From: Rhodospirillales bacterium Ga0074136
GTDB lineage: Bacteria; Pseudomonadota; Alphaproteobacteria; Acetobacterales; Acetobacteraceae
Assembly (NCBI GenBank): GCA_001464375.1
Contig: LNEW01000082.1
Location: 1-64,000, forward strand
Direction of reading: 5' to 3'
DNA length: 64,000 bases
In this document: positions 1 through 64,000 of the stretch, in pieces
Position numbering within the stretch: position 1 is the stretch's first letter
Layout: each line of letters begins with the position of its first letter
Translations under genes and position numbers: made by a program
Notes under the pieces: model-generated
Told to the model about the DNA's origin: nothing
Databases searched by the model: none
Seen by the model: the letters and a program-made list of their open reading frames with translations, nothing else

Positions 1-35
1 CCGGCAGGATGGCCGGCGCAAGAGGGGAACCATCC

Positions 36-821
36 ATGCAATTGTCACTCAACGGCCGAAGCGCACTCATCACCGGCGGCTCGAAGGGCCTCGGCCTCGC
101 GATGGGGAAGGCCTTCGCCCAGGCCGGCGGCAATGTCGCCCTCGTCGCCCGCGGGGCAGAGGCCCTGGCGCGCGGCGAGGCCGAGATCCGCGAAGCCGCC
201 CCCACCGCCAAGGTGGTCGCCATCGCCTGCGACATCCGCACCGTCGAGGGCTGCGAGCAGGCCTACAACGGCGCCCTGCGCGCGCTCGGCCAGGTCGACA
301 TCCTGGTCAACAACGCCGGCACCTCGCAGCGCGGGCCGTTCCTGGACGTCAGCGACGCGCTCTGGCAGGACGACCTCGACCTCAAGCTGTTCGCTGCCGT
401 GCGGCTGTGCCGCCACGTGCTGCCGGGCATGCGCGACCGCAAATGGGGCCGCATCATCAACGTGCTCAACATCGGGGCGAAGGCGCCCAAGGCGACCAGC
501 ACGCCGACCTCCGTCTCGCGCGCCGCCGGCATGGCGCTGACCAAGGCGCTGGCAAATGAATTCGCGCCCCACAACGTGCTGGTGAACGCCATGCTGGTCG
601 GCATCATCGAGAGCGACCAGTGGGTGCGCCGTCACGCGCAGGAAAAGCGCAACATCACCTGGGAAGACTGGAAGGCCGAACAGGGCAAGCCGGTCCCGCT
701 CGGGCGCATCGGCAAGGCCGAGGAATTCGCCGCCATGGCGCTGCTGCTGGCGTCCGACATGGGCGGCTACGTGACCGGCACCGCCATCAACGTGGATGGC
801 GGGGCTTCGCCGGTGGTCTAG
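36..821 (+). CDS. SDR-family protein with altered catalytic residues
   Basis: A short-chain dehydrogenase/reductase-like protein of 261 aa. The Rossmann motif TGGSKGLG lies near the N-terminus, NNAG follows at mid-length, and the C-terminus has the usual GTAINVDGG. Where a classical SDR has YxxxK, the sequence reads PTSVSRAAG, so the catalytic Tyr and Lys appear replaced by Thr and Arg. Fold and probable NAD(P) binding are clear, but normal redox catalysis is doubtful. I chose ATG 36 because AGAGGGGAA precedes it; ATG 9 is an in-frame alternative. The 3' end overlaps the convergent helicase gene by 35 bp. The substrate cannot be told. Confidence 0.85.
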   Translation: MQLSLNGRSALITGGSKGLGLAMGKAFAQAGGNVALVARGAEALARGEAEIREAAPTAKVVAIACDIRTVEGCEQAYNGALRALGQVDILVNNAGTSQRGPFLDVSDALWQDDLDLKLFAAVRLCRHVLPGMRDRKWGRIINVLNIGAKAPKATSTPTSVSRAAGMALTKALANEFAPHNVLVNAMLVGIIESDQWVRRHAQEKRNITWEDWKAEQGKPVPLGRIGKAEEFAAMALLLASDMGGYVTGTAINVDGGASPVV

Positions 822-2589
822 ACGCTGGTTTCCGCGCGCCGTCCGCGTTGCCGGGCGGTTCCGCCGGGCCTGAATAGGCCCTGGCGGCCTCGGGCCGGCG
901 CGACAGGCGCGGTGGCCCCTTCACCGGCTGCATGGGCTCGACCTTGATGTGCGCGTCCTCGCCTTCGGCGCGGCGCGCCGCGGCGGCAAAGCGGGCGGCG
1001 GCGTAGGGCGCGACCTCGAACTGCGTCTCGCGCCCCAGGATGCGGATGCGCCCGATCTCCTGGCGCGTCACATGGCCGCGCCGGCACAGGAAGGGCAGCA
1101 GCCAGCGCGGGTCGGCATTGCCGTTGCGGCCCACATCCATGCGGAACCAGATGCCTTCCTGGCCGCCGGGCTCGCGCTCCGGCGGGGCCTCGCGCGGGCC
1201 GGACTCGTACGCGGCGCGCGGACCGGTCTCGCGGCGGTCACGCGCAGCGGGGCGTTCGTTGAATTCGGTGAGTTCCTCCGGTGCCGGCAGGGGCGCGCGC
1301 AGCACGCGCACCAGCGCGGCGGCGAGCGCCTGCGCGCCGCCCTCGGCCAGCGCGGGGTCCGCCAGCAGCGCCTGCGCGACGGCCAGGTCTTCCTCGGCCG
1401 GCTCCTCGGCGGCCAGCGCGATCGCCTGCGCCGACAGCCGTTCCGCATCGCGCGCGCGGATCGCCTCGGCCGATGGCGCCGGCGCCCAGGCCGCGGTTAC
1501 CCGCGCGCCCGACAGCAGCCGCTGCGCCAGCCCGCGCCGCGTATGCGGCACCAGCAGCACTGAAATCCCCTTGCGCCCGGCCCGCCCGGTGCGGCCCGAC
1601 CGGTGCAGCAGCGTCTCCGGGTCGCGCGGCAATTCGGCATGGATGACCAGGCCGAGGTCCGGCAGGTCGATGCCGCGCGCCGCGACATCGGTCGCCACGC
1701 ACACCCGCGCGCGCCCATCGCGCAGGCTTTGCAGCGCCCGGTTGCGTTCGGCCTGCGAGAGTTCCCCCGACAGCGCCACCGTCGAGAAGCCGCGTTCGGC
1801 CAGATTGGCCTGCAAGCGCGTCACCGTCGCGCGCGTCGCGCAGAACACCATGGCGATGCGCGGGTCCTCCAGGCGCAGGATATTGACCACCGCGCGTTCG
1901 ATCTCGTGCGGCGCAACCACGGCGGCGCGGTAGTCGATGTCGCCGTGCTGGCCGCCTTCGGAGGCCACCTCGATGCGCAGCGCGTCGCGCTGGTAGCCGC
2001 GGGCCAGCGCCGCGATGCCGCGCGGCACGGTGGCCGAGAACATCAGCGTGCGGCGTTCGGCCGGCGTCTCCTCGAGGATCGCCTCCAGCTCCTCCTTGAA
2101 GCCGAGGTCGAGCATCTCGTCGGCCTCGTCCAGCACCACGGCGCGCAGCGCTGCCGGTGCCAGGTTGCCGCGTTCCAGGTGGTCGCGCAGGCGGCCCGGC
2201 GTGCCGACCACGATGTGCGCGCCCTGGCTGAGCAGCCGCCGCTCCGCCACCGGGTCCATGCCGCCGACGCAGGAGACGATCCGCCCGCCGGCCGGCGCGA
2301 ACAGCCAGGTGAGTTCCGTCTTCACCTGCAACGCCAGTTCGCGCGTGGGCGCCACGATCAGCGCCAGGGGCGGGCCGGCCGGCGGCAGCCGCGCGGCATC
2401 GCCCATCAGTTCGGGCGCCAATGCCAGGCCATAGGCGACGGTCTTGCCGGAGCCCGTCTGGGCCGAGACCAACAGGTCGCGCCCCGCGGCCTCGGGCTGC
2501 AGCACCGCGGCCTGGACGGGAGTGGGTTCGGCATAGCCGCGGCCCGAAAGCGCGGCCAGCAACGGGGCGGGCAGGGTGTCGAAGGACAT
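787..2589 (-). CDS. DEAD-box RNA helicase with DbpA-like RNA-binding tail
   Basis: ATP-dependent RNA helicase of 600 aa, probably acting in ribosome assembly or mRNA turnover. Visible motifs in order are a Q motif (EPTPVQ), Walker A AQTGSGKT at 43-50, PTRELALQV, TPGRL, DEAD at 154-157, SAT at 185-187, RGID and HRSGRTGRAG. A low-complexity Arg/Glu linker follows, then a DbpA-type RNA-binding domain near residues 480-560. The C-terminal tail is basic and Pro/Ala-rich. DbpA/CsdA-like assignment is by architecture; the exact orthologue is uncertain. It is divergent from the small membrane protein gene at 2792. Confidence 0.93.
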   Translation of the reverse strand: MSFDTLPAPLLAALSGRGYAEPTPVQAAVLQPEAAGRDLLVSAQTGSGKTVAYGLALAPELMGDAARLPPAGPPLALIVAPTRELALQVKTELTWLFAPAGGRIVSCVGGMDPVAERRLLSQGAHIVVGTPGRLRDHLERGNLAPAALRAVVLDEADEMLDLGFKEELEAILEETPAERRTLMFSATVPRGIAALARGYQRDALRIEVASEGGQHGDIDYRAAVVAPHEIERAVVNILRLEDPRIAMVFCATRATVTRLQANLAERGFSTVALSGELSQAERNRALQSLRDGRARVCVATDVAARGIDLPDLGLVIHAELPRDPETLLHRSGRTGRAGRKGISVLLVPHTRRGLAQRLLSGARVTAAWAPAPSAEAIRARDAERLSAQAIALAAEEPAEEDLAVAQALLADPALAEGGAQALAAALVRVLRAPLPAPEELTEFNERPAARDRRETGPRAAYESGPREAPPEREPGGQEGIWFRMDVGRNGNADPRWLLPFLCRRGHVTRQEIGRIRILGRETQFEVAPYAAARFAAAARRAEGEDAHIKVEPMQPVKGPPRLSRRPEAARAYSGPAEPPGNADGARKPASRPPAKPRHPR

Positions 2590-2791
2590 GGGGCAGGGGG
2601 TCCGGAGGCAGGGCGTCTCGTGTGCGCCCTGCCCGGCCGCGTCAAGCCTTCAGGGCGCATGGCTGTGCTGTTTGTTGCCGGCGGCGGGCTGCCGCCACCC
2701 CTGGACCGCCGCGCGCTTCGCGCCCCTCCGGGCTGGCTGGCGCGTCCTGCGCATGGTGTGATCCCGCAACGGCACCCCGGGGGAGGTTCGC
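2590..2791. other. Divergent intergenic region
   Basis: This 202-bp space separates the divergent helicase and membrane-protein genes and should hold both promoters. I see a GC-rich inverted repeat (GCGCGCTTCGCGC) but no recognisable operator or small gene. Confidence 0.4.
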
Positions 2792-3109
2792 ATGCTGGAG
2801 CTCATCGCGCTGGTCTGCGGTGCGGCGCTCATCATCTGGCAGCCGATCGAGGCGCGGAAGGTCGCCGGCGGCTGGGTGCGCAAGCGCCACCGGGGAACGC
2901 CCGAGGCATTCCGCGCCAATCATCGCCGGCAGCTCACGCTGTTCGTCTGGCTCGGTATCGCGATCGGCGTGGTCAACCTCGGCATCGGCGGGCTGATGGA
3001 GGAAGACCGCACCCGGCAGATCGTGCGCTTCGTGACCGCCGCGATCTGGGTCGGTGTCGCCGTCTCGGCGGTGTTCGCGCGCCGGATCCTGGATGCGGCG
3101 CCGCGCTGA
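2792..3109 (+). CDS. Small membrane protein, unknown function
   Basis: A 105-aa protein with three likely membrane segments: residues 2-17, about 49-67, and about 80-97. A basic cytoplasmic loop (KVAGGWVRKRHRG) follows the first. GGGAGG lies 7 nt before the ATG, which supports this start. No family is recognised. It is followed 51 bp downstream by the aspartate dehydrogenase gene on the same strand, so the two may be co-transcribed. Confidence 0.75.
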   Translation: MLELIALVCGAALIIWQPIEARKVAGGWVRKRHRGTPEAFRANHRRQLTLFVWLGIAIGVVNLGIGGLMEEDRTRQIVRFVTAAIWVGVAVSAVFARRILDAAPR

Positions 3110-3160
3110 CACCGCGCGCCTGCCGTGCTACCGCCGCGCAGCATTGATGCGGAGGGATGG

Positions 3161-3970
3161 ATGGCGCAGGACCTGACAGTCGGAATCGCCGGGCTCGGCG
3201 CGATCGGCCTGCACCTGGCGCGGGCGCTCGACGCCGGCGTGCAGGGGCTGCGGCTGGCGGCGGTCAGCGCGCGCGACCTCAAGAAGGCGCAGCGCAGTGT
3301 CGGGGCGTTCCGCGTGCCGCCGATGGTGGTCTCGAATGCCGAGCTCGCCGCCTGCGACGTGGTGGTGGAAGCCGCGCCTGCCATCGCCTTCGAGGAAATC
3401 GCCACCGCCGCGATCGAGGCCGGGCGCATCTTCGTCCCGTCCAGCGTGGGCGCGCTGCTGCCGCGCATGCACCTGGTGGACCGTGCGAAGGCCACCGGCG
3501 CGCGCATCATCGTGCCCACCGGCGCGCTGCTCGGGCTGGATGCCGTGCGTGCGGCGGCGGAAGGCGATGTGGAGAGCGTGACGATCGAGACCCGCAAGCC
3601 GCCGCGTGGCCTCGAGGGCGCGCCCTACCTCAAGCAGAACGCCATCGACGTGCTCGCCATCACCACGCCCACGCGCATCTTCAAGGGCAATGCCTTCGAT
3701 GCCGCGCAGGGCTTCCCGGCCAACGTCAACGTGGCCGCCGCATTGGCGCTGGCCGGCATCGGCCCCGAGCGCACCATGGTCGAGATCTGGGCCGACCCTG
3801 CCCAGACCCGCAACCAGCACACCATCCGTGTCGAGGCCGCGAGCGCGCGCCTGACCATGACCATCGAGAACGTGCCCAGCGAGGAGAACCCCCGCACCGG
3901 CAAGATCACGCCGCTGTCGATCCTGGCCTGCCTGCGCGGGCTGACCAGCACGCTGAAGGTGGGGTCGTAG
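3161..3970 (+). CDS. L-aspartate dehydrogenase family protein (NadX-like)
   Basis: A 269-aa NAD(P)-dependent dehydrogenase of the DUF108/NadX family, which oxidises L-aspartate to iminoaspartate, a precursor for NAD synthesis. The nucleotide-binding motif GIAGLGAIG is at residues 8-16. The central and C-terminal parts (FPANVNVAAALALAGIG, WADP, NQHTI, ENPRTG) match the conserved pattern of this family. I chose ATG 3161 because GGAGGG precedes it; the open frame extends 12 codons further upstream without a ribosome-binding site. No nadA or nadC is nearby, so a catabolic role is equally possible. Confidence 0.85.
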   Translation: MAQDLTVGIAGLGAIGLHLARALDAGVQGLRLAAVSARDLKKAQRSVGAFRVPPMVVSNAELAACDVVVEAAPAIAFEEIATAAIEAGRIFVPSSVGALLPRMHLVDRAKATGARIIVPTGALLGLDAVRAAAEGDVESVTIETRKPPRGLEGAPYLKQNAIDVLAITTPTRIFKGNAFDAAQGFPANVNVAAALALAGIGPERTMVEIWADPAQTRNQHTIRVEAASARLTMTIENVPSEENPRTGKITPLSILACLRGLTSTLKVGS

Positions 3971-4007
3971 GGCGTAGCGCCCCGGTCGCGTTGCCGCGCA
4001 CGGTCCG

Positions 4008-5609
4008 CTAAGCCCGCTGCGGGCCGGCCCGCCCCGCCTCCACCACGAAGCGTGCCGCCGTCTGACGCGGCGCACCCTCCTGCGTGACGAAGGGCAGTGC
4101 GACGAATTCCGTCGTCATGCGCGCGTCGGTCGCCTCCGCCACGCAATAGCCGCGCCGCGCGTGATGCAGCGCGATGTCCGGATTGCGCCGCAGGGTATCC
4201 TCGGCGGATGGCGAACTCTCGCTGCCGTCGCCGGCGCTGGTGATCGAGGTGGCGGTGAATTCCGTCGCGACCGGCGCGCTGCCGGCATCCTCGGGCCGCT
4301 GGCGGAGGGTCGCGGCCAGCGCCACATGCACATCGCCCGACAGCACCACCGGATTGGGCGTGCGCCGCTCAGCCATGCCATCGAGCAGCCGCTGGCGTGC
4401 CGCCGGGTAGGCGTCCCACTTGTCCATCGCGATGCCGCTGCCGAGCACGCGGCGCATCATCGGCACCTGCTGCGCCAGGATGTTCCAGCGCGCAGGGCTG
4501 TCCGTGAGCCCGCCGAGCAGCCAGGCTTCCTGCGCGGTCCCGAGCATCTGCGCATCGGCGCGCGCGACCTCCGCGCAGGCCGCCTTCACGCCGTCGTTGC
4601 AGGGCTGGTCGTCGCGGAACTGGCGCGTGTCCAGGACGTGCACCCGCGCCATGGTGCCGAAATCCATGCGGCGATACGCCGTGATGTCGGGCCCTCGCGG
4701 CATCGCGCTGCGGCGCACCGGCATGTGTTCGTACCAGGCCTGGAACGCGGCGGCCTTGCGCAGCGCGAAGACCTCGGGCGGGACCGTGATGGGGAAGCGG
4801 CCGCGGCCATCCTCCTCGCTGACGTCGCCGGCCCAGTTGTTGTCCACCTCGTGGTCGTCGTAGCTCGGCAGGAAAGGGTGCGCCGCATGCGCGGCCCGCA
4901 GGTCGGGGTCGAGCCGGTATTGCGCGTAGCGTTGGCGGTAATCGGCCAGGGCGATGATCTCCTCGCCCAGATGCGGTCGCACCAGCGGGCCCCAGCCGGG
5001 CTGGCCGGGCACGCGGCCGCGGTATTCGTAGATGTAGTCGCCATAGTGGAAGACGAAGTCGAGGTCGGGCTCGGCCGCGATATGGCGCCAGGCGGTGAAG
5101 TGGCCGTGCTCGTAGTGCTGGCAGCCGGCGAAGGCGAAGCGCAGCCGGTCCATCCCCGCACCTGGTGCGGGCGCGGTGCGGGTGCGGCCGGTCGCGCTGA
5201 CCTCGGTGCCGACGCGGAAGCGGTAGAAGAATGGCCGGCCGGGGGGCAGGCCGGCGACCTCGACATGCACCGCATGCGCCAGTTCGGGCCGCGCCATGGC
5301 GGTGCCGGTGGCCGCGATGCGCACGAAGCGTTGGTCCTCGGCCACCTCCCACGCCACCGGCATCGCGGCGCGCACCATGCCGCCATCGGGGACCAGCGGT
5401 TCGGGGGCGAGGCGCGTCCAGATCACGAAGCCATCCGGCGCGGGCTCGCCGCTGGCGACACCCAGCGTGAAGGGGAAGGACCGAAAGACCGGCTGCGCGA
5501 AGCCGGGCCGCGCGGCCGGGGCCAGGGCCGCCAGCGCCGCCAGCCCGCCCGCCCCGCGCAGCAGGCCGCGGCGCGACAGGTCCAGGATGTGGCGGGCGGT
5601 GCTGTCCAT
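4008..5609 (-). CDS. phoD: PhoD-family alkaline phosphatase, Tat-exported
   Basis: A 533-aa phosphodiesterase/alkaline phosphatase of the PhoD family, probably periplasmic and involved in scavenging phosphate from esters. The N-terminus has a twin-arginine signal (SRRGLLRG at 12-19, hydrophobic to about residue 38). An N-terminal beta-domain comes first, then the metallophosphatase core with metal-ligand motifs GCQHYEHG, HYGDYIYEY, YDDHEVDNNW and SGDVHVA. The start is the ATG just ahead of the Tat signal; the open frame runs 148 codons further upstream without meaning. It is divergent from the Bug receptor gene at 5761. Confidence 0.9.
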   Translation of the reverse strand: MDSTARHILDLSRRGLLRGAGGLAALAALAPAARPGFAQPVFRSFPFTLGVASGEPAPDGFVIWTRLAPEPLVPDGGMVRAAMPVAWEVAEDQRFVRIAATGTAMARPELAHAVHVEVAGLPPGRPFFYRFRVGTEVSATGRTRTAPAPGAGMDRLRFAFAGCQHYEHGHFTAWRHIAAEPDLDFVFHYGDYIYEYRGRVPGQPGWGPLVRPHLGEEIIALADYRQRYAQYRLDPDLRAAHAAHPFLPSYDDHEVDNNWAGDVSEEDGRGRFPITVPPEVFALRKAAAFQAWYEHMPVRRSAMPRGPDITAYRRMDFGTMARVHVLDTRQFRDDQPCNDGVKAACAEVARADAQMLGTAQEAWLLGGLTDSPARWNILAQQVPMMRRVLGSGIAMDKWDAYPAARQRLLDGMAERRTPNPVVLSGDVHVALAATLRQRPEDAGSAPVATEFTATSITSAGDGSESSPSAEDTLRRNPDIALHHARRGYCVAEATDARMTTEFVALPFVTQEGAPRQTAARFVVEAGRAGPQRA

Positions 5610-5760
5610 GGGCGGGGTCCTGGGCGTCGGGCGGCACAGGCTGCCCGGTGCGGCAGCGTCGCGGTGGTGAATGCTGCGTGACGGGCCGATCTGGCGCCAG
5701 GGGCTTCCGGTGGCACACGAAACGCGGCCAGACTGCGTCGTCCCGGGAAAGGAACACCCC

Positions 5761-6735
5761 ATGAAGGCCACCCGCCGCGCGGCACTCGCCGCACCCGCCC
5801 TGCTGCTGGCGCCCCGCGCCGCCCGCGCCGCCTTCCCTGAACGCCCCGTGCGCATCATCGTCCCCTTCGCCGCCGGCACGTCGTCCGACCTGCAGGCGCG
5901 CATGATCGGGGAGCGCATGGCGCCCGCGCTGGGCCAGCCGGTGGTGGTGGAGAACCGTGCCGGCGCCGGCGGGACCGTGGGCGCCGATGCGGTCGCGAAA
6001 TCGGCGCCGGATGGCCATACGCTGCTGCTGGGATCGAACGGGCCGCTGACCAACGCGCCGGTGCTCCAGGCGCGGCTCGCCTACGACCCGGCGCGTGACC
6101 TCGCCGCCGTCGCCATGATCAGCCGCAGCCCGGTCACGCTGACGGTGCGCGCCGACAGCCCCTGGCGCAGCATGGCCGATGTCCTGGCCGCCGTGCGTGC
6201 CCGGCCCGGGGAGATCGCCATCGGTTCCTCCGGCCAGGGCAGCGCCACCCATTTCCTGATCGAGCAGCTGATGGCCGCGGCCGGCATCCGCCTGACGCAT
6301 GTGCCCTATCGCGGGTCCTCGGTGTCGGTGCCCGACGTCGTGGCGGGCAACATCCCGCTGGTGATGGCCGAGATCAGCACGGTGCTGCCGATGTTCCGCG
6401 GCGGGCAGCTGCGGATCCTGGCGATGTCCTCGGCCGGTCGGATGCCGATCGCGCCCGATGTACCGACGCTGATCGAAGGCGGGCTGAACCTGACCGGCGG
6501 GTCCTGGGCCGGGCTGGTGGTCGCGGCGGGCACGCCGGCGCCGGCGGTCGCGACCCTGTCGGCCGCCGTGCGCCGGGGCCTGGCCGACCCGGCCTATCGC
6601 GCCCGCCAGGCCGAGCTGGGGGCCGAGATCGTGGCCGAGGCGGACCAGACGCCCGAAGGCTTCGCGGCTTGGCTGGAGCGCGAACGTGCCGCCATCCGCG
6701 CCACCGCCGAACGCGCCGGCATCCGCCCCGAATAG
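5761..6735 (+). CDS. Tripartite tricarboxylate transporter receptor (Bug family)
   Basis: A 324-aa periplasmic solute-binding protein of the TctC/Bug family, which binds carboxylates or similar small molecules. It has a signal peptide (about residues 1-23, ending ARA), then RPVRIIVPFAAG, VVENRAGAGG and DGHTLLLG, which are hallmark segments of the family. AAAGGAA precedes the ATG. No tctA or tctB membrane gene lies nearby, which is usual for the expanded orphan Bug sets. The ligand cannot be predicted. It is the first of three such genes here (also 41810 and 51880). Confidence 0.92.
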   Translation: MKATRRAALAAPALLLAPRAARAAFPERPVRIIVPFAAGTSSDLQARMIGERMAPALGQPVVVENRAGAGGTVGADAVAKSAPDGHTLLLGSNGPLTNAPVLQARLAYDPARDLAAVAMISRSPVTLTVRADSPWRSMADVLAAVRARPGEIAIGSSGQGSATHFLIEQLMAAAGIRLTHVPYRGSSVSVPDVVAGNIPLVMAEISTVLPMFRGGQLRILAMSSAGRMPIAPDVPTLIEGGLNLTGGSWAGLVVAAGTPAPAVATLSAAVRRGLADPAYRARQAELGAEIVAEADQTPEGFAAWLERERAAIRATAERAGIRPE

Positions 6736-6915
6736 CGCGCGGGGCTTGCCCCCGGCGCCGCTTTCCGCCATATCGCGCCGGCCGGACGGGGTGGGCCCCG
6801 GCCGGCAAATCCGCACGCGGAGCACCCTTCCCACACCAGGCAGGGTCCGGTCCCCGGCAACGGGGGATGCACCGCGGAGGCTCAACCGGACTACATGAGG
6901 AAGGAGGCTCGCCCC
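6736..6915. promoter_or_regulatory. Leader region before rpsB
   Basis: A 180-bp gap before the translation operon. It starts with a GC-rich hairpin (GGGGCTTGCCCC, about 6741-6752) that could end the upstream transcript, although no T-run follows. It ends with a strong ribosome-binding site AAGGAGG at 6901-6907. The operon promoter is presumably here but I cannot pick out its -10/-35 hexamers. Confidence 0.4.
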
Positions 6916-7731
6916 ATGGCGATGCGTGAAGTTTCCCTGCGTGCCCTGCTCGAGGCAGGCGTGCATTTCGGCCACCATACGCGGCGCTGGAACCCGCGGA
7001 TGGCGCCCTACATCTTCGGCATCCGCAACCAGGTCCACATCCTGGACCTGCAGCAGACCGTGCCGATGATGGAGCGTGCGCTGAAGGCGGTGCGCGACAC
7101 CGTCGCCGCCGGCGGCCGCGTGCTGTTCGTGGGCACCAAGAAGGCGGCCGCCGAATATGTCGCGGAATCCGCGACGCGCTGCGGCCAGTACTACGTCAAC
7201 CATCGCTGGCTCGGCGGCATGCTGACCAACTGGAAGACGATCACGGGCTCGATCAAGCGCCTGAAGCAGATGGACGAACGTCTGGGCACCGACACGAGCG
7301 GCCTGACGAAGAAGGAAGTCCTGATGCTCACGCGCGACAAGGACAAGCTCGACCGCGCGCTGGGCGGCATCAAGGAGATGGGCGGCCTGCCCGACATCAT
7401 CTTCGTGATCGACACCGTGAAGGAAAAGCTGGCGATCGAGGAAGCCAACAAGCTCGGCATCCCGGTCATCGCCGTGGTCGATTCCAACGCCGACCCCGAG
7501 GGGGTGACCTATCCGATCCCCGGCAATGACGACGCGATCCGCGCCATCACCCTGTATTGCGACATGATCGCCTCGGCGGTGCTGGACGGCATCTCGGCCG
7601 AGATGCAGGCGTCCGGCGTCGATGTCGGCGCGGCCGAGGACCTGGCACCCGAAGCCTTGCCCGAGGCGCTGCCCGAAATCCTGCCGGAAGCGCCGGTCGA
7701 GGCGCTGCCCGAGCCGCAGCCCCAGGCCTGA
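6916..7731 (+). CDS. rpsB: 30S ribosomal protein S2
   Basis: Small-subunit ribosomal protein S2, 271 aa. Diagnostic segments include [49 protein letters not shown] and the [10 protein letters not shown] region. The C-terminal tail (about 25 residues) is a Leu-Pro-Glu-Ala repeat not needed for the fold. ATG 6916 follows AAGGAGG with 8-nt spacing; an upstream in-frame ATG at 6895 overlaps that site and is unlikely. It is first in the rpsB-tsf-pyrH-frr run. Confidence 0.98.
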
Positions 7732-7796
7732 CACCCCGCCGGGGCCCGCGTGGCCCCGGTTCCCGACTTTCCACGAGGCAACCACGGAGCATTCCG

Positions 7797-8735
7797 ATGG
7801 CCGAGATCACTGCGGCGATGGTCCGCGACCTGCGCGAGAAGACCGGCGCGGGCATGATGGATTGCAAGAAGGCGCTGGTGGAGGCGGCCGGCGATATGGA
7901 GGCCGCGATCGACTGGCTGCGCAAGAAGGGCCTGTCCGCCGCCGCCAAGAAGTCCGGCCGCGTTGCCGCCGAAGGGCTGGTGGCGGTCGCCTCCGCCCCG
8001 CGCACGGCCGCGATGGTCGAGATCAATGCCGAGACCGATTTCGTCGCCCGCAACGAGCACTTCCAGGCCTTCTGCGCATCGGTCGCGGAACTGGTGCTGA
8101 CCGTCGGCGATGACATCGAGGCGATCAAGGCCGCGCGCTACCCGGGTTCGATGGACCTGGTCGAGGGCGGCACCGCCTACCGCACGGTGGGCGAGCAGCT
8201 GACCCACCTGATCGCCACGATCGGCGAGAACATGTCGATCCGCCGCGCCAAGCGGCTGCATGTCTCGTCTGGCGCGGTCGCGACCTATGTCCATTCGGCG
8301 GTGAAGCCGGGCATGGGCAAGATCGGCGTGCTGGTGGCCCTCGAAGGCGCGTCGGAGATCGACGCGCTGGAGACCCTGGGCCGGCAGATCGGCATGCATG
8401 TCGCCGCCGCGCGGCCCGAGGCGCTGGACGTCTCCGCGGTCGATTCCTCCGCGCTGGCGCGCGAGCGCGACGTGCTGTCCGAACAGGCGCGCGTGTCGGG
8501 CAAGCCCGAGGCGATCATCGAGAAGATGGTCGAGGGCCGCATCCGCAAGTACTACGAGGAAGTGGTCCTGCTCGAGCAGGTCTGGGTCCATGATGGCGAG
8601 ACCCGCGTGAAGGAAGTGGTGAAGAAGGCCGGCGGCAACCTGACCGGCTTCGCCCGCTACCAACTCGGCGAAGGCATCGAGAAGGCGCAGTCCGACTTCG
8701 CCGCCGAGGTCGCCGCGGCGGCCGGGCAGGGGTGA
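7797..8735 (+). CDS. tsf: Elongation factor Ts
   Basis: EF-Ts, the nucleotide exchange factor of EF-Tu, 312 aa. The N-terminal UBA-like domain carries [19 protein letters not shown]; the core has the signature [16 protein letters not shown]. The length is at the upper end for the family because of an extra mid-region. It lies 65 bp after rpsB, the classical pairing. ATG 7797 begins MAEITAAMV, the standard start; an upstream open frame to 7557 is a read-through artefact. Confidence 0.98.
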
Positions 8736-8745
8736 GGGCGGCTTC

Positions 8746-8771
8746 GGGAATGTGCCGGATGGCGCATTCCC
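8746..8771 (+). terminator. Hairpin between tsf and pyrH
   Basis: An 11-bp stem, GGGAATGTGCC against GGCGCATTCCC with a GGAT loop and a single G-U pair, starts 10 nt after the tsf stop codon. No T-run follows, so it may be an attenuator or an mRNA-stabilising hairpin rather than a strong terminator. Confidence 0.45.
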
Positions 8772-8885
8772 GTGCCCGGCCGGTGCCGGCAGCCACAGGA
8801 CGCCCCGCCCGCCTTATTGTCGCCGCCCCGGCGCTGCACCTATGGTGCGCCGCCTGACCCCGACCGGATGCGTGAACCCCCGAGC

Positions 8886-9614
8886 ATGAGCGAAAAGCCC
8901 GCCTACAAGCGCGTCCTGCTCAAGGTCTCCGGGGAAGCCCTGATGGGCTCCCGCGACTACGGCCTGGATACCGCCGTCTGCCGCCGTATTGCCGAGGATG
9001 TGCAGGGCGTGGTGAACCTCGGCGTCGAGGTCTGCCTGGTGATCGGCGGCGGCAATATCTTTCGTGGCGTGGCCGGCGCTGCATCGGGCATGGACCGTGC
9101 GCAGGCCGATTCGATCGGCATGCTGGCGACCGTGATGAATGCGCTCGCCATGCAATCGGCCCTCGAGAAGGTCGGCGTGCCCACGCGCGTGCAATCCGCC
9201 ATCCCGATGTCGTCGGTGTGCGAGCCCTTCATCCGCCGGCGCGCCACACGGCACATGGAGAAGGGCCGCGTGGTGATCTTCGCCGCCGGCACGGGCAACC
9301 CGTTCTTCACCACCGACACCGCGGCGGCCTTGCGGGCGGCCGAGATGGGCTGCGACGCGCTGCTCAAGGGCACGCAGGTCGATGGCGTCTATTCCGCCGA
9401 CCCGCGCAAGAACCCCAATGCCGAGCGCTACGTCTCGCTGACCTACCTGGATATGCTGGCGCGCGACCTGGCCGTGATGGACGCCGCCGCGATCAGCCTG
9501 GCGCGCGAGAACCACCTGCCGATCATCGTCTTCAACATCCACGAGCCCGGCGCCTTCACCGCGGTGATGAAGGGCGAGGGCCGCTTCACCACCGTCCACG
9601 AACACCAGCACTGA
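8886..9614 (+). CDS. pyrH: UMP kinase
   Basis: Uridylate kinase, 242 aa, which phosphorylates UMP to UDP in pyrimidine nucleotide synthesis. Amino-acid-kinase motifs are [13 protein letters not shown] at the N-terminus, [10 protein letters not shown], the [18 protein letters not shown] helix, [19 protein letters not shown], and [14 protein letters not shown] near the nucleotide site. Its position between tsf and frr is conserved. ATG 8886 is preferred; an in-frame ATG at 8868 is an alternative. Confidence 0.98.
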
Positions 9615-9726
9615 GTTTGCGAAAGCATGCCCGTCCGCGCCTGCCTGCACCGAACCAGACCAGGCGTTCCGACGGGCGGTGTTCCGCAAGTTCGATTTCT
9701 TCGCACCGTCTGAGGGAGACCGCGCC

Positions 9727-10293
9727 ATGGCCGCCGACTTCAACGCCCTGAAGCAGGACCTGACGCGCCGCATGGATGGCGCGATGGAGACGTTGAAGAA
9801 GGAATTCCAGGGCCTGCGCACCGGCCGTGCCAGCCCCGCGCTGCTCGAACCCATCCGGGTCGAGGCCTATGGCTCGGTCACGCCGTTGAACCAGGTGGCC
9901 AATATCTCGGTCGCCGGGCCGGGCCTGCTGTCGGTGCAGGTGTGGGACAAGTCGGTGACCAAGGCGGTCGAATCCGCCATCCGCGAGGCGAATCTGGGCC
10001 TCAACCCCCAGGCCGAGGGCCAGGTCATCCGCGTGCCCCTGCCGCCGCTGACCACCGAGCGCCGCAACGAACTCGCCAAGGCCGCCGCGCGCTACGCCGA
10101 GCAGACCCGTGTCTCCATCCGCGGCGTGCGCCGCGACGGCATGGAGCAGGCCAAGGGCTGGACCAAGAAGCACGACGCCAGCGAGGACGAGGTCAAGCAG
10201 GCGGAGGTCGAGATCCAGAAGCTCACGGACCAGTACGTGAAGCAGGTGGATGTCGCGCTGGCCGACAAGGAAAAGGACATCCGCACGGTCTGA
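9727..10293 (+). CDS. frr: Ribosome recycling factor
   Basis: Ribosome recycling factor, 188 aa, which with EF-G splits post-termination ribosomes. The sequence shows the family core: LRTGRASPALLEPI, YGSVTPLNQVANISV, PLPPLTTERRNELAK and the C-terminal Lys/Glu-rich helix. GAGGGAGA precedes ATG 9727. A GTG start at 9679 would add a non-homologous leader and is rejected. It follows pyrH by 112 bp. Confidence 0.98.
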   Translation: MAADFNALKQDLTRRMDGAMETLKKEFQGLRTGRASPALLEPIRVEAYGSVTPLNQVANISVAGPGLLSVQVWDKSVTKAVESAIREANLGLNPQAEGQVIRVPLPPLTTERRNELAKAAARYAEQTRVSIRGVRRDGMEQAKGWTKKHDASEDEVKQAEVEIQKLTDQYVKQVDVALADKEKDIRTV

Positions 10294-10372
10294 CCGGCAA
10301 CGGTCGCGGGCTGGCGGCAGCGGAGGACAGCGTGGTCGGCACACGGGCCCTGGCGGTCGGAGGGCGGGGGGC

Positions 10373-11116
10373 GTGAGCGCCTTGACCGAGCCCGCGCGCC
10401 TGCCCGCCGCGCCGAGCGATGCGCCCTGCCATGTCGCCATCATCATGGACGGCAACCGCCGCTGGGCGCAGGGGCGCGGCCTGCCGGTCGCGCTCGGCCA
10501 CAAGGCCGGCGCCGAGGCCGCGCGCCGCACGGTCGAGGCAGCGGCCGAACTCGGCATCTCCTGGCTGACGCTGTTCGCCTTCTCCTCGGAGAACTGGCGC
10601 CGGCCGCTCGAGGAAGTCTCTGCGCTGAAGGGGCTGCTGCGGCTGTACCTGCGCGCCGAGGTGGCGACGCTGGTCAAGGAAGGCGTGCGCCTGCGCATCA
10701 TCGGGGACTACGCGCGTTTCGGCCCGGAGATGGTGCGCGGCATCCGCGCCGCGGAGGAGGCGACCGCCGGCGGCACCCGGCTGAACCTGAATGTCGCGCT
10801 GTCCTACGGCGCGCGGGACGAGATCCTGGCGGCGGTGCGCGAGGCGGCGCGCGAAGTCGCGGCGGGCCGCCTGGCGCCCGAGGCGCTGGACGAGGCCCGC
10901 TTCGGCAGCCTGCTCCAGACCGCGGGCATGCCGGACCCGGACCTGATCATCCGCACCTCGGGCGAACAGCGCCTGTCGAACTTCCTGCTGTGGCAGGCGG
11001 CCTATGCCGAATTCGTCTTCCAGGATGTGCTTTGGCCGGACTACCGCGCCGAGCACCTGGCCGAGGCGGTCGAGGATTTCCGCCGCCGCGAACGCCGCTA
11101 CGGGGCCCGGTCCTGA
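10373..11116 (+). CDS. uppS: Undecaprenyl diphosphate synthase (cis-prenyltransferase)
   Basis: Isoprenyl transferase of 247 aa that makes the C55 lipid carrier for cell-wall and LPS synthesis. Motifs are HVAIIMDGNRRWAQGRG with the catalytic Asp, the GH(K)AG segment, SSENWRRP, and DLIIRTSGEQRLSNFLLWQ with YAEFVF. The GTG at 10373 is preceded by GGAGGGCGGGG and starts about 20 residues before the conserved core, so I prefer it to the far-upstream ATG at 10250. It overlaps nothing and is followed closely by cdsA. Confidence 0.95.
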   Translation: MSALTEPARLPAAPSDAPCHVAIIMDGNRRWAQGRGLPVALGHKAGAEAARRTVEAAAELGISWLTLFAFSSENWRRPLEEVSALKGLLRLYLRAEVATLVKEGVRLRIIGDYARFGPEMVRGIRAAEEATAGGTRLNLNVALSYGARDEILAAVREAAREVAAGRLAPEALDEARFGSLLQTAGMPDPDLIIRTSGEQRLSNFLLWQAAYAEFVFQDVLWPDYRAEHLAEAVEDFRRRERRYGARS

Positions 11117-11136
11117 GCGACGTGGCCGCCCCCGGC

Positions 11137-11970
11137 ATGTCGCCGAAGCGCTGGCGGGACCTGCGCAAGCGCGTGCTGTCGGCGCTGGTGCTGGGGCCGA
11201 CGGCCTTCGCCTGCATCTGGCTGGGTGCCGAGACCTGGACCGTGCTCGTCGCCATCGCCGCCGCGGTGCTCACCTGGGAATGGGTGCATCTGTGCGGCTT
11301 GCGCACCCGGGTGCTGCCGGGGATGGCGGTGCCCGTCGCGGTGCTGACCGCCGGCATCCTGGCCGTGGCCGAACATCCGCGCGCCGCGCTGGTCGCGCTG
11401 CTGGTGGGGGCGGCGCTGACCTGGTGGACGGCAGCGGGCATGCGCGGGCGTGATCGTCTGGCGCATCCGGCCGGGTGGCTTGCGGCCGGCGTGCTGTACA
11501 TCGGCATCGCCGGCATCGCGCTGATCGAACTCCGGCACGACAACCAGGCGGGCCGCGCCAATGTGCTGTTCCTGTTCCTCGTGGTCGCGGCATCCGACAT
11601 CGGCGCCTACATGGCCGGGCGGGCCTTCGGCGGGCCCAAGCTCGCGCCCGCGATCTCGCCGAACAAGACCTGGACGGGCGCGGCCGGCGGCCTGGCGGCG
11701 GCGGTGCTGGTCGGCCTGGCGGTGGCAGCGGCGCTCGCCCCCGGGGGGGCATCCCGGGCGGCAGCCGTCGCGGCCATGCTGTGCGTCATGGCGCAGGCCG
11801 GCGACCTGCTGGAGAGTTGGATCAAGCGCCGCTTCGACGTGAAGGACACATCGAGCCTGATCCCTGGCCATGGCGGGCTGCTGGACCGCCTGGACGGCGT
11901 GATCGCGGCCGCCCCGGTCGCCGCGCTGCTGGCCTATGCGCTGGGGCAGGGGCAGCCGCTCTGGCGATGA
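11137..11970 (+). CDS. cdsA: Phosphatidate cytidylyltransferase
   Basis: CDP-diglyceride synthase, 277 aa, an inner-membrane enzyme making CDP-diacylglycerol for phospholipid synthesis. It has about seven hydrophobic segments. The C-terminal signature region SDIGAYMAGRAFGGPKL, SPNKTWTGAAGG and KRRFDVKDTSSLIPGHGG with the LDRLDG end is clear. The start is uncertain: ATG 11137 fits the family's N-terminus, while GTG 11122 or a start overlapping the uppS stop are possible. Its stop codon overlaps the dxr start as ATGA. Confidence 0.95.
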   Translation: MSPKRWRDLRKRVLSALVLGPTAFACIWLGAETWTVLVAIAAAVLTWEWVHLCGLRTRVLPGMAVPVAVLTAGILAVAEHPRAALVALLVGAALTWWTAAGMRGRDRLAHPAGWLAAGVLYIGIAGIALIELRHDNQAGRANVLFLFLVVAASDIGAYMAGRAFGGPKLAPAISPNKTWTGAAGGLAAAVLVGLAVAAALAPGGASRAAAVAAMLCVMAQAGDLLESWIKRRFDVKDTSSLIPGHGGLLDRLDGVIAAAPVAALLAYALGQGQPLWR

Positions 11971-13148
11971 CGCGATCGGTCACCATCCTGGGCAGCACCG
12001 GCTCGGTCGGGCGCAGTACCGTGGCGCTGCTGGAAGCGGCGGCGGCCGGCGCCTTCCGGGTGGAGGCGCTGGTCGCCAACCGGGACGTGGCGGGCCTTGC
12101 GGCCCAGGCCCGGGCGTTGTCGCCGCGCTGCGCCGTGGTGGCCGACCCCGCCTGCTACACCGCGCTGCGCGACGCGCTGGCCGGTTCGGGCATCGAGGTC
12201 GCGGCGGGGCCGGAGGCGGTGGTCGCGGCGGCGTCCCGCCCGGCCGACTGGACCATGGCCGCCATCGTCGGGTCCGTCGGGCTTCCCGCGACGCTGGCGG
12301 CGCTGGGGCGCGGTGGCGTGGTCGCCATCGCCAACAAGGAAAGCCTGGTCTGCGCCGGCGAGATCGTGCTGGCCGTCGCCCGCGCTGCGGGGGCCACCCT
12401 GTTGCCCGTCGATTCCGAGCATAACGCCATCTTCCAGGCGCTGGAGGCGCGCGGCCGCGGCGCCGACCCCTATCGCACGGTCGAGAAGATCGTGCTGACG
12501 GCGTCTGGCGGGCCGTTCCGCACCATGCCCCTGGAGCAGATGGCGGCCGTCACGCCCGAAGCCGCGGTCAAGCATCCCGTCTGGTCGATGGGGGCCAAGA
12601 TCAGCGTCGATTCCGCGACCATGATGAACAAGGGCCTCGAACTGATCGAGGCCGTGCGCCTGTTCCCGCTGCCCGAGGAGCGGGTCGAGGTACTGGTCCA
12701 CCCGCAATCCACCGTGCATGGCCTGGTGCATTATTCGGACGGGTCGGTGATGGCGCAGCTGGGCTCGCCCGACATGCGCACGCCGATCGCCCATGCGCTC
12801 GCCTGGCCGGCGCGCATGGCGGCGGCGGTGCCGAAGCTCGACCTGGTGGGCCTCGGGCGGCTGGAGTTCTTCGCCCCGGACCCGGTGCGCTTCCCGGCGC
12901 TGCGCCTGGCGCGGGAGGCCTTGCGGGCGGGATGCGGGGCAACCACCATATTGAATGCGGCGAACGAGGTTGCGGTCGGGCTGTTCCTTGGCCGTCGGCT
13001 CGGTTTCCTCGACATCGCGGCGGTGGTCGAGGAATGCCTGTTCAGGCTTGGTGCACCGGCCGCGGTCGATCTTGATGCCATCCTGGCGCTGGACGGTGCG
13101 GCGCGACATGAGGCGGCGAGGATCGCCGCGGAACGGGCGGCGGCCTGA
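11967..13148 (+). CDS. dxr: 1-deoxy-D-xylulose 5-phosphate reductoisomerase
   Basis: DXP reductoisomerase (393 aa), the second enzyme of the non-mevalonate isoprenoid pathway; it supplies uppS two genes upstream. NADPH-binding motif ILGSTGSVGRST is at the start, ANKESLV is conserved, metal ligands lie in LPVDSEHNAIFQ, and the active-site loop is in KHPVWSMGAKISVDSATMMNKG. ATG 11967 overlaps the cdsA stop by 4 nt (ATGA), implying translational coupling. Confidence 0.98.
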   Translation: MTRSVTILGSTGSVGRSTVALLEAAAAGAFRVEALVANRDVAGLAAQARALSPRCAVVADPACYTALRDALAGSGIEVAAGPEAVVAAASRPADWTMAAIVGSVGLPATLAALGRGGVVAIANKESLVCAGEIVLAVARAAGATLLPVDSEHNAIFQALEARGRGADPYRTVEKIVLTASGGPFRTMPLEQMAAVTPEAAVKHPVWSMGAKISVDSATMMNKGLELIEAVRLFPLPEERVEVLVHPQSTVHGLVHYSDGSVMAQLGSPDMRTPIAHALAWPARMAAAVPKLDLVGLGRLEFFAPDPVRFPALRLAREALRAGCGATTILNAANEVAVGLFLGRRLGFLDIAAVVEECLFRLGAPAAVDLDAILALDGAARHEAARIAAERAAA

Positions 13149-13174
13149 CGGCCCGCCCCAACGGAAACGGATCG

Positions 13175-14275
13175 ATGGACTTCCTGCCTGACCCCTTCCG
13201 CACCATCCTCGCCTTCGTGGTGGTGCTGGGCGTGCTGATCTTCGTGCACGAGCTCGGCCATTACCTCGCGGCGCGTTGGCGCGGCGTGCATGTGGAACGC
13301 TTCTCGATCGGCTTCGGGCGCGCCATCGCGTCCTGGCAGGACAAGCGCGGCTGCGAATGGCGGATCGGCTGGATTCCGCTCGGTGGCTACGTGAAGATGC
13401 ATGGGATGGAGCATCCCTCGGATGCCAAGCCCGAAGCCGGCAGCTTCCGCGCCGGCGAGAGCTTCCATGAGAAAAGCGTGGGCGACCGCGCCATCGTGGT
13501 GGCGGCCGGGCCGGCCTTCAACTTCCTGCTGGCGGCGGTGCTGTTCGCCTTCATCTTCGCCGTCCATGGCAAGCCGGTGGGTTCGACCGCGGTGCAGACC
13601 GTGGTGGCGGGGTCGGCCGCCGATCGCGCCGGCCTGGTGCCGGGCGACCGGATCCTGGCGCTGGACGGCGAGACGGTGGCGCGCTTCGAACAGCTGCAGC
13701 GCCACATCCAGCCGCGCGCCGGCCAGCCGGTCCAGATCCTGCTGCGGCGCGGCGAGACCGAGATGACAGTGGTGGCGACCCCCGTCGCCCGGCCGGATGA
13801 CGGCCGCGGCATGCTGGGCGTGACGGGCGGGGCGATCGAGCGCGAGAAGCTCGACCCCTTCAGCGCCGTGGTCGAAGGCACCTGGCACATGGTCTCGGTC
13901 TCGGGCCAGACGCTGGCGGGCGTGTGGCAGATGATCACCGGCCAGCGCGGGTCCGAGGAGATCGGCGGCCCGCTGCGCATCGCGCAATTGTCGGGCGAGG
14001 TGGCGGAGATGGGCGTGCTGACGCTGATCTCGTTCATCGCGATCCTGTCGGTGAACCTGGCGCTGATCAACCTGTTCCCGATCCCGATCCTGGATGGCGG
14101 GCACCTGGTGTTCTACGCGGCCGAGGCGATCCGCGGCCGGCCGCTGACGGCGCGGACGCAGGAATATGCCTTCCGCGGCGGCTTTGCCCTGCTGATCACG
14201 CTGATGGTCTTCGCGACCTGGAACGACCTGACGCAGTTGGGCGTGGTGCGCTGGATCAGTGGGCTGATCGGCTGA
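13175..14275 (+). CDS. rseP: RIP metalloprotease RseP (site-2 protease)
   Basis: Intramembrane zinc protease of 366 aa that cleaves anti-sigma factors and remnant signal peptides. The zinc motif HELGH is at residues 25-29 in the first membrane segment. A single PDZ domain lies around residues 125-200 (AADRAGLVPGDRILALDG). The second metal motif, NLFPIPILDGGHL, is near residue 300. Two C-terminal membrane spans follow. Position between dxr and bamA is conserved in proteobacteria. Confidence 0.96.
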   Translation: MDFLPDPFRTILAFVVVLGVLIFVHELGHYLAARWRGVHVERFSIGFGRAIASWQDKRGCEWRIGWIPLGGYVKMHGMEHPSDAKPEAGSFRAGESFHEKSVGDRAIVVAAGPAFNFLLAAVLFAFIFAVHGKPVGSTAVQTVVAGSAADRAGLVPGDRILALDGETVARFEQLQRHIQPRAGQPVQILLRRGETEMTVVATPVARPDDGRGMLGVTGGAIEREKLDPFSAVVEGTWHMVSVSGQTLAGVWQMITGQRGSEEIGGPLRIAQLSGEVAEMGVLTLISFIAILSVNLALINLFPIPILDGGHLVFYAAEAIRGRPLTARTQEYAFRGGFALLITLMVFATWNDLTQLGVVRWISGLIG

Positions 14276-14644
14276 ACGACGGCGGCTGAGGGCAGGGCCG
14301 CGCGGATCGCGCAGCGACGCCGGCGCTGATGGCGCGGCCGCGCCAAGGCCGGCCGTCGCGCCTGGCGCACCCGTGCGTGGCGCGCAGCCAGGGCCGCGGA
14401 GCGGACGCCCAGCACTTGAGGGCAGCAAACCTGCGGATTGCATAGCGATCCGGGAGCACACGTCGCGACCGCGCCCACCCTGTCCGCCGCCCCCGGCGCA
14501 CCCGTGCGGGCGCGCGCAGCGAAGCTGCCAGAGGGCGGTGCCCGGCGCCTGGGGGCACATACCGACTCGCCGGGGTTTCCCTGGGGGGGGGCCTCGGCTA
14601 GTGTCCGGCCCCCATCGCACGACCCAAGATCAGGTGCCGATTCG
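14276..14644. other. 369-bp gap between rseP and bamA with small repeats
   Basis: No convincing gene is present. A 14-bp sequence GGCGCACCCGTGCG occurs twice (14364-14377 and 14495-14508), each time followed by a similar GGCGCGC..AGC stretch. Each copy can fold into a short hairpin (CGCAC/GTGCG). A run of nine G residues lies at 14583-14591. The bamA ribosome-binding site (AGG, 14632-14634) is at the right end. Confidence 0.5.
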
Positions 14645-16940
14645 TTGTCCAGGCTGCGCACCCTCCTCCTCGTCCTCGCCCCCGTCCTCGGCGCAGGCCC
14701 CCGGCCGCGTCGCCACCATCGAGGTGCAGGGCAACCAGCGCATCGAGGCCGACACCATACGCTCCTACATGCTGGTGCAGCCGGGCGAACCGGCCGACGC
14801 CGACAGGCTCGACCGCAGCCTGCGGGCATTGTTCGCCACCGGCCTGTTCCGCGATGTCGAGATCCGGCCCGAAGGCAACCGCGTGATCGTGCGCGTGGTC
14901 GAGAACCCGCTGGTCAACCGGGTCGGCTTCGAGGGCAACCGCCGCGTCACCAGCGAAGTGCTGCGCGGCGAGACCCAGCTGCGCGCGCGATCCGTCTTCA
15001 CGCCCGCCGCCGCGCAAACGGACCGCCAGCGCATCCTTGAGATCTACGCGCGACGCGGCCGCTTCGGCGCGACCGTCGAACCGAAGATCATCGAGCTCGA
15101 CCAGAACCGTGTCGACGTGGTCTTCGAGATTTCCGAGGGCAATGTCGCTCTGGTCTCGCGCATCGGCTTCGTCGGAAACGAGAGCTACTCCGACAGCCGG
15201 CTGAAGGAGATCGTCGCGACACGCGAGCAGGCCTGGTACCGGCTGCTGTCCACCTCGGACAACTACGACCCGGACCGCCTCGCCTTCGACCGCGAATTGC
15301 TGCGCCGCTTCTACCTGCGCCAGGGCTACGCGGATGTGGAGATCACCGGGGCGACAGCCGAACTCGCGCCCGACCGCAGCGGCTTCTTCCTGACCTATAC
15401 GATCAACGAGGGCCCGCGCTACCGGGTCGGCACCATCGAGGTGACCAGCACGCTGCGCGGGCTCGACCCCGCCGGGTTGCAGCGCGAGATTCCGCTGTCG
15501 GTCGGCGACTGGTACGATGGCGACGCGGTGGAACGCGCCGACACGCAGCTGACCGAATTGCTCGCCAGCCGCGGCTTCCCCTTCGCCAATGTCGAACCCC
15601 GCGTGGTGCGCAACCGCGAGGCGCGGCGCGTCGACCTCACCTTCGAGGTCACCGAGGGCCCGCGCGCCTTCGTCGAGCGTATCGAGATCACCGGCAATAC
15701 CCGCACGCAGGACCGCGTGATCCGCCGCGAATTCCGCCTGGCCGAGGGCGATCCGCTGGTGGTGCCGCAGGTGCGCCGCTCGCGCGAGCGCATCCGCTCG
15801 CTCGGGTATTTCTCGGACGTGCAGATCAACTCGGTGCCGGGCTCCGCACCCGACCGCGTGATCCTGAACACCCAGGTGACCGAACGCGCGACCGGCGAAT
15901 TCACCATCGGCGGCGGCTATTCGACCGACGCCGGCCTGCTGGCGGATGTGGGCCTGCGCGAACGCAACCTGCTTGGCACCGGTGTCGATGCGCGCCTGAA
16001 CGTCACGCTGGCGCAGCGGCGCAGCCAGGTGGACATCTCGGTCACCGACCCGCAGTTCCTCGACCGCAACCTGGCCGCCGGCGCCGACGTCTTCCTCGTG
16101 CAGCGCAACCTGCAGGACACGTCGGGCTACGACGAGCGCCGCGCCGGCTTCGCGCTGCGCATGGGCTACGAGATCAACGAACGCCTGCGGCAGTCCTGGT
16201 CCTACTCGCTGGTCGATCGTGAACTGACGGATGTCGACCCCGGCACGTCACGCTTCATCCAGGAGCAGGAAGGCCGCACGCTGCTCAGCCAGGTTTCGAC
16301 CACCGTCACCTACGACCGGCGCGACAGCCGGATTGAGCCGCGCAGCGGCTATGTGGTGCGCGCCGGCCTCGACTGGGCGGGCCTCGGCGGCGACATCTCC
16401 TATGTCCGTTTCCGCGGCGACGCGCAGTACTACATCCCGTTCGAGCGCCTGCTCGGTGACAATGACTACGTGCTGGTGCTGGCGGCCGGCGCTGGGCACA
16501 TGGCACCCTATGGCGACAGCGACACCCGCATCGTCGACCGCTTCTTCCTGGGTGGCGAGAACTTGCGCGGCTTCTCGCTGGGTGGCGCGGGCCCGCGCGA
16601 CATCTCGACCAACGACGCGCTGGGCGGCCAGACGCTCTGGACCACCTCGGCCGAGTTCCGCTTCCCGCTGCCGCTGCCGACGGAACTCGGCTTCATCGGC
16701 CGCGCCTTCGTCGATGCCGGCGGCAATTTCGGCCTGCCCGGCAGCGTCAACGACAGCGGCTGCCCGGCTACCTTCCAGAACTGCGTGCGCGACGACGCAT
16801 CGCCGCGCGTGGGCGCGGGCGTGGGCATCTCCTGGCGCAGCCCGATCGGCCTGATCAACATCGACCTTGCCCAGGCGCTGGTGAAGAAGTCCTACGACGA
16901 GACGCAGGTCTTCCGCCTGGGCTTCGGCACCCGTTTCTGA
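14645..16940 (+). CDS. bamA: Outer-membrane assembly factor BamA (apparent frameshift in signal peptide)
   Basis: The essential beta-barrel assembly protein. From about 14691 the frame encodes VATIEVQGNQRIEADTIRSY and five POTRA domains, then a 16-strand barrel with the usual RNLLGTG and FFLGGENLRGF segments and a C-terminal Phe (GFGTRF). No signal peptide exists in that frame. A perfect one, MSRLRTLLLVLAPVL, starts at TTG 14645 in a different frame, 10 nt after an AGG site. Removing one G at 14690-14691 joins the frames as PVLAQAPGRVATIEV, a normal cleavage region. The joined protein would be about 764 aa, typical for the family. This is either a sequencing error or a real frameshift. Confidence 0.93.
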
Positions 16941-16958
16941 AGCAGGATCCTGCCTGAC

Positions 16959-17717
16959 ATGTTCCGATACCTGTCCGTCGCCCTGATCGGCGCCGCCATC
17001 GCCCTGCCCGTCGCGGCGCAGGGCCAGCAACAGTGGTTTGTCCCGGGCCAGCCGCAGGGCCAGGCACCGGCGCAGCCGCCCGGGCAGCGCCCGGCGCAGC
17101 CACCGCAGCGCCCGGCCCAGGCGCCGGCGCAGCGCCCCGCCCCCACGCCGCCGCCGCTTGCCCCCGGGCAGCCGCCGCCGGCGGCGGTCATCGGCATCGT
17201 CGACGTGCCGGAGATCCAGCGCGTCTCCTCCGCCTTCACCCAGGTGCGCGAGGCCATCGAGACGCGCCGCGCGCGGCTGAACGAGGACCTCCAGCGCGAG
17301 CAGCAGCGCTGGCGCGACGAGCAGCAGCGCCTGGCGGCCGAGCGCGGCTCGTTGTCGCCCGAGCAGTTGCGCAACCGCGAGCGCGACCTGCAGGACCGCA
17401 TCACCGACAGCCAGCGCACGCTGCGCGACCGTGCCGCCGGGATCGAGCAGCTGGCGCAGACCGCGCTGCGCGAGATCGAGCAGGCGCTGGGCGTGGTGAT
17501 CCGACAGGTCGCCTCCAGCCGCAGCGTCAACATCGTGATCCCGCGCCCGCTGGTCATCTTCAACGAGCCGCAGTTCGACCTGACCGAGGAAGTGGCGGCG
17601 CAGCTGAACCGCATGATCCCGAGCGTGACGCTGCCGCCCGAGGCCGGCGAGACGCCGGCGCGGCCGGCCCAGGCGCCGGCGCGCCCGGGTGGTGCGCAGC
17701 CGCCGCGGCGGAACTGA
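16959..17717 (+). CDS. OmpH/Skp-family periplasmic chaperone with Pro/Gln-rich insert
   Basis: Periplasmic chaperone for unfolded outer-membrane proteins, 252 aa. A signal peptide (1-20, ending VAA/Q) is followed by an unusual 50-residue Pro/Gln/Ala-rich stretch with repeated QPP/QRPAQ units. The OmpH domain then begins at AVIGIVDVPEIQRVSSAF and has a long Arg/Glu/Gln coiled coil. The C-terminal tail is Pro/Ala-rich. Normal Skp is about 160-180 aa, so both extensions are additions. It sits between bamA and lpxD as in other proteobacteria. Confidence 0.92.
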   Translation: MFRYLSVALIGAAIALPVAAQGQQQWFVPGQPQGQAPAQPPGQRPAQPPQRPAQAPAQRPAPTPPPLAPGQPPPAAVIGIVDVPEIQRVSSAFTQVREAIETRRARLNEDLQREQQRWRDEQQRLAAERGSLSPEQLRNRERDLQDRITDSQRTLRDRAAGIEQLAQTALREIEQALGVVIRQVASSRSVNIVIPRPLVIFNEPQFDLTEEVAAQLNRMIPSVTLPPEAGETPARPAQAPARPGGAQPPRRN

Positions 17718-17719
17718 GC

Positions 17720-18763
17720 GTGGGGGCCGATCCGCGCTTCTTTCCCGCGCGGGGCCCGCTGAGCCTCGCCGCCATCGCCGAAGCCGCAGGTGCAAGCCTG
17801 GGCGTCGATGACGGGCGGCTGCTGGCGGGCGTGGCGCCGCTCACCCTGGCCGGGGCGCAGGACATCGCTTTCTGCGAGGGGCGCCGCCATGTCGCCGCGC
17901 TGCGCGAGACCCGCGCCGGCGCCGTGCTGGTCGCCGCAGACGCCGAGGCCGCCGTGCCGGCGGGTTGCGTGGCGCTGGTGGTCGATGCACCGCAACTCGC
18001 CTATGCGCGCGTCGCCGCGCTGTTCCACCCCCGCCCGGCACCGGTGCCGGGCATCAACCCGACTGCTGCCATCGCCGCAGATGCAACCATCGGGGCGGGG
18101 TGCGAGATCGGCCCCTTCGTGGTGGTCGGCGCGGGGGCCGAGATCGGGCCTGGCTGCATCCTGCACGCCCATGCCGTGGTCGGGCCGGGCTGCGTGCTGG
18201 GGGCGGGCTCCATCCTGCGCGCCCATGCCAGCCTGCTGCATTGCATCGCCGGCACGGGGGTGGTGCTGCACGAGGGTGCGCGCGTGGGCAACGAGGGCTT
18301 CGGCTTCGTCACCACCAAGGCGGGCCAGCATGTGACGGTGCCGCAGGTCGGGCGCGTGCTGCTGGGCGACGGCGTCGAGATCGGCGCCAATGCCTGCGTC
18401 GACCGCGGCGCCGGCGGCGATACCGTGCTGGGTCCGGGCACGCGGCTCGACAACCTGGTGCAGGTCGGCCACAACGTGAAGACGGGTCTCGGTTGCGTGA
18501 TCGTGGCGCAGGTCGGTATCGCCGGATCCTCGGAACTCGGCGACTTCGTGGTGATCGCGGCCCAGGCCGGCATCACCGGGCACATCACGCTGGGCGACGG
18601 GGCGCGGGTCGGCGCGCAGGCGGGCGTGATGAACCACGTGCCGCCGGGCATCGACGTGGTCGGCAGCCCGGCCTGGCCGGCGCGCGAGACGCTGAAGGCC
18701 TTTGCATGGCTCCGCCGCCAGGTGGCGCCCAAAGGGAACGACAAGACGGGCGGGACGGCATGA
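17720..18763 (+). CDS. lpxD: UDP-3-O-(3-hydroxyacyl)glucosamine N-acyltransferase
   Basis: Third enzyme of lipid A synthesis, 347 aa, transferring the second acyl chain to UDP-acyl-glucosamine. The N-terminal uridine-binding domain (residues about 1-105) is followed by a left-handed parallel beta-helix of hexapeptide repeats and a C-terminal helix. The catalytic His is in LVQVGHNVKTG. GTG 17720 overlaps nothing and lies 2 nt after the ompH stop, so coupling is likely. Its stop overlaps the fabZ start. Confidence 0.96.
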   Translation: MGADPRFFPARGPLSLAAIAEAAGASLGVDDGRLLAGVAPLTLAGAQDIAFCEGRRHVAALRETRAGAVLVAADAEAAVPAGCVALVVDAPQLAYARVAALFHPRPAPVPGINPTAAIAADATIGAGCEIGPFVVVGAGAEIGPGCILHAHAVVGPGCVLGAGSILRAHASLLHCIAGTGVVLHEGARVGNEGFGFVTTKAGQHVTVPQVGRVLLGDGVEIGANACVDRGAGGDTVLGPGTRLDNLVQVGHNVKTGLGCVIVAQVGIAGSSELGDFVVIAAQAGITGHITLGDGARVGAQAGVMNHVPPGIDVVGSPAWPARETLKAFAWLRRQVAPKGNDKTGGTA

Positions 18764-19233
18764 CCAGCGACGACACCACCCAGGCCATCGAGGTCGGCAC
18801 GCTCGACATCGTACAGATCATGCAGGCGATCCCGCATCGCTACCCGTTCCTGCTGGTGGACCGAGTGGTCGAGCTGGTGAAGAACGAATCCTGCGTCGGC
18901 ATCAAGAACGTCACGATCAACGAGAACTTCTTCCAGGGCCATTTCCCGACCATGCCGGTGATGCCCGGCGTGCTGATCATCGAATGCATGGCGCAGACGG
19001 CGGCGGTGCTCGTGGTCACCACGCTCGGGCCCGACTGGGCCGGCAAGCTGGTGTATTTCATGACCGTGGACAATGCGAAGTTCCGCAAGCCCGTGGTCCC
19101 GGGGGACCAGATGCGCGTGCACGTCACCAAGCAACGCCAGCGCGGCAACATCTGGAAGTTCTCGGCCGAGGCCAAGGTGGACGGCAAGGTGGTGGCGGAA
19201 GCCACCTACGCCGCCATGATCCTGGACCGGTGA
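18760..19233 (+). CDS. fabZ: 3-hydroxyacyl-ACP dehydratase
   Basis: Hot-dog-fold dehydratase of 157 aa that removes water from beta-hydroxyacyl-ACP in fatty acid synthesis, competing with LpxA/LpxD for the same acyl donors. The active-site helix contains GHFPTMPVMPGVLIIECMAQ with catalytic His and Glu; IPHRYPFLLVDRV at the N-terminus is diagnostic. ATG 18760 overlaps the lpxD stop (ATGA). Confidence 0.97.
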   Translation: MTSDDTTQAIEVGTLDIVQIMQAIPHRYPFLLVDRVVELVKNESCVGIKNVTINENFFQGHFPTMPVMPGVLIIECMAQTAAVLVVTTLGPDWAGKLVYFMTVDNAKFRKPVVPGDQMRVHVTKQRQRGNIWKFSAEAKVDGKVVAEATYAAMILDR

Positions 19234-19235
19234 GC

Positions 19236-20078
19236 ATGGCCGAGATCCATCCGACCGCGGCGGTGGCCCCGGGCGCCGTCATCGGGGAGGGCTGCCGCAT
19301 CGGCCCCGGCTGTGTGGTCGGGCCCGATGTGGTGCTGGGCGCCGGCGTCGAGTTGATCGCCCATGTCGTCATCGACGGTCATACGCGCCTGGGCGAGCGC
19401 GTTCGCGTATTCCCCTTCGCGACCATCGGCATGGCGCCGCAGGACTTGAAGTACAAGGGCGAGCCGACGCGCTGCGAGATTGGCGCCCGCACCCTGGTCC
19501 GCGAGCATGTGACAGTGCATCGCGCAAGCGTGGGCGGGCCGGGCGTCACCGTGGTCGGCGCCGACTGCATGCTGATGGCGACCGCGCATGTCGCGCATGA
19601 CTGCGTGGTCAGCGACGGCGTGATCCTTGCCAACAACGTCATGCTCGGCGGGCATGTGCATGTCGACACCGGCGCCTTCATCGGCGGCGGCGCGGCGGTG
19701 CACCAGACCGTGCGGGTCGGCCGGCTGGCGATGATCTCGGGCATGGCGGGCGTGACCAACGACATCCCGCCCTTCGGCTTCGTCTTCGGCGTGCCGGCGC
19801 GCCTGGTGGGGTTCAACCGGATCGGCCTGCTGCGCCGCGGCGCGACACGCGACCAGTTGCGGGTGCTGCGACTGGCCAACAACCTGCTGTTCAAGGAGCC
19901 GGGCGAATTCGCCGCGCGGCTTGCCGAGGCGGAACAGCGCTTCGCCCACGAACCGCTGGTCGCCGAGATCATTGCCTTCGTGCGCGACCCGACGCGGCGG
20001 CGCCAGCTGGTTCGTCCCGGGCGCATGGCCGCACCGGAGCTCGGCGGCGCCGACGAGGAGAGCGGAGACGCGGCGTGA
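19236..20078 (+). CDS. lpxA: UDP-N-acetylglucosamine acyltransferase
   Basis: First enzyme of lipid A synthesis, 280 aa. Hexapeptide repeats form the left-handed beta-helix from the N-terminus (IHPTAAVAPGAVIGEGCRIG). QDLKYKGEPT and the catalytic His region (MATAHVAHDC) are conserved, as is GFNRIGLLRRG before the C-terminal helical domain. ATG 19236 is 2 nt after the fabZ stop. Its stop overlaps the GTG start of lpxI. Confidence 0.97.
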   Translation: MAEIHPTAAVAPGAVIGEGCRIGPGCVVGPDVVLGAGVELIAHVVIDGHTRLGERVRVFPFATIGMAPQDLKYKGEPTRCEIGARTLVREHVTVHRASVGGPGVTVVGADCMLMATAHVAHDCVVSDGVILANNVMLGGHVHVDTGAFIGGGAAVHQTVRVGRLAMISGMAGVTNDIPPFGFVFGVPARLVGFNRIGLLRRGATRDQLRVLRLANNLLFKEPGEFAARLAEAEQRFAHEPLVAEIIAFVRDPTRRRQLVRPGRMAAPELGGADEESGDAA

Positions 20079-20929
20079 CCCTTGCCGACGGCCCGCTCGG
20101 CATCATCGCCGGCGGTGGCGGCCTGCCGCTGCGGGTGGCTGAAGCGGCCTTCGCCGACGGTCACCCGGTGGTCGTGGCGGTGATCGAAGGCCATGGCGAT
20201 GCCGCGGCCTATCCAGGGTTTGCCGTGCAGGCCTTCCGCTGGGGCCAGGCCGCCACCATGCTCACCTGGCTCAAGCGCCACGGCGTTCGGCAGGTGGTGC
20301 TGGCCGGCACCGTCGCGCGCCCGTCCATCCTGTCGCTGCGCCCGGATGCGGCGGGGGTGAAGCTGCTGGGGCGGATCGGGCGCGCCGCCTTCACCGGCGA
20401 TGATTCCATCCTGCGCGCCGCAATGAAGGTGCTGGCCGAGGACGGGTTCGAGGTGCTGGGCGCGCAGCAGGTGCTGGCCGGGCTGTTGCCGGCCGCTGCC
20501 TTGCTGGCCGGGGCCCCGCCCGACGACCTGGCGCGTGCCGACATCCAGCGCGGCCTCGCGGTATGCCGGGCACTGGGCGCGGTGGATGTGGGGCAGGGCT
20601 GCGTCGTGCAGCAGGGCCTGGTGCTGGCGGTGGAAGCCATCGAGGGCACCGACGCCATGCTCCACCGTGCCGGCACGCTGAAACGCGAAGGCCCCGGCGG
20701 CGTTCTGGTGAAGGCGCTCAAGCCCGGCCAGTCGCGGCTCGCGGACCTGCCCACCATCGGCCCGCGCACGGTCGATGTCGCGCAGGAAGCGGGGCTGCGC
20801 GGCTTGGCCTTCGAGGCCGGCGGCACCATCCTTCTGGAGCGTGACGCAACCATCGCGCGGGCGACGGCGGCCGGGATCTTCCTGCTGTCCTTCGACCCTG
20901 CGGACTACGCGGAAGGAACGACGACATGA
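20075..20929 (+). CDS. lpxI: UDP-2,3-diacylglucosamine pyrophosphatase LpxI
   Basis: LpxI (DUF1009), 284 aa, hydrolyses UDP-2,3-diacylglucosamine to lipid X; it replaces LpxH in alphaproteobacteria. Visible features are the N-terminal [42 protein letters not shown] and [10 protein letters not shown]. The GTG at 20075 overlaps the lpxA stop by 4 nt. lpxB, which often follows lpxI, is not next: gloA is. Confidence 0.94.
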
Positions 20930-21321
20930 CCACGGGCCGCTTCCTGCACACCATGATCCGGGTGGGCAACCTCGACCGCTCGATCGCCTTCTACACCAAG
21001 CTGCTCGGCATGACGGAGCTGCGCCGGCGCGACGTGCCGGACGGCAAGTACACGCTGGCATTCCTGGGCTACGGCGAGGGCAACAAGGAAGGGCAGGGCG
21101 AGATCGAACTGACCTACAACTACGGCGTCGAGAAGTACGACCAGGGCACCGCGTTCGGACACCTGGCGGTCGGCGTGCCCGACGTGGCGGCGGCCTGCGA
21201 GGCTGTGCGCAGCGGCGGCGGCAGGGTCACGCGCGAGGCGGGTCCGGTGAAGTTCGGCACCACGATCATCGCCTTCGTGGAAGACCCCGACGGCTACAAG
21301 ATCGAGCTGATCCAGCGGTGA
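20926..21321 (+). CDS. gloA: Lactoylglutathione lyase (glyoxalase I)
   Basis: Glyoxalase I, 131 aa, converts the methylglyoxal-glutathione adduct to lactoylglutathione. It has [19 protein letters not shown] (metal-ligand His near the N-terminus), GHLAVGVPD, and the C-terminal [10 protein letters not shown] with the last metal-ligand Glu. ATG 20926 overlaps the lpxI stop. The final 31 bp form the left attachment site of the element, so the integrated state keeps a complete enzyme. A copy of the same coding end stands at 39309-39341, 11 bp before ycjX. Confidence 0.95.
21289..21319 (+). repeat. attL: left core repeat in gloA
   Basis: 31 bp from the codons for [10 protein letters not shown] plus the first base of the stop. 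It matches attR at 30 of 31 positions. The target is the 3' end of a protein gene rather than a tRNA. Confidence 0.9.
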
Positions 21322-21376
21322 CCTGTTGAAGTCCCGTCGCTTCCCGCAAGCGACCGGAAATCAAAGGCTTATCTGC

Positions 21377-21486
21377 TGGCGGAGCTCCCGCCGTTCCCGT
21401 ATGTTCCCGGCCAGTCCCGCCGTTGGTCCGCCAGACTTCCGCCAGCGAGGGGTCTGCTCCGCCAGGAGCTCCGCCACGGTGGCGGA
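21377..21486. repeat. Cluster of six TCCGCCA repeats (candidate integrase arm sites)
   Basis: The 7-mer TCCGCCA occurs at 21427, 21438, 21458 and 21470 on the + strand, and reversed (TGGCGGA) at 21377 and 21480. Neighbouring copies are 11 or 12 bp apart, one helical turn. The surrounding consensus is gcTCCGCCAg. Two further copies lie beside attR (39252, 39263). Arm-type binding by the integrase or an excision factor is the best explanation; it is inferred. Confidence 0.65.
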
Positions 21487-21515
21487 GCGGGCGGGCCTGA
21501 CGGGAGGCACCTTCG

Positions 21516-22574
21516 ATGGCGCACATTCAGAAGCGCGGCGATCGGTGGCGGGCGGAGGTCCGCCGCCAGGGCGTCGGCCGGTCCAAGAGCTTCGCGACCA
21601 AGAAGGATGCCGAGGCCTGGGCGCGGCAACTTGAGACTGGGATCGAACGCGGCCTGGTGGTCACCGCCGCGGGCGCATCCGGCACCCTGGCCGACCTGCT
21701 GACCAAGTACGAGGAGGACGTCTGGCCGCTGAAGAAGTGGGGCACGTCCAAGGCCTACGAATTGAAGCAGCTTCGTGCGGACCTCGGCACCAAGACCGTT
21801 CGCAACATCGACCGCACGATGATCACGGAATATGCGAAGGGGCTTCGCGAGCGCATGGGCGGTGCCGGCGTCGCAACCCGGCTGTCCTATCTGGTGGAAG
21901 TGTTCCGGGCCGCGCGTGATCTATGGCAGGCCGCCGTGCCGCTGGAAGATGCTGAGGCCGCGGTCGCCTCGTTGAAGCGGCAGAAGGTGCTGACGCGCAG
22001 CCAGCCGCGCACCCGTAGGCCGCTGGATAAAGAACTCGACCGGGTGGTGGCCTACGCCACAGCGTCGGCGAAGATGGAGGTAGACCTCGCCGCCATTGTG
22101 ACGGTGCTGCGGGTGCTTCCTCTGCGCATCGGTGAGCTGTGCGCGATCGAATGGGATGACCTCCGGCCTGGCGAACGCGCCGTGGTCATCCGCGCGCGTA
22201 AGCATCCCGACGTGCTGGTGAAGGCCGGCAACGACTACGTGGTGCCGCTGCTGACGGTGGACGGCATCGACACCTGGGAGCTTGTCAGCGGGCGCCCGCG
22301 CTACTTCGACCGGCCGTTCCCGTATATCCGGCACACGGTTTCCTCGTCGTGGTGGGTCGCGGCGAAGGCGCTGGCGATTGAGGATCTGCACCTGCATGAC
22401 CTCCGCGCGGGCGCAATCTCCCGTCTGCTGGAAGCCGGCGTGCCGGTGCCCGTGGTGGCGCATCTGAGCGGGCACCGGAATTGGAAGGTCCTGGCCAAGC
22501 ACTACACCCGGCTCGACCCGTCCAATATGCACGAGACGGTCGCACGCTTCTTGGCGGCGGGCGCTGCGTCATGA
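21516..22574 (+). CDS. int: Tyrosine recombinase/integrase
   Basis: Site-specific integrase of 352 aa that should catalyse integration and excision of the element. The N-terminal part (MAHIQKRGDRWRAEVRRQG) is an arm-binding-type domain, a SAM-like core-binding domain spans about 55-155, and the catalytic domain follows. Active-site residues visible are Arg204 (LRIGEL), His294 and Arg297 (HDLR), His320 (GHRN) and Tyr330 (HYTRLD). GGGAGG precedes ATG 21516. The gene starts 197 bp inside attL and points into the element. Its stop overlaps the next gene (ATGA). Confidence 0.95.
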   Translation: MAHIQKRGDRWRAEVRRQGVGRSKSFATKKDAEAWARQLETGIERGLVVTAAGASGTLADLLTKYEEDVWPLKKWGTSKAYELKQLRADLGTKTVRNIDRTMITEYAKGLRERMGGAGVATRLSYLVEVFRAARDLWQAAVPLEDAEAAVASLKRQKVLTRSQPRTRRPLDKELDRVVAYATASAKMEVDLAAIVTVLRVLPLRIGELCAIEWDDLRPGERAVVIRARKHPDVLVKAGNDYVVPLLTVDGIDTWELVSGRPRYFDRPFPYIRHTVSSSWWVAAKALAIEDLHLHDLRAGAISRLLEAGVPVPVVAHLSGHRNWKVLAKHYTRLDPSNMHETVARFLAAGAAS

Positions 22575-22951
22575 GCCGGCAAGAGATGGATGCGCTCGTC
22601 GCCCTGGTCCGCAGCCACGGCGCCGAGACACTGGCGGAGTGGGCGCGCGGGGTCGATGCGCTCATGCAAATGGGCGAGGAGTGGAACGGGGCGGAGTGGA
22701 CTACGTCGCGTAGCCTCGGCCGACCGGGGCATGATCCTGTGCGGCTCGCGATCCTCTGGCGGCTGATGGTGGTCCAGCGCCAGGCCGCCGGGCGCAAGGT
22801 CTCGCGGCTCGGTATTGCCGAGGACGCGGCGACCGCGTTGGCGATGGGCGATCCGACGGTGCGCTGGGCGCTGGGCGTCCGTCCTGGTTCCCCCGGCCCT
22901 ACGGTGGAGGCTGTCCGCTCCCTGTTCCGCGGCCCGGACTTCCCGGTATAG
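22571..22951 (+). CDS. Unknown protein coupled to integrase
   Basis: A 126-aa protein of no recognised family. It is predicted mostly helical, with a central LAILWRLMVVQRQAAGRK segment and a C-terminal Pro/Gly-rich end. ATG 22571 overlaps the integrase stop codon (ATGA), so it is translated with the integrase and might take part in recombination control. That role is inferred only from position. Confidence 0.65.
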   Translation: MSRQEMDALVALVRSHGAETLAEWARGVDALMQMGEEWNGAEWTTSRSLGRPGHDPVRLAILWRLMVVQRQAAGRKVSRLGIAEDAATALAMGDPTVRWALGVRPGSPGPTVEAVRSLFRGPDFPV

Positions 22952-23068
22952 GCCCGCTTCTGCCCGGAGTGTCGGCTGCGGGGTGTGTGAGAACCCCGCC
23001 GCGCTTTTCGGTTTATCCACACAATGGGCCTGATCTACGTGGTGTGTCCCCTCAATGGACGGGACACC

Positions 23069-23344
23069 ATGCCGACCACCAGAACCGCGGCCTCGGCCGC
23101 CTCCGATCCCCCCAACACCGCCACCACCGCTAGGCGCCGCGCGCTCCTCGAAAGCCTCGGCCTCATGGAAGAGGACGAGGTTGCCGCGTTGTTCGGCTGC
23201 TCGGTGAAGGCGTTACGCAACCGTGCCCGCGTCGACAAGCCCGATAGCGTGAAGCTGTCGGGCAAGCGGCTCTATCCGAGGGATGCGGTGCTTGCGTTCA
23301 TCGAGCGCCGTCTCGAACGCGCGCTGCCGTCGCGCGCGGCCTGA
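23069..23344 (+). CDS. AlpA/Xis-like helix-turn-helix protein
   Basis: A 91-aa protein with a C-terminal HTH_17-like module: LMEEDEVAALFGCSVKALRN is followed by a wing-like strand (KLSGKRLYPRDAVLAFIE). This layout is typical of excisionase/AlpA-type proteins that bind att arms or switch on the element's genes. The first 30 residues are Ala/Thr-rich and disordered. ATG 23069 follows GGACGGGA; ATG 23024 is an alternative. It lies between the integrase pair and the replication operon, as in many satellites. Confidence 0.72.
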   Translation: MPTTRTAASAASDPPNTATTARRRALLESLGLMEEDEVAALFGCSVKALRNRARVDKPDSVKLSGKRLYPRDAVLAFIERRLERALPSRAA

Positions 23345-23524
23345 TCGGCTGATCGGCTCCACGGCGACCGTCAACGCAATCCGCGCTGACGTGGCCACCA
23401 TCAACCGCAAGCTGGACCGGCTGCTGGCACACATCGGCCGCGCGGAAACCTGAACCCCCTTGCTCGACGTGCCTAACGGCGCCTGCCCGCGCCGACTTCC
23501 CTGAACCCGAATGGAACCCTGCTC
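23345..23524. other. Control region before the replication operon
   Basis: A 180-bp gap. It holds a LexA-type box at 23503-23517 just before the ATG at 23525. An open stretch of about 34 codons that ends at 23452 looks weakly protein-like but has no ATG or GTG near its beginning, so I do not call it a gene. Confidence 0.5.
23503..23517 (+). promoter_or_regulatory. LexA-type box before the replication operon
   Basis: GAACCCGAATGGAAC, that is GAAC-N7-GAAC, the reverse complement of the alphaproteobacterial LexA box GTTC-N7-GTTC. It ends 7 nt before the ATG at 23525. The same motif stands before lexA in this window (61921). Confidence 0.6.
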
Positions 23525-24187
23525 ATGATCCCCGACTCCGAATGGCGGCCGCGCGGCTGGTCCGCGGGCGACAACCTCGCGCCGCGCTTCAAGGCGCTGC
23601 TGGCTGAACTCGGCGGCTGGCGTCAGCTGCCGTTGGTGCCGCCTGATCTGGTGGAACGCATCGACGTCCTGGCGCATCCGCTGAACCAGGAGCCGAAGCG
23701 GCGCTATCACCCCGATGAGCACCTGACGGCCTCCCTTGATGTGCGCGCGATGGTCCTCAAGCCGCTGGGCTTGAGGACCATGGCGGGCGAGGTGAAGCAC
23801 GCATGGATGATGAAGCCGAACGCGCAAGGCGCCCGGTGGCGTGTCTATGACCATGGCACGCGGCTGGTGGATGCAGAATCGTCCGTCGCGAGCAAGCAGC
23901 CGCGCGCATGGTGGCAGGCGCCCTACATTGACTCGGACGGGATCGAGGTCGACGCCGATCCCCAGGCGGATGCGCACGCCTATGTTGCCGGAATGGTGCG
24001 GCGGCTGAACGCATCGAACCTGCGCGCGGTGGTGCTTGGTCGCGGCTCCTACCACTTCGCTGCGGTGGACTTGATGGTCTGGCACGCGGAGGACTGGCAG
24101 GACCGCGACATGGCGGCGAGGTTCATCGACCGTCCGCAAGCCGCGGCGCTGCCGGCCTTTGACGTGGTGCCGCCATGGTTCTGGTGA
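23525..24187 (+). CDS. Unknown protein preceding the VapE-like ATPase
   Basis: A 220-aa protein with no recognised family. It is rich in aromatic residues and has no membrane segment or signal peptide. It lies directly behind a LexA-type box and 180 bp ahead of the VapE-like gene on the same strand, which is where satellites often carry a primase or replication accessory gene. No primase motifs are visible to me. The only obvious start is ATG 23525; it lacks a strong ribosome-binding site. Confidence 0.7.
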   Translation: MIPDSEWRPRGWSAGDNLAPRFKALLAELGGWRQLPLVPPDLVERIDVLAHPLNQEPKRRYHPDEHLTASLDVRAMVLKPLGLRTMAGEVKHAWMMKPNAQGARWRVYDHGTRLVDAESSVASKQPRAWWQAPYIDSDGIEVDADPQADAHAYVAGMVRRLNASNLRAVVLGRGSYHFAAVDLMVWHAEDWQDRDMAARFIDRPQAAALPAFDVVPPWFW

Positions 24188-24367
24188 AGGCGGCAACGGC
24201 CGCCGCGCTGGGGAACGCGGCGGCCGCCCTGACCAGGGAACCCTTTACGCGCCGGGGCGGCTTGCCCTCCGCGTCCGGCGAACCGGACGTGGCAGCGGGC
24301 GCTCGTCATGTCACTGACCAATCCGCCCAGGGCGGGCCGATCGGGCCTGCCACCGGAGCGCGCCCCC

Positions 24368-26161
24368 ATGCCTGACTCCGCGCAGACCGGTGCGCATCCA
24401 TTCGACTTGATGGACGCCGCGGAGCTGATCGACACGCTGGCGCGGATGACGTCCGCGCGAATCAGCCAGCATGAGCACGCCGCGAGGCGGCGCTTTGTAG
24501 AGCTTGGCGTGCCCGGCTGGCTTGGTCGCGTCATCGCGCGGCGGGCGGAGCTTGGCATCGCGGACGCGGAGGGCGAGGAGGCCGATGATGATGCAGCGCC
24601 GCCGCGAACTGGTGCGCGGCAATCGCGCTATTCGGCGGCCGACCGTGCATTGAACGCCATTGCCGCCAATCGGGCGGACACCGGGCCGGCCTTCGATCAA
24701 GGCGTGCTGGCCGAGCTTCACGCCATGCGCATCGAAGATCCCGGGAAGTATGAGGACTACCGAGCCACATTCAAAAGCCACGGCGTGCGCGTCCCCGCGC
24801 TTGAGCAGGCGATGAACCGGTGGGCTTCGCGCGGTCGCTCGACGCAAGGGCCGCGGGAGGACGAGAACTCCGGAACCGCGAACTGGCCGGGGATGTGCCA
24901 GCAAAACCAGCGCGGCGAAATGCTGGGCAACCTGCACAATGCGATGGTGGTCCTGCGCCATGAACCGGATCACATGAACATCCTGGGCTTCAATGAGATG
25001 ACCAGCTCGGCAGTGATCAAAGCCGGCACCACGTGGCAGGCTTTGACCGATGCGCACGTGTCGGCGCTGCAGGAGAAACTTCAGAGGCTTGGCCTCAAAT
25101 CGATCGGCTCCGACGTGATGCACCAGGCCGTCGCGCTGCGTGCGGACGAACGGCGCTTCCATCCCGTGCGCGACTACCTGCAAGCGCTGCGATGGGATGG
25201 TGTGGGGCGGCTCGATACTTGGCTGGCCACATACTGCAACGCCGGCGATGCCGATGCGGAATACCTGAACGTGGTTGGTCGATGCTTCCTGATCGCGATG
25301 GTCGCGCGCGTCATGCGCCCCGGCTGCAAGGTCGATCACGTGATGATTCTTGAGGGCGAGCAGGGCATTCGCAAGTCCACGGTGGCGCGCATCCTGGGCG
25401 GCGACTGGTTCTCCGACAGCATGCCGCCGATCAGCGCGGGCAAGGATGCGATGCAGCACCTGCGCGGCAAATGGCTCATCGAGCTGGGCGAACTTGCCGC
25501 CATGCGCCGCGCCGAGGCTGGCCACCTCAAACAGTTCCTCACGGTGACGACGGACAAGTATCGGCCGAGCTATGGGCGCAATGAAGTCGAGTATCCCCGG
25601 CAGTGCGTCTTCATCGGCACCACGAACGAGATGCGCTACTTGCAGGACGCCACCGGCGCGCGGCGCTTCTGGCCAGTGCGAGTTCTGGGCGAATGCGACA
25701 CCGACGCCCTTGTGCGGGATCGCGACCAGCTTTTCGCCGAGGCCTTCGACGCCTTCCGCAAGGGCGAGGTTTGGTGGCCGAAAGGCGGTTTCGAGCGCGA
25801 GTACGCGCGCGCCGAACAGGAGGATCGGCACACCGCCGATGAGTGGCAGGATGAGGTCGCCCGCTTCCTAATTGACAAGCGCACCATCGCTATCCGCGAT
25901 GTGCTGATTGACGGTCTGAAAATGCCGCTCGACCGGATTGACGAACTCCCGACCAAGCGAGTGGCGGCGATCCTGCGGCGGCTGGGCTGGGTCCTGCGGC
26001 GGAAGACGCATGTTCGCTGGTGGGAGCCTGGACCGCACTGGCAGTCCGTGCGCGACCAGTATCAAGCTGAGGCCACGGAACGGGAAGCGACGCGCCATTA
26101 TCAGGCCGGGCGGTTGCCGATCGGTGCCTGCGGGAATGCTGACGAGGATATTCCGTTCTAG
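24368..26161 (+). CDS. VapE-family replicative ATPase/helicase
   Basis: A 597-aa protein of the virulence-associated E family, superfamily-3-like ATPases used for replication by satellites and phages. Walker A GEQGIRKST lies near residues 330-339, Walker B is WLIELGEL about 40 residues later, and sensor-like motifs KYRPSYGRNEVEYPRQ and FIGTTNEMRYLQD follow, then GARRFWPVRV. The N-terminal 250 residues have no visible primase motif. The C-terminal part ends in a winged-helix-like region that could bind the origin. I chose ATG 24368 because GGAG lies 9 nt upstream; ATG 24308 is possible. A probable origin follows directly. Confidence 0.9.
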   Translation: MPDSAQTGAHPFDLMDAAELIDTLARMTSARISQHEHAARRRFVELGVPGWLGRVIARRAELGIADAEGEEADDDAAPPRTGARQSRYSAADRALNAIAANRADTGPAFDQGVLAELHAMRIEDPGKYEDYRATFKSHGVRVPALEQAMNRWASRGRSTQGPREDENSGTANWPGMCQQNQRGEMLGNLHNAMVVLRHEPDHMNILGFNEMTSSAVIKAGTTWQALTDAHVSALQEKLQRLGLKSIGSDVMHQAVALRADERRFHPVRDYLQALRWDGVGRLDTWLATYCNAGDADAEYLNVVGRCFLIAMVARVMRPGCKVDHVMILEGEQGIRKSTVARILGGDWFSDSMPPISAGKDAMQHLRGKWLIELGELAAMRRAEAGHLKQFLTVTTDKYRPSYGRNEVEYPRQCVFIGTTNEMRYLQDATGARRFWPVRVLGECDTDALVRDRDQLFAEAFDAFRKGEVWWPKGGFEREYARAEQEDRHTADEWQDEVARFLIDKRTIAIRDVLIDGLKMPLDRIDELPTKRVAAILRRLGWVLRRKTHVRWWEPGPHWQSVRDQYQAEATEREATRHYQAGRLPIGACGNADEDIPF

Positions 26162-26164
26162 CCC

Positions 26165-26517
26165 ATGACGGCTGCCGTCATGGTGCCGGATGTCCAGCCG
26201 CCGAGAACCGATTGATTCGTCAAGAAAGATGATTGGCCGGCGCGCCGGCATGACGGCACATGACGGCATGACACCAGATTTCCCGGAGTTGTTCTCAGAA
26301 GGCGCGCTGCCCTGGTTATCCACCGGTATCGGGTGGTGGTTATGTGAGCCGGGCTACGTATTCAACCACCACCCGATACCCCGGCACACATACTCACCCC
26401 ACCCGCTCCAACAAAGAATTGTGCCGTCATGCCGTCATACAGATGCGGGCCTTCCAAGTGTTCCGCGGGTTTGCCGGCATGACGGCACCATGACGGCAGC
26501 CCCCCGGCCGCCGTCAT
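26165..26517. repeat. Nine ATGACGGC iterons in two clusters
   Basis: Exact copies of ATGACGGC begin at 26165, 26250, 26260, 26479 and 26490; reverse copies (GCCGTCAT) begin at 26174, 26423, 26431 and 26510. The pair at 26165-26181 makes a palindrome. The first four copies lie left of the 26325-26380 hairpin and the other five lie right of it. A degenerate copy (ATGACACC) adjoins at 26268. Confidence 0.85.
26325..26380. repeat. 17-bp inverted repeat at the centre of the iteron region
   Basis: GGTATCGGGTGGTGGTT (26325-26341) is the exact reverse complement of AACCACCACCCGATACC (26364-26380), with a 22-nt loop. No T-run follows, so it is not a terminator. Its central position among iterons fits an origin structure. 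Confidence 0.85.
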
Positions 26518-26884
26518 GGTGTCATGCAGGCCGCCCGTCCGGCGGCTGATGGCGTAGGGCGCCGCGTCGCCCGCCGGCTTCATGGTCGTGGCCAGCCGCG
26601 GTGCCGCCCCGCATGGATCACGCTGCAACCTTGATGCCGACTCTCGCCGATCCTGTTCTCGTCCCGATGCTGCCAATCGCGGCCCGCATCTGCACGCTGC
26701 ATTCGCACGTCGCATTCGCGGCAGCGCGCGGCACCACCCACGGCGGGGTGCGTTCGCTGGCAGCATCGGGGGGGGGCGACATTTCGCCTCCCACCGCTCG
26801 ACCCATACCGGTGGGGGAAAACGACCTTCGCCGAATGGCCCCGAAAAGCGCCCCCCGCATTTCTCCACGTGAAAGGCAGTGCCG

Positions 26885-27328
26885 ATGAACGGCGGACAAT
26901 TCCGATCGAAGTGGCGGCGCGGCGCGCCCGTGCCCGCGGCAACCATCCGCGCGCCATCGCATTTGAACGCCGCGCAACGCAGGGCTTTCGATGAAGCCCT
27001 GCGCAGCCGCCCCGGCTTCTTCACGGAATCGGATGTGCGGCTGCTGAGCGCGTATGCGATCGCCGCCGCGGCGGTGGAGGAATTGGAGCGCCATCCTGAG
27101 CGCGCCGAAACACCGACCAGCTATCGGCGTGCCGTGGACACCATGCTGCGCTTCTCCAAGGCGCTGCGCCTCGCGCCATCCGCGCGTGCCAACAACGATG
27201 ACGCCGTGCCACCGCCGCCGCCGCTGGCCCCCGGCGACGACAGCGCCGGCGCGTGGCACCACGCGGCGCGCGATGCCGATCCCGCCACCCCGGCGCCCTG
27301 GGTGAACGCCGCCCGCCACGACGCGTAG
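26885..27328 (+). CDS. P27-like phage terminase small subunit
   Basis: A 147-aa protein matching the pattern of P27-family small terminases: PSHLNAAQRRAFDEAL, FFTESDVRLLSAYA, an exchangeable helix, then TMLRFSKALRLAPSAR. A Pro/Asp-rich 40-residue tail follows. Small terminases recognise the packaging site on DNA. AAGG lies upstream of ATG 26885; GTG 26879 is an alternative. No large terminase is present in the element, so it may redirect a helper phage's packaging motor, as in PICIs. Identification is by motif memory, not a search. Confidence 0.7.
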   Translation: MNGGQFRSKWRRGAPVPAATIRAPSHLNAAQRRAFDEALRSRPGFFTESDVRLLSAYAIAAAAVEELERHPERAETPTSYRRAVDTMLRFSKALRLAPSARANNDDAVPPPPPLAPGDDSAGAWHHAARDADPATPAPWVNAARHDA

Positions 27329-27337
27329 GAGGCGCGC

Positions 27338-27799
27338 ATGTCGATCGACACCACCTTCGCGCTGGACAGGTCCGCATCCGATTATTCCCGCGGCGGCGGA
27401 TCGCGCGGCGGCACCCGCACCGACGGCACCAGGCGCTTCACCGAAGTCGGCGCCGATTGCCCGCCCGGCCCGTTCGCCGACTTCGCCGCGTTGGTGAGGA
27501 GCTACGATGCCGCGCGCATCAGCACCGGCCGCCCTATCGCCGGCGTCGCGGCCGTCGTCGCCGCCGCCCGCGCCCGCGGCTTCCGGGCCGGTGTCCACCC
27601 GGAGCGCGTCCTCCGGGACCAGCTGGCCGCCATGCGGGCCGGCCCGGTGGCCATGGTCGCGGCCGCCCGCGCCGCCGCCGATCCCGAGCGAATTATCCGG
27701 GAGGAGCTGGCGGCCATCCGCGCCGGTCCCGCGGCCATCGCCGCCGCCGCCCGCGCCGCCGCCCACCCCGAGCCCGTGACCCCACCCGAGACCGACTGA
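27338..27799 (+). CDS. Unknown protein with Ala/Arg-rich internal repeats
   Basis: A 153-aa protein. Its C-terminal half contains two near-identical repeats of about 28 residues, each reading PER(V/I)(L/I)R(D/E)(Q/E)LAA(M/I)RAGP followed by an AAAARAAA-type stretch; a third, weaker copy precedes them. It is probably helical. The gene starts 9 nt after the small terminase stop with GGAGG before the ATG, so it is in the same operon. No function can be assigned. Confidence 0.65.
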   Translation: MSIDTTFALDRSASDYSRGGGSRGGTRTDGTRRFTEVGADCPPGPFADFAALVRSYDAARISTGRPIAGVAAVVAAARARGFRAGVHPERVLRDQLAAMRAGPVAMVAAARAAADPERIIREELAAIRAGPAAIAAAARAAAHPEPVTPPETD

Positions 27800-28035
27800 C
27801 CCCGACCCCGGTTTCCCCGGCCAGGGCTGGCCAGGACGGCCGCCCGGGCCGCCGGGCGCCACCCATCCCCGCCGGCCGGCCCCGGAACCCTTCCACGCGC
27901 AGCCCTGGCCAAGGACGGGCCGACCCGGAAAAGCGCGCGGTGCGCCGGTTTTTCCAGTGACCTGACCCCTGCTTCCGGGAGCGTGGTCCCCGTGGTCCGC
28001 CCATCGCCCGGCGGATTGCCCGTGGAGCCGCCGCC
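27800..28035. other. Gap with no clear gene
   Basis: 236 bp of very C/G-rich sequence (many CCGGCC and GGCC steps). Frames are open on both strands because of composition, not evident coding. I see no operator or terminator. Confidence 0.4.
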
Positions 28036-28344
28036 TTGCCCGACCCCGACCCGTCCCCGCTCACCCCCGCGCCGCGCCCGGCATCGGCGCCGCTGGCGCT
28101 GTGCGCGGGCGGTGAGGGCATCGGCATCCGCGGTGGCGCGCGGCTGCTTCCCCCCGGCGCGTTCAACGCGGCCGTCGCCGCGCGTCGGGCCGAGATCACC
28201 GCGGCTGTCGTCGCCGGCACCATGACCGCAGCGCGAGCTGACCTGTTCCTTGCCGGCCTCGACCAGCTGACCGCAGCGCGCGCCCACCTCGCCGCGCACA
28301 TGTCCTCGCTTGGACTTCCACCCCCATGGAGTACCCTGCAGTGA
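28036..28344 (+). CDS. Small helical protein, unknown
   Basis: A 102-aa protein beginning at TTG 28036, with GGAG 8 nt upstream as support. A Pro-rich first 25 residues is followed by an amphipathic helical part (FNAAVAARRAEITAAVVAG, ADLFLAGLDQLTAARAHLA). It overlaps the start of the next gene by up to 19 nt. No family is recognised. Confidence 0.55.
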   Translation: MPDPDPSPLTPAPRPASAPLALCAGGEGIGIRGGARLLPPGAFNAAVAARRAEITAAVVAGTMTAARADLFLAGLDQLTAARAHLAAHMSSLGLPPPWSTLQ

Positions 28345-29159
28345 GCACCGCGAACGGCCCGCCCTTCCGACTTCTGTTCGACCAGCCGCCAGAGCCTGAG
28401 TGCATGGCGCCGCACCCTGACCAGCCCGGCGCACGCGGCCTTCACAGTATCCCCAAGCGCAAGCCCATCGCCGTCCTGCCTGCCGACTTCCTGATCCCGG
28501 CGGACCAGCGGCGCGACGTCGCGCAGCAGCGTGTGCTGTTCACCGCCCTGGCGGCGTTCATCTTCGGCAGCATCCGCGGCGCGCCGGTTCCGGCGCCCGA
28601 AGTCGCCATCGTGCCGAACGGCTACTGGCAACCCGCCGGCGCCGACATCGGCGGCTTCACCGAAGCGACGGGCGACGGCTTCACCATCTGGATACCGGCG
28701 GCGGGTCGCCACGCCAACGCAGCACCGCCCCGCGGTGAGCTCTGCACCCACGGCCTGCACCCGCACACCGCCGCGGCAGTCTTCATCCACGAATGCGCGC
28801 ATGTCGTTCAGCTTGCCGAAGCCGATGACCTTTGGGCGGCGCTGAGCAGCGCATCGCAACGTGACCTGCACGGCTACGACTTTGCACAGGCCGCCGCGCG
28901 GCTGGCGCAGGGGCTGTGGAACGACACCATCCCCTCGACATGCGACCTGATGCGCTTCCCGCTGAACGCCGGACCAGGGGCCGCGGCTTTCGTCAGCCAG
29001 GTCGCGAATCGTCTGGGACGGATCGCCGCACCGATGGGCCATGTCGCCCCGCAGAAGGAGGGCGCCTGGCTGGTGACCCCGCGGCTCTACAACTCCCAGC
29101 TCATGGACCCGGCCGACATGGCAGCGCCGAACGCGAGGAAGCAGGAGCGCGCATCGTGA
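28326..29159 (+). CDS. Putative zinc metallopeptidase-like protein (HExxH)
   Basis: A 277-aa protein with the zincin motif HECAH at residues 155-159 in AVFIHECAHVVQLAEADD, so a zinc-dependent hydrolase is plausible. No signal peptide is visible; the region before it is globular. The third zinc ligand is not obvious, and the family is not recognised. GTG 28341, which overlaps the previous stop codon (GTGA), is an alternative start. Its own stop overlaps the next start. In a satellite, candidates include an ImmA-like anti-repressor protease or an anti-host effector, but this is inference. Confidence 0.68.
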   Translation: MEYPAVSTANGPPFRLLFDQPPEPECMAPHPDQPGARGLHSIPKRKPIAVLPADFLIPADQRRDVAQQRVLFTALAAFIFGSIRGAPVPAPEVAIVPNGYWQPAGADIGGFTEATGDGFTIWIPAAGRHANAAPPRGELCTHGLHPHTAAAVFIHECAHVVQLAEADDLWAALSSASQRDLHGYDFAQAAARLAQGLWNDTIPSTCDLMRFPLNAGPGAAAFVSQVANRLGRIAAPMGHVAPQKEGAWLVTPRLYNSQLMDPADMAAPNARKQERAS

Positions 29160-29734
29160 GCGACACGACGAACGTAGTGGTCCTGCCGCGCCTGTCCCAT
29201 CGCCCGACCGATATTCGTGAGATCGACTACCTGATGTTTCAGGCCGGGCAGATCGACGGTGCGGTAAAGGTCTGGGTTGCGGACCGGCCGCTGACCGCAA
29301 ACGAATGTGCGAAGGCATACGCATGGCTAAGTGCGGCGATGCCCGAGCAGGTCCCCGACCGCGCGCGGGTGTGCCGCGACTACGCGCTGCAAGCCCGACG
29401 CCAAGCCAGGGCGTTCGCGGCCTGCGCACGGGCGCTGCTGTCGCGGTCCGACGAACCCCTGGCGACGGTTTCGCCATCCCCGGGCTCCGGTGTCGCGGAG
29501 ACGCGCGAGCTGCTGAACATCGCGGCGACGCTGGTCGGCCCCCTTGGGCACAAGGAGGCGTCGAACCGCGACGCGGTGTTGCTCGAACTGGAAGGGATCG
29601 CCGCGCGCTTCACGAGGGCCGCCGCTGCCATGGCGGCGTGGGATGATGCCCTCTCGGCCCTTCGGTCCGAGACGGACGGCGAACGCCTTTTCCGCGTCCT
29701 GGGCGACGCAGAACCGCATGAGGGAATTTGCTGA
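29156..29734 (+). CDS. Unknown protein in coupled operon
   Basis: A 192-aa, mostly helical, cytoplasmic-looking protein. The start is GTG 29156, overlapping the HExxH gene stop by 4 nt. Arg/Ala-rich helices dominate (ALQARRQARAFAACARALL). Its stop codon overlaps the next ATG by one base. No family is recognised. Confidence 0.65.
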   Translation: MSDTTNVVVLPRLSHRPTDIREIDYLMFQAGQIDGAVKVWVADRPLTANECAKAYAWLSAAMPEQVPDRARVCRDYALQARRQARAFAACARALLSRSDEPLATVSPSPGSGVAETRELLNIAATLVGPLGHKEASNRDAVLLELEGIAARFTRAAAAMAAWDDALSALRSETDGERLFRVLGDAEPHEGIC

Positions 29735-30108
29735 TGACCGCCACCCAACAGCCCGATCGGAAGAACGACGCCGCCACCGTGCGCGACAAGGCCATCCTGT
29801 CCGCGGTGGCGCAGCACATAGACGAGCGGCTCGCCGCGGTCCTGGCGTCCGCACAGGCCCGCTCGGAAGAAAAGGTCGCGGCTGTCCGCGCGTCCACGGA
29901 AGCGCTTGCACGCGAACTGCACGCCGGCGTGCGTGACGTTCAGTCTCTCGCGGCATCGACGGATGCCACGCTGCGCCGGATCGAAGAGGAGCGTATGCGG
30001 CTGACCGCGGTGAACGTGGCGCGCATGAACGTCCTGACCTCCAACGTCGGGCAATGGCTGGACCGCTGCGCGCCGCCCGAGTTCGCCCCCGCGACCGTGG
30101 AGACCTGA
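29734..30108 (+). CDS. Coiled-coil protein, unknown
   Basis: A 124-aa protein with a long predicted coiled coil from about residue 15 to 100 (ERLAAVLASAQARSEEKVAA, then STDATLRRIEEERMRL). It has no membrane segment. ATG 29734 overlaps the previous stop (TGATG). It could be a structural or oligomerising accessory factor; no function can be assigned. Confidence 0.65.
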   Translation: MTATQQPDRKNDAATVRDKAILSAVAQHIDERLAAVLASAQARSEEKVAAVRASTEALARELHAGVRDVQSLAASTDATLRRIEEERMRLTAVNVARMNVLTSNVGQWLDRCAPPEFAPATVET

Positions 30109-30111
30109 GAC

Positions 30112-30519
30112 ATGCTCACGCGGCCCCATCTTTCAGTCGCGGCGCTGGCACGCAAGGCACGCCACGCGCGGGCGAAACAGCGCGCCGCGGAGGCCATCGC
30201 GCGGTCGAAGATGAAGGACCCACCGCGCACCGGCGGCATCGCCCCGCGCGCGATGGACGTGGCGGATGCCGTGATCCACGAACTCAAGGTCCGCGCGCCG
30301 GGGCGTGTCGGCTGGGAATACGCTGCCCTGCCCAGGCTGTACGACGGCGCGGGCGGTATCCGATCCGTGGCGATGATCAGCGGCGCGGACCGCACGGTGC
30401 TGGTGGCGGTGACGGCTGCCGGCGAACTGCGCTGCGATGGGCGCGCCATCGACTCCCTTGGGGAGGCCATCGCCGCAGTCGGTGGGGTGCTGCGGCACAG
30501 GACCGTCGCTGCGAGGTAA
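30112..30519 (+). CDS. Unknown basic protein, last of the left operon
   Basis: A 135-aa protein with a strongly basic N-terminal third (ARKARHARAKQRAAEAIAR), which suggests nucleic-acid contact, then a beta-rich C-terminal part (VLVAVTAAGELRCDG). It starts 3 nt after the previous stop. It ends the run of tightly linked genes from the small terminase onward. No family is recognised. Confidence 0.62.
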   Translation: MLTRPHLSVAALARKARHARAKQRAAEAIARSKMKDPPRTGGIAPRAMDVADAVIHELKVRAPGRVGWEYAALPRLYDGAGGIRSVAMISGADRTVLVAVTAAGELRCDGRAIDSLGEAIAAVGGVLRHRTVAAR

Positions 30520-30686
30520 GACGACGGCTGTCTGTGTTGCCAGGCGGTAAGTCGATGTTCCGCGCCGTTCGCGCCCCGATGCCGGCGACTCCACTAAATG
30601 GATGATGTGGTGCCCCTCAAACAGATGCCATAGTTGGCGTCCGCGCACATTCCAAAGTCAGTGGAATCCAAAGGAGCATGCAGAAT

Positions 30687-31817
30687 ATGCGTTTGCTTCA
30701 AGATTCAGCATTCCTGAGCGCCACGATCGGTTCAATCTATGACTGCGTGCTCGACCCCGCTCGCTGGCAAACCCTGATGCCCGAGCTTGGCGCCGCTATT
30801 AGCGCCCGCCGGACTTATCTCGGGATGATGACTCCTGGCGGTGAAAGCCGGGGACGAGTATTCCTGCATGGATATCCGCAGGACGACCATATCCGGCACT
30901 ACAGCGCCATCAATCCATTCGGTCCACTCGGGCTCGTGTACCCGATCGACAAATCCTACGTTGCTTCACGGGATTATGGCCTGCCCGCATTGAAAGCGAC
31001 CCGATACTATGGCCAGGTGCTGGCGCCGCGAGGCGACCTGGATTGCATCACGTTCGTGATGGTCCGCGAGGGCGATGCCTACGCCCAATGGATGCTCGTC
31101 ACTCAGGATGATCGAGAGCCCATAACGCCCGAGGAGACGGCCGGCTTTGAATTGATCGCGCCGCATATGCGCCGTGCGGTCGAGATCTCCAACGTCTTCG
31201 GCCTGCAACAACTAGCGGCGGAGACGTTTCGAGCCGCCCTGGGGGAACTCGAGGCCGCCGTGCTCATCCTGGATGAGCAGCGCCGCCCGACCTACGTCAA
31301 TCCGCGCGCCGAGGCTACGCTCTCCCAAGGGGTGGTGCTCCGCCTGCACAATCAACGTGTGGTCGGCGCGACCCGCGCCGCCGAGGACGCGCTTCGCCGC
31401 CTCACCCAGGGCAGTTCCGCGGGGAAGCCGGGCGGCTTCGAAGCGGTGCTGCACGGCACGGATGGCGAGGAGCGTCTGCTCTTCGCGGTCGCGCTGGACG
31501 CCAGTTCAGAGGGCGTTTTGGACCAGCCGGCGCGCGCGTCGTTGCTGGTCCTGCGCTCGCCGCGCGAAGACACACGCAATCCGATCGCGATTGCGGCGCG
31601 CGTCTTCAACCTGACGCCGGCGCAGGTGCAGGTGCTGACGTTCCTGGCGCAAGGGCAGACGCCGGATGCGGTTGCCGACATTCTTGGCATCTCGACCGCC
31701 ACCATTAGGTCGCATCTGTCTGACCTTTTCCGCCGGACCGGGACTTCGCGTCAGGCGGAGCTTGTGGCGCGCACGCTCTCCCTCGCCTCGCCGCTGCGGC
31801 CCTCGAACGGTGAGTAG
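30687..31817 (+). CDS. LuxR-family transcriptional regulator
   Basis: A 376-aa regulator. The last 65 residues are a LuxR-type HTH: FNLTPAQVQVLTFLAQGQ, then DILGISTATIRSHLSDLFRR. The N-terminal 300 residues contain a PAS-like segment (LEAAVLILDEQRRPTYVNPR), so it probably senses a small molecule. GGAG at 30673-30676 suits ATG 30687; ATG 30678 is also possible. By eye its GC content is lower than its neighbours, a sign of separate acquisition. It precedes, on the same strand, the hydrolase-like and MFS genes it may control. Confidence 0.85.
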   Translation: MRLLQDSAFLSATIGSIYDCVLDPARWQTLMPELGAAISARRTYLGMMTPGGESRGRVFLHGYPQDDHIRHYSAINPFGPLGLVYPIDKSYVASRDYGLPALKATRYYGQVLAPRGDLDCITFVMVREGDAYAQWMLVTQDDREPITPEETAGFELIAPHMRRAVEISNVFGLQQLAAETFRAALGELEAAVLILDEQRRPTYVNPRAEATLSQGVVLRLHNQRVVGATRAAEDALRRLTQGSSAGKPGGFEAVLHGTDGEERLLFAVALDASSEGVLDQPARASLLVLRSPREDTRNPIAIAARVFNLTPAQVQVLTFLAQGQTPDAVADILGISTATIRSHLSDLFRRTGTSRQAELVARTLSLASPLRPSNGE

Positions 31818-31976
31818 GGCCGGCGTCGCGTCGTAGCCACAAAACCTTGATGCGGCGAGTTCGCCCTCAGTTGTCCCTCTCCTCCAAACGGATGATGCGG
31901 AAGATGGAACGAGTCTGAAAGGCTCGTCCTCGCCTGCTCCGGTTCCGCATCGGGAGGAGCCGGGGAGTGATCACTC

Positions 31977-32756
31977 ATGCCCAACAGGCTCGGTCGCCGC
32001 ATCCTGTCCGCCACGCTCGCTGCCGGACTGGCCGGCGCGGCCAACGCACCGGCCGCAAGGCTCGCAAATGACGCGCTTGCCCAGTCCGGTCGGGCACCGG
32101 CCGAGGTGGAAGCGAGAACCTTGGCAAGTCCGACTCCGCCGACCGGTTCGCCGCCGCCACTAGTCGTCCTGGTGCCCGACGCGACCGGCGATCAGGCCCG
32201 CAGCGAGCCTTACGTCGAGGCGTTAGCCCGGTTGGGCTTCGCGACGGTTGTGCTCGGCATCGAAGACCAGGGCGAGGGCGATCGTGCCTCGACCGCGCCA
32301 TCGCCCGGCCGCGCCGCCAGCGAATTTGTGCGCATCTGGGCGCACGCCGAGGCGCCGAGCCTAAGAGGGCGGCGCATCGCCATCATGGGCTTCGGCGCCG
32401 GCGCGCGGGTTGCGCTGACAATCGAGGATGCACCAGTGGTCGCGCTGGACCCCGGCTGTCGGGGCCTCGTCCTCCCGCCGGCGTCGCGCCAGGCATTGCT
32501 CGTCCATGGCCTCGCGGCTGCGGACGCCGCGCAATGCGTGGCGCTGGAAGGCACGGCGGGGCTTGCGCGGTTGCCGCTGCCGGGCATCGGCCATGGCTGG
32601 GACCTGCCGGCCTTTGCCGCGCCTGGGGGTGCGCTGCTGCCCGATCCTTCCGGTCCAGGCAGGCGCCGCGCTGTGCCCGACCCGATCGCCACCGCCGCGG
32701 TGGCCGAGGCAGTCGCCGGATGGATCGCCGGACTTATGCGCGAGGCTCCACCGTGA
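31977..32756 (+). CDS. Exported alpha/beta-hydrolase-like protein lacking the nucleophile
   Basis: A 259-aa protein with a signal-peptide-like N-terminus (about residues 1-28). The core follows the dienelactone-hydrolase pattern: PLVVLVPDATG, then the nucleophile elbow at residues 138-142, then His206 in GIGHGWD. The elbow reads GFGAG, with Gly140 where Ser or Cys should be, so ordinary esterase activity is unlikely. Its stop overlaps the GTG start of the MFS gene, indicating coupled translation. A binding or chaperone role is possible; that is inference. Confidence 0.72.
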   Translation: MPNRLGRRILSATLAAGLAGAANAPAARLANDALAQSGRAPAEVEARTLASPTPPTGSPPPLVVLVPDATGDQARSEPYVEALARLGFATVVLGIEDQGEGDRASTAPSPGRAASEFVRIWAHAEAPSLRGRRIAIMGFGAGARVALTIEDAPVVALDPGCRGLVLPPASRQALLVHGLAAADAAQCVALEGTAGLARLPLPGIGHGWDLPAFAAPGGALLPDPSGPGRRRAVPDPIATAAVAEAVAGWIAGLMREAPP

Positions 32757-34774
32757 GCCCTTTGCCAGGCCGGTTCGATGCCCTTGGCCCGGTGGTCACA
32801 ACGCCCCGGCACCCACGGCGGCCGCGGAAACCCCGCGGGCCGGGTCTCTTTGCGGGCTGGCGCGTCGTCGCAGGCGCCTTCCTGCTGGTGCTTGCCGGCT
32901 TTGGAGCGATCTACTCCTACGCCGCCTTCGCAGATGCGATTGCCGAGGCGTTTGGCGCAGACCCGGTTGCCGTGTCGTGGGTCTACGCGCTGAGCGGCGG
33001 CGCCTGCTTCATGGTCAGCGCTGTCAGTGGGCCGCTGGCCGATCGCTTGGGCCCCCGCGTGCCGGCGCTGGCGGGCATGCTGATGGTCAGCCTCGGCCTG
33101 ATGGTCGCGGCGGCGGCGACCAGCCTGGTGGAGATTTACGCGGGCTACGGGTTGCTGATCGGCTTGGGCACCGGGTTCGCCTATGTACCGGCCATGGCGG
33201 CGGTGCAGCGCTGGTTTACTGCGTACCGCGGCCTCGCCTCTGGCATTGCGGTGAGCGGCATCGGCGTAGGCACAGCCCTGGTCCCGCCAGCCGCGGACGC
33301 CTTTCAGGCGGTTTTCGACTGGCGCGCGACCTTCGTCGTTTTCGGCGTTTTCGTCGCGGTCGTCGGCACTGCTGGCGCCCTGCTGCTCGAGCCCGGCGGC
33401 CGGCGCAGTCCGGGTCGCGAGGCAGTCGCGCCGCAGGACGAGGATGCGCCGCCGCCGACGTTGCCGCCTGTGGTGCGCACGCGGGCCTTCGCGCTGGTCT
33501 GGCTTGGCACGTTGTTGGTGTCGGTGCCGGCCATGCTGCCGCACGCGATGCTTGTGGGCACGGCACGGGACCTGGGACTGGCGCGCAGCGACGCGCTGGC
33601 GCTGCTAGGGCTGATCGGACTGGGCACCATTGCCGGGCGCTTTCTAATCGCGGCGGTCGCGGACGCGATCGGGCGGCGCCGAACCTTCCTGGCCTGCTGT
33701 GGCGGGATGGCAGCCAGCATGGCTGTCTGGGCATTGGCCGAGGAGGAGCCGGCCCTCCAGGCCTTTGCGCTGGTCTTCGGCGCCTTGCAGGGCGGCTTCG
33801 TCGCGTTGCTACCTACCTTTGGTGCGGACAGTTTTGGGGCTCGGTCGGTCGGGGGCGTACTGGGTGCGCTCTATACCAGCCGTGGCTTCGCGCTGCTTCT
33901 TGCGCCGCCGGCACTGGCTGCCGCCGTAGTGGCGGCGGGGCACCCAGTCCCGATCCTGGCGGTCGGCGCGATTGGGTTGGCGGGCACCGCGCTTCTGGCG
34001 CGCACGCCGCGCGCGCCGGTGGAGCCGCCGGCCATGCCGAGGGAAGCGTCCGACCATCTGCGTAGACACGCCCTGCCACCGCAGCGCCAGGTCGTGCTCG
34101 CTCTCGCCCTGCTGCTGATGCTTTCGCCGGTGCCGGCTTACGGCCACCGCGAACTCTCCCTGCCAACCCTGTTGTGGTCCACGCCTGCTGCAGCGCCGGG
34201 CGAGGCGACGCCATGCGCGCGGCCGGTGGTACTGAATCGTCCCTGGAACTGGCAGGCGGGGGATACTGCGGTTGTCGTGGCGGGACCTTCTGGGTCCGGG
34301 TTCGACTTGGCTCGTCCGATCATCGCCGCGCTTATCGCCGAGCAGATGGCCGTGTTGGAACTGCCGGACACGCGCGCGAGCGGTGACGGCCACTGTGCCA
34401 AGGTGCCTGTCACCTCCGCCGGGCAACTGCTCGGGGCACTCACGGCGCTTCAGCGCGAATTGCGAGCCGGACTTGTTGTGGCGATCGGCGTCGGCCCGAC
34501 CGGCACCGTCGTGTTCAACGCGCTGGAAGAGGGGCACGCGGCGCGCCTGCTCGGTCCACAGGGACCGCGTTTCGCGGGTGCTGCTGTTCTGCGAGGGGCG
34601 GGCACGATAGCCTTCCGTGCAGGGACACCGCCACCGCGCGACGAACGTTGGATCGATCGCGCGCCGCATTTCTGTGCGACGCTTGGGCCATTCGTGGGAC
34701 GTGCCGGGTTCGGCGCCTGTGTCACCGCCATCTCGCCGGGTGAACTTCCACACAAGGTATCGCGGGGCCGCTGA
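32753..34774 (+). CDS. MFS transporter fused to a C-terminal hydrolase-like domain
   Basis: A 673-aa protein. Residues about 30-425 are a 12-helix major facilitator (GPLADRLGPRVPAL and VADAIGRRRT loops; oxalate/formate-antiporter-like). From Met428 a Pro/Arg-rich linker leads to a hydrophobic helix (QVVLALALLLMLSPVPAYG) that looks like a signal peptide, then a 210-residue soluble domain. That domain repeats the order seen in the gene upstream (VVVAGPSGSG, then IGVGPTG at the elbow, again without Ser). With twelve preceding helices, the tail would face the periplasm. GTG 32753 overlaps the preceding stop. The substrate is unknown. Confidence 0.82.
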   Translation: MSPLPGRFDALGPVVTTPRHPRRPRKPRGPGLFAGWRVVAGAFLLVLAGFGAIYSYAAFADAIAEAFGADPVAVSWVYALSGGACFMVSAVSGPLADRLGPRVPALAGMLMVSLGLMVAAAATSLVEIYAGYGLLIGLGTGFAYVPAMAAVQRWFTAYRGLASGIAVSGIGVGTALVPPAADAFQAVFDWRATFVVFGVFVAVVGTAGALLLEPGGRRSPGREAVAPQDEDAPPPTLPPVVRTRAFALVWLGTLLVSVPAMLPHAMLVGTARDLGLARSDALALLGLIGLGTIAGRFLIAAVADAIGRRRTFLACCGGMAASMAVWALAEEEPALQAFALVFGALQGGFVALLPTFGADSFGARSVGGVLGALYTSRGFALLLAPPALAAAVVAAGHPVPILAVGAIGLAGTALLARTPRAPVEPPAMPREASDHLRRHALPPQRQVVLALALLLMLSPVPAYGHRELSLPTLLWSTPAAAPGEATPCARPVVLNRPWNWQAGDTAVVVAGPSGSGFDLARPIIAALIAEQMAVLELPDTRASGDGHCAKVPVTSAGQLLGALTALQRELRAGLVVAIGVGPTGTVVFNALEEGHAARLLGPQGPRFAGAAVLRGAGTIAFRAGTPPPRDERWIDRAPHFCATLGPFVGRAGFGACVTAISPGELPHKVSRGR

Positions 34775-34935
34775 CGTCCGGTGCGGCCGGTAGTGTTGCG
34801 GCCTTCGCGCAACCTGGGGGCTCTCGGCAGACGAACCGGCACTGGCCGCGTCGCCGCCCTTCGTGGAGTTTTGGGTGCTTCGCCGCTTCATGCGAACAAC
34901 CGATCTGTGGATTGAGGACCCAGTGCCCGGGTTCT

Positions 34936-35670
34936 CTAGAGATCTTTGTCGGCGTAGTGTTCCGGCACTCCTGCCGGAATCGTCGCGCGCAGCTGCTCGG
35001 TTATCCGTTCACGCTCGGCCCCGTCCTGCTTCGCTCCGCGCGCCACGACGGTAAGCGCCCCATCCGGCAAGGGCCGCTGCAACGCCTTCGCCTCGGCCCA
35101 TGGCGCATCCATCCAGGCGTCGCGTTCGGCTTCGGTCGTCAGGATCACCGGCATCGCCTTCGGGTGGATCGCGCCCACCTCGGCATTCGGCTCGGTGGTC
35201 AGGAAGGCGAACAGGTCATCGATGGTCTCGCCATCCTTGACCCGTCGCACCGACGTCCACCCCTGCACCCAGATGCCGGCGAAGAAGGTGAGGGGGCGAT
35301 CTGGGCTCAGCGCAAACCACACCGGCGGCCGCGACCCATCCGGCAACACCTCGTTTTCAGAGAAGGAAGTGAAGGGGACCAGGCAGCGACGCTCGACACC
35401 AAGCCATCGACGCCAATGCGCCGAACCCGCGTTGCGGACGTTCGTGACGCCGGGATCGGTCTTCTTCCCGGCCAGCGCGAATTGCGGCGACGGCATCCCC
35501 CACTTGGCCATCCGCAGCTCACGACCTTCCGGCCCACTGGTGACGATGGGCGCGGGATAGTTCGGGAAGACGCCCGGCAAAGGCGGCATGTTGCCGACGT
35601 GATCGTGCCATGCCTTGGCCAGGGCGCGGATTGCCTCCTGATTGGAGACGATGCTGTAGAGGTTGCACAC
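34936..35670 (-). CDS. SRAP (HMCES/YedK-type) abasic-site crosslink protein
   Basis: SOS-response-associated peptidase domain, 244 aa from the proposed GTG 35670. The family uses Cys2, exposed by Met removal, to crosslink abasic sites in single-stranded DNA. Here the product begins (V)[16 protein letters not shown], and TNVRNAGS (Asn), [13 protein letters not shown] (Glu) and [10 protein letters not shown] (His) supply the other active residues. GGAG lies 9 nt before this GTG. The open frame runs on upstream with no stop for 123 more codons (see 35671-36039), so a fusion is also possible; it would bury the Cys. The operon begins behind a LexA-type box. Confidence 0.85.
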
Positions 35671-36039
35671 GGGCGCGTTCTCCGTCTCACGCATCAAGTC
35701 GGCATAGGCGGCCTCGAAATCGTCGGGCCAGTCTTCCGGGCTGAAGGGCGGGGGCCAAATGCCCAGCGTCTTCCAGTAGCGATGTTCGCGTTCAATGCGC
35801 CGGCGCGCTGGCCCCCACAGCCAGTCCTCGAAGTCGCGCGACACGACGGCGATGATCTGCATGGGCGCGGATGCGACGTCGCGAGGATCACCACCCGCGG
35901 TGAGATATGCGTCGCGCAGCCGGTGCGATGAATGCGGCTCGCGAAGGCCGACCGCGCAGTTCTCCCGATGCGCGACGCACACGGCGCGGACCACCTGCAC
36001 GGGCCAGCGATCGACCAGCCAGAATCGCGCATCGTTCAT
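35671..36039 (-). CDS. Unknown 123-aa segment in frame with SRAP
   Basis: ATG 36039 overlaps the preceding gene's stop (ATGA) and opens a 123-codon segment that runs without a stop into the SRAP frame; the ORF as a whole is 367 aa. The segment looks like a real domain ([40 protein letters not shown]) but is not a family I recognise. Either it is an N-terminal domain of a longer SRAP protein, or two products are made from nested starts (ATG 36039 and GTG 35670). Confidence 0.6.
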
Positions 36040-36281
36040 CTAAGCTGCCAGCCTTCAACGCCGGTGATGACGCCGCCTGCGCCGCAGGTCAGGCACCGCA
36101 GCCGCGGCCCGATGGTCCGAATGGGAAGGTTCAGCGGCAGGCGGTGGCGGCGGATCATGCGCGCGATATCCAGCCGTCCGACATTGCCGCACTTCCTGCA
36201 CGCCACCACCAGTCGGCATTCCTGATACCGCCCGATGGCCGCAACTGGCGTCGGCCGGCCGTCGAGGATGCTTGACCCCAT
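36036..36281 (-). CDS. Small zinc-ribbon protein
   Basis: An 81-aa protein with two Cys pairs, CRKCGNVG at the centre and [10 protein letters not shown] near the end, separated by a basic linker ([12 protein letters not shown]). This is a four-Cys zinc-ribbon layout. DNA or RNA contact is plausible. The gene lies 6 nt after the upstream gene and overlaps the next start by 4 nt, so it belongs to the SOS-type operon. Confidence 0.7.
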
Positions 36282-36287
36282 GCCCGG

Positions 36288-36536
36288 CTATTCAGGCGGC
36301 GTTCGCACCAGCCACGCCACGATCGCGACCGCCTCGGCGATGTAGGTTGCCGGCATGGCAGGACGCAGCGCGCGTGCGCGCTCGTGCGCGGTCTTCACCG
36401 CCTGGTCGTGCCCGACGCCGCGGGCAAGCTCGGCCTCGATGCCGCGTGCCAGCGCATCAAGAAGGCCAGGGGCAAGCCAGCCCGGTAGGGCGGCATCGGG
36501 TGGGGTGTCGCGCGGCATGACGGCCGGACTCAGCAT
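36288..36536 (-). CDS. Small helical protein, first gene of the LexA-box operon
   Basis: An 82-aa (or 76-aa) helical protein with no recognised family. The first ATG (36536) lies only 2 nt from the LexA-type box, so translation may instead begin at ATG 36518. Two helices (LLDALARGIEAELARGV, TYIAEAVAIVAWLVRT) flank an Arg-rich turn. Position at the head of the SRAP operon suggests a role in the DNA-damage response. Confidence 0.6.
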   Translation of the reverse strand: MLSPAVMPRDTPPDAALPGWLAPGLLDALARGIEAELARGVGHDQAVKTAHERARALRPAMPATYIAEAVAIVAWLVRTPPE

Positions 36537-36538
36537 GA

Positions 36539-36553
36539 GAACAGAACGCGAAC
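36539..36553 (-). promoter_or_regulatory. LexA-type box before the SRAP operon
   Basis: On the minus strand GTTCGCGTTCTGTTC, an exact GTTC-N7-GTTC. It stands immediately upstream of the 36536 gene and heads a four-part operon ending in SRAP. Compare 61921 (lexA) and 23503 (replication operon). Confidence 0.7.
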
Positions 36554-36694
36554 AAGCTCCACGTGATTGCCTATCTGTGGTGGCCCTGGCCTTACTCAGC
36601 CCCTACAGCTTGCAGCAACTGCATGTGGCGTGTCGTCGGCCGTGCAAAGACTGCTCACGATCCGGACGGCTTGTGAGTGGGAAGCGGCACCAGG

Positions 36695-37960
36695 CTAATC
36701 GCCGCTTACATTGAACCCCAAAAAGCGGAGGGCCTTCGCAGAGCGACCGTTTATGGGCGGACACTCTTGCGGCCTCACTGTTCCGCAGAGCTCAAGGCCG
36801 CAGAATCGGCCGAACAACGCGAGCTTCCATCGCGCGTCGGATGTGGCGCCATATAGGCGGTCCACGAAATCGCCCGGGCCATGCAGGAGGTAGGTCAACG
36901 AGTCTCGGACGCGCCCGACGTCGTTTTCGTTCTCGGCCCAAAAACGTCTCGGGAGCGCCTCGCGCCCGCCGGCCGTGAACCGCATCTGCTCGTGAAATGC
37001 GTGGATGCCCATTAGGCCTGCCGTGATTTGCTCCCTCGATGCAGTTCGAAGCGCCTCTCGCTCTGCGAATGGAGCCAAGACGTCCTGGATGCCCTCGGCG
37101 TAGCCCTCGAAGACTTTTCCATCGCTATCTTCACGCCAAGCTTCGCCAAGACGGGCTATCTCGGCACGGCGGTCGTCCGCGCCGCGCAACGGTGCATCCT
37201 TCCAGTCGTCGCCAACGGCGTGCGAAAGGCGCACCCAATTCAGGAACCGATTCACCCGAAACGGCGGGTCGATCTGCATTACGTCGTCGCGATAGAGATT
37301 GCCCGCGGCGAGAAGGCTGGCCACCTCGTCAAAGGCAGGCCGGTACTGCTCCTCGATTTGACGCCGAAGTGCTTCGCGCGCAGCCTGATCAGCAAACGAC
37401 TTTCGCTTCGCGACGTTAACCGACGGCGGCTCGACCTTTCCCACCGCGTTGGCAATGGCTGCGTCAGGGTCAGGCCCCGTGCGACGCGCGCTCCGCCAGG
37501 CGTCTTCGAAGACCGCTAGCGTCCCCTGGCTCAAGGCGCGCGCATCACTCCAAAGTTCTTCGAAGATCGCCCGCGCCTGAATGATCGGCTCTGCGTCCTC
37601 AGGTTCGGCGAACAACGCAACAACCTCGCGATTGCTTTGGAAGCCGGCTTCCGTGAGGTTTGCCGAACCCACCATCGCCGCGTGATCAAACACGTACAGT
37701 TTGGAGTGAAAACGTCCCGTGTAGAAACGAATGGCGGCACGCGGCGCGTTGAAAAGCGTTCGTAGGTGCTCGGGATGGGTGGCCGAATTCAAGCCAACGA
37801 TGAGCCGCAATGAGGCTCCGCGCGCAAGCGCCTCGGTTATCGGCTCATGGTTTGAGAAGTAGGGCGCGGCAAGCAGAAGCGCCCGAGACTGGAATGCCAA
37901 CTTCTCGAACGCGCCTCGCACATAGTCGCCGGTGCCGCCATTGCTAACTAGCTTGGTCAC
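36695..37960 (-). CDS. Phospholipase-D-type nuclease with unknown C-terminal domain
   Basis: A 421-aa protein. One HxKxxxxD motif, HSKLYVFD at residues 85-92, is followed by HAAMVGSANLTEAGFQSN, typical of PLD-fold nucleases, which act as dimers when only one motif is present. After about residue 200 comes a second, helical domain of unknown type ending in FLGFNVSGD. I chose GTG 37960 because GGGGAGG lies 6 nt upstream; the open frame extends to TTG 38026. The gene has lower GC than its neighbours by eye. Restriction or defence is a reasonable guess, not proven. Confidence 0.8.
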   Translation of the reverse strand: MTKLVSNGGTGDYVRGAFEKLAFQSRALLLAAPYFSNHEPITEALARGASLRLIVGLNSATHPEHLRTLFNAPRAAIRFYTGRFHSKLYVFDHAAMVGSANLTEAGFQSNREVVALFAEPEDAEPIIQARAIFEELWSDARALSQGTLAVFEDAWRSARRTGPDPDAAIANAVGKVEPPSVNVAKRKSFADQAAREALRRQIEEQYRPAFDEVASLLAAGNLYRDDVMQIDPPFRVNRFLNWVRLSHAVGDDWKDAPLRGADDRRAEIARLGEAWREDSDGKVFEGYAEGIQDVLAPFAEREALRTASREQITAGLMGIHAFHEQMRFTAGGREALPRRFWAENENDVGRVRDSLTYLLHGPGDFVDRLYGATSDARWKLALFGRFCGLELCGTVRPQECPPINGRSAKALRFLGFNVSGD

Positions 37961-38110
37961 GCCGGACCTCCCCACATCGAAGCACGTCTCCCCATAGACT
38001 ACGCGTGCTCGTGCGCGAGGCGCCAATCCTCAATGGGTCTGGTTCGCTTTGTCGATCGGCACGATATGAATTGCGCTGGCCCGTGGCGACGTCTCCTCAG
38101 GCGCCGTCGA

Positions 38111-38563
38111 TCACTTCCTCAAGCGGCGCCGTTTTTGACCGACCCACGCATTTATCTTGCGGACGCCCATCGCGTGAACGCAGGCTGCATAGGCCCGCTC
38201 GGCGTGGTTGTCCGCGCTTTCCCCGCCGCCAGCCCCGGCGCCATAGACGACGCCGACCATGGCATCACTGGCACTGCGCCACGCTGGGCTGGCGGGGTAG
38301 AGGTGTGGGAGGCCGCATCTTGACCGCGGAACCTCGCGGCTGATTGTCCCCATCAGGATCGCGCGGATCGTCACCGGCGGGTCGAGATAGTAGACGTCGT
38401 GCGGCACGTGCGGCAGCAGCGCGAAGCATCGCACCGCCTCCCGCACCTCGCGGCATGTCCTTTCCGCCGGCTGCTCAACTGGGATCGGCGCCAGCGTCCG
38501 CGCGCCCTGTGCCCAAACGGGCAAGGCTAGCAGAAGCAAGGATGCCGTCAGGCGTAGCAGCAT
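38111..38563 (-). CDS. Small exported protein, unknown
   Basis: A 150-aa protein with a clear signal peptide (MLLRLTASLLLLALPVWAQG). The mature part has four or five Cys residues, which could form disulphides, and a basic C-terminus (GQKRRRLRK). ATG 38563 has AGGA just upstream; TTG 38566 is adjacent. No family is recognised. A periplasmic location is likely. Confidence 0.65.
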   Translation of the reverse strand: MLLRLTASLLLLALPVWAQGARTLAPIPVEQPAERTCREVREAVRCFALLPHVPHDVYYLDPPVTIRAILMGTISREVPRSRCGLPHLYPASPAWRSASDAMVGVVYGAGAGGGESADNHAERAYAACVHAMGVRKINAWVGQKRRRLRK

Positions 38564-38673
38564 CAATTCCTGAGGCCGTCCGAAGGTGTCGGGTTCGGGT
38601 CACGGCTGCGGGCTCAGGCGGGTAACCACCACAACATGTTGCGTCTCACCATCGCCGCACACGCTGCATGTGC

Positions 38674-38679
38674 TATAAT
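38674..38679 (+). promoter_or_regulatory. Consensus -10 element
   Basis: TATAAT, unusual in such GC-rich DNA, lies 77 bp before the GIY-YIG start at 38756. No clean -35 hexamer sits 17 bp upstream. Confidence 0.45.
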
Positions 38680-38755
38680 GGGAACGGCACCCGGCCCAGG
38701 CCGCTACCAACGACGGGACGGGTGCCGTCTGCAACCTCAATGGATGGAGTCCATC

Positions 38756-39136
38756 ATGGTTCCCTCAGTAGTCCTAACCGGTCTTTCCTTCACTGACTAC
38801 GCCTTTGGCGTGGCCGACCCAGACGGTTCTTGGAATGCGGTCCCGGGCCTCTACGCGTTCTGCATACCGGGAATCGGCGTCCTGTCGCCGCTTACGCCGG
38901 TCTACATCGGCGAAACGAGCTCCTTCGCGGAGCGCATGCCGTGGCATCCGGAATGGCCCGCGGCCCTACGACTCGGCGCGTCGCTCATGCTGGCGATGGC
39001 GTTCCCCGGCACTGAGCGGCAGCGGAAGGATGCGGAGTGCGATCTCATCCTGGCGTATCGACCCAGGCTGAATGTCCAGCACAACACGAGGAACGCCCTC
39101 GCTGACCTCCTCGGTCCGCGCGCCAAGCGCTTCTGA
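38756..39136 (+). CDS. GIY-YIG-type nuclease domain protein
   Basis: A 126-aa protein with a recognisable GIY-YIG nuclease core: GLYAF and VYIGET (the two signature strands), an Arg-containing helix (FAERMPWHPEW), a Glu in KDAECDLILAYRP and the closing Asn in RLNVQHNTRN. GGAG lies 6 nt before ATG 38756; ATG 38744 is an alternative. It stands alone beside attR with its own TATAAT. It could be a small repair or anti-competitor nuclease. Confidence 0.7.
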   Translation: MVPSVVLTGLSFTDYAFGVADPDGSWNAVPGLYAFCIPGIGVLSPLTPVYIGETSSFAERMPWHPEWPAALRLGASLMLAMAFPGTERQRKDAECDLILAYRPRLNVQHNTRNALADLLGPRAKRF

Positions 39137-39308
39137 TATATGGCGGGCGGGGGCAACCTCGCCCGTCGTCACCTTCGGCGCTGCTCGGTCTTGAGCTGCG
39201 ACCTCCGGTGGTGCCAGGGTGCAACACATGACCATCCTCGCCCGCATCCGCTCCGCCATCTTTCCGCCAGCCAGCCGCAAGACCAATCCAGACAACGGCT
39301 CGGAGTTG
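39137..39308. other. Right end of the element
   Basis: 172 bp with no gene. It contains an imperfect GC hairpin (about 39144-39171) that may stop transcription of the GIY-YIG gene, and two TCCGCCA repeats (next entry). Confidence 0.4.
39252..39269 (+). repeat. Two TCCGCCA repeats beside attR
   Basis: Copies start at 39252 and 39263, 11 bp apart, 40-57 bp inside attR. The same 7-mer occurs six times near attL, so these are candidate integrase arm sites on the other att arm. Confidence 0.6.
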
Positions 39309-39339
39309 GACGGCTACAAGATCGAACTGATCCAGCGGT
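39309..39339 (+). repeat. attR: right core repeat
   Basis: Matches attL at 30 of 31 bp; the one difference is silent (GAA for GAG). With the next two bases it encodes [10 protein letters not shown] and a TAG stop, the original end of gloA. ycjX starts 11 bp further on. Confidence 0.9.
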
Positions 39340-39352
39340 AGCGCCGGCGGGG

Positions 39353-40741
39353 ATGGACCCGCTTTCGCTCCTCCGCGGCATCCTCGACACCACCGAGGAT
39401 GCCGCGCGCGCGCTGGTGGGCCGCGAGCGCATCCGCCTCGCGGTCACCGGCCTGTCGCGCGCGGGCAAGACCGTGTTCCTGACCTCGCTGATCGCGAACC
39501 TGCTGGCCGCCGGGCGCGGTGCGCGCACGCTGCCCGCGCTGTCGGACGCGGCAGGCGGGCGCATCCGCCGCGTCTTCATCGTGCCCGCCGGGACCGAGAC
39601 GGTGCCGCGCTTCGACCCGGACGCGCATCTGGGCGCACTCGCCACCGACCCGCCGCGCTGGCCGGAACGCACCGAGGATTTCTCGACGCTGTCGATCGCG
39701 ATCGACGTGGAGCGGCGCACCTCGCTGGGCGGGATGCTGCCGGAACGGCGGATCACGCTGGACCTGATCGACTATCCCGGCGAATGGCTGCTCGACCTGC
39801 CGATGCTGCGCCAGGATTTCGCCGCCTGGTCCGAGGAGACGCTGGCGCGGCTGCAGCGCGGCATGCGCGCGGGCGCGGCGGCAGGGTTCCTCGCCTTCCT
39901 CGATGGCCTGCCGGATGACGCGGCAGCGGAGGATGCGCTCGCGAAGCGCGGCTACACGCTGTATCGCGACATGCTGCGCACCTGCCGCGACGTGCATGGC
40001 CTGCGGTTCCTCCAGCCAGGTCGGTTCCTGAACCCCGGCCCGCGTGGCGAGGCGCCGCTGCTGTGGTTCTTCCCGATGCCCGCCACGGCGCGTGGCGGTC
40101 TCGCACAATTATGCGCGCGCCGGTTCGACGCCTATCTCGCGGATCAGCGCGCGACGTTCCTCGACCCGTTCTTCTCGCGCTTCCATCGCCAGGTCGTGCT
40201 GGTGGACGTGCTGGGCGCGCTGCATGCCGGCGAGGAAGCCTTTCACGACACCGGCGATGCGCTGTCCGCCGTCGCGTCGATCATCTCCGGCGCCAATTGG
40301 CTGGAGCGCCTGCTGGGCGCCGCACCCATGCGTGTGGCCTTCGCCGCGACCAAGGCCGACCATGTGCCCACGCGCGCGCGCGATGCGCTGGCCGCGCTGG
40401 TGGAACACATCACGCTGGGCGCCCGTGGCCGCGCGGAACAATCGGGCGCGGCGGTGTCCTTCCATGCCGTTGCCGCCATCCGCTGCACGGAGGATGCGGT
40501 GGCGCGGCTCGAAGGCCACTCCGTTGCCGCTGTGCGCGGGGTGCTTTTGCAGGACGGGGTCGGCGCCACCATCTATCCGGGCGAGGTGCCGATGAAACCG
40601 CCCGAAGCCGCCTTCTGGGACGCCGGCCTGTTCACCATGCCGGAATTCCGCCCGCCGCGGCTCGACCCTGCCGGCGTGAGCGGGATGCCGCATCTCGGCC
40701 TCGATGCGCTGCTCGCCTGGCTGATCGGGGATGCGTTGTGA
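39353..40741 (+). CDS. ycjX: YcjX-like GTPase (DUF463)
   Basis: A 462-aa P-loop protein of the YcjX family, stress-linked (phage-shock-associated in enterobacteria). Walker A is GLSRAGKTVF near residues 33-42; IDYPGEWLLDLPML and FAATKADHVP are the other nucleotide-binding segments. ATG 39353 has GGCGGGG upstream. Without the element this gene would lie 11 bp after gloA and probably share its operon; the element now separates them. Its stop overlaps the next start (GTGA). Confidence 0.93.
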   Translation: MDPLSLLRGILDTTEDAARALVGRERIRLAVTGLSRAGKTVFLTSLIANLLAAGRGARTLPALSDAAGGRIRRVFIVPAGTETVPRFDPDAHLGALATDPPRWPERTEDFSTLSIAIDVERRTSLGGMLPERRITLDLIDYPGEWLLDLPMLRQDFAAWSEETLARLQRGMRAGAAAGFLAFLDGLPDDAAAEDALAKRGYTLYRDMLRTCRDVHGLRFLQPGRFLNPGPRGEAPLLWFFPMPATARGGLAQLCARRFDAYLADQRATFLDPFFSRFHRQVVLVDVLGALHAGEEAFHDTGDALSAVASIISGANWLERLLGAAPMRVAFAATKADHVPTRARDALAALVEHITLGARGRAEQSGAAVSFHAVAAIRCTEDAVARLEGHSVAAVRGVLLQDGVGATIYPGEVPMKPPEAAFWDAGLFTMPEFRPPRLDPAGVSGMPHLGLDALLAWLIGDAL

Positions 40742-41766
40742 CTGTGCCCGACAACCGCGGTGGCGACAGCCCCGAAGGCCTGAAGCGGCCGCGCCGCATC
40801 GATGGCGCGCCCGATGAACACAGGTCGGATGACGCGCCCGATGACCGCCCCCGGCCGCGGGTGATGGCCGATGCGACCGATGGCGCTGCCGCGCTGCCCG
40901 ACGCCGCGGCCGCGCGGCCGCGGGTGATCCTGGACGAAGGCGCCAAGCCCACGCCGCGGCTCGATTTCGGTTGGGACAAGGCGGTAGCGCCGGTGACCTT
41001 GCCGGTCGGTCGGGGGTGGTCGTCCGTGGCACTGGTCGGCGCCGGTGCGGCGTTGCTGGTGCTCGGCTTCTCGATTCTGGAAGCCGGCAATTTCATCGCC
41101 GAGCAGTTTGCGCGCGCGGCCTGGCTCGGCGGTGTCACGCTGGCCGTGGCGCTCGGCGGATTCGGGCTGGTCTTCGCGGCGATCTGGCGCGAGGTGCGCG
41201 GCTATCTCGCGCTGCGCACGGTGGATCGTGCGCGGGCTGCCTTGGCGCGGGGGGATGCTGTCGAACTGCGGGCGAAACTGGACGCCTGGCAGGCGCGCCT
41301 GCCAGCCGGCCGGGCGCGTGCGGGGGACCTCGGCGCTGCGCCGATCGACGCCATCGTCGCGCTGGTCGAGGCCAAGATGCTCGCCCCCATCGCGCAGGAT
41401 GCGGCGGCACTTGGCCGGGCGGCGGCGGTGCAGGCCTTTGCGGTGACGGCGGTGAGTCCCTCGCCGGCGGCGGATGCGTTGATCTTTGTCTGGCGCGGCT
41501 TGCGCCTGGTGCGCCAGGTGGCGGCGCTGCACGGGTTCCGGCCCGGAATTGCCGGCACGATCGCGTTGCTGCGTCGTGTCGCCGTGGATGCCGCGACGGT
41601 GGCGGCGACCGATGTGGCCGTGGATGCGGCCGTGCGCGGCCTGCTCAGTTCGAAACTCGCCGAGCACGTGGCCGGCGAGGCCGCGGCCGGCGCTGTCGCT
41701 GCCCGCCGCATGATCCTGCTGTCGCGCGCCGCCGACGAAGCCTGCCGCGTCCTGCCGCGCCGCTGA
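40738..41766 (+). CDS. ycjF: YcjF-like membrane protein (TIGR01620 family)
   Basis: A 342-aa inner-membrane partner of YcjX. Residues 1-95 are hydrophilic and Asp/Arg/Pro-rich; two membrane helices follow (about 97-119 and 127-149); the C-terminal cytoplasmic domain of about 190 aa has the DUF697-type helical pattern. GTG 40738 overlaps the ycjX stop. A strong terminator follows directly. Confidence 0.88.
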   Translation: MTVPDNRGGDSPEGLKRPRRIDGAPDEHRSDDAPDDRPRPRVMADATDGAAALPDAAAARPRVILDEGAKPTPRLDFGWDKAVAPVTLPVGRGWSSVALVGAGAALLVLGFSILEAGNFIAEQFARAAWLGGVTLAVALGGFGLVFAAIWREVRGYLALRTVDRARAALARGDAVELRAKLDAWQARLPAGRARAGDLGAAPIDAIVALVEAKMLAPIAQDAAALGRAAAVQAFAVTAVSPSPAADALIFVWRGLRLVRQVAALHGFRPGIAGTIALLRRVAVDAATVAATDVAVDAAVRGLLSSKLAEHVAGEAAAGAVAARRMILLSRAADEACRVLPRR

Positions 41767-41776
41767 AGTCCCGGGC

Positions 41777-41809
41777 GGATCGGGGGAGTTCCCTCCCCCG
41801 ATCCTTTTT
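41777..41809. terminator. Rho-independent terminator between convergent genes
   Basis: A perfect 12-bp stem, GGATCGGGGGAG (41777-41788) with CTCCCCCGATCC (41793-41804), a TTCC loop and TTTTT at 41805-41809. It ends ycjXF transcription and, being symmetrical, may also stop the opposing Bug gene. Confidence 0.93.
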
Positions 41810-42790
41810 CTACCCCTCAAGCCTGACATTCGCCGCCCTGGCGACCTCGCGGAACGTCGCGATCTCGCTGCGGATGAACGCCGCGTAGTCCTCTGGTGTC
41901 ATCGGATCCGGCACCGCGCCCATGCCCAGGATGCGGTTGGCGATGGCCGGTTCGCGCAGGATGGCGACGACGTCCGTGTTGATGCGGCGGATGATGTCGG
42001 CGGGCGTGCCGGTCGGTGCCACCAGCCCCGTCCAGCCGGCGGCCTGGTAGCCTGGCACCAACGTCTCGGCGATGGTCGGCACATCGGGCAGTTGCGGCAC
42101 GCGGCGCGCGCTGCACAGGGCGATGGCGCGCACGCGCCCCTCGCGGATATGCGGCAGGGCGGAGGCGACGGAATCGGTCATCAGCTTCACGTTGCCTGCG
42201 ATGACGTCGGCGATGGCCGGCCCGCTGCCGCGATAGTGCACGATGTTGAAGCGGATATTGGCCCGCAGCATCAGCAGTTCGGCCGCCATGTGCTGGCTGG
42301 TGGCCGGCCCGGCCGACGCCATGTCCAGCGCCCCCGGCCGAGCGCGGGCTTCGGCGGCCAGCGCCTGCATGGTGTGCTGCGGCACGGAGGGGTGCGCGAT
42401 GACCAGCAGTGGCACCATCGCGACGTTGCTGATGGCCGCGAAGTCCTTCTCGGCGTCATAGGGCACGCGCGGCAGGACGGAGGGGTTCACGCCGAGCGTG
42501 CCCGATGTTCCGGCGATCAGCGTGTAGCCATCCGCGGGTGCCCGCGCCCCGGCTTCCAGCGCCGGCGCGCCGGCGCCGCCCGCACGATTCTCGACCACCA
42601 CGCGCTGCGGCCAGCGCTTGCTGAGTTCGTCGGCGACCAGGCGCGTGATGATGTCCGATGCCTGGCCCGGCGGGAACGGCACGATGATGCGCACCGGACG
42701 GTTCGGGTAGTCGGATTGCGCGCGCGCGGCGATCGGCAGCAGCGGCAGCGTGGCGGCGCCGAGCAGGGCGCGGCGATGGATGCGTGTCAT
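41810..42790 (-). CDS. Tripartite tricarboxylate transporter receptor (Bug family)
   Basis: A 326-aa periplasmic solute-binding protein. The signal peptide is residues 1-24 (ends ARA/Q), followed by RPVRIIVPFPPGQASDI, VVVENRAGGAG and DGYTLIAGTSG. GGGAGGAAAG precedes ATG 42790, so the longer open frame to 43225 is rejected. No TctAB components are near. The ligand is unknown. Confidence 0.92.
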   Translation of the reverse strand: MTRIHRRALLGAATLPLLPIAARAQSDYPNRPVRIIVPFPPGQASDIITRLVADELSKRWPQRVVVENRAGGAGAPALEAGARAPADGYTLIAGTSGTLGVNPSVLPRVPYDAEKDFAAISNVAMVPLLVIAHPSVPQHTMQALAAEARARPGALDMASAGPATSQHMAAELLMLRANIRFNIVHYRGSGPAIADVIAGNVKLMTDSVASALPHIREGRVRAIALCSARRVPQLPDVPTIAETLVPGYQAAGWTGLVAPTGTPADIIRRINTDVVAILREPAIANRILGMGAVPDPMTPEDYAAFIRSEIATFREVARAANVRLEG

Positions 42791-42818
42791 GCGGTTCTTT
42801 CCTCCCGGGACCGGCATG

Positions 42819-43208
42819 CTACTCCCGCGACAGCGCGTCTTCCAAACGGGCCTGGGTGCGGCGCCGCGTATCGCGGCGGTCGGCCAGGGCGCGGCGTTCG
42901 CGCAGCTGGTCCAGGACCTTCTCGGCCCGGCGCGCGCCGGCGAGGGCTTCGCGCTCGGCCTCCAGGGCGGCTTCGGCGCGGGCCACGGCCGCGGCATGGG
43001 CGTGGCGCGCGGCCAGCCCGCGCGCCAGGAAGGCGCCGTAGGTCGCTCCCGTCCCGTCGGGTGTCTCGACGCGCAGGGCGGCCTCGGCGGCGGCGGCGGC
43101 GTCCTGCTGGCGGGCCAGGGCGCCGCGGGCATCGGCCAGGCGGCGGCGCGCGGCCTCGACCTCGATCGCGCGCAGCCGGGCCAGGGTGGAGAGGGGGTCG
43201 GGCGGCAT
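42819..43208 (-). CDS. FliJ-like coiled-coil protein
   Basis: A 129-aa protein that is almost entirely a coiled coil rich in Ala, Arg and Glu (LARLRAIEVEAARRRLADAR at the N-terminus). Length and composition resemble the flagellar export chaperone FliJ, but no other flagellar gene is nearby, so that name is only a suggestion. It lies between the SDR and Bug genes on the same strand, 28 bp from the Bug start. Confidence 0.62.
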   Translation of the reverse strand: MPPDPLSTLARLRAIEVEAARRRLADARGALARQQDAAAAAEAALRVETPDGTGATYGAFLARGLAARHAHAAAVARAEAALEAEREALAGARRAEKVLDQLRERRALADRRDTRRRTQARLEDALSRE

Positions 43209-43252
43209 GGTGGGACGATTTTCACGCACAGGTCTTGCCGGAACGTGAATCC

Positions 43253-44050
43253 TCAGCGCCCGCCCTGCAGCCAGACCGCATCGGTGCCGAGCTCCGGCCA
43301 GCCGATCGCCCGCCCGGCCTGCGCCGCCGCCTGGTGCCCCGGCAGCGCGCCATCCCAGCGCGCGGCGATGATGCGCTGGCCGGTGAAGCCATCCGCGGCG
43401 TCCGACAGCAGCCAGGCGAGCGGGGCGCCCATGATGGCGGGGCGCAGCATCGCCTCGCGCGACCAGCCGCTCTCGGCGCCGATGAAGGGCGTGTCCGTCG
43501 GACCGCCGGGGATCAGCACATTCACCGTGATGCCGCTGCTGGCCAGTTCCGCCGCCCATACCGCCGAGGCGGATTCCAGCGCCGCCTTCGTCGCGCCATA
43601 GGGCAGCACGCGCAGCATGGTGCGGAAGGACGTGGTATTGTTCACCACCCGCCCCCAGCCGGCCGCGCGCATCATCGGCAGCGTTTCGCGCAGCAGCAGC
43701 ATGGGCGCGCGGACATTGATGGCGAAGAAGCGGTCCCAGGTGGCGGCGTCCAGTTCCTCGATGGCGGGCAGGCGTGTCTCGGCGTCGGGGCGCAGGCTGG
43801 AAACCCCGATGCCGGCATTGTTCACCAGCGCGTCCACCCGCCCGAAATGCGCGACGGCAGCGGCCACGCCGTCGCGGCAGCCCTGTTCGGTCGCGAGGTC
43901 AGCCAGGATGGGGTGCAGCCGTGGATGGGCGGGCAGGGTCGCGATATCGCGGTCCAGCGCCGCCACGGCATGGCCTGCCGCAAGCGCTGCATCGACCATC
44001 GCGAGGCCAATGCCGCCGGCGGCGCCGGTGATCAGGATGGTGCGGGGCAT
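43253..44050 (-). CDS. SDR-family oxidoreductase
   Basis: A 265-aa short-chain dehydrogenase. The motifs are complete: TGAAGGIG for NAD(P), NNAGIG, Ser in NTTSFRTM, and YGATK as the catalytic Tyr-Lys pair. The C-terminus (DGFTGQRIIAARWDG) fits the family. No ribosome-binding site is obvious before ATG 44050. Substrate unknown. Unlike the SDR at 36-821, it keeps its catalytic residues. Confidence 0.9.
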   Translation of the reverse strand: MPRTILITGAAGGIGLAMVDAALAAGHAVAALDRDIATLPAHPRLHPILADLATEQGCRDGVAAAVAHFGRVDALVNNAGIGVSSLRPDAETRLPAIEELDAATWDRFFAINVRAPMLLLRETLPMMRAAGWGRVVNNTTSFRTMLRVLPYGATKAALESASAVWAAELASSGITVNVLIPGGPTDTPFIGAESGWSREAMLRPAIMGAPLAWLLSDAADGFTGQRIIAARWDGALPGHQAAAQAGRAIGWPELGTDAVWLQGGR

Positions 44051-44161
44051 GGCTGGCTCCTATGCGGCAGGGCATCGCGCTCTACACCGCGATTGACGGA
44101 TGATCGACCAGGGGTGTGATCGCTGTCCGCGCCCATCATGCCGGCCGCTGCGGGACAGACC

Positions 44162-45016
44162 TCACCGAAACACCAGAACCGGGATCCTGCAGCTCCGCAG
44201 CAGGGCGGTGGTCGTGCTGCCGAGGATCATGTTGCGCAGCCGCCCATGGCCATAGGCGCCCATCACCAGCAGGTCGACCCCGGCTTCTGCGACGTGCGCT
44301 GCAATGGCCGTCTCGGGCTCGCCATGAAGGACTGTGACGGTCGCAGCCTTGCCCGCATCGGCGAGCAGCTTCGCCGGTTTCGCCAGCATGGCCTGGCCGG
44401 TGGCGGTGTCGGTTGCAACCGTCACGACCTCGCATTCCAACCCATCGAGCGAGGCGGTGCGGGCAGCATACTCCACCATCTTCATCGCGGCAGGACCGCC
44501 ATCGTAGGCGATGGCAAAGCGCGCGATGGGCTTGAATGCGCGCGACGCCACCAGCACCGGCAGAACGCTCGCGCGCAGCACCCGTTCCAGGTTGGCGCCG
44601 AGGTGGCCGATCGCGAAGTTCGCCGCCTCGCCGCGCTTGCCGACCACCAGCAGGTCCGCCTCCGCCTCGAACTCGACAACCGTGTCGACCAGCGCGCCGT
44701 GGCGCTGCGTCAGTGTCACATCGGCGACGCCCGCTGCCTTCAGCCGCGCCTGCGCGGCGGCCAGCAATGCGCGGGCGCGGCGCAGCGAGACCTTTCCTCG
44801 CGCTTCGTCCAGCGCGGCCAGTTCGCGCAGCAATTCCTCCGACGCATTGATGCCGAGCGCGCCGCTGCGATCGACCGGGAGTTCGGCCGTGGCACGGTCC
44901 AGCACATGCAGCACGCGCACCGAGGCGCCGCCCATCCGGGCCGACGCCCAGGCCGCATGGTCGAGGATGCTCTCGGCATAGACCGAGCCATCCGTGCAGG
45001 CGAGAATCCTGGCCAC
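44162..45016 (-). CDS. Universal stress protein with two Usp domains
   Basis: A 284-aa tandem UspA protein. The second domain ends in GAYGHGRLRNMILGSTTTAL, the G-2x-G-9x-G(S/T) ATP-binding motif. The first domain carries VGKRGEAANFAIGHLGANLE, a less perfect version. It begins 14 nt after the SulP gene on the same strand, so both are in one operon; SulP-Usp pairs are common and suggest stress-linked anion uptake. Confidence 0.92.
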   Translation of the reverse strand: MARILACTDGSVYAESILDHAAWASARMGGASVRVLHVLDRATAELPVDRSGALGINASEELLRELAALDEARGKVSLRRARALLAAAQARLKAAGVADVTLTQRHGALVDTVVEFEAEADLLVVGKRGEAANFAIGHLGANLERVLRASVLPVLVASRAFKPIARFAIAYDGGPAAMKMVEYAARTASLDGLECEVVTVATDTATGQAMLAKPAKLLADAGKAATVTVLHGEPETAIAAHVAEAGVDLLVMGAYGHGRLRNMILGSTTTALLRSCRIPVLVFR

Positions 45017-45030
45017 GATGCGTCTCCCCC

Positions 45031-46512
45031 TCAGTGCAAGGCCGGTGCGCCGGAGGCGCGCGCCTTGTCGTGGATGGCCAGCTTGTCCACCAGGGTGGCG
45101 CTCGCGTTGTTCATGCCGAGGAGTTCGACCTCCGTGCCCTCGCGACGGAACTTCAGCATCACCCGGTCGAGTGCCGCAACCGCCGTCAGGTCCCAGATAT
45201 GCGCGTCTGACACGTCGATCACCACGCGTTCAATCGCTTCCTTCAGGTCGAAGGCATCCCCGAAGGCCTCCGCCGAGGCGAAGAACACCTGGCCGGAGAC
45301 GGTATAGGTGCGTTGCGTGCCATCGGCCGAGAGCACCGAGGAGATATCGAAGATCTTCGCCACCTTGCGGGCGAAGAAGATGCCCGACAGCAGCACGCCG
45401 ACCAGCACGCCCTGCGCCAGGTCTTGCGTCAGCACCGTGACGATGACCGTCGCGATCATCACCACGCTCGACTCCCTCGGATGCACCCGAAGGTCCTTCA
45501 GCGACTTCCAGGAGAAGGTGCCGATCGAGACCATGATCATCACCGCCACCAGCGCGCCCATCGGGATCTGCCGCACGAGATCGGACAGCACCAGGATCAG
45601 GAACAGCAGGAACAGCCCGGCCCATAGCGTCGAGAGCCTGCCGCGGCCGCCGGACTGCACGTTGATGACCGACTGCCCGATCATCGCGCAGCCCGCCATG
45701 CCGCCGAAGCAGCCCGAGACGATGTTGGCCACGCCCTGGCCGTAGCTTTCGCGGATCTTGTTGGACCCGGTGTCGGTCAGGTCATCGACGATCTGCGCCG
45801 TCATCAGGGATTCCAGCAGACCCACCACGGCCAGCGTGGCGGAGGTCGGCAGGATGATCCACAGCGTCTCCAGCGTGAGCGGCACATCCGGCAACAGGAA
45901 CAGCGGCAGGTCCGCGGGCAACTGCCCCATGTCGCCGACCGTCCGCACATCCAGGCCGAACCAGATGCTGATCGCCGTCAGCACCACGATGGCAACGAGC
46001 GGAGAGGGCACCGCCCTGGTCAGCAACGGCAGCAGGTAGATGATCGCAAGCCCCGCAGCGACGACGACATAGGTGATCCAGGTCACACCGATCAGTTCCG
46101 GCAACTGCGCAAGGAAAATCAGGATGGCGAGCGCATTGACGAAACCCGTCATCACCGAGCGCGAGACATAGCGCATCAGCACGCCGAGCTTCAGCGCACC
46201 CGCGATCATCTGCAGAACGCCGCACAGGATGGTCGCTGCCAGCAGGTATTGCAGGCCGTGATCGCGCACCAGCGTCACCATCACGAGCGCCATGGCGCCG
46301 GTCGCCGCCGATATCATGGCAGGCCGGCCGCCGGCGAAGGCGATGACGACCGCGATACAGAACGACGCATAGAGGCCGACCTTCGGATCGACGCCCGCGA
46401 TGATCGAGAAGGCGATCGCTTCGGGGATGAGCGCGAGGGCGACGACGGTGCCGGCCAGAATATCGGCACGGATGTTCGGGAACCATTCGGCGCGCAGCCG
46501 GGCAAGGGACAT
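45031..46512 (-). CDS. SulP-family anion transporter with STAS domain
   Basis: A 493-aa inner-membrane transporter for sulfate, bicarbonate or related anions. About 11 membrane helices occupy residues 15-390 (with [20 protein letters not shown], the SulP signature), and a C-terminal STAS domain follows ([20 protein letters not shown]). GGAG lies 7 nt before ATG 46512; the longer frame to 46581 is unsupported. It is co-transcribed with the Usp gene. Confidence 0.93.
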
Positions 46513-46824
46513 GGAAGCACTCCGGGAAACCAGCAGACATGCCTGGGGGATCAGCCGGGCCTGCGACACTCTGATCGGCAAGGGGATGCGGGCGCGGCCA
46601 CACGAAAGGCCAAGCGCCTGGAGGTTCGCGCCGTGGCCGGCGCGATGGTTCAGGGATCAGGGCGGCCCGAACATCATCATGCCCAGGCTGTAACAGACTT
46701 TCGCTGCATCGCACAATGCTGGTGGCCGCGCAGCGATCACCGTGAGGACCGCTGGCAGGACCCCTCGCGGAGCCGGGGCAGGGCATGCATCATGTCCCGG
46801 AGACCACGCTACGGGAGGGAAGCG
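46513..46824. other. 312-bp divergent intergenic region
   Basis: Between the divergent SulP and FAD-monooxygenase genes. It should contain two promoters. I see no small gene, clear operator or terminator. Confidence 0.4.
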
Positions 46825-48072
46825 ATGCGCGTCATCATCGCAGGGGGAGGGATCGGCGGACTGGTCGCGGCGCTGTCGCTGCACGCCGCCGGCATCGAGG
46901 TCGATGTCTTCGAGCAGACGACCGAGATCCGCCCGCTCGGCGTGGGCATCAACGTGCTGCCGCATGCGATGCGCGAACTGACCGAACTCGGCCTGCAGGA
47001 GCGCGTCTGCGCGGCGGGCGTGGTCACGCGCGAACTCGCCTACGCCAACCGCTTCGGGCAGATGATCTGGTCCCTACCGCGCGGCCGCCACGCCGGCTAC
47101 ACCTGGCCGCAGGTGTCGATCCATCGCGGCCGCCTGCATCTGCTGCTGCTGGAGGTGGCGCGCGAACGGCTCGGTGATGCCCGCATCCACCTCGGCGCCA
47201 GGCTGGCCGACTTCGCCGACGACGCTGGCGGCGTCACCGCCCGCTTCGAGGATGGCCGCACCGCGCAGGGCGACGTGCTGATCGCTGCCGACGGCATCCA
47301 CTCCTCGGCGCGCACGCGCTTCTACCCCGATGAAGGCGCGCCGATCTGGAAGGGCGCGATCCTGTGGCGCGCGACGTCCATCGCCGAACCCTTCCTGACC
47401 GGCGCCACCATGGCCGTGATCGGCAATCGCGACGAGAAATTCGTGGTCTACCCGATCGCCGACCTGCCCGACGGCCGCAAACTGACCAACTGGATCGCCG
47501 AGCGCCGGGTCGACCCGAACCAGCCATGGAAGCGGGAGGACTGGAACCGCCCGGGCCGCATGGAGGACTTCCTGCACTGGTTCACGGAATGGCGCTTCGA
47601 CTGGCTCGATGTGCCGGCGCTGATCCATTCCGCGCAATCCATCTATGAATTCCCGATGGTCGATCGCGACCCGCTGCCGCGCTGGACGCATGGCCGCGTC
47701 ACGCTGCTGGGCGATGCGGCGCATCCTTTGTATCCGATCGGGTCGAACGGGTCGTCGCAGGCCATCCTCGATGCGCGCACGCTGGCACTGCAACTCGCGA
47801 CCCATCGCGATCCCATCGAGGCACTGCACGCCTACGAGGCGATCCGCCGCCCCGCCACCGCCGCGCTGCTGCACGCCACGCGCGGCGACGGGCCGGACGT
47901 GGTGCTCGACATCGCCGAATCCCGCGCGCCCGACGGCTTCGCCGATATCGAGGCGGTGATGCCGCTGGACGAACGCACCGAGGTCGCCACCCACTACAAG
48001 CGCCTGGCCGGCTTCGAACCCGCCACGCTCAACACGCGGCCGAGCCTGTCGCCGCCACGGAGGGCCGCATGA
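46825..48072 (+). CDS. FAD-dependent aromatic-hydroxylase-like monooxygenase
   Basis: A 415-aa class-A flavoprotein monooxygenase. FAD/NADPH motifs are GGGIGGLVAALSL (N-terminus), the DG motif IAADGIHSSAR, and the GD motif LLGDAAHPLYPIGSNGSSQA. Such enzymes hydroxylate phenolic or other aromatic rings. GGGAGGGAAG precedes ATG 46825. Its stop overlaps the amidohydrolase start (ATGA), and that gene overlaps the enoyl-CoA hydratase, so the three form a catabolic operon. The true substrate is unknown. Confidence 0.9.
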   Translation: MRVIIAGGGIGGLVAALSLHAAGIEVDVFEQTTEIRPLGVGINVLPHAMRELTELGLQERVCAAGVVTRELAYANRFGQMIWSLPRGRHAGYTWPQVSIHRGRLHLLLLEVARERLGDARIHLGARLADFADDAGGVTARFEDGRTAQGDVLIAADGIHSSARTRFYPDEGAPIWKGAILWRATSIAEPFLTGATMAVIGNRDEKFVVYPIADLPDGRKLTNWIAERRVDPNQPWKREDWNRPGRMEDFLHWFTEWRFDWLDVPALIHSAQSIYEFPMVDRDPLPRWTHGRVTLLGDAAHPLYPIGSNGSSQAILDARTLALQLATHRDPIEALHAYEAIRRPATAALLHATRGDGPDVVLDIAESRAPDGFADIEAVMPLDERTEVATHYKRLAGFEPATLNTRPSLSPPRRAA

Positions 48073-49091
48073 GCGTCCACTACCTTCCCGTCCGCGAGGA
48101 CTGGCTCGCCACGCGGCAGGAGGAGATCCTCGACCCCGGCCAGCGCATCATCGACCCGCATCACCACCTGTGGGACCGGCCCGGCTGGCGCTACCTGCTC
48201 GACGACATCCTCGCCGACATCCGCACCGGCCACGACGTGCGCGCCACCGTGCTGGTGCAGGCGCGTGCCTTCCACCGCGCCGACGGCCCCGAGGAACTGC
48301 GCCCGGTCGGCGAGACGCAATTCGCCGCCGGCATCGCCGCGATGTGCGAGAGCGGCATCTACGGGGATGTGCGCGTCTGCGCGGGCATCGTCGGCCATGC
48401 CGACCTCACGCGCGGCGAAGCCGCCGGCGCGGTGCTCGATGCCCATATCGCCGCCGGCAATGGCCGCTTCCGCGGCATCCGCCATTCCGCCACCTGGGAC
48501 CCCGACCCCGAGATGCTGAACCCGGCCTATACGCCGGCCGAGGACATGCTCGACACGCCGGGCTTTCGTGCCGGCTTCGCGGAACTCGGCAAGCGTGGCC
48601 TGTCCTTCGAGGCCTGGCTGTATTTCCACCAGATCCCGCGCCTTGTGCGCCTGGCGCAGGCCTGTCCCGGCGTGCCGATCGTGCTGAACCATTGCGGCGG
48701 GGTGCTCGGCATCCGTGGCTATGCAGGGCGGCGCGACGAGGTTTTTTCGACGTGGTCGGCGAACATGCGCGCACTCGCCGCCTGCCCGAACGTGATGGTG
48801 AAATGCGGCGGGCTCGGGATGCGCCTGCCGGGCTTCGGGCTGGAGCAGGGCGCGGTTGCGCCGTCGTCGCAGATGCTGGCGGATGCCTGGCGACCCTGGA
48901 TGGAGCCCATCATCGAGATGTTCGGCACCGGCCGCTGCATGTTCGAGAGCAACTTCCCCGTGGACAAGGGCGGCTACGGCTATGCCGCCGGGTGGAACGC
49001 CTTCAAGCGGCTGGCGGCAGGTGCCTCGGCGGCGGAGAAGGACGACCTGTTCCGCGGTTCCGCCGCACGCTTCTACAGGATCGACGCATGA
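48069..49091 (+). CDS. Amidohydrolase-family metal-dependent hydrolase
   Basis: A 340-aa TIM-barrel hydrolase of the amidohydrolase-2 type (lactonase-like, COG3618-like). IIDPHHHLWDRPGWRYL carries the HxH metal site, NHCGG lies at mid-barrel, and FESNFPVDKGGYGYA ends it with the catalytic Asp. It probably opens a lactone or cleaves a ring-derived acid made by the monooxygenase upstream. ATG 48069 overlaps the previous stop. Confidence 0.9.
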   Translation: MSVHYLPVREDWLATRQEEILDPGQRIIDPHHHLWDRPGWRYLLDDILADIRTGHDVRATVLVQARAFHRADGPEELRPVGETQFAAGIAAMCESGIYGDVRVCAGIVGHADLTRGEAAGAVLDAHIAAGNGRFRGIRHSATWDPDPEMLNPAYTPAEDMLDTPGFRAGFAELGKRGLSFEAWLYFHQIPRLVRLAQACPGVPIVLNHCGGVLGIRGYAGRRDEVFSTWSANMRALAACPNVMVKCGGLGMRLPGFGLEQGAVAPSSQMLADAWRPWMEPIIEMFGTGRCMFESNFPVDKGGYGYAAGWNAFKRLAAGASAAEKDDLFRGSAARFYRIDA

Positions 49092-49867
49092 GCCCGCACC
49101 GCTTCTGCACCGTCGAGGATGACGGCCGCCTGCGCATCGTCACGCTCAACCGCCCCGAGGTGATGAATGCGCTGCACAGCGAGGCGCATGCCGAACTTGC
49201 GCAGGTCTGGGACGAGTTCGCGGCGGACCCGGAATTGTGGGTGGCGATCGTCACCGGCGCCGGGGGGCGCGCCTTCTCCGCCGGCAACGACCTGAAGGTG
49301 CAGGCGGCGGGCCAGCGCGGGCCGACGCCGCCCTCCGGCTTTGCCGGGCTGACCACGCGCTTCGACCTCGACAAGCCGCTGATCGCCGCGGTGAACGGCA
49401 TCGCCATGGGCGGGGGCTTCGAGATCGCGCTGGCCTGCGACCTGGTGATCGCAGCCGAGAACGCGGTGTTTGCGCTGCCGGAACCGCGCGTCGGCCTGGT
49501 GGCGGGCGCGGGCGGCGTGCACCGCCTGCCGCGCATGATCGGGCAGAAGCAGGCGCTCGGCATGATCCTCACCGGGCGGCGCGTGGGGGCCGCGGAAGGC
49601 AAGGCGCTGGGCTTCGTCAACGAGGTGGTGCCGGAAGGCGAGGCGCTGGCGGCGGCGAAGCGCTGGGCGGCGCTGATCCTGGAATGCTCGCCGCTCGCGG
49701 TGCGGGCGTCGAAGCAATGCGTCCATGCCGGGATGGATGCACCGACGCTGCGCGAGGCGATCGCGACGATGTACCCATCCCAGCAGCGCAATCGCGACAG
49801 CGAGGACTACATCGAAGGCCCGCGCGCCTTCGCCGAGAAGCGCAAGCCGGAGTGGCGCAACCGATAG
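49088..49867 (+). CDS. Enoyl-CoA hydratase/isomerase family protein
   Basis: A 259-aa crotonase-fold enzyme. The oxyanion-hole segments are GGRAFSAGNDLK and NGIAMGGGFEIALACDLVIA; the catalytic-acid region reads PEPRVGLVAGAGGVHRLPR. The overall form resembles carnitinyl-CoA dehydratase-like members. ATG 49088 overlaps the amidohydrolase stop. The chemistry suggests CoA-thioester steps after ring cleavage, but no CoA ligase is present in the window. Confidence 0.92.
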   Translation: MSPHRFCTVEDDGRLRIVTLNRPEVMNALHSEAHAELAQVWDEFAADPELWVAIVTGAGGRAFSAGNDLKVQAAGQRGPTPPSGFAGLTTRFDLDKPLIAAVNGIAMGGGFEIALACDLVIAAENAVFALPEPRVGLVAGAGGVHRLPRMIGQKQALGMILTGRRVGAAEGKALGFVNEVVPEGEALAAAKRWAALILECSPLAVRASKQCVHAGMDAPTLREAIATMYPSQQRNRDSEDYIEGPRAFAEKRKPEWRNR

Positions 49868-49922
49868 TGCGGCGTCACACCGCGGTGTCGCCGCCGCATG
49901 ATGCTGCGACGCGCCGCGGCCG

Positions 49923-50996
49923 TCAGGCCGGCAGTTCCGGCTCGAAGCCGAGGCCGGGGGCCGTCGGCACCGCGATGGCGCCATCGCGCGGAACCAGCGC
50001 CGGATAGGGCGGTTGCGCCAGGTCGGCGAAATAGATCTCGATCGGCTCCGCATCCTCGGTCGCTGCGAGGAAGTGCAGCGTCGCCAGCAGCCCCGGGCCG
50101 AAATACGGGCAATGCGGCACCAGGCGCACGCCGGCCTCGCGCGCCAGTTCCGCGATCTCCAGCATGGCCGACATGCCGCCGATCTTGGTGATGGACGGCT
50201 GCGCCACATCCACCGCGCGCAATTCGAACATCCGGCAGAAATCCTCGACCGTGCCGTTGCATTCCCCCGCCGCAATCGGCACCGGCGATGCGGCGCGTAT
50301 GCGCGCGATGGCGGGGATGTCCTCGGGTGGCCAGATCGGCTCCTCCACCCAGGCGGCGTTGAGGCCTTCCACGTCCTCGCAGAACTGCGCGGCCTCGGCT
50401 TCCGTGTTCCAGACGCAGTTGATGTCCAGCATCAGCGGCGTGTCCGGCGCGGCCAGGTGCGCCGCGCGGATGCAGCCCAGGTCGAATTCGTGCAGCTTGA
50501 TGTGCCGATAGCCGCGCGCCAGCGCCGCCGTCACGTTGCGCGCCACGTCCTCCGGCTTGCCGTAGCGCAGCAGCGATGCATAGGCCGGCACCGATGCGCG
50601 CGCCGCGTCGCCCAGCAGCGCGTGCAACGGCTTGCCCGCCGCCTTCGCGCGAATGTCCCACAGCGCGATGTCGATTGCCGACAGACCGAAGCTCACAGGC
50701 CCGTTGCGGCCGAAATTGTGGAAGCGGCGCGCGAGGGCGCGCATCAGCGCCGCGATGTCGCGCGCATCCTGCCCGATGCAGGCCGGGCCGATCAGCCGGT
50801 CGATCGCATCCTTGGTGGTCTCCACCAGGGTGAAGCCGAAGCCCTCGCCCCAGCCATGCAGCCCGTCCTCGGTCTCGACGCGCACCAGCAGCGTGTCCAT
50901 GGCGCGCAGGTGCAGATTGCCGCCGACGCCACCCGCGCTGGCGCCATAGGTGAACTCCGTGCGGTGGTGGTGCGTGGTGACGCGGGTGATCCGCAT
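49923..50996 (-). CDS. Enolase-superfamily enzyme (mandelate racemase/MLE type)
   Basis: A 357-aa enzyme of the mandelate racemase group. Metal ligands are Asp in LMLDINCVWN, Glu in WVEEPIWPPED and Glu in AAGECNGTVED. The catalytic base region reads HIKLHEFDL (Lys-x-His rather than Lys-x-Lys), and the opposite base His is in VPHCPYFGPG. A sugar-acid dehydratase or racemase is likely; the substrate is not known. ATG 50996 begins the domain; ATG 51035 would add a non-conserved leader. It runs opposite to the operon before it. Confidence 0.9.
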   Translation of the reverse strand: MRITRVTTHHHRTEFTYGASAGGVGGNLHLRAMDTLLVRVETEDGLHGWGEGFGFTLVETTKDAIDRLIGPACIGQDARDIAALMRALARRFHNFGRNGPVSFGLSAIDIALWDIRAKAAGKPLHALLGDAARASVPAYASLLRYGKPEDVARNVTAALARGYRHIKLHEFDLGCIRAAHLAAPDTPLMLDINCVWNTEAEAAQFCEDVEGLNAAWVEEPIWPPEDIPAIARIRAASPVPIAAGECNGTVEDFCRMFELRAVDVAQPSITKIGGMSAMLEIAELAREAGVRLVPHCPYFGPGLLATLHFLAATEDAEPIEIYFADLAQPPYPALVPRDGAIAVPTAPGLGFEPELPA

Positions 50997-51061
50997 GGAC
51001 CTGGCCTTTCCCCTGCGCGGCTCGTCTTGCCGCATGCCATCTGGCGCTGCATCCTCGGCAC

Positions 51062-51790
51062 ATGCAACCCGCCGGAACGACCCTGACGACCACCTGCTTC
51101 AAGCTGGGCGAGCGTGAGCTCAACCTGGTCGGCCGGGATGATTCGAGCAGCCGGCTGGTGATGCGGGAGATCTTCCAGGACCGCGTCTATGCGCCCGTGG
51201 CGGGCATTGCGCCGCCGCGCGTGGTGCTCGACATCGGCGCGCATACCGGGTTCTCGTCGGGGTTCTTCCGCCTGGTCTACCCCGACGCGGCGATCATGTG
51301 CGTCGAGCCGGACCCGGACTCCTTCGCCATCCTCTCCGGCAATGTCGAACGCATCGGCAATTGCCGCGCATTCAACCTCGGCCTGTTCGAACGCGACGGC
51401 GTCGCGCATTTCAACGCGGCGCAGATCTCGGTGCTCAGCTCGTTGTTCCCGGTGAAGTACGACGGCGTGCCGACCCAGGCGGCGCAGGTCACCCTGCGCC
51501 ACGCCGGCGCCTTCGCCAACGAGCTCTGCGCCCAGTTCGCGCTGCCCGGCTTCGACCTCATCAAGATCGACACCGAAGGCGCGGAGCTTCCCATCCTGGC
51601 GGCGCTCGGCGACCGCGTGGGGCAGGCGGGGGTCATCCACCTGGAATTCCACAGCCACGCCGACCGCCGGGCGATCGACGAGTTGCTGTGCCGTACCCAC
51701 ACGCTGTGCCACGGGCGGATCGAGCGCGCCGATCTCGGCACGCTGACCTATGTCGCGACGCGTCTGCTCGCGCCGGGCAAGCCCGGCTGA
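51062..51790 (+). CDS. FkbM-family methyltransferase
   Basis: A 242-aa SAM-dependent methyltransferase. Motif I is VVLDIGAHTGFSSGFF, acidic motif II is CVEPDPDSF, and FDLIKIDTEGAELPIL is the FkbM signature. It is probably cytosolic; these enzymes often O-methylate sugars or polyketides. No sugar cluster is nearby and the target is unknown. It is divergent from the enolase-type gene. Confidence 0.88.
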   Translation: MQPAGTTLTTTCFKLGERELNLVGRDDSSSRLVMREIFQDRVYAPVAGIAPPRVVLDIGAHTGFSSGFFRLVYPDAAIMCVEPDPDSFAILSGNVERIGNCRAFNLGLFERDGVAHFNAAQISVLSSLFPVKYDGVPTQAAQVTLRHAGAFANELCAQFALPGFDLIKIDTEGAELPILAALGDRVGQAGVIHLEFHSHADRRAIDELLCRTHTLCHGRIERADLGTLTYVATRLLAPGKPG

Positions 51791-51879
51791 CAGGCGGCGC
51801 GCCGGCGCTTCCGCCTGGCCGCGTTTTCGCCGATGCTCGGGTCCTGCGTGGCGCGTGACGCCCGCCGGGGAGGAACCGC

Positions 51880-52839
51880 ATGAACCGCCGCACCCTGCTG
51901 CTGGCCGCAACGCTGCCACTGCCCGCTCTGGCGCAGGCGCCCTGGCCGGATCGCCCGATCCGCATCGTGGTGCCGTTCGCCGCAGGCGGGCCGTCGGACA
52001 TCGTGGTGCGGTTGATCGCGCCGCGGCTGACCGCCACGCTCGGCCAGCCGGTGGTGGTGGACAATCGCGCCGGCGCGGGCGGCGTGACCGGGGTGGACGC
52101 GGTCGCGAAGGCGGCACCGGACGGATACACGATCGGCATCGGCAGCGCGGGTGGGCTCGCCATCTCGCCGCGGCTCGACCGCGGCACGCCCTATGATCCG
52201 CTGCGGGACCTCGCACCGCTGACGCTGGCGGTGCTGGTGCCCGAACCGCTGGTGGTGCCCGCCGCGATGCCCTTCCGCACGGTGGCGGAGCTGGTGGCGG
52301 CGGCGAAGGCGCAGCCGGGCCGGCTGAACTACGGCTCGGCCGGGTCGGGCAGCATGCCGCACCTGGCCGGCGAGTTGTTCCGCATGGCGGCCGGCATCGA
52401 GATCACGCATGTGTCCTATCGCGGCGGCGCGCCGCTGGCCCTCGCCATCCTGCAGAACGAGGTGCAGCTGGGCTTCGCCGACCTGCCGATCCTGCTGCCG
52501 CATATCCGCGCGGGCGGGCTGCGCGCGCTGGCGGTCGGCACGCAGCAGCGGCTGGAATGGATCCCGGACGTGCCGACCATGGCGGAGGTCGGCCTGCCCA
52601 GCGTGGATGCCAACAACTGGCACGGCTTCGTGGCCCCCGCGCGGGTGCCGGATGCCATCCTGGCACGGCTGCACGGGGCGTTGGCCGGCGCGCTGAACGA
52701 CCCCGGCATCCGCCGTGCGCTGCACGACCAGGGGGCGATCCCGGGCGGCAATTCGGCGGCGGAATTCGGCGCCTTCCTGCGCGCCGAGAACGACAAATGG
52801 GGCGGCGTGATCCAGCGCGCCGGCGTGCGCGCCGATTAG
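51880..52839 (+). CDS. Tripartite tricarboxylate transporter receptor (Bug family)
   Basis: A 319-aa periplasmic binding protein, third of its kind here. The signal peptide is about residues 1-19; RPIRIVVPFAAGGPSDI, VVDNRAGAGG and DGYTIGIGSAGG follow. GGGGAGGAA precedes ATG 51880. It may import the substrate for the catabolic cluster just upstream. Its end overlaps the convergent gene by 4 bp. Confidence 0.92.
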   Translation: MNRRTLLLAATLPLPALAQAPWPDRPIRIVVPFAAGGPSDIVVRLIAPRLTATLGQPVVVDNRAGAGGVTGVDAVAKAAPDGYTIGIGSAGGLAISPRLDRGTPYDPLRDLAPLTLAVLVPEPLVVPAAMPFRTVAELVAAAKAQPGRLNYGSAGSGSMPHLAGELFRMAAGIEITHVSYRGGAPLALAILQNEVQLGFADLPILLPHIRAGGLRALAVGTQQRLEWIPDVPTMAEVGLPSVDANNWHGFVAPARVPDAILARLHGALAGALNDPGIRRALHDQGAIPGGNSAAEFGAFLRAENDKWGGVIQRAGVRAD

Positions 52840-53150
52840 CCGCCGATGGTCTGCAGCACGTCGAACCCTTCGAATTGCGGCGGGCCGAGCGTGCTGCCCT
52901 TCATCCCGCCGGCGCCGGCATGGGCGCGGCGGAACTGCTCCGATCGTGTCCAGCCTTCGAAGGCTTCCTTCGACGCCCAGAGCGTCAGCGACGAATACAG
53001 GATGTGGTCCTCGGCCGCCGGTCCCTTCAGCAAATGGAAGGTCATGAAGCCAGGCACCTCGTGCAGGTGGCTTTCGCGCGTCAGCCAGGCCTGTTCGAAG
53101 GCCGGCGCGTGCTCGGGGATGACGCGGAAGCGGTTGGCGGCGACGAACAT
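52836..53150 (-). CDS. Antibiotic-biosynthesis monooxygenase (ABM)/IsdG-like protein
   Basis: A 104-aa ferredoxin-fold protein: FVAANRFRVIPEHAPAFEQA at the start and GFMTFHLL, SLTLWASKEAFEGWTRSEQF and RRAHAG after it match ABM/IsdG-type proteins, some of which cleave haem. AAGGAGAGG lies before ATG 53150; the longer frame to 54104 is a shadow of the opposite gene. Whether it degrades haem or oxidises a small molecule cannot be told. Confidence 0.82.
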   Translation of the reverse strand: MFVAANRFRVIPEHAPAFEQAWLTRESHLHEVPGFMTFHLLKGPAAEDHILYSSLTLWASKEAFEGWTRSEQFRRAHAGAGGMKGSTLGPPQFEGFDVLQTIGG

Positions 53151-53216
53151 GGCGGTGGCCTCTCCTTGCCTGCGCCCATGGATGGGCAGCGCCGCGGGTT
53201 GCGCAAGGGGCCGCGC

Positions 53217-54260
53217 GTGAGCGACCGGGCGGCACAGGAGGCCGTGGCCGACTGGTACCACGCCTGGTTCACCGGGATCGTGCTGGCCGCGGTTGCGCGC
53301 CGCGGTCCGGCGGATGCGGCGGCGCTGGTCTTCGCCGTGTTCCGCCGCCAGCAGGCCGAGACGTTTCTCCCCGGCCTGCGCAAGCTCGGCCTCGATGGCC
53401 TGCCCCCGGCGGTGGCCGCGGCGCGCTACCACTATCTGTCGAACGTCATCGGCGGCGTGGGCGTGGAGTATGTCGAGGAAAGCCCGCGCAAGGCCTGGAT
53501 CCGCTACCCGCCGCCGCGCTGGATCTGGCCCGGGGCGACCATCTGCGCCATCCCGTCCGAGGTGAACGCCGCGATGCTGCGTGGCTGGCACGCCAATAAC
53601 GGCGTGATGCTGGGCTGCCCGGGCCTCGGCTTCGTCTGCACGGGGCAGACCGTGGATGGCGATCCGGGGCTCGAGGGCTACTACATCGAGCATGACCGCG
53701 CGCTGGCGGAACACGAACGCCTGCGCTTCGCGAAGCACGAGGCGATGCCGCGCTTCGATGCCGCCAGCGCGCCGCGCCTGCCCGCCGCCGACTGGCCGGC
53801 GGAACGCGTGGCGAAGGCGAAGCGCGGCTATGCCATGACCTATTGCCGCACGGCGATGCAGGCGGCGATCGACGTCTTCGGCACGGAGCATGGCGGTGCG
53901 CTGCTTGGCCACGCTGCGCGCCTGGTCGGGATGCAGCACGTCCATGCGACTGCGGCAGCCCTTGGTGCGCGGGACTTCACGACTTTCATGGTCGCGATCG
54001 CGGCGGCCGAGGGCGATGCCGCGCGCACGGACCCGCAAGCCGACGGCAGCGTGATCGTCACCCGCGACGGCATCGCGCTGCTGCGCGGCATCGCCGATCC
54101 GCACCCCACGATGCAGGCGGCGTGGGAGGCGCTGCTGGATGGCGCGCTGGCGGGCTGGGACCGATTTGCGCGGCTGGAGAAGGTGGGAGCGCTGGCCTGG
54201 CGGGTGCTGCTTCCCCGCGTCAGCCCTGGAGAACCGTGCCCTCGCCGGCCGCCGCCATGA
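53217..54260 (+). CDS. Unknown conserved-looking protein
   Basis: A 347-aa soluble protein with no recognised family. Conserved-looking segments include YHYLSNVIGGVGVEYVEESP, GCPGLGFVCTGQTVDGDP and GYAMTYCRTAMQAAIDVFG. AAGGGG precedes GTG 53217; ATG 53178 is an alternative. It starts 66 bp from the divergent ABM gene and overlaps gltX at the 3' end by 41 bp. Confidence 0.75.
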   Translation: MSDRAAQEAVADWYHAWFTGIVLAAVARRGPADAAALVFAVFRRQQAETFLPGLRKLGLDGLPPAVAAARYHYLSNVIGGVGVEYVEESPRKAWIRYPPPRWIWPGATICAIPSEVNAAMLRGWHANNGVMLGCPGLGFVCTGQTVDGDPGLEGYYIEHDRALAEHERLRFAKHEAMPRFDAASAPRLPAADWPAERVAKAKRGYAMTYCRTAMQAAIDVFGTEHGGALLGHAARLVGMQHVHATAAALGARDFTTFMVAIAAAEGDAARTDPQADGSVIVTRDGIALLRGIADPHPTMQAAWEALLDGALAGWDRFARLEKVGALAWRVLLPRVSPGEPCPRRPPP

Positions 54261-55635
54261 TCCGCAGCAGGCTCTCGTCCCGCCCCAGCGCCCACAGCAC
54301 CGCGTTGATAGGCGGGCTGGTCAGGCTGCCGCACAGTGCCGCGCGCAGCGGCTGCGCGATGTCCTTCAGCTTCACGCCCTTCACCTCGGCATAATCCCGC
54401 AGCCAGTGCTCGAGATCCGCCTTCTCCCACGGTGCGGTGGACAGGAATTCCGCCAGATCCGCCAGCCGCGCGCGTGCCTCGGGCGTCAGCGAAGCCAGCG
54501 CCTTGTCGTCGATCGCGGGCAGGCTCTCATGGGCCGCGAAGGCGGCGGACCCCGCCAGTTCCTCCAGCGTGCGCGCGCGTTCCTTCAGGTCGGGCATCAG
54601 CATCGCCACGCGCTCGGCGCCATCCGTGCCGAACAGCACGCCGCGCTTGCCCAGCACCTCCAGTACCGCGCGCGTCAGCCGCGCATCATCCGCCTGGCGC
54701 AGGTACACGCCGTTCAGGTGCGTGAGCTTCGCGTAGTCCATGCGCGACGCCGAACGCCCGACATCCTTGATGTCGAATAGCTCGATGGCGCGGTCATGCG
54801 GCACGACCTCCTCGTCGCCATGCCCCCAGCCCAGGCGCAGCAGGTAGTTGTTCACCGCTTCCGGCAGGTAGCCCTGCTCGCGGAAATCCAGCACGGAGAC
54901 GGCACCGTGGCGCTTCGACAGCTTCGCGCCATCGGCGCCATGGATCAGCGGGATATGCGCGAAATGCGGCCGTCGCCAGCCCATCGCGTCATAGACCATG
55001 CATTGGCGGAAGGTGTTGGTCAGGTGATCGTCGCCGCGGATGACGTGGGTGATCTCCATGTCGTGGTCGTCCACCACCACCGCATGCAGGTAGGTGGGCG
55101 TGCCATCGCTGCGCAGGATGATCATGTCGTCGAGCTCGGCGTTCTGCACGCGCACGTCGCCCTGCACCAGGTCGGCCACCACGGTCTCGCCATCCAGCGG
55201 CGCCCTGATGCGGATGACGAAGGGCTTGCCGTCCTGCTCCGGCCCCGGGTCGCGGTCGCGCCAGCGGCGGTCGTAACGCGGCGGGCGACCCTCGGCGGCG
55301 GCCTGCTCGCGCATCTGCGCCAGCTCCTCCGGCGTTGCCCAGCAGCGATACGCTTTCCCCATCGCGAGCAGGGCGTGCGCGATCTCGGCATGGCGCGCCT
55401 CGCGGCTCGCCTGGAACACCGGGGCTTCGTCGGGTGAAAGCCCGAGCCAGGCCAGGCTCTCCAGGATCTGGTCCACCGCCGCCTGGGTCGAGCGTTCCTT
55501 GTCGGTATCCTCGATGCGCAGCAGGTAGGCGCCCTTGTGGTGGCGCGCGAACAGGTAGTTGAACAGCGCCGTGCGCGCCCCGCCGATATGCAGGTAGCCG
55601 GTAGGCGAGGGGGCGAAGCGGGTACGGACGGTCAT
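54220..55635 (-). CDS. gltX: Glutamyl-tRNA synthetase
   Basis: Class I aminoacyl-tRNA synthetase, 471 aa. The HIGH-equivalent motif is APSPTGYLHIGGARTALFN near the N-terminus and the KMSKS-equivalent is AKLSKRHG. The Rossmann core and C-terminal anticodon-binding helices are complete. ATG 55635 starts MTVRTRF; the open frame upstream to 55722 is not conserved. Neighbourhood gltX-comEC-lexA-moeA is common in alphaproteobacteria. Confidence 0.97.
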   Translation of the reverse strand: MTVRTRFAPSPTGYLHIGGARTALFNYLFARHHKGAYLLRIEDTDKERSTQAAVDQILESLAWLGLSPDEAPVFQASREARHAEIAHALLAMGKAYRCWATPEELAQMREQAAAEGRPPRYDRRWRDRDPGPEQDGKPFVIRIRAPLDGETVVADLVQGDVRVQNAELDDMIILRSDGTPTYLHAVVVDDHDMEITHVIRGDDHLTNTFRQCMVYDAMGWRRPHFAHIPLIHGADGAKLSKRHGAVSVLDFREQGYLPEAVNNYLLRLGWGHGDEEVVPHDRAIELFDIKDVGRSASRMDYAKLTHLNGVYLRQADDARLTRAVLEVLGKRGVLFGTDGAERVAMLMPDLKERARTLEELAGSAAFAAHESLPAIDDKALASLTPEARARLADLAEFLSTAPWEKADLEHWLRDYAEVKGVKLKDIAQPLRAALCGSLTSPPINAVLWALGRDESLLRIMAAAGEGTVLQG

Positions 55636-55755
55636 GGTCACCTGGGCTCGATCATCGAGGGCGCCTGTTAGACCAGATCGGCCCGGTGGGGTGAATCCGC
55701 GCGGCGCAAACCCCTCCCGCACCGGCGCCGGACCGCGCTAGAATGAACGCAGGAG

Positions 55756-57921
55756 TTGTGGAACACCACCCTGTCCAGCACCGTCGCGCGAGATACCGTG
55801 GGCCGGATCGGCGCCGCCCTTGCCGCCGCGGCGCAGCGCATCGAGGTGCTGCTGGCCGGTGAGCGCGGCCGGCTGGCGCCTTGGCTCGCCGTTGCTATGG
55901 GCGCGGGGATCCTGGGCTATTTCGCCCTGCGCGAGGAACCACCGCTCTGGGCCGCGGCGCCTGGGCCGCTGCTGGTCGTGGTGGCCTGGCTGGTGGCCAC
56001 GCGCGCCCCGCATGCGGGCTGGCTGGTCGGCCTGTTCGGCGCCGCCGGGCTGGGCTTCGGCGCCGCCCTGCTGCACGCCGCCACAGCGCCACCCGCTGCC
56101 GCGCCGCCGCTGCGTGCCGTGATGCTCAGCGGCATCGTGCAGGATGTCGACCTGCTGCCGGAAGGCCAGCGCGTCACGCTGGCTGGTGTCCGCTTCGGGC
56201 CGGAGGAACCGGTGCAACCGCGCAGCATCCGCGTGCGCCTGCGCCCGAACGACCCGGCGCGGCCGGCGCCGGGCGACCGGGTCAGCCTGCGCGCCCTGGT
56301 CCGTGCGCCTTCCGCCCCGGCCTATCCGGGTGCCTGGGACTTCCAGCGCGCCGCCTTCTTCGCCGGGCAGGGCGGCGCGGGCTTTGCCATCGGCCCGACG
56401 CAGGTCACGCCCGGCGCAGGCGACGCGCCGCCGCTGTCGGGCTTGCGCGCGGCCCTGGAGGCGCGCGTCACCGCCGCCGTGCCCGGCGCGGCCGGCGCTG
56501 TGGCCGCCGCCCTGCTGACCGGCGGGCAATCCGCCATCCCGCGCCCCGACATGGCGGCGATGCGCGATTCCGGCCTGGCGCACCTGCTCTCGGTTTCCGG
56601 CCTGCACATCGCCATCGTGATGGGCGTGACCTTCTGGGTGGTGCGCTTCCTGATCGCCTGCTGGCGAGGGCTGGCGCTGCGGATGGATGGCAAGGTCTGG
56701 GCCGGGGTGGCGGCGCTGGGCGCGGGTGGCTTCTACATGCTGCTGACGGGGTCGCAGGTGCCGATGCAGCGGTCCTTCGCCATGGCGGCGCTGGTGACGC
56801 TGGCGCTGCTCTCGGGCCGCCACGCCATCACGCTGCGGGGCCTGGCGCTGGCCGCCGCGGCGGTCATGCTGATCGCACCCGACGCGCTGATGGGCCCATC
56901 CTTCCAGATGTCCTTCGCCGCGGTGCTGGCGCTGGTCGCGGGGTGGGAGGCGCTGCGCGCACCCGTGCAGCGGCTGCGCGGCGATGGCGCCTGGTGGCGG
57001 CGCGCGGCCATCTTCGCCGTGGGGCTGGTGATGACCTCGGTGCTGGCCGGGCTGGCGACCGCACCGTTCGGCCTCGCGCATTTCGGCCGGCTGCAATGGT
57101 ACGGCGTGGCGGCCAATGCGGTGGCGGTGCCGCTGACCTCGGTGCTGGTCATGCCGGCGGGGATGCTGGCGGCGCTGCTCATGCCGCTGGGGCTGGACGG
57201 TCCGGCGCTGGCGGTGATGGGCTGGGGCTGCGCAGCGGTGCTGGCCGTGGCGCGGGAGGTCGCGTCCTGGCCCGGTGCCGCCACCGGCGCCCGGCCGATC
57301 CCGCCCTGGGGCCTGATGTGCTTCGCCTTCGGGATGCTGTGGCTGTGCCTGTGGCGGCTGCGCTGGCGCTGGCTGGGCGTGCCGGTGATGGTCCTGGGGC
57401 TGGCGAGCCAGGCGCTGCACCGGCCGCCGGATCTGATAGTCTCGGGCGATGCGCGGCTGATCGGCTTCGCGGCCGAAGGCGCGGTGTGGGTGCAGCGGCA
57501 GGCGGGTGCCTCCGCGCTGGTGCGCGACTCATGGCTGCGCGCGCACGGCACGGCGGAAGCCCGCCCGTTGCCGGCCAATGGGGAGGCAGCCGGCGGAGCC
57601 ATCGCCTGCCGCGCCGGCGCCTGCATCCTGCGGGCCGAGCCCGACGGCGCCGCCGCCATCCTGCTGCGCGGCGCACCACCGGAGGAAGCCTGCGGGCGCG
57701 CCGCCGTGGTGGTCTCGGCGGAACCGGTGCGCGGGCGTTGCGCCGGCAGCGCGGTGGTGGACCGCTTCGCGGTGTGGCGCCATGGGCCGCACGCCGTTTG
57801 GCTGGGCCGCGATGGCGCGCGGGTGGTGTCGGACCGCGCATGGCGCGGCGCGCGGCCCTGGGTGCCACCGCCGCCGACCCCGCGCGGGCGCGAGGAGCTG
57901 CCGGCCGCGCCGGTCGAATGA
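55756..57921 (+). CDS. comEC: ComEC/Rec2-family DNA uptake protein
   Basis: A 721-aa membrane protein for DNA import across the inner membrane. The N-terminal part has two or three helices and a DUF4131-like soluble domain; the competence core includes LLTGGQSAIPRPDMAAMRDSGLAHLLSVSGLHIAIVMG (positions about 56512-56628) and many helices. The C-terminal 180 residues sit where a metallo-beta-lactamase domain normally lies, but I find no HxHxDH there. The start is uncertain: TTG 55756 directly abuts AGGAG, and GTG 55798 may be the real start. Confidence 0.88.
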   Translation: MWNTTLSSTVARDTVGRIGAALAAAAQRIEVLLAGERGRLAPWLAVAMGAGILGYFALREEPPLWAAAPGPLLVVVAWLVATRAPHAGWLVGLFGAAGLGFGAALLHAATAPPAAAPPLRAVMLSGIVQDVDLLPEGQRVTLAGVRFGPEEPVQPRSIRVRLRPNDPARPAPGDRVSLRALVRAPSAPAYPGAWDFQRAAFFAGQGGAGFAIGPTQVTPGAGDAPPLSGLRAALEARVTAAVPGAAGAVAAALLTGGQSAIPRPDMAAMRDSGLAHLLSVSGLHIAIVMGVTFWVVRFLIACWRGLALRMDGKVWAGVAALGAGGFYMLLTGSQVPMQRSFAMAALVTLALLSGRHAITLRGLALAAAAVMLIAPDALMGPSFQMSFAAVLALVAGWEALRAPVQRLRGDGAWWRRAAIFAVGLVMTSVLAGLATAPFGLAHFGRLQWYGVAANAVAVPLTSVLVMPAGMLAALLMPLGLDGPALAVMGWGCAAVLAVAREVASWPGAATGARPIPPWGLMCFAFGMLWLCLWRLRWRWLGVPVMVLGLASQALHRPPDLIVSGDARLIGFAAEGAVWVQRQAGASALVRDSWLRAHGTAEARPLPANGEAAGGAIACRAGACILRAEPDGAAAILLRGAPPEEACGRAAVVVSAEPVRGRCAGSAVVDRFAVWRHGPHAVWLGRDGARVVSDRAWRGARPWVPPPPTPRGREELPAAPVE

Positions 57922-57943
57922 CCGGGCGGCCCGGCGCGTCGCG

Positions 57944-60900
57944 CTATGCCAGGAACCAGACCGCCTGCGGCGTGAAGCTGCTGGCGACGGTGATGGTGAA
58001 ATCCGCCGTCCCGTTGCCGTCCACGTCGCCGCGGATCGCGTAGAGGTTCGGGCTGAGCACATCGTAGCGCAGGTGCCCCGCGCTGGCGGCGCCGGTGCCC
58101 GCGAAGACGGCGGTGCCGATCCACGCGAAGGGTTGGTCAAGGGCGACAATGGTGTTCGCATCGATGCCGCGCAGGTCGATCTTGTCGAAGCCGAGCGGCG
58201 CCGAATAGGTGAAGTCGGCGATGCGGTCGGGGTCCGCCGGCGAGCCGTCGGCCAGCGCGCCATAGCGGAAATGGTCGGCTCCCGCGCCGCCGGTCATGGT
58301 GTCCCCGTTCGCCCCGCCGACCAGCGTGTCGTTGCCCAGGCCGCCTTCCAGCACGTCATTGCCGGCGAGGCCCGAGAGCAGGTTGGCGCTGTCGTTGCCG
58401 ATGATGGTGTTGGCCAGCGCATTGCCCGTGCCGTTCAGCAGCGTGGCGCTGGCCATCACCAGCGTCTCGAGGCCGGCACCGAGCGTATAGGCGGTGCCGT
58501 CGGTCACGAAGACGGTGTCGGTGCCCTGGTTGGGTAGTTCGACCACCACGTCGCCGGTGGTGACGACGTAGGAGTCGTTGCCGAGCCCGCCCACCAGGCG
58601 GTCGATGCCCGCGCCGCCATCCAGCGTGTCGTTGCCGGCCAGCCCGGTCAGCGTATCGGCACCGAGATTGCCCGTCAGCGCATTGGCCAGCGTATTGCCG
58701 GTGAAGGTGTGGGCGATCGCGTTGGTCGCGACGATGTTCTCGACATTCGCCACCAGCACCAGCGTGGCGCGCGTGGTGAGGATGGTGTCGACGCCCTGGT
58801 TGCCCGCTTCGAACACCACGTCGGGCGTGGCGTCCAGGATGTAGGTGTCGTCATCGGCGCCGCCGGCCAGGCGGTCCGTGCCGATGCCGCCATCCAGCGT
58901 GTCGTTGCCCAGGCGCCCTTCGAGGGTGTCGTTGCCCTCGGCACCCCGCAGCATGTTGGCCAGGTTCGTGCCGCGGATGATGTCGGCCGCGGTGCTGCCG
59001 ATCGCGTGTTCGAAGCCAATGATGGTGTCGACGCTGCCGCTGAAGTCGGTGGCACGCGCTGTGATCAGGTCGATGGTGACACCCTGCACCGGCAGGCGGT
59101 CGCCGGCCTCGTTGCTGCTGTATTCCGTCCCGCCCGGCGAGAAGCCCAGGCTGTAGCTGAGGGTGTCCTGCCCGCCCAGCGCGTTCACCAGGTCCGCACC
59201 CGCGCCCGGTCCGATCAGGTTGCCCAGCGCGGAGCCGGTGAGGGTGTCGTCGCCGAAGGAGGCCGCGATGCCCTCGAAACCGAGGATGGTGTCGATGTCG
59301 CCGCCGGTGTCGCGCGCGCGCGCCGAGGTCAGGTTGACCGACACGCCGCCGACATCGGTGCCGCCATAGCCGATGATGTCGAAGCCACCGAGGCCATTCA
59401 CGCTGTCCGCCCCTTCCGAGGGGCTGAACCATTCGCCAAAGGCGGTGCCCGCCACGGTATCGGCAAAGTCGCCGAACAGGGTCACGCCGCGGATGGCGAT
59501 CAGCGTGTCGGTGCCGCCGCGCCCGTCATTGACCGCGCCGGTCGCGAGGTTGATCGACAGCCCCGTGGTCTGGTCGGCGTAGTCGGCGCGGACGTATTCG
59601 CCGGCGATGCCGACCAGCGTGTCGTTGCCGCCGCCGCCGCGCAGGTCGGAGGTGGACCGCCCGCCCTGCGCCACGCCGGTGATGCGGTCGGCGAAACTGC
59701 CGCCGATCGCGTTCTCCATCGAGATCAGCCTGTCGGTGCCACCCTCGCCATCGGTGGCGACGCCGGTGGTCAGGTTCACCGTCGCGCCGGTGGTGGCGTT
59801 CTGGTACTCGGCGTAGTCGCCGCCCAGGCCGCCATCGAGCGTGTCGTTGCCGGCGCGGCCGCGGAAGCGGTTGCTCTCGGCGCCGCCCAGGATTGAATCC
59901 GCCAGCAGGCTGCCGGTGACGCGCTCGATGCCGCTCAGGCTGTCGGTGCCGCCCCAGGCGTCGGTCGCGACGCCGGTCACCAGGTTCACCACCGCGCCCT
60001 GGGTGATCGCCGGCGCCAGTCCCGAGGTGAAGTGGAAGCCGACACGATCCTGCCCGCCAAGGCCGACCAGCGTGTCGTTGCCGCTGAAGGCGTAGAAGCC
60101 GTCGTCGCCGCCGGTGCCGATCATCACGTCGTTGAAGATGGTGCCCCAGATGTCCTCGATGCCGACCAGCGTGTCGGTGCCGCCTTCGCCGTCCTGCGCG
60201 CGGCCGATGGACAGGTTCACGCTGACCGCGCTGCCGGCCTGGCCATAGTCGGCCACGTCGGTGCCGGCGCGGCCGTCCAGGTAGTCGTTGCCGCCGCGGC
60301 CGCGGAAGCGGTCGTTGGTGTCGGCGCCCAGCAGCGAATCCGCGAGGTCGGTGCCGCGCACCGCGATGAAATTGGCGATGGTGTCGATGCCGCCGAAACC
60401 ATCTGTCGCGCGCCCTGCCGCCAGGTCGACCGAGACGCCCGCCGTGACCGCCGATGAGCGGTAGTCGAGGATGAGGCTGATATTCGCGTCGGCGGTGCCG
60501 GTCAGCCGGTCATTGCCGGCATTGCCGCGAACATTGAAGCCGAGCGTGGTGTTCACCGACACGATGGTGATGGTGTCGTTGGCGTCCGACCCGTTGACCT
60601 GCTCGAAGTTGATGAAGGTGTCCGCACCCTGGTTGAGGACCAGCGGTGCGGGCGCGGAGAGGCCGGTATTCACGCCGGCGACGTTGTTGACCGTGACGGA
60701 CACGGCGCCGACGCTCGGCCCTCCCGAGAAGGTCACCACGTCGAAGCCGCCGCCGCCGTCGATCAGGTCGTCGCCGGCGCCGCCGGACAGCACATCATCG
60801 TTGGCATCGCCGAACAGGATGTCGTTGTCGTTGCCACCCTGCAGGTTGTCGAGGCCGTCCCCGCCGCGCAGCGTATCGAGCCCGCTGCCGCCCTGGATGC

Positions 60901-61015
60901 TGTCATTGCCACCCAGGCCCAGGACGCTGTCATTGCCGCTGGTGGTCAGCGGCCCGAAGGACGACACCGTGTTGGTGATGGTGTCGTTGCCGGCGGTCCC
61001 GGTGATGATGGCCAT
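57944..61015 (-). CDS. Large RTX calcium-binding protein, likely type I secreted
   Basis: A 1023-aa protein made of repeated haemolysin-type nonapeptides (GGxGxDxLx), visible from the N-terminus (GNDSIQGGSGLDTLRGGDGL) to the last quarter (GNDVLEGGLGNDTLVGG). The C-terminus (DRIADFTYSAPLGFDKIDLR, then GDVDGNGTADF) matches the serralysin C-terminal module that carries the type I secretion signal. There is no N-terminal signal peptide and no protease, lipase or other catalytic domain. No ABC exporter or membrane-fusion gene is in the window. Function may be surface layer or biofilm; unproven. Confidence 0.93.
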   Translation of the reverse strand: MAIITGTAGNDTITNTVSSFGPLTTSGNDSVLGLGGNDSIQGGSGLDTLRGGDGLDNLQGGNDNDILFGDANDDVLSGGAGDDLIDGGGGFDVVTFSGGPSVGAVSVTVNNVAGVNTGLSAPAPLVLNQGADTFINFEQVNGSDANDTITIVSVNTTLGFNVRGNAGNDRLTGTADANISLILDYRSSAVTAGVSVDLAAGRATDGFGGIDTIANFIAVRGTDLADSLLGADTNDRFRGRGGNDYLDGRAGTDVADYGQAGSAVSVNLSIGRAQDGEGGTDTLVGIEDIWGTIFNDVMIGTGGDDGFYAFSGNDTLVGLGGQDRVGFHFTSGLAPAITQGAVVNLVTGVATDAWGGTDSLSGIERVTGSLLADSILGGAESNRFRGRAGNDTLDGGLGGDYAEYQNATTGATVNLTTGVATDGEGGTDRLISMENAIGGSFADRITGVAQGGRSTSDLRGGGGNDTLVGIAGEYVRADYADQTTGLSINLATGAVNDGRGGTDTLIAIRGVTLFGDFADTVAGTAFGEWFSPSEGADSVNGLGGFDIIGYGGTDVGGVSVNLTSARARDTGGDIDTILGFEGIAASFGDDTLTGSALGNLIGPGAGADLVNALGGQDTLSYSLGFSPGGTEYSSNEAGDRLPVQGVTIDLITARATDFSGSVDTIIGFEHAIGSTAADIIRGTNLANMLRGAEGNDTLEGRLGNDTLDGGIGTDRLAGGADDDTYILDATPDVVFEAGNQGVDTILTTRATLVLVANVENIVATNAIAHTFTGNTLANALTGNLGADTLTGLAGNDTLDGGAGIDRLVGGLGNDSYVVTTGDVVVELPNQGTDTVFVTDGTAYTLGAGLETLVMASATLLNGTGNALANTIIGNDSANLLSGLAGNDVLEGGLGNDTLVGGANGDTMTGGAGADHFRYGALADGSPADPDRIADFTYSAPLGFDKIDLRGIDANTIVALDQPFAWIGTAVFAGTGAASAGHLRYDVLSPNLYAIRGDVDGNGTADFTITVASSFTPQAVWFLA

Positions 61016-61100
61016 GGCACTACCCTTCCGAGGTCGGAATTAGCATCCGCCTCCCGACAGCCCGGTGCCACGACATCAATGGAGCATTGCCGAGATGTAA

Positions 61101-61117
61101 TGCTACCTATGGTAGCA
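61101..61117. promoter_or_regulatory. 17-bp palindrome upstream of the RTX gene
   Basis: TGCTACCTATGGTAGCA, a perfect 7-bp inverted repeat around TAT, lies 86 bp before the RTX start and 21 bp after the lexA stop. The absence of a T-run argues against a terminator. It looks like an operator for a dimeric regulator. Confidence 0.55.
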
Positions 61118-61137
61118 AGGGCGCCGCCCGCGCCGCG

Positions 61138-61857
61138 TCAGTACCGCCGCAGCAACCCCACCAGCCGCCCCTGCACCCGCACGCGGTCGGGCCCGAAAAT
61201 CCGCGTCTCATGCCGCGGGTTCGCCGGTTCCAGCGCGATCGAATTACCCCGCCGGCGCAGCCGCTTCAGCGTGACCTCGTTCTCATCGACCAGCGCCACC
61301 ACGATGGTGCCGTTCTCGGCGGTCTCGGCGCGCTGGATCAGCACGGTGTCGCCATCGAGGATGCCGGCGTCGATCATGGAATCGCCCGCCACTTCCAGCG
61401 CGTAGTGGTCGCCGGTGCCCAGCAGCGCGGCCGGCACATCGACCGACGCACCGCTGTCGCGCAGCGCCTCGATCGGCACGCCGGCGGCGATGCGACCGAA
61501 CAGCGGCAGGCTGACCGCGGCCGGGTCGTTGGCGGCTTCCGGCGCCGGGCGGGGCGGCTGGGCCGCGAAGGGCCCGCGGATGACATTGGGGCCGAGCGGC
61601 ACATCGCTGGTCTTCGGCGCGCGGCTGGCGCGCGGGGCCAGGTTCTCCGGCAGGCGGATCACCTCCAGAGCGCGGGCGCGATGCGCGCGCCGGCGCAGGA
61701 AGCCGCGTTCCTCCAGCGCCGTGATCAGACGGTGGATGCCGGATTTCGACTTGAGGTTCAGCGCCCCCTTCATTTCCTCGAAGGACGGCGAAAAGCCGGT
61801 CTCGCGCAGGTGGCGGTCAATGAACATCAGCAATTCGTGCTGCTTGCGCGTGAGCAT
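61138..61857 (-). CDS. lexA: LexA repressor
   Basis: SOS repressor, 239 aa. The winged-HTH domain ([35 protein letters not shown]) is followed by a long linker and the S24 self-cleaving domain. The Ala125-Gly126 cleavage site lies in [10 protein letters not shown], catalytic Ser160 in AGDSMID, and Lys198 in [16 protein letters not shown] precedes ATG 61857. A GTTC-N7-GTTC box at 61921-61935 indicates autoregulation and shows the operator sequence used by this host. Confidence 0.97.
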
Positions 61858-61920
61858 CCAGGCTCTCTCCCCACCGTACCGGTCGCGACTCGTCTGGAAC
61901 AAACCGGCAACCAGACCGAT

Positions 61921-61935
61921 GTTCTAGAAAGGTTC
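61921..61935 (+). promoter_or_regulatory. LexA box upstream of lexA
   Basis: GTTCTAGAAAGGTTC, an exact GTTC-N7-GTTC, 64 bp before the lexA start codon. This is the known alphaproteobacterial LexA operator form. Confidence 0.85.
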
Positions 61936-62024
61936 CGGAGTCACAGTCAATGGGATTCGCCTGTGGATGAATTCCCCCGCATGCGCGCTTTCCGCGCGAC
62001 GCCATCCTGCCAGGATGCACCGCC

Positions 62025-62861
62025 ATGGATCGACCAGACCTCTCCCTGCTGATCGCGGCCCACCGCCTGCCGGACCTGGTGCCGCGCGCCGTCGCCTCGG
62101 TGCTGTCGCGCGCGGCCGGGGCAGCGGTCGAGATCGTCATCGCCTCGGATGACGGCACCGACTACGCGCCGCTGCTGGCCGCCGATCCGCGCCTGCGCTT
62201 CAGCGCCGTGGGGCCGGTCGCGACCGGCGCCTACGCCGCGCGCAACCGCGCGCTGGCGGTGGCGACCGGCACGCATGTCATGATCCTCGATGGCGACGAC
62301 GCGCTGGAGGGACCTCCGGATGCAATCGCGCGGGCGCTCCGGCAGGCGCGCTCGGCGGGCGCCGTGGTGGTGCCGTCCGTCGTCCGCGACCCCGGCGGCC
62401 AGGCGCTGCGGCACATCCCGGCTTCCGGCGATGACCGCCTCGGCTTCGCGCAGTGGCGCGACGCCTTCGCGTCGCTGCACCTGATCGCGCGGCGCGACCT
62501 GGTCCAGCCCTTCGCGCCGTTCCGGCTGATCGACGACGTCATCTTCGACCTGCGCGCCTTGGCGGCGATGGAGGGCGCGGCGCCGGTCGCGCAGGCGCTG
62601 GCCTACCGCTACCAGCTGCGCGCCGGCCAGGCGACCGACGTGCCCTGGACGCGCTTCGATGCGGAGTACGCGCGCGCGCTCGGCGCGATCGCGCAGGACG
62701 GCTTCGGTTTCGGCGCGCACCGCGATGCCGCGGCACGGGTGCTGCGACGCTGGCGGGCGATGAACCGGGCGGTCGGCACCAGCCCTGGCCTCGGCGACTA
62801 CCATCGCCGCGTGGCAGCGCGCCAAGGCCGCGGCGCGCTCCAGCCCGCCGCGCCGGGCTGA
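62025..62861 (+). CDS. Family 2 glycosyltransferase
   Basis: A 278-aa GT-A-fold glycosyltransferase. DLSLLIAAHRLPDLVPRAVA and VIASDDGTDY form the nucleotide-binding start; HVMILDGDDALEG carries the DxD-like motif. No membrane segment is present. The acceptor is unknown, with no polysaccharide cluster nearby. It is divergent from lexA, so it may share its promoter region. Confidence 0.85.
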   Translation: MDRPDLSLLIAAHRLPDLVPRAVASVLSRAAGAAVEIVIASDDGTDYAPLLAADPRLRFSAVGPVATGAYAARNRALAVATGTHVMILDGDDALEGPPDAIARALRQARSAGAVVVPSVVRDPGGQALRHIPASGDDRLGFAQWRDAFASLHLIARRDLVQPFAPFRLIDDVIFDLRALAAMEGAAPVAQALAYRYQLRAGQATDVPWTRFDAEYARALGAIAQDGFGFGAHRDAAARVLRRWRAMNRAVGTSPGLGDYHRRVAARQGRGALQPAAPG

Positions 62862-62915
62862 CCGGTTTTCCCAAGGCGCGGGCGAAGCGGCGCCCGCCGG
62901 CGCTCCTGCGCTGCG

Positions 62916-64000
62916 CTACACCCCGAGCTCGGCCAGCATGATCGCCTCGACCTCCGCCCCCGCTGGCAGCGCCGGCGCGAAGGGCGCGCGCAGCACCAGC
63001 GCATCGGCGCGCGCCAGCGTCGCCAGCATCGATGAATCCTGCACGGCGGCCGGTGTCGCCACCATCCGACCCTGGTCGTCGACCGCCAGCGTGGCGCGCA
63101 GATGGTCGGCCCGCCGGTCGTTCTGCGGCAGCGCCACCGCGCTCAGCACGCGGCGCGTCGGCGGCGGCGCGCCCGGCAGGCCGGACAGCCGCGCGATCGC
63201 CGGGATCAGGAACACCACGCCGCAGACGATGGCGCTGACCGGATTGCCCGGCAGCCCGAGCACCGGCGTGCGGCCCAGCCGTCCCCAGATCAGCGGCTTG
63301 CCCGGCCGCATCGCGATCTTCCAGAAGCCGAGTTCGAAGCCTTCGCCGCCCAGCGCCTGCTGGACCAGGTCGTGGTCGCCCACGCTGGCGCCGCCGGTCG
63401 TCACCAGCAGGTCGAAGGCATGCGCGCTGGCGGCGACCTCGGCGATCGCGGCGGTGTCGTCGGGTGCGATCGGCAGCACCACAGGATCGCCGCCCGCGCC
63501 GCGCACCAGCGCCGCCAGCGCATGCGCGTTGGAGGACACGATGCCGCCAGGCGGGATCGGGTCGCCGGGCAGGGCGATCTCGTCGCCTGTCGCCAGGATA
63601 CCCACGCGCGGACGCCGATGCACCGCGAGCCATGGGTTGTTCGATGCCGCGGCCAGGCCGATGTCGCGCGCCGTCAGCTTGCGTCCGGCCGCAAGCACCT
63701 CGGCGCCCTCCGTGAAGTCGAGGCCCCGGCGACGGATGTGGCGCCGGGGCGCGACGGCTTCGTTCACCCGGACGGTGTCGCCCGTGGCCGTCGCATCCTC
63801 CTGCAACAGGATCGCGTCGGCGCCGTCCGGCACGAAGCCCCCGGTGAAGATACGCACCGCTTCGCCCGCGCCGACCACGCCCGCGAAGGGCCGCCCGGCC
63901 GGCGCCGCGCCGGTCACCCGCAGCGTGGCACCGTCCACCGCATCGCCGGCGCGCACGGCGTATCCATCCATGGCGGAGACATCCGCCGGCGGCTGCGTCA
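62916..64000 (-). CDS. moeA: Molybdopterin molybdotransferase MoeA (cut by window edge)
   Basis: Inserts molybdate into adenylated molybdopterin. The visible C-terminal 361 residues include PPADVSAMDGYAV (running off the window), IFTGGFVPDGADAILLQED, RVGILATGDEI, TTGGASVGDHD, PGKPLIWG and LPGNPVSA. The true start lies beyond 64000; family members are about 400 aa, so roughly 30-50 residues are missing. It is on the same strand as lexA, with the glycosyltransferase gene inserted between them on the opposite strand. Confidence 0.95.
   Translation of the reverse strand, partial: TQPPADVSAMDGYAVRAGDAVDGATLRVTGAAPAGRPFAGVVGAGEAVRIFTGGFVPDGADAILLQEDATATGDTVRVNEAVAPRRHIRRRGLDFTEGAEVLAAGRKLTARDIGLAAASNNPWLAVHRRPRVGILATGDEIALPGDPIPPGGIVSSNAHALAALVRGAGGDPVVLPIAPDDTAAIAEVAASAHAFDLLVTTGGASVGDHDLVQQALGGEGFELGFWKIAMRPGKPLIWGRLGRTPVLGLPGNPVSAIVCGVVFLIPAIARLSGLPGAPPPTRRVLSAVALPQNDRRADHLRATLAVDDQGRMVATPAAVQDSSMLATLARADALVLRAPFAPALPAGAEVEAIMLAELGV

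Follow-up and report, generated by a model that had tools for sequence, protein, structure and literature searches.

According to the accessible part of its description (PMC6092414), the replication origin of PICIs follows rep and has a central region flanked by two sets of iterons; in Gram-positive PICIs, the origin lies 3' of the initiator gene, and plasmids carrying pri, rep and ori of EcCICFT073 are maintained, significantly more than those without ori or pri (p<0.0001). The portion of PMC7581432 available to us places the SaPI iterons and origin directly downstream of rep, where they are read by the C-terminal domain, and reports for Cch2 of SCCmec that binding survives removal of the inverted repeats but is abolished by removal of the direct repeats. 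In the archaeal plasmid pRN1, a 100-bp stem-loop located 3' of the gene for the primase-helicase is required; the encoded protein carries a winged helix at its C-terminus, and no iteron structure is described for the plasmid in the available sections of PMC4234260, which also present the oriV of RSF1010 (IncQ) as a combination of iterons and hairpins served by three separate Rep proteins. In excerpts of two further papers, a phage nuclease targets the iterons of a satellite, which may favour their change (PMC8263062), and VapE occurs 39 times as a name in streptococcal satellite prophages (PMC6813308). Among the papers listed by our searches, which covered few subscription journals, we recognised by title or abstract no description of VapE-linked origins in Acetobacteraceae or other Alphaproteobacteria.

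Within the window, by which we mean the whole 64-kb stretch of DNA analysed (64,000 nucleotides), positions 26165-26525 are most likely the site at which an 18-kb phage satellite of PICI-like type starts its VapE-driven replication. Judging from its sequence, this origin very probably belongs to the known SaPI/PICI kind; its iteron is private to it, its central hairpin is unusually long, and it would extend the SaPI/PICI-type origin to Acetobacteraceae and other Alphaproteobacteria. An origin had been proposed here in the initial annotation, and the reading very probably holds because of the homology of the initiator to a SaPI initiator, the position and layout of the arrays in relatives and the covariation of the iterons with the winged helix; circular plasmids with VapE as the only initiator-like gene among those listed for them lend it further support.

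The presumed replication initiator (Rep) is a VapE-family AAA+ helicase encoded at 24308-26161 on the + strand (PF05272, E 2.3e-76); its gene is open over 617 codons and starts, in the list of open reading frames, at 24308 and not at 24368 as annotated initially. A sequence search returned PDB 7pds (E 1.5e-42) as the sole solved relative up to E 1, and in a Foldseek fold search the same entry, titled PriRep1 with dsDNA and also named 'Similar to D. nodosus vapE', came first (1.4e-26), with the SaPI5 primase-helicase 7ola among the later matches. We take the 7pds protein to be a SaPI protein. No primase domain was recognised in the first 190 residues of VapE by Pfam and PHROG scans. The structural model (mean pLDDT 79) ends in a C-terminal winged helix, residues 512-576 (25841-26035, + strand), with a helix at 546-558 and strands at 561-566 and 569-574; we presume this domain, with its recognition helix at 25943-25981 and wing at 25988-26029, to be the iteron reader.

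As the initial annotation had noted, nine exact copies of ATGACGGC, five on the + strand and four on the - strand, span 353 bp (26165-26517) directly behind VapE, whose stop codon ends at 26161. The window contains 15 copies in total, compared with a mean of 4.66 and a maximum of 11 in 100 shuffles; at the shuffle rate, 0.026 copies would be expected per 353 bp, so the count is indeed far above chance, and ATGACGGC is the most clustered of all 8-mers in the window. The copies begin with an outer left pair at 26165-26181 (26165 on +, 26174 on -), followed by the inner left iterons at 26250-26275, all on +, which comprise exact copies at 26250 and 26260 and a degenerate iteron, ATGACACC, at 26268. 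Beyond the origin centre (26276-26422) lie the inner right iterons at 26423-26438 (26423 and 26431, both on -), a group of two copies and not three, and then the outer right iterons at 26479-26525 (26479 and 26490 on +, 26510 on -, and the second degenerate copy at 26518 on -). Both degenerate copies are additions to the initial annotation. The two inner groups are thus opposed and flank a central region, as the symmetry ascribed to the array implies, whereas the outer groups follow it less well. The centre is only relatively A+T-rich, with a G+C content of 0.56 over the 155 bp between the exact inner iterons (26268-26422), versus 0.70 around it. An origin extent of 26162-26884 had been annotated; the array accounts for the part up to about 26525, and nothing links 26526-26884 to it. 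A second inverted repeat of 13 bp (26663-26675 and 26758-26770, 82 bp between the arms) lies just to the right of the array.

The centre also contains the perfect inverted repeat described earlier, flanked by iterons: a hairpin at 26325-26380 with 17-bp arms (26325-26341 and 26364-26380, 17/17 paired) and a 22-nt loop. Of the perfect hairpins in the window whose loop measures 3-40, six have arms of at least 12 bp, and this one is the longest. Folding of the centre as single-stranded DNA gave a higher stability than folding of its shuffles (z -3.29 for 26276-26422 and -3.16 for 26268-26422). The optimum predicted for the entire centre, however, is a competing stem that leaves the 17-bp hairpin unformed; when the 56-base hairpin is excised and folded alone with RNA energies, the 17-bp stem does form. 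A pseudoknot of the centre of the type A-B-A'-B' was dropped after 365 of 2000 shuffles had equalled its pairing (segments without arm bases), and three matches in an Rfam scan all fell under their gathering scores. Exact matches to the hairpin arm in the same genome are the two arms only, and sites with three mismatches occur at control level. The arm also occurs exactly in four viral contigs; the DNA available for these contained nothing matching VapE and at most a single ATGACGGC in any 400-bp neighbourhood.

Compared with the described systems, the locus shares with the SaPI origin an initiator related to 7pds and iterons directly 3' of rep, and it differs in its iteron, its alphaproteobacterial host and its long perfect central hairpin. 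Like EcCICFT073, the island has the order int, alpA, rep, ori and two iteron sets around a centre; unlike it, no primase domain was recognised here and the TerS match is weak. A stem-loop 3' of a helicase gene whose product has a C-terminal winged helix is common to pRN1 and this origin, whereas pRN1 is defined by a stem-loop of about 100 bp without iterons and the present locus has nine iterons and a hairpin of 56 bp. The oriV of RSF1010 likewise has iterons plus hairpins but relies on three separate Rep proteins. Of the novelty suggested at first, the iteron, private to this element among the relatives examined, stands, whereas the arrangement had already been published as the PICI origin (PMC6092414, in its accessible part).

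In 55 of 299 genomes of the family, including the window's own, VapE has relatives at E up to 1e-30. Loci were gathered by profile scans of named genomes (best 80 of 333) and viral contigs (best 80 of 391), together with database records; scans for relatives based on single proteins confirmed none. From the resulting 222 loci, which include the window, 37 were dropped for sharing with another locus the first 200 bp behind the stop codon or for having less than 400 bp there. The remaining 185 loci, among them the window, were searched over 3 kb for their most clustered 8-mer, and in 118 its cluster starts between -60 and +500 of the VapE stop, where uniform placement would give 15.2. This excess persisted when kin with helicase cores at least 90% identical (99 of 163 loci; 13.5 expected) or at least 75% identical (72 of 125; 10.4 expected) were removed. 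Set against the rest, the near cluster won at 113 of the 185 loci, tied at 30 and lost at 42, and the stronger clusters elsewhere and the ties count against the reading as an origin. So do the merely relative A+T richness of the window's centre and its lack of CCTATA, the inner right group of two copies, the absence of this exact iteron from the relatives examined, and the incompleteness of the plasmid gene tables.

The near repeats vary by clade (CTGACGCA, ATGACGCA, GTGACGCA, GTCCCAAC, GGTTGGAC, GGGTGGCA and others), and among the 185 loci ATGACGGC is the near repeat of the window locus alone. A paired ATGACGGC search of 397 family genomes gave matches in 33, with 39 places outside the window's own genome, and none of the 20 places read had more than three copies in 400 bp. 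At the DNA level, relatives of 26162-26884 amounted to 11 plasmid records and one phage record, all of them short, chance-like matches. The initial annotation had named lack of conservation of the repeats in homologous elements as a refutation; this applies to the exact 8-mer, which is the array repeat of no relative examined, and does not apply to the array, which recurs. Outside Alphaproteobacteria (seven loci), the layout is less uniform, with clear arrays behind VapE in Marinobacter phage PS3, Corynebacterium phage StAB and one Paenibacillus plasmid, an array about 0.4 kb past VapE in Pseudomonas phage U5, a weak array in a Syntrophomonadaceae phage, and no clear array behind VapE in a Comamonas plasmid or in Bacteroides phage BF503P1.

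For the layout we considered 96 strong arrays, defined by a near cluster of at least five copies that beats the rest and by an alignable C-terminal domain. Opposed iteron groups stand around a centre in 89 of them, often with two or three copies at a spacing of 7-11 bp, and the centre, with a median length of 80 bp over these 89 loci, has a lower G+C content than its own locus in 82. With kin removed at 75%, the opposed layout was found in 52 of 57 arrays and the lower G+C content in 47 of 52 centres. The window's centre (155 bp) is the third longest of the 89. Perfect arms of at least 10 bp occur in five of the 89 centres, the window's being included and the longest; a fold z below -2 was obtained for 22 of 89 centres and 7 of 87 control stretches (rank test p 0.0014). 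Because few of the centres have such arms and the centres show this folding excess, the long hairpin is the extreme of a tendency and not a family feature; it is peculiar to this element and does not organise the family's arrays. CCTATA was found in 31 of the 89 centres, against 2.8 expected from base shuffles; neither it nor TATA is present in the window's centre. Besides CCTATA, the 89 centres are enriched in GGAAAA and TATATA, and these motifs may represent a conserved opening element. At three loci (L193, L216 and L091), each inner group is followed outward, at a distance of about 39-46 bp, by outer iterons, and L193 is nearly mirror-symmetric in this respect.

In pGO128 of Gluconobacter oxydans (circular, 4340 bp), VapE is the only initiator-like gene among the five listed in an incomplete table, and it is closely followed by the top repeat, though in only four exact copies. 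For Komagataeibacter pKNA06, 32 features are listed in a table likewise incomplete, and VapE is the sole initiator among them, with eight copies of GGGTGGCA from the VapE stop onward. We also observed, in contig C78 of the same genome as the window (40748-51303, L305, about 10.6 kb), an element with VapE, a large terminase (TerL), an HK97-type capsid, a portal and an integrase; no tail gene was recognised among the seven of its ORFs that were scanned, and we take it to resemble a capsid-forming PICI. Its VapE is 52% identical to that of the island over residues 187-576 and is followed by seven copies of ATGACGCA in opposed groups around a centre; it differs from the island in the last two bases of its iteron and in carrying TerL, capsid and portal.

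Across the 96 arrays, iteron similarity followed C-terminal-domain similarity once helicase-core similarity had been removed (partial r 0.31, 0/1000 permutations), and the reverse comparison was weaker (partial r 0.14, 4/1000 permutations), with the proviso that such permutations do not fully remove descent. Seven of the top 12 among 245 variable columns fall within residues 544-574 (rank test p 3.5e-5), a stretch chosen after the partial-correlation result had been seen; the leading columns are, in order, 546, 557, 564, 550, 570 and 565, in the recognition helix and the wing. Iterons with TGACGC were available from 69 loci, 49 without close relatives and 46 of those with a clear preceding base. 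Over these 46 loci, which do not include the window, residues 567 and 569 had the strongest association of 287 columns with the base before TGACGC, in a test chosen post hoc after the alignment had been inspected. Where C precedes TGACGC, residue 569 is E in seven of eight arrays, and three further E569 proteins pair with G (two) or A (one); V569 goes with G in 6/6 arrays, and most G arrays have other residues at 569. The window's own V569 pairs with A and is a misfit to this code, which this and the post hoc choice make slightly less probable. Its helix reads ELPTKRV, versus GTxxQRR in 27 of 49, in keeping with the altered 3' half of its iteron.

In a tentative picture, one we hold as possible rather than probable, wing residues 567 and 569 would set the base before TGACGC (E569 with C) and helix residues 546 and 550 the 3' half of the iteron. 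Cohabiting satellites and phages, such as the island with ATGACGGC and the C78 element with ATGACGCA, might then keep their origins apart by a few residue changes, and a pRN1-like hairpin would have been added inside a SaPI-like origin. With 96 strong arrays naturally paired to their initiators, origin recognition by self-loading helicases becomes directly testable, as does the way in which phages and satellites that share a cell separate their replication.

We propose that, after excision, VapE subunits would bind the 8-bp iterons through the C-terminal winged helix, and that each of the two facing inner groups would seed a helicase ring. ATP-driven action would open the centre and the rings would depart in opposite directions, with the outer iterons strengthening or limiting loading. 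Once a strand is exposed, the 17-bp hairpin may form on it and help with opening or priming. The island would presumably depend on a helper phage. What the computations establish is the gene family, the array and its layout, the island ends, the position of arrays across the family and the covariation; binding, opening, bidirectional departure, any part played by the hairpin and reliance on a helper are inferences.

Iterons often double as control sites, and only 0.35 kb separates the end of the array from the next ORF, so that the repeats could be operators through which VapE or another regulator controls downstream genes, with replication starting elsewhere. We consider this highly improbable: a consensus scan of 26000-27000 found neither a sigma-70-like promoter nor a terminator-like site, and opposed groups in 89 of 96 arrays suit loading more than repression. 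It is also unlikely, if less remote, that the hairpin is the actual origin and the iterons merely recruit the protein. Such an arrangement would recall the pRN1 stem-loop 3' of a primase-helicase gene with its C-terminal winged helix (PMC4234260, available sections), and it would fit the folding excess of the family centres over the controls, to which the window's own centre contributes a z of -3.2; against it stand the scarcity of long perfect arms among those centres, the competing stem predicted as the optimum of the window's own centre, and the dependence of Cch2 binding on direct and not inverted repeats (PMC7581432, available portion).

A further alternative, that the island has decayed and its origin no longer works, we regard as rather doubtful. 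An orphan gene as neighbour and weak matches for TerS and AlpA speak for it, but VapE is open over its 617 codons and keeps the stretch GEQGIRKST, which we take to be Walker-A-like, and nine exact iterons and a perfect hairpin have been kept.

The island itself is delimited by a 31-bp direct repeat, attL, at 21289-21319 at the 3' end of a glyoxalase gene, which agrees in 30 of 31 bases with attR at 39309-39339, the right end. DNA matches to relatives of the same genus end within a few bases of the attL end. In two of the three relatives examined, the end of the glyoxalase gene is directly followed by the sequence that here lies to the right of 39339; about 0.4 kb extra is present at this empty site in the third. 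Because of the att repeats and the empty site in relatives, we place the island at 21320-39339 (18,020 bp). It encodes, all on the + strand, a tyrosine integrase (21516-22574; PF00589, E 1.6e-14; phrog_1, 8.4e-42), an AlpA/excisionase-like HTH protein (23024-23344; PF12728, 21.3 bits with a cut-off of 27; phrog_66, 1.4e-5), an orphan protein (23525-24187) and, behind the array, a possible terminase small subunit (TerS; 26879-27328; weak phrog_83 match, E 6.8e-4) that is present in two of the 299 family genomes, its own included, and is too rare to be followed through relatives. The orphan has a weak phrog_32322 match only (E 0.084), with none in Pfam, NCBIfam or PADLOC, and an unusable model (pLDDT 30); it is present in one of the 299 genomes, its own. 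Among those island ORFs that were scanned, nothing matched a capsid, portal, tail or large terminase with E <0.01, and one tail tape-measure match was at chance level (E 0.048). Of the features that define PICIs, the island has its own integrase, a specific att site and, over the scanned ORFs, no full structural gene set, with AlpA and TerS as weak matches, and we take it to be PICI-like. Further genes are 36695-38026 (-), which encodes a PLD-family nuclease-like protein with weak matches to the defence proteins DrmC and DpdK and to an NgoFVII-type restriction domain, and, as cargo, 30678-31817 (+) for a LuxR-type regulator-like protein and 32534-34774 (+) for an MFS transporter-like protein.
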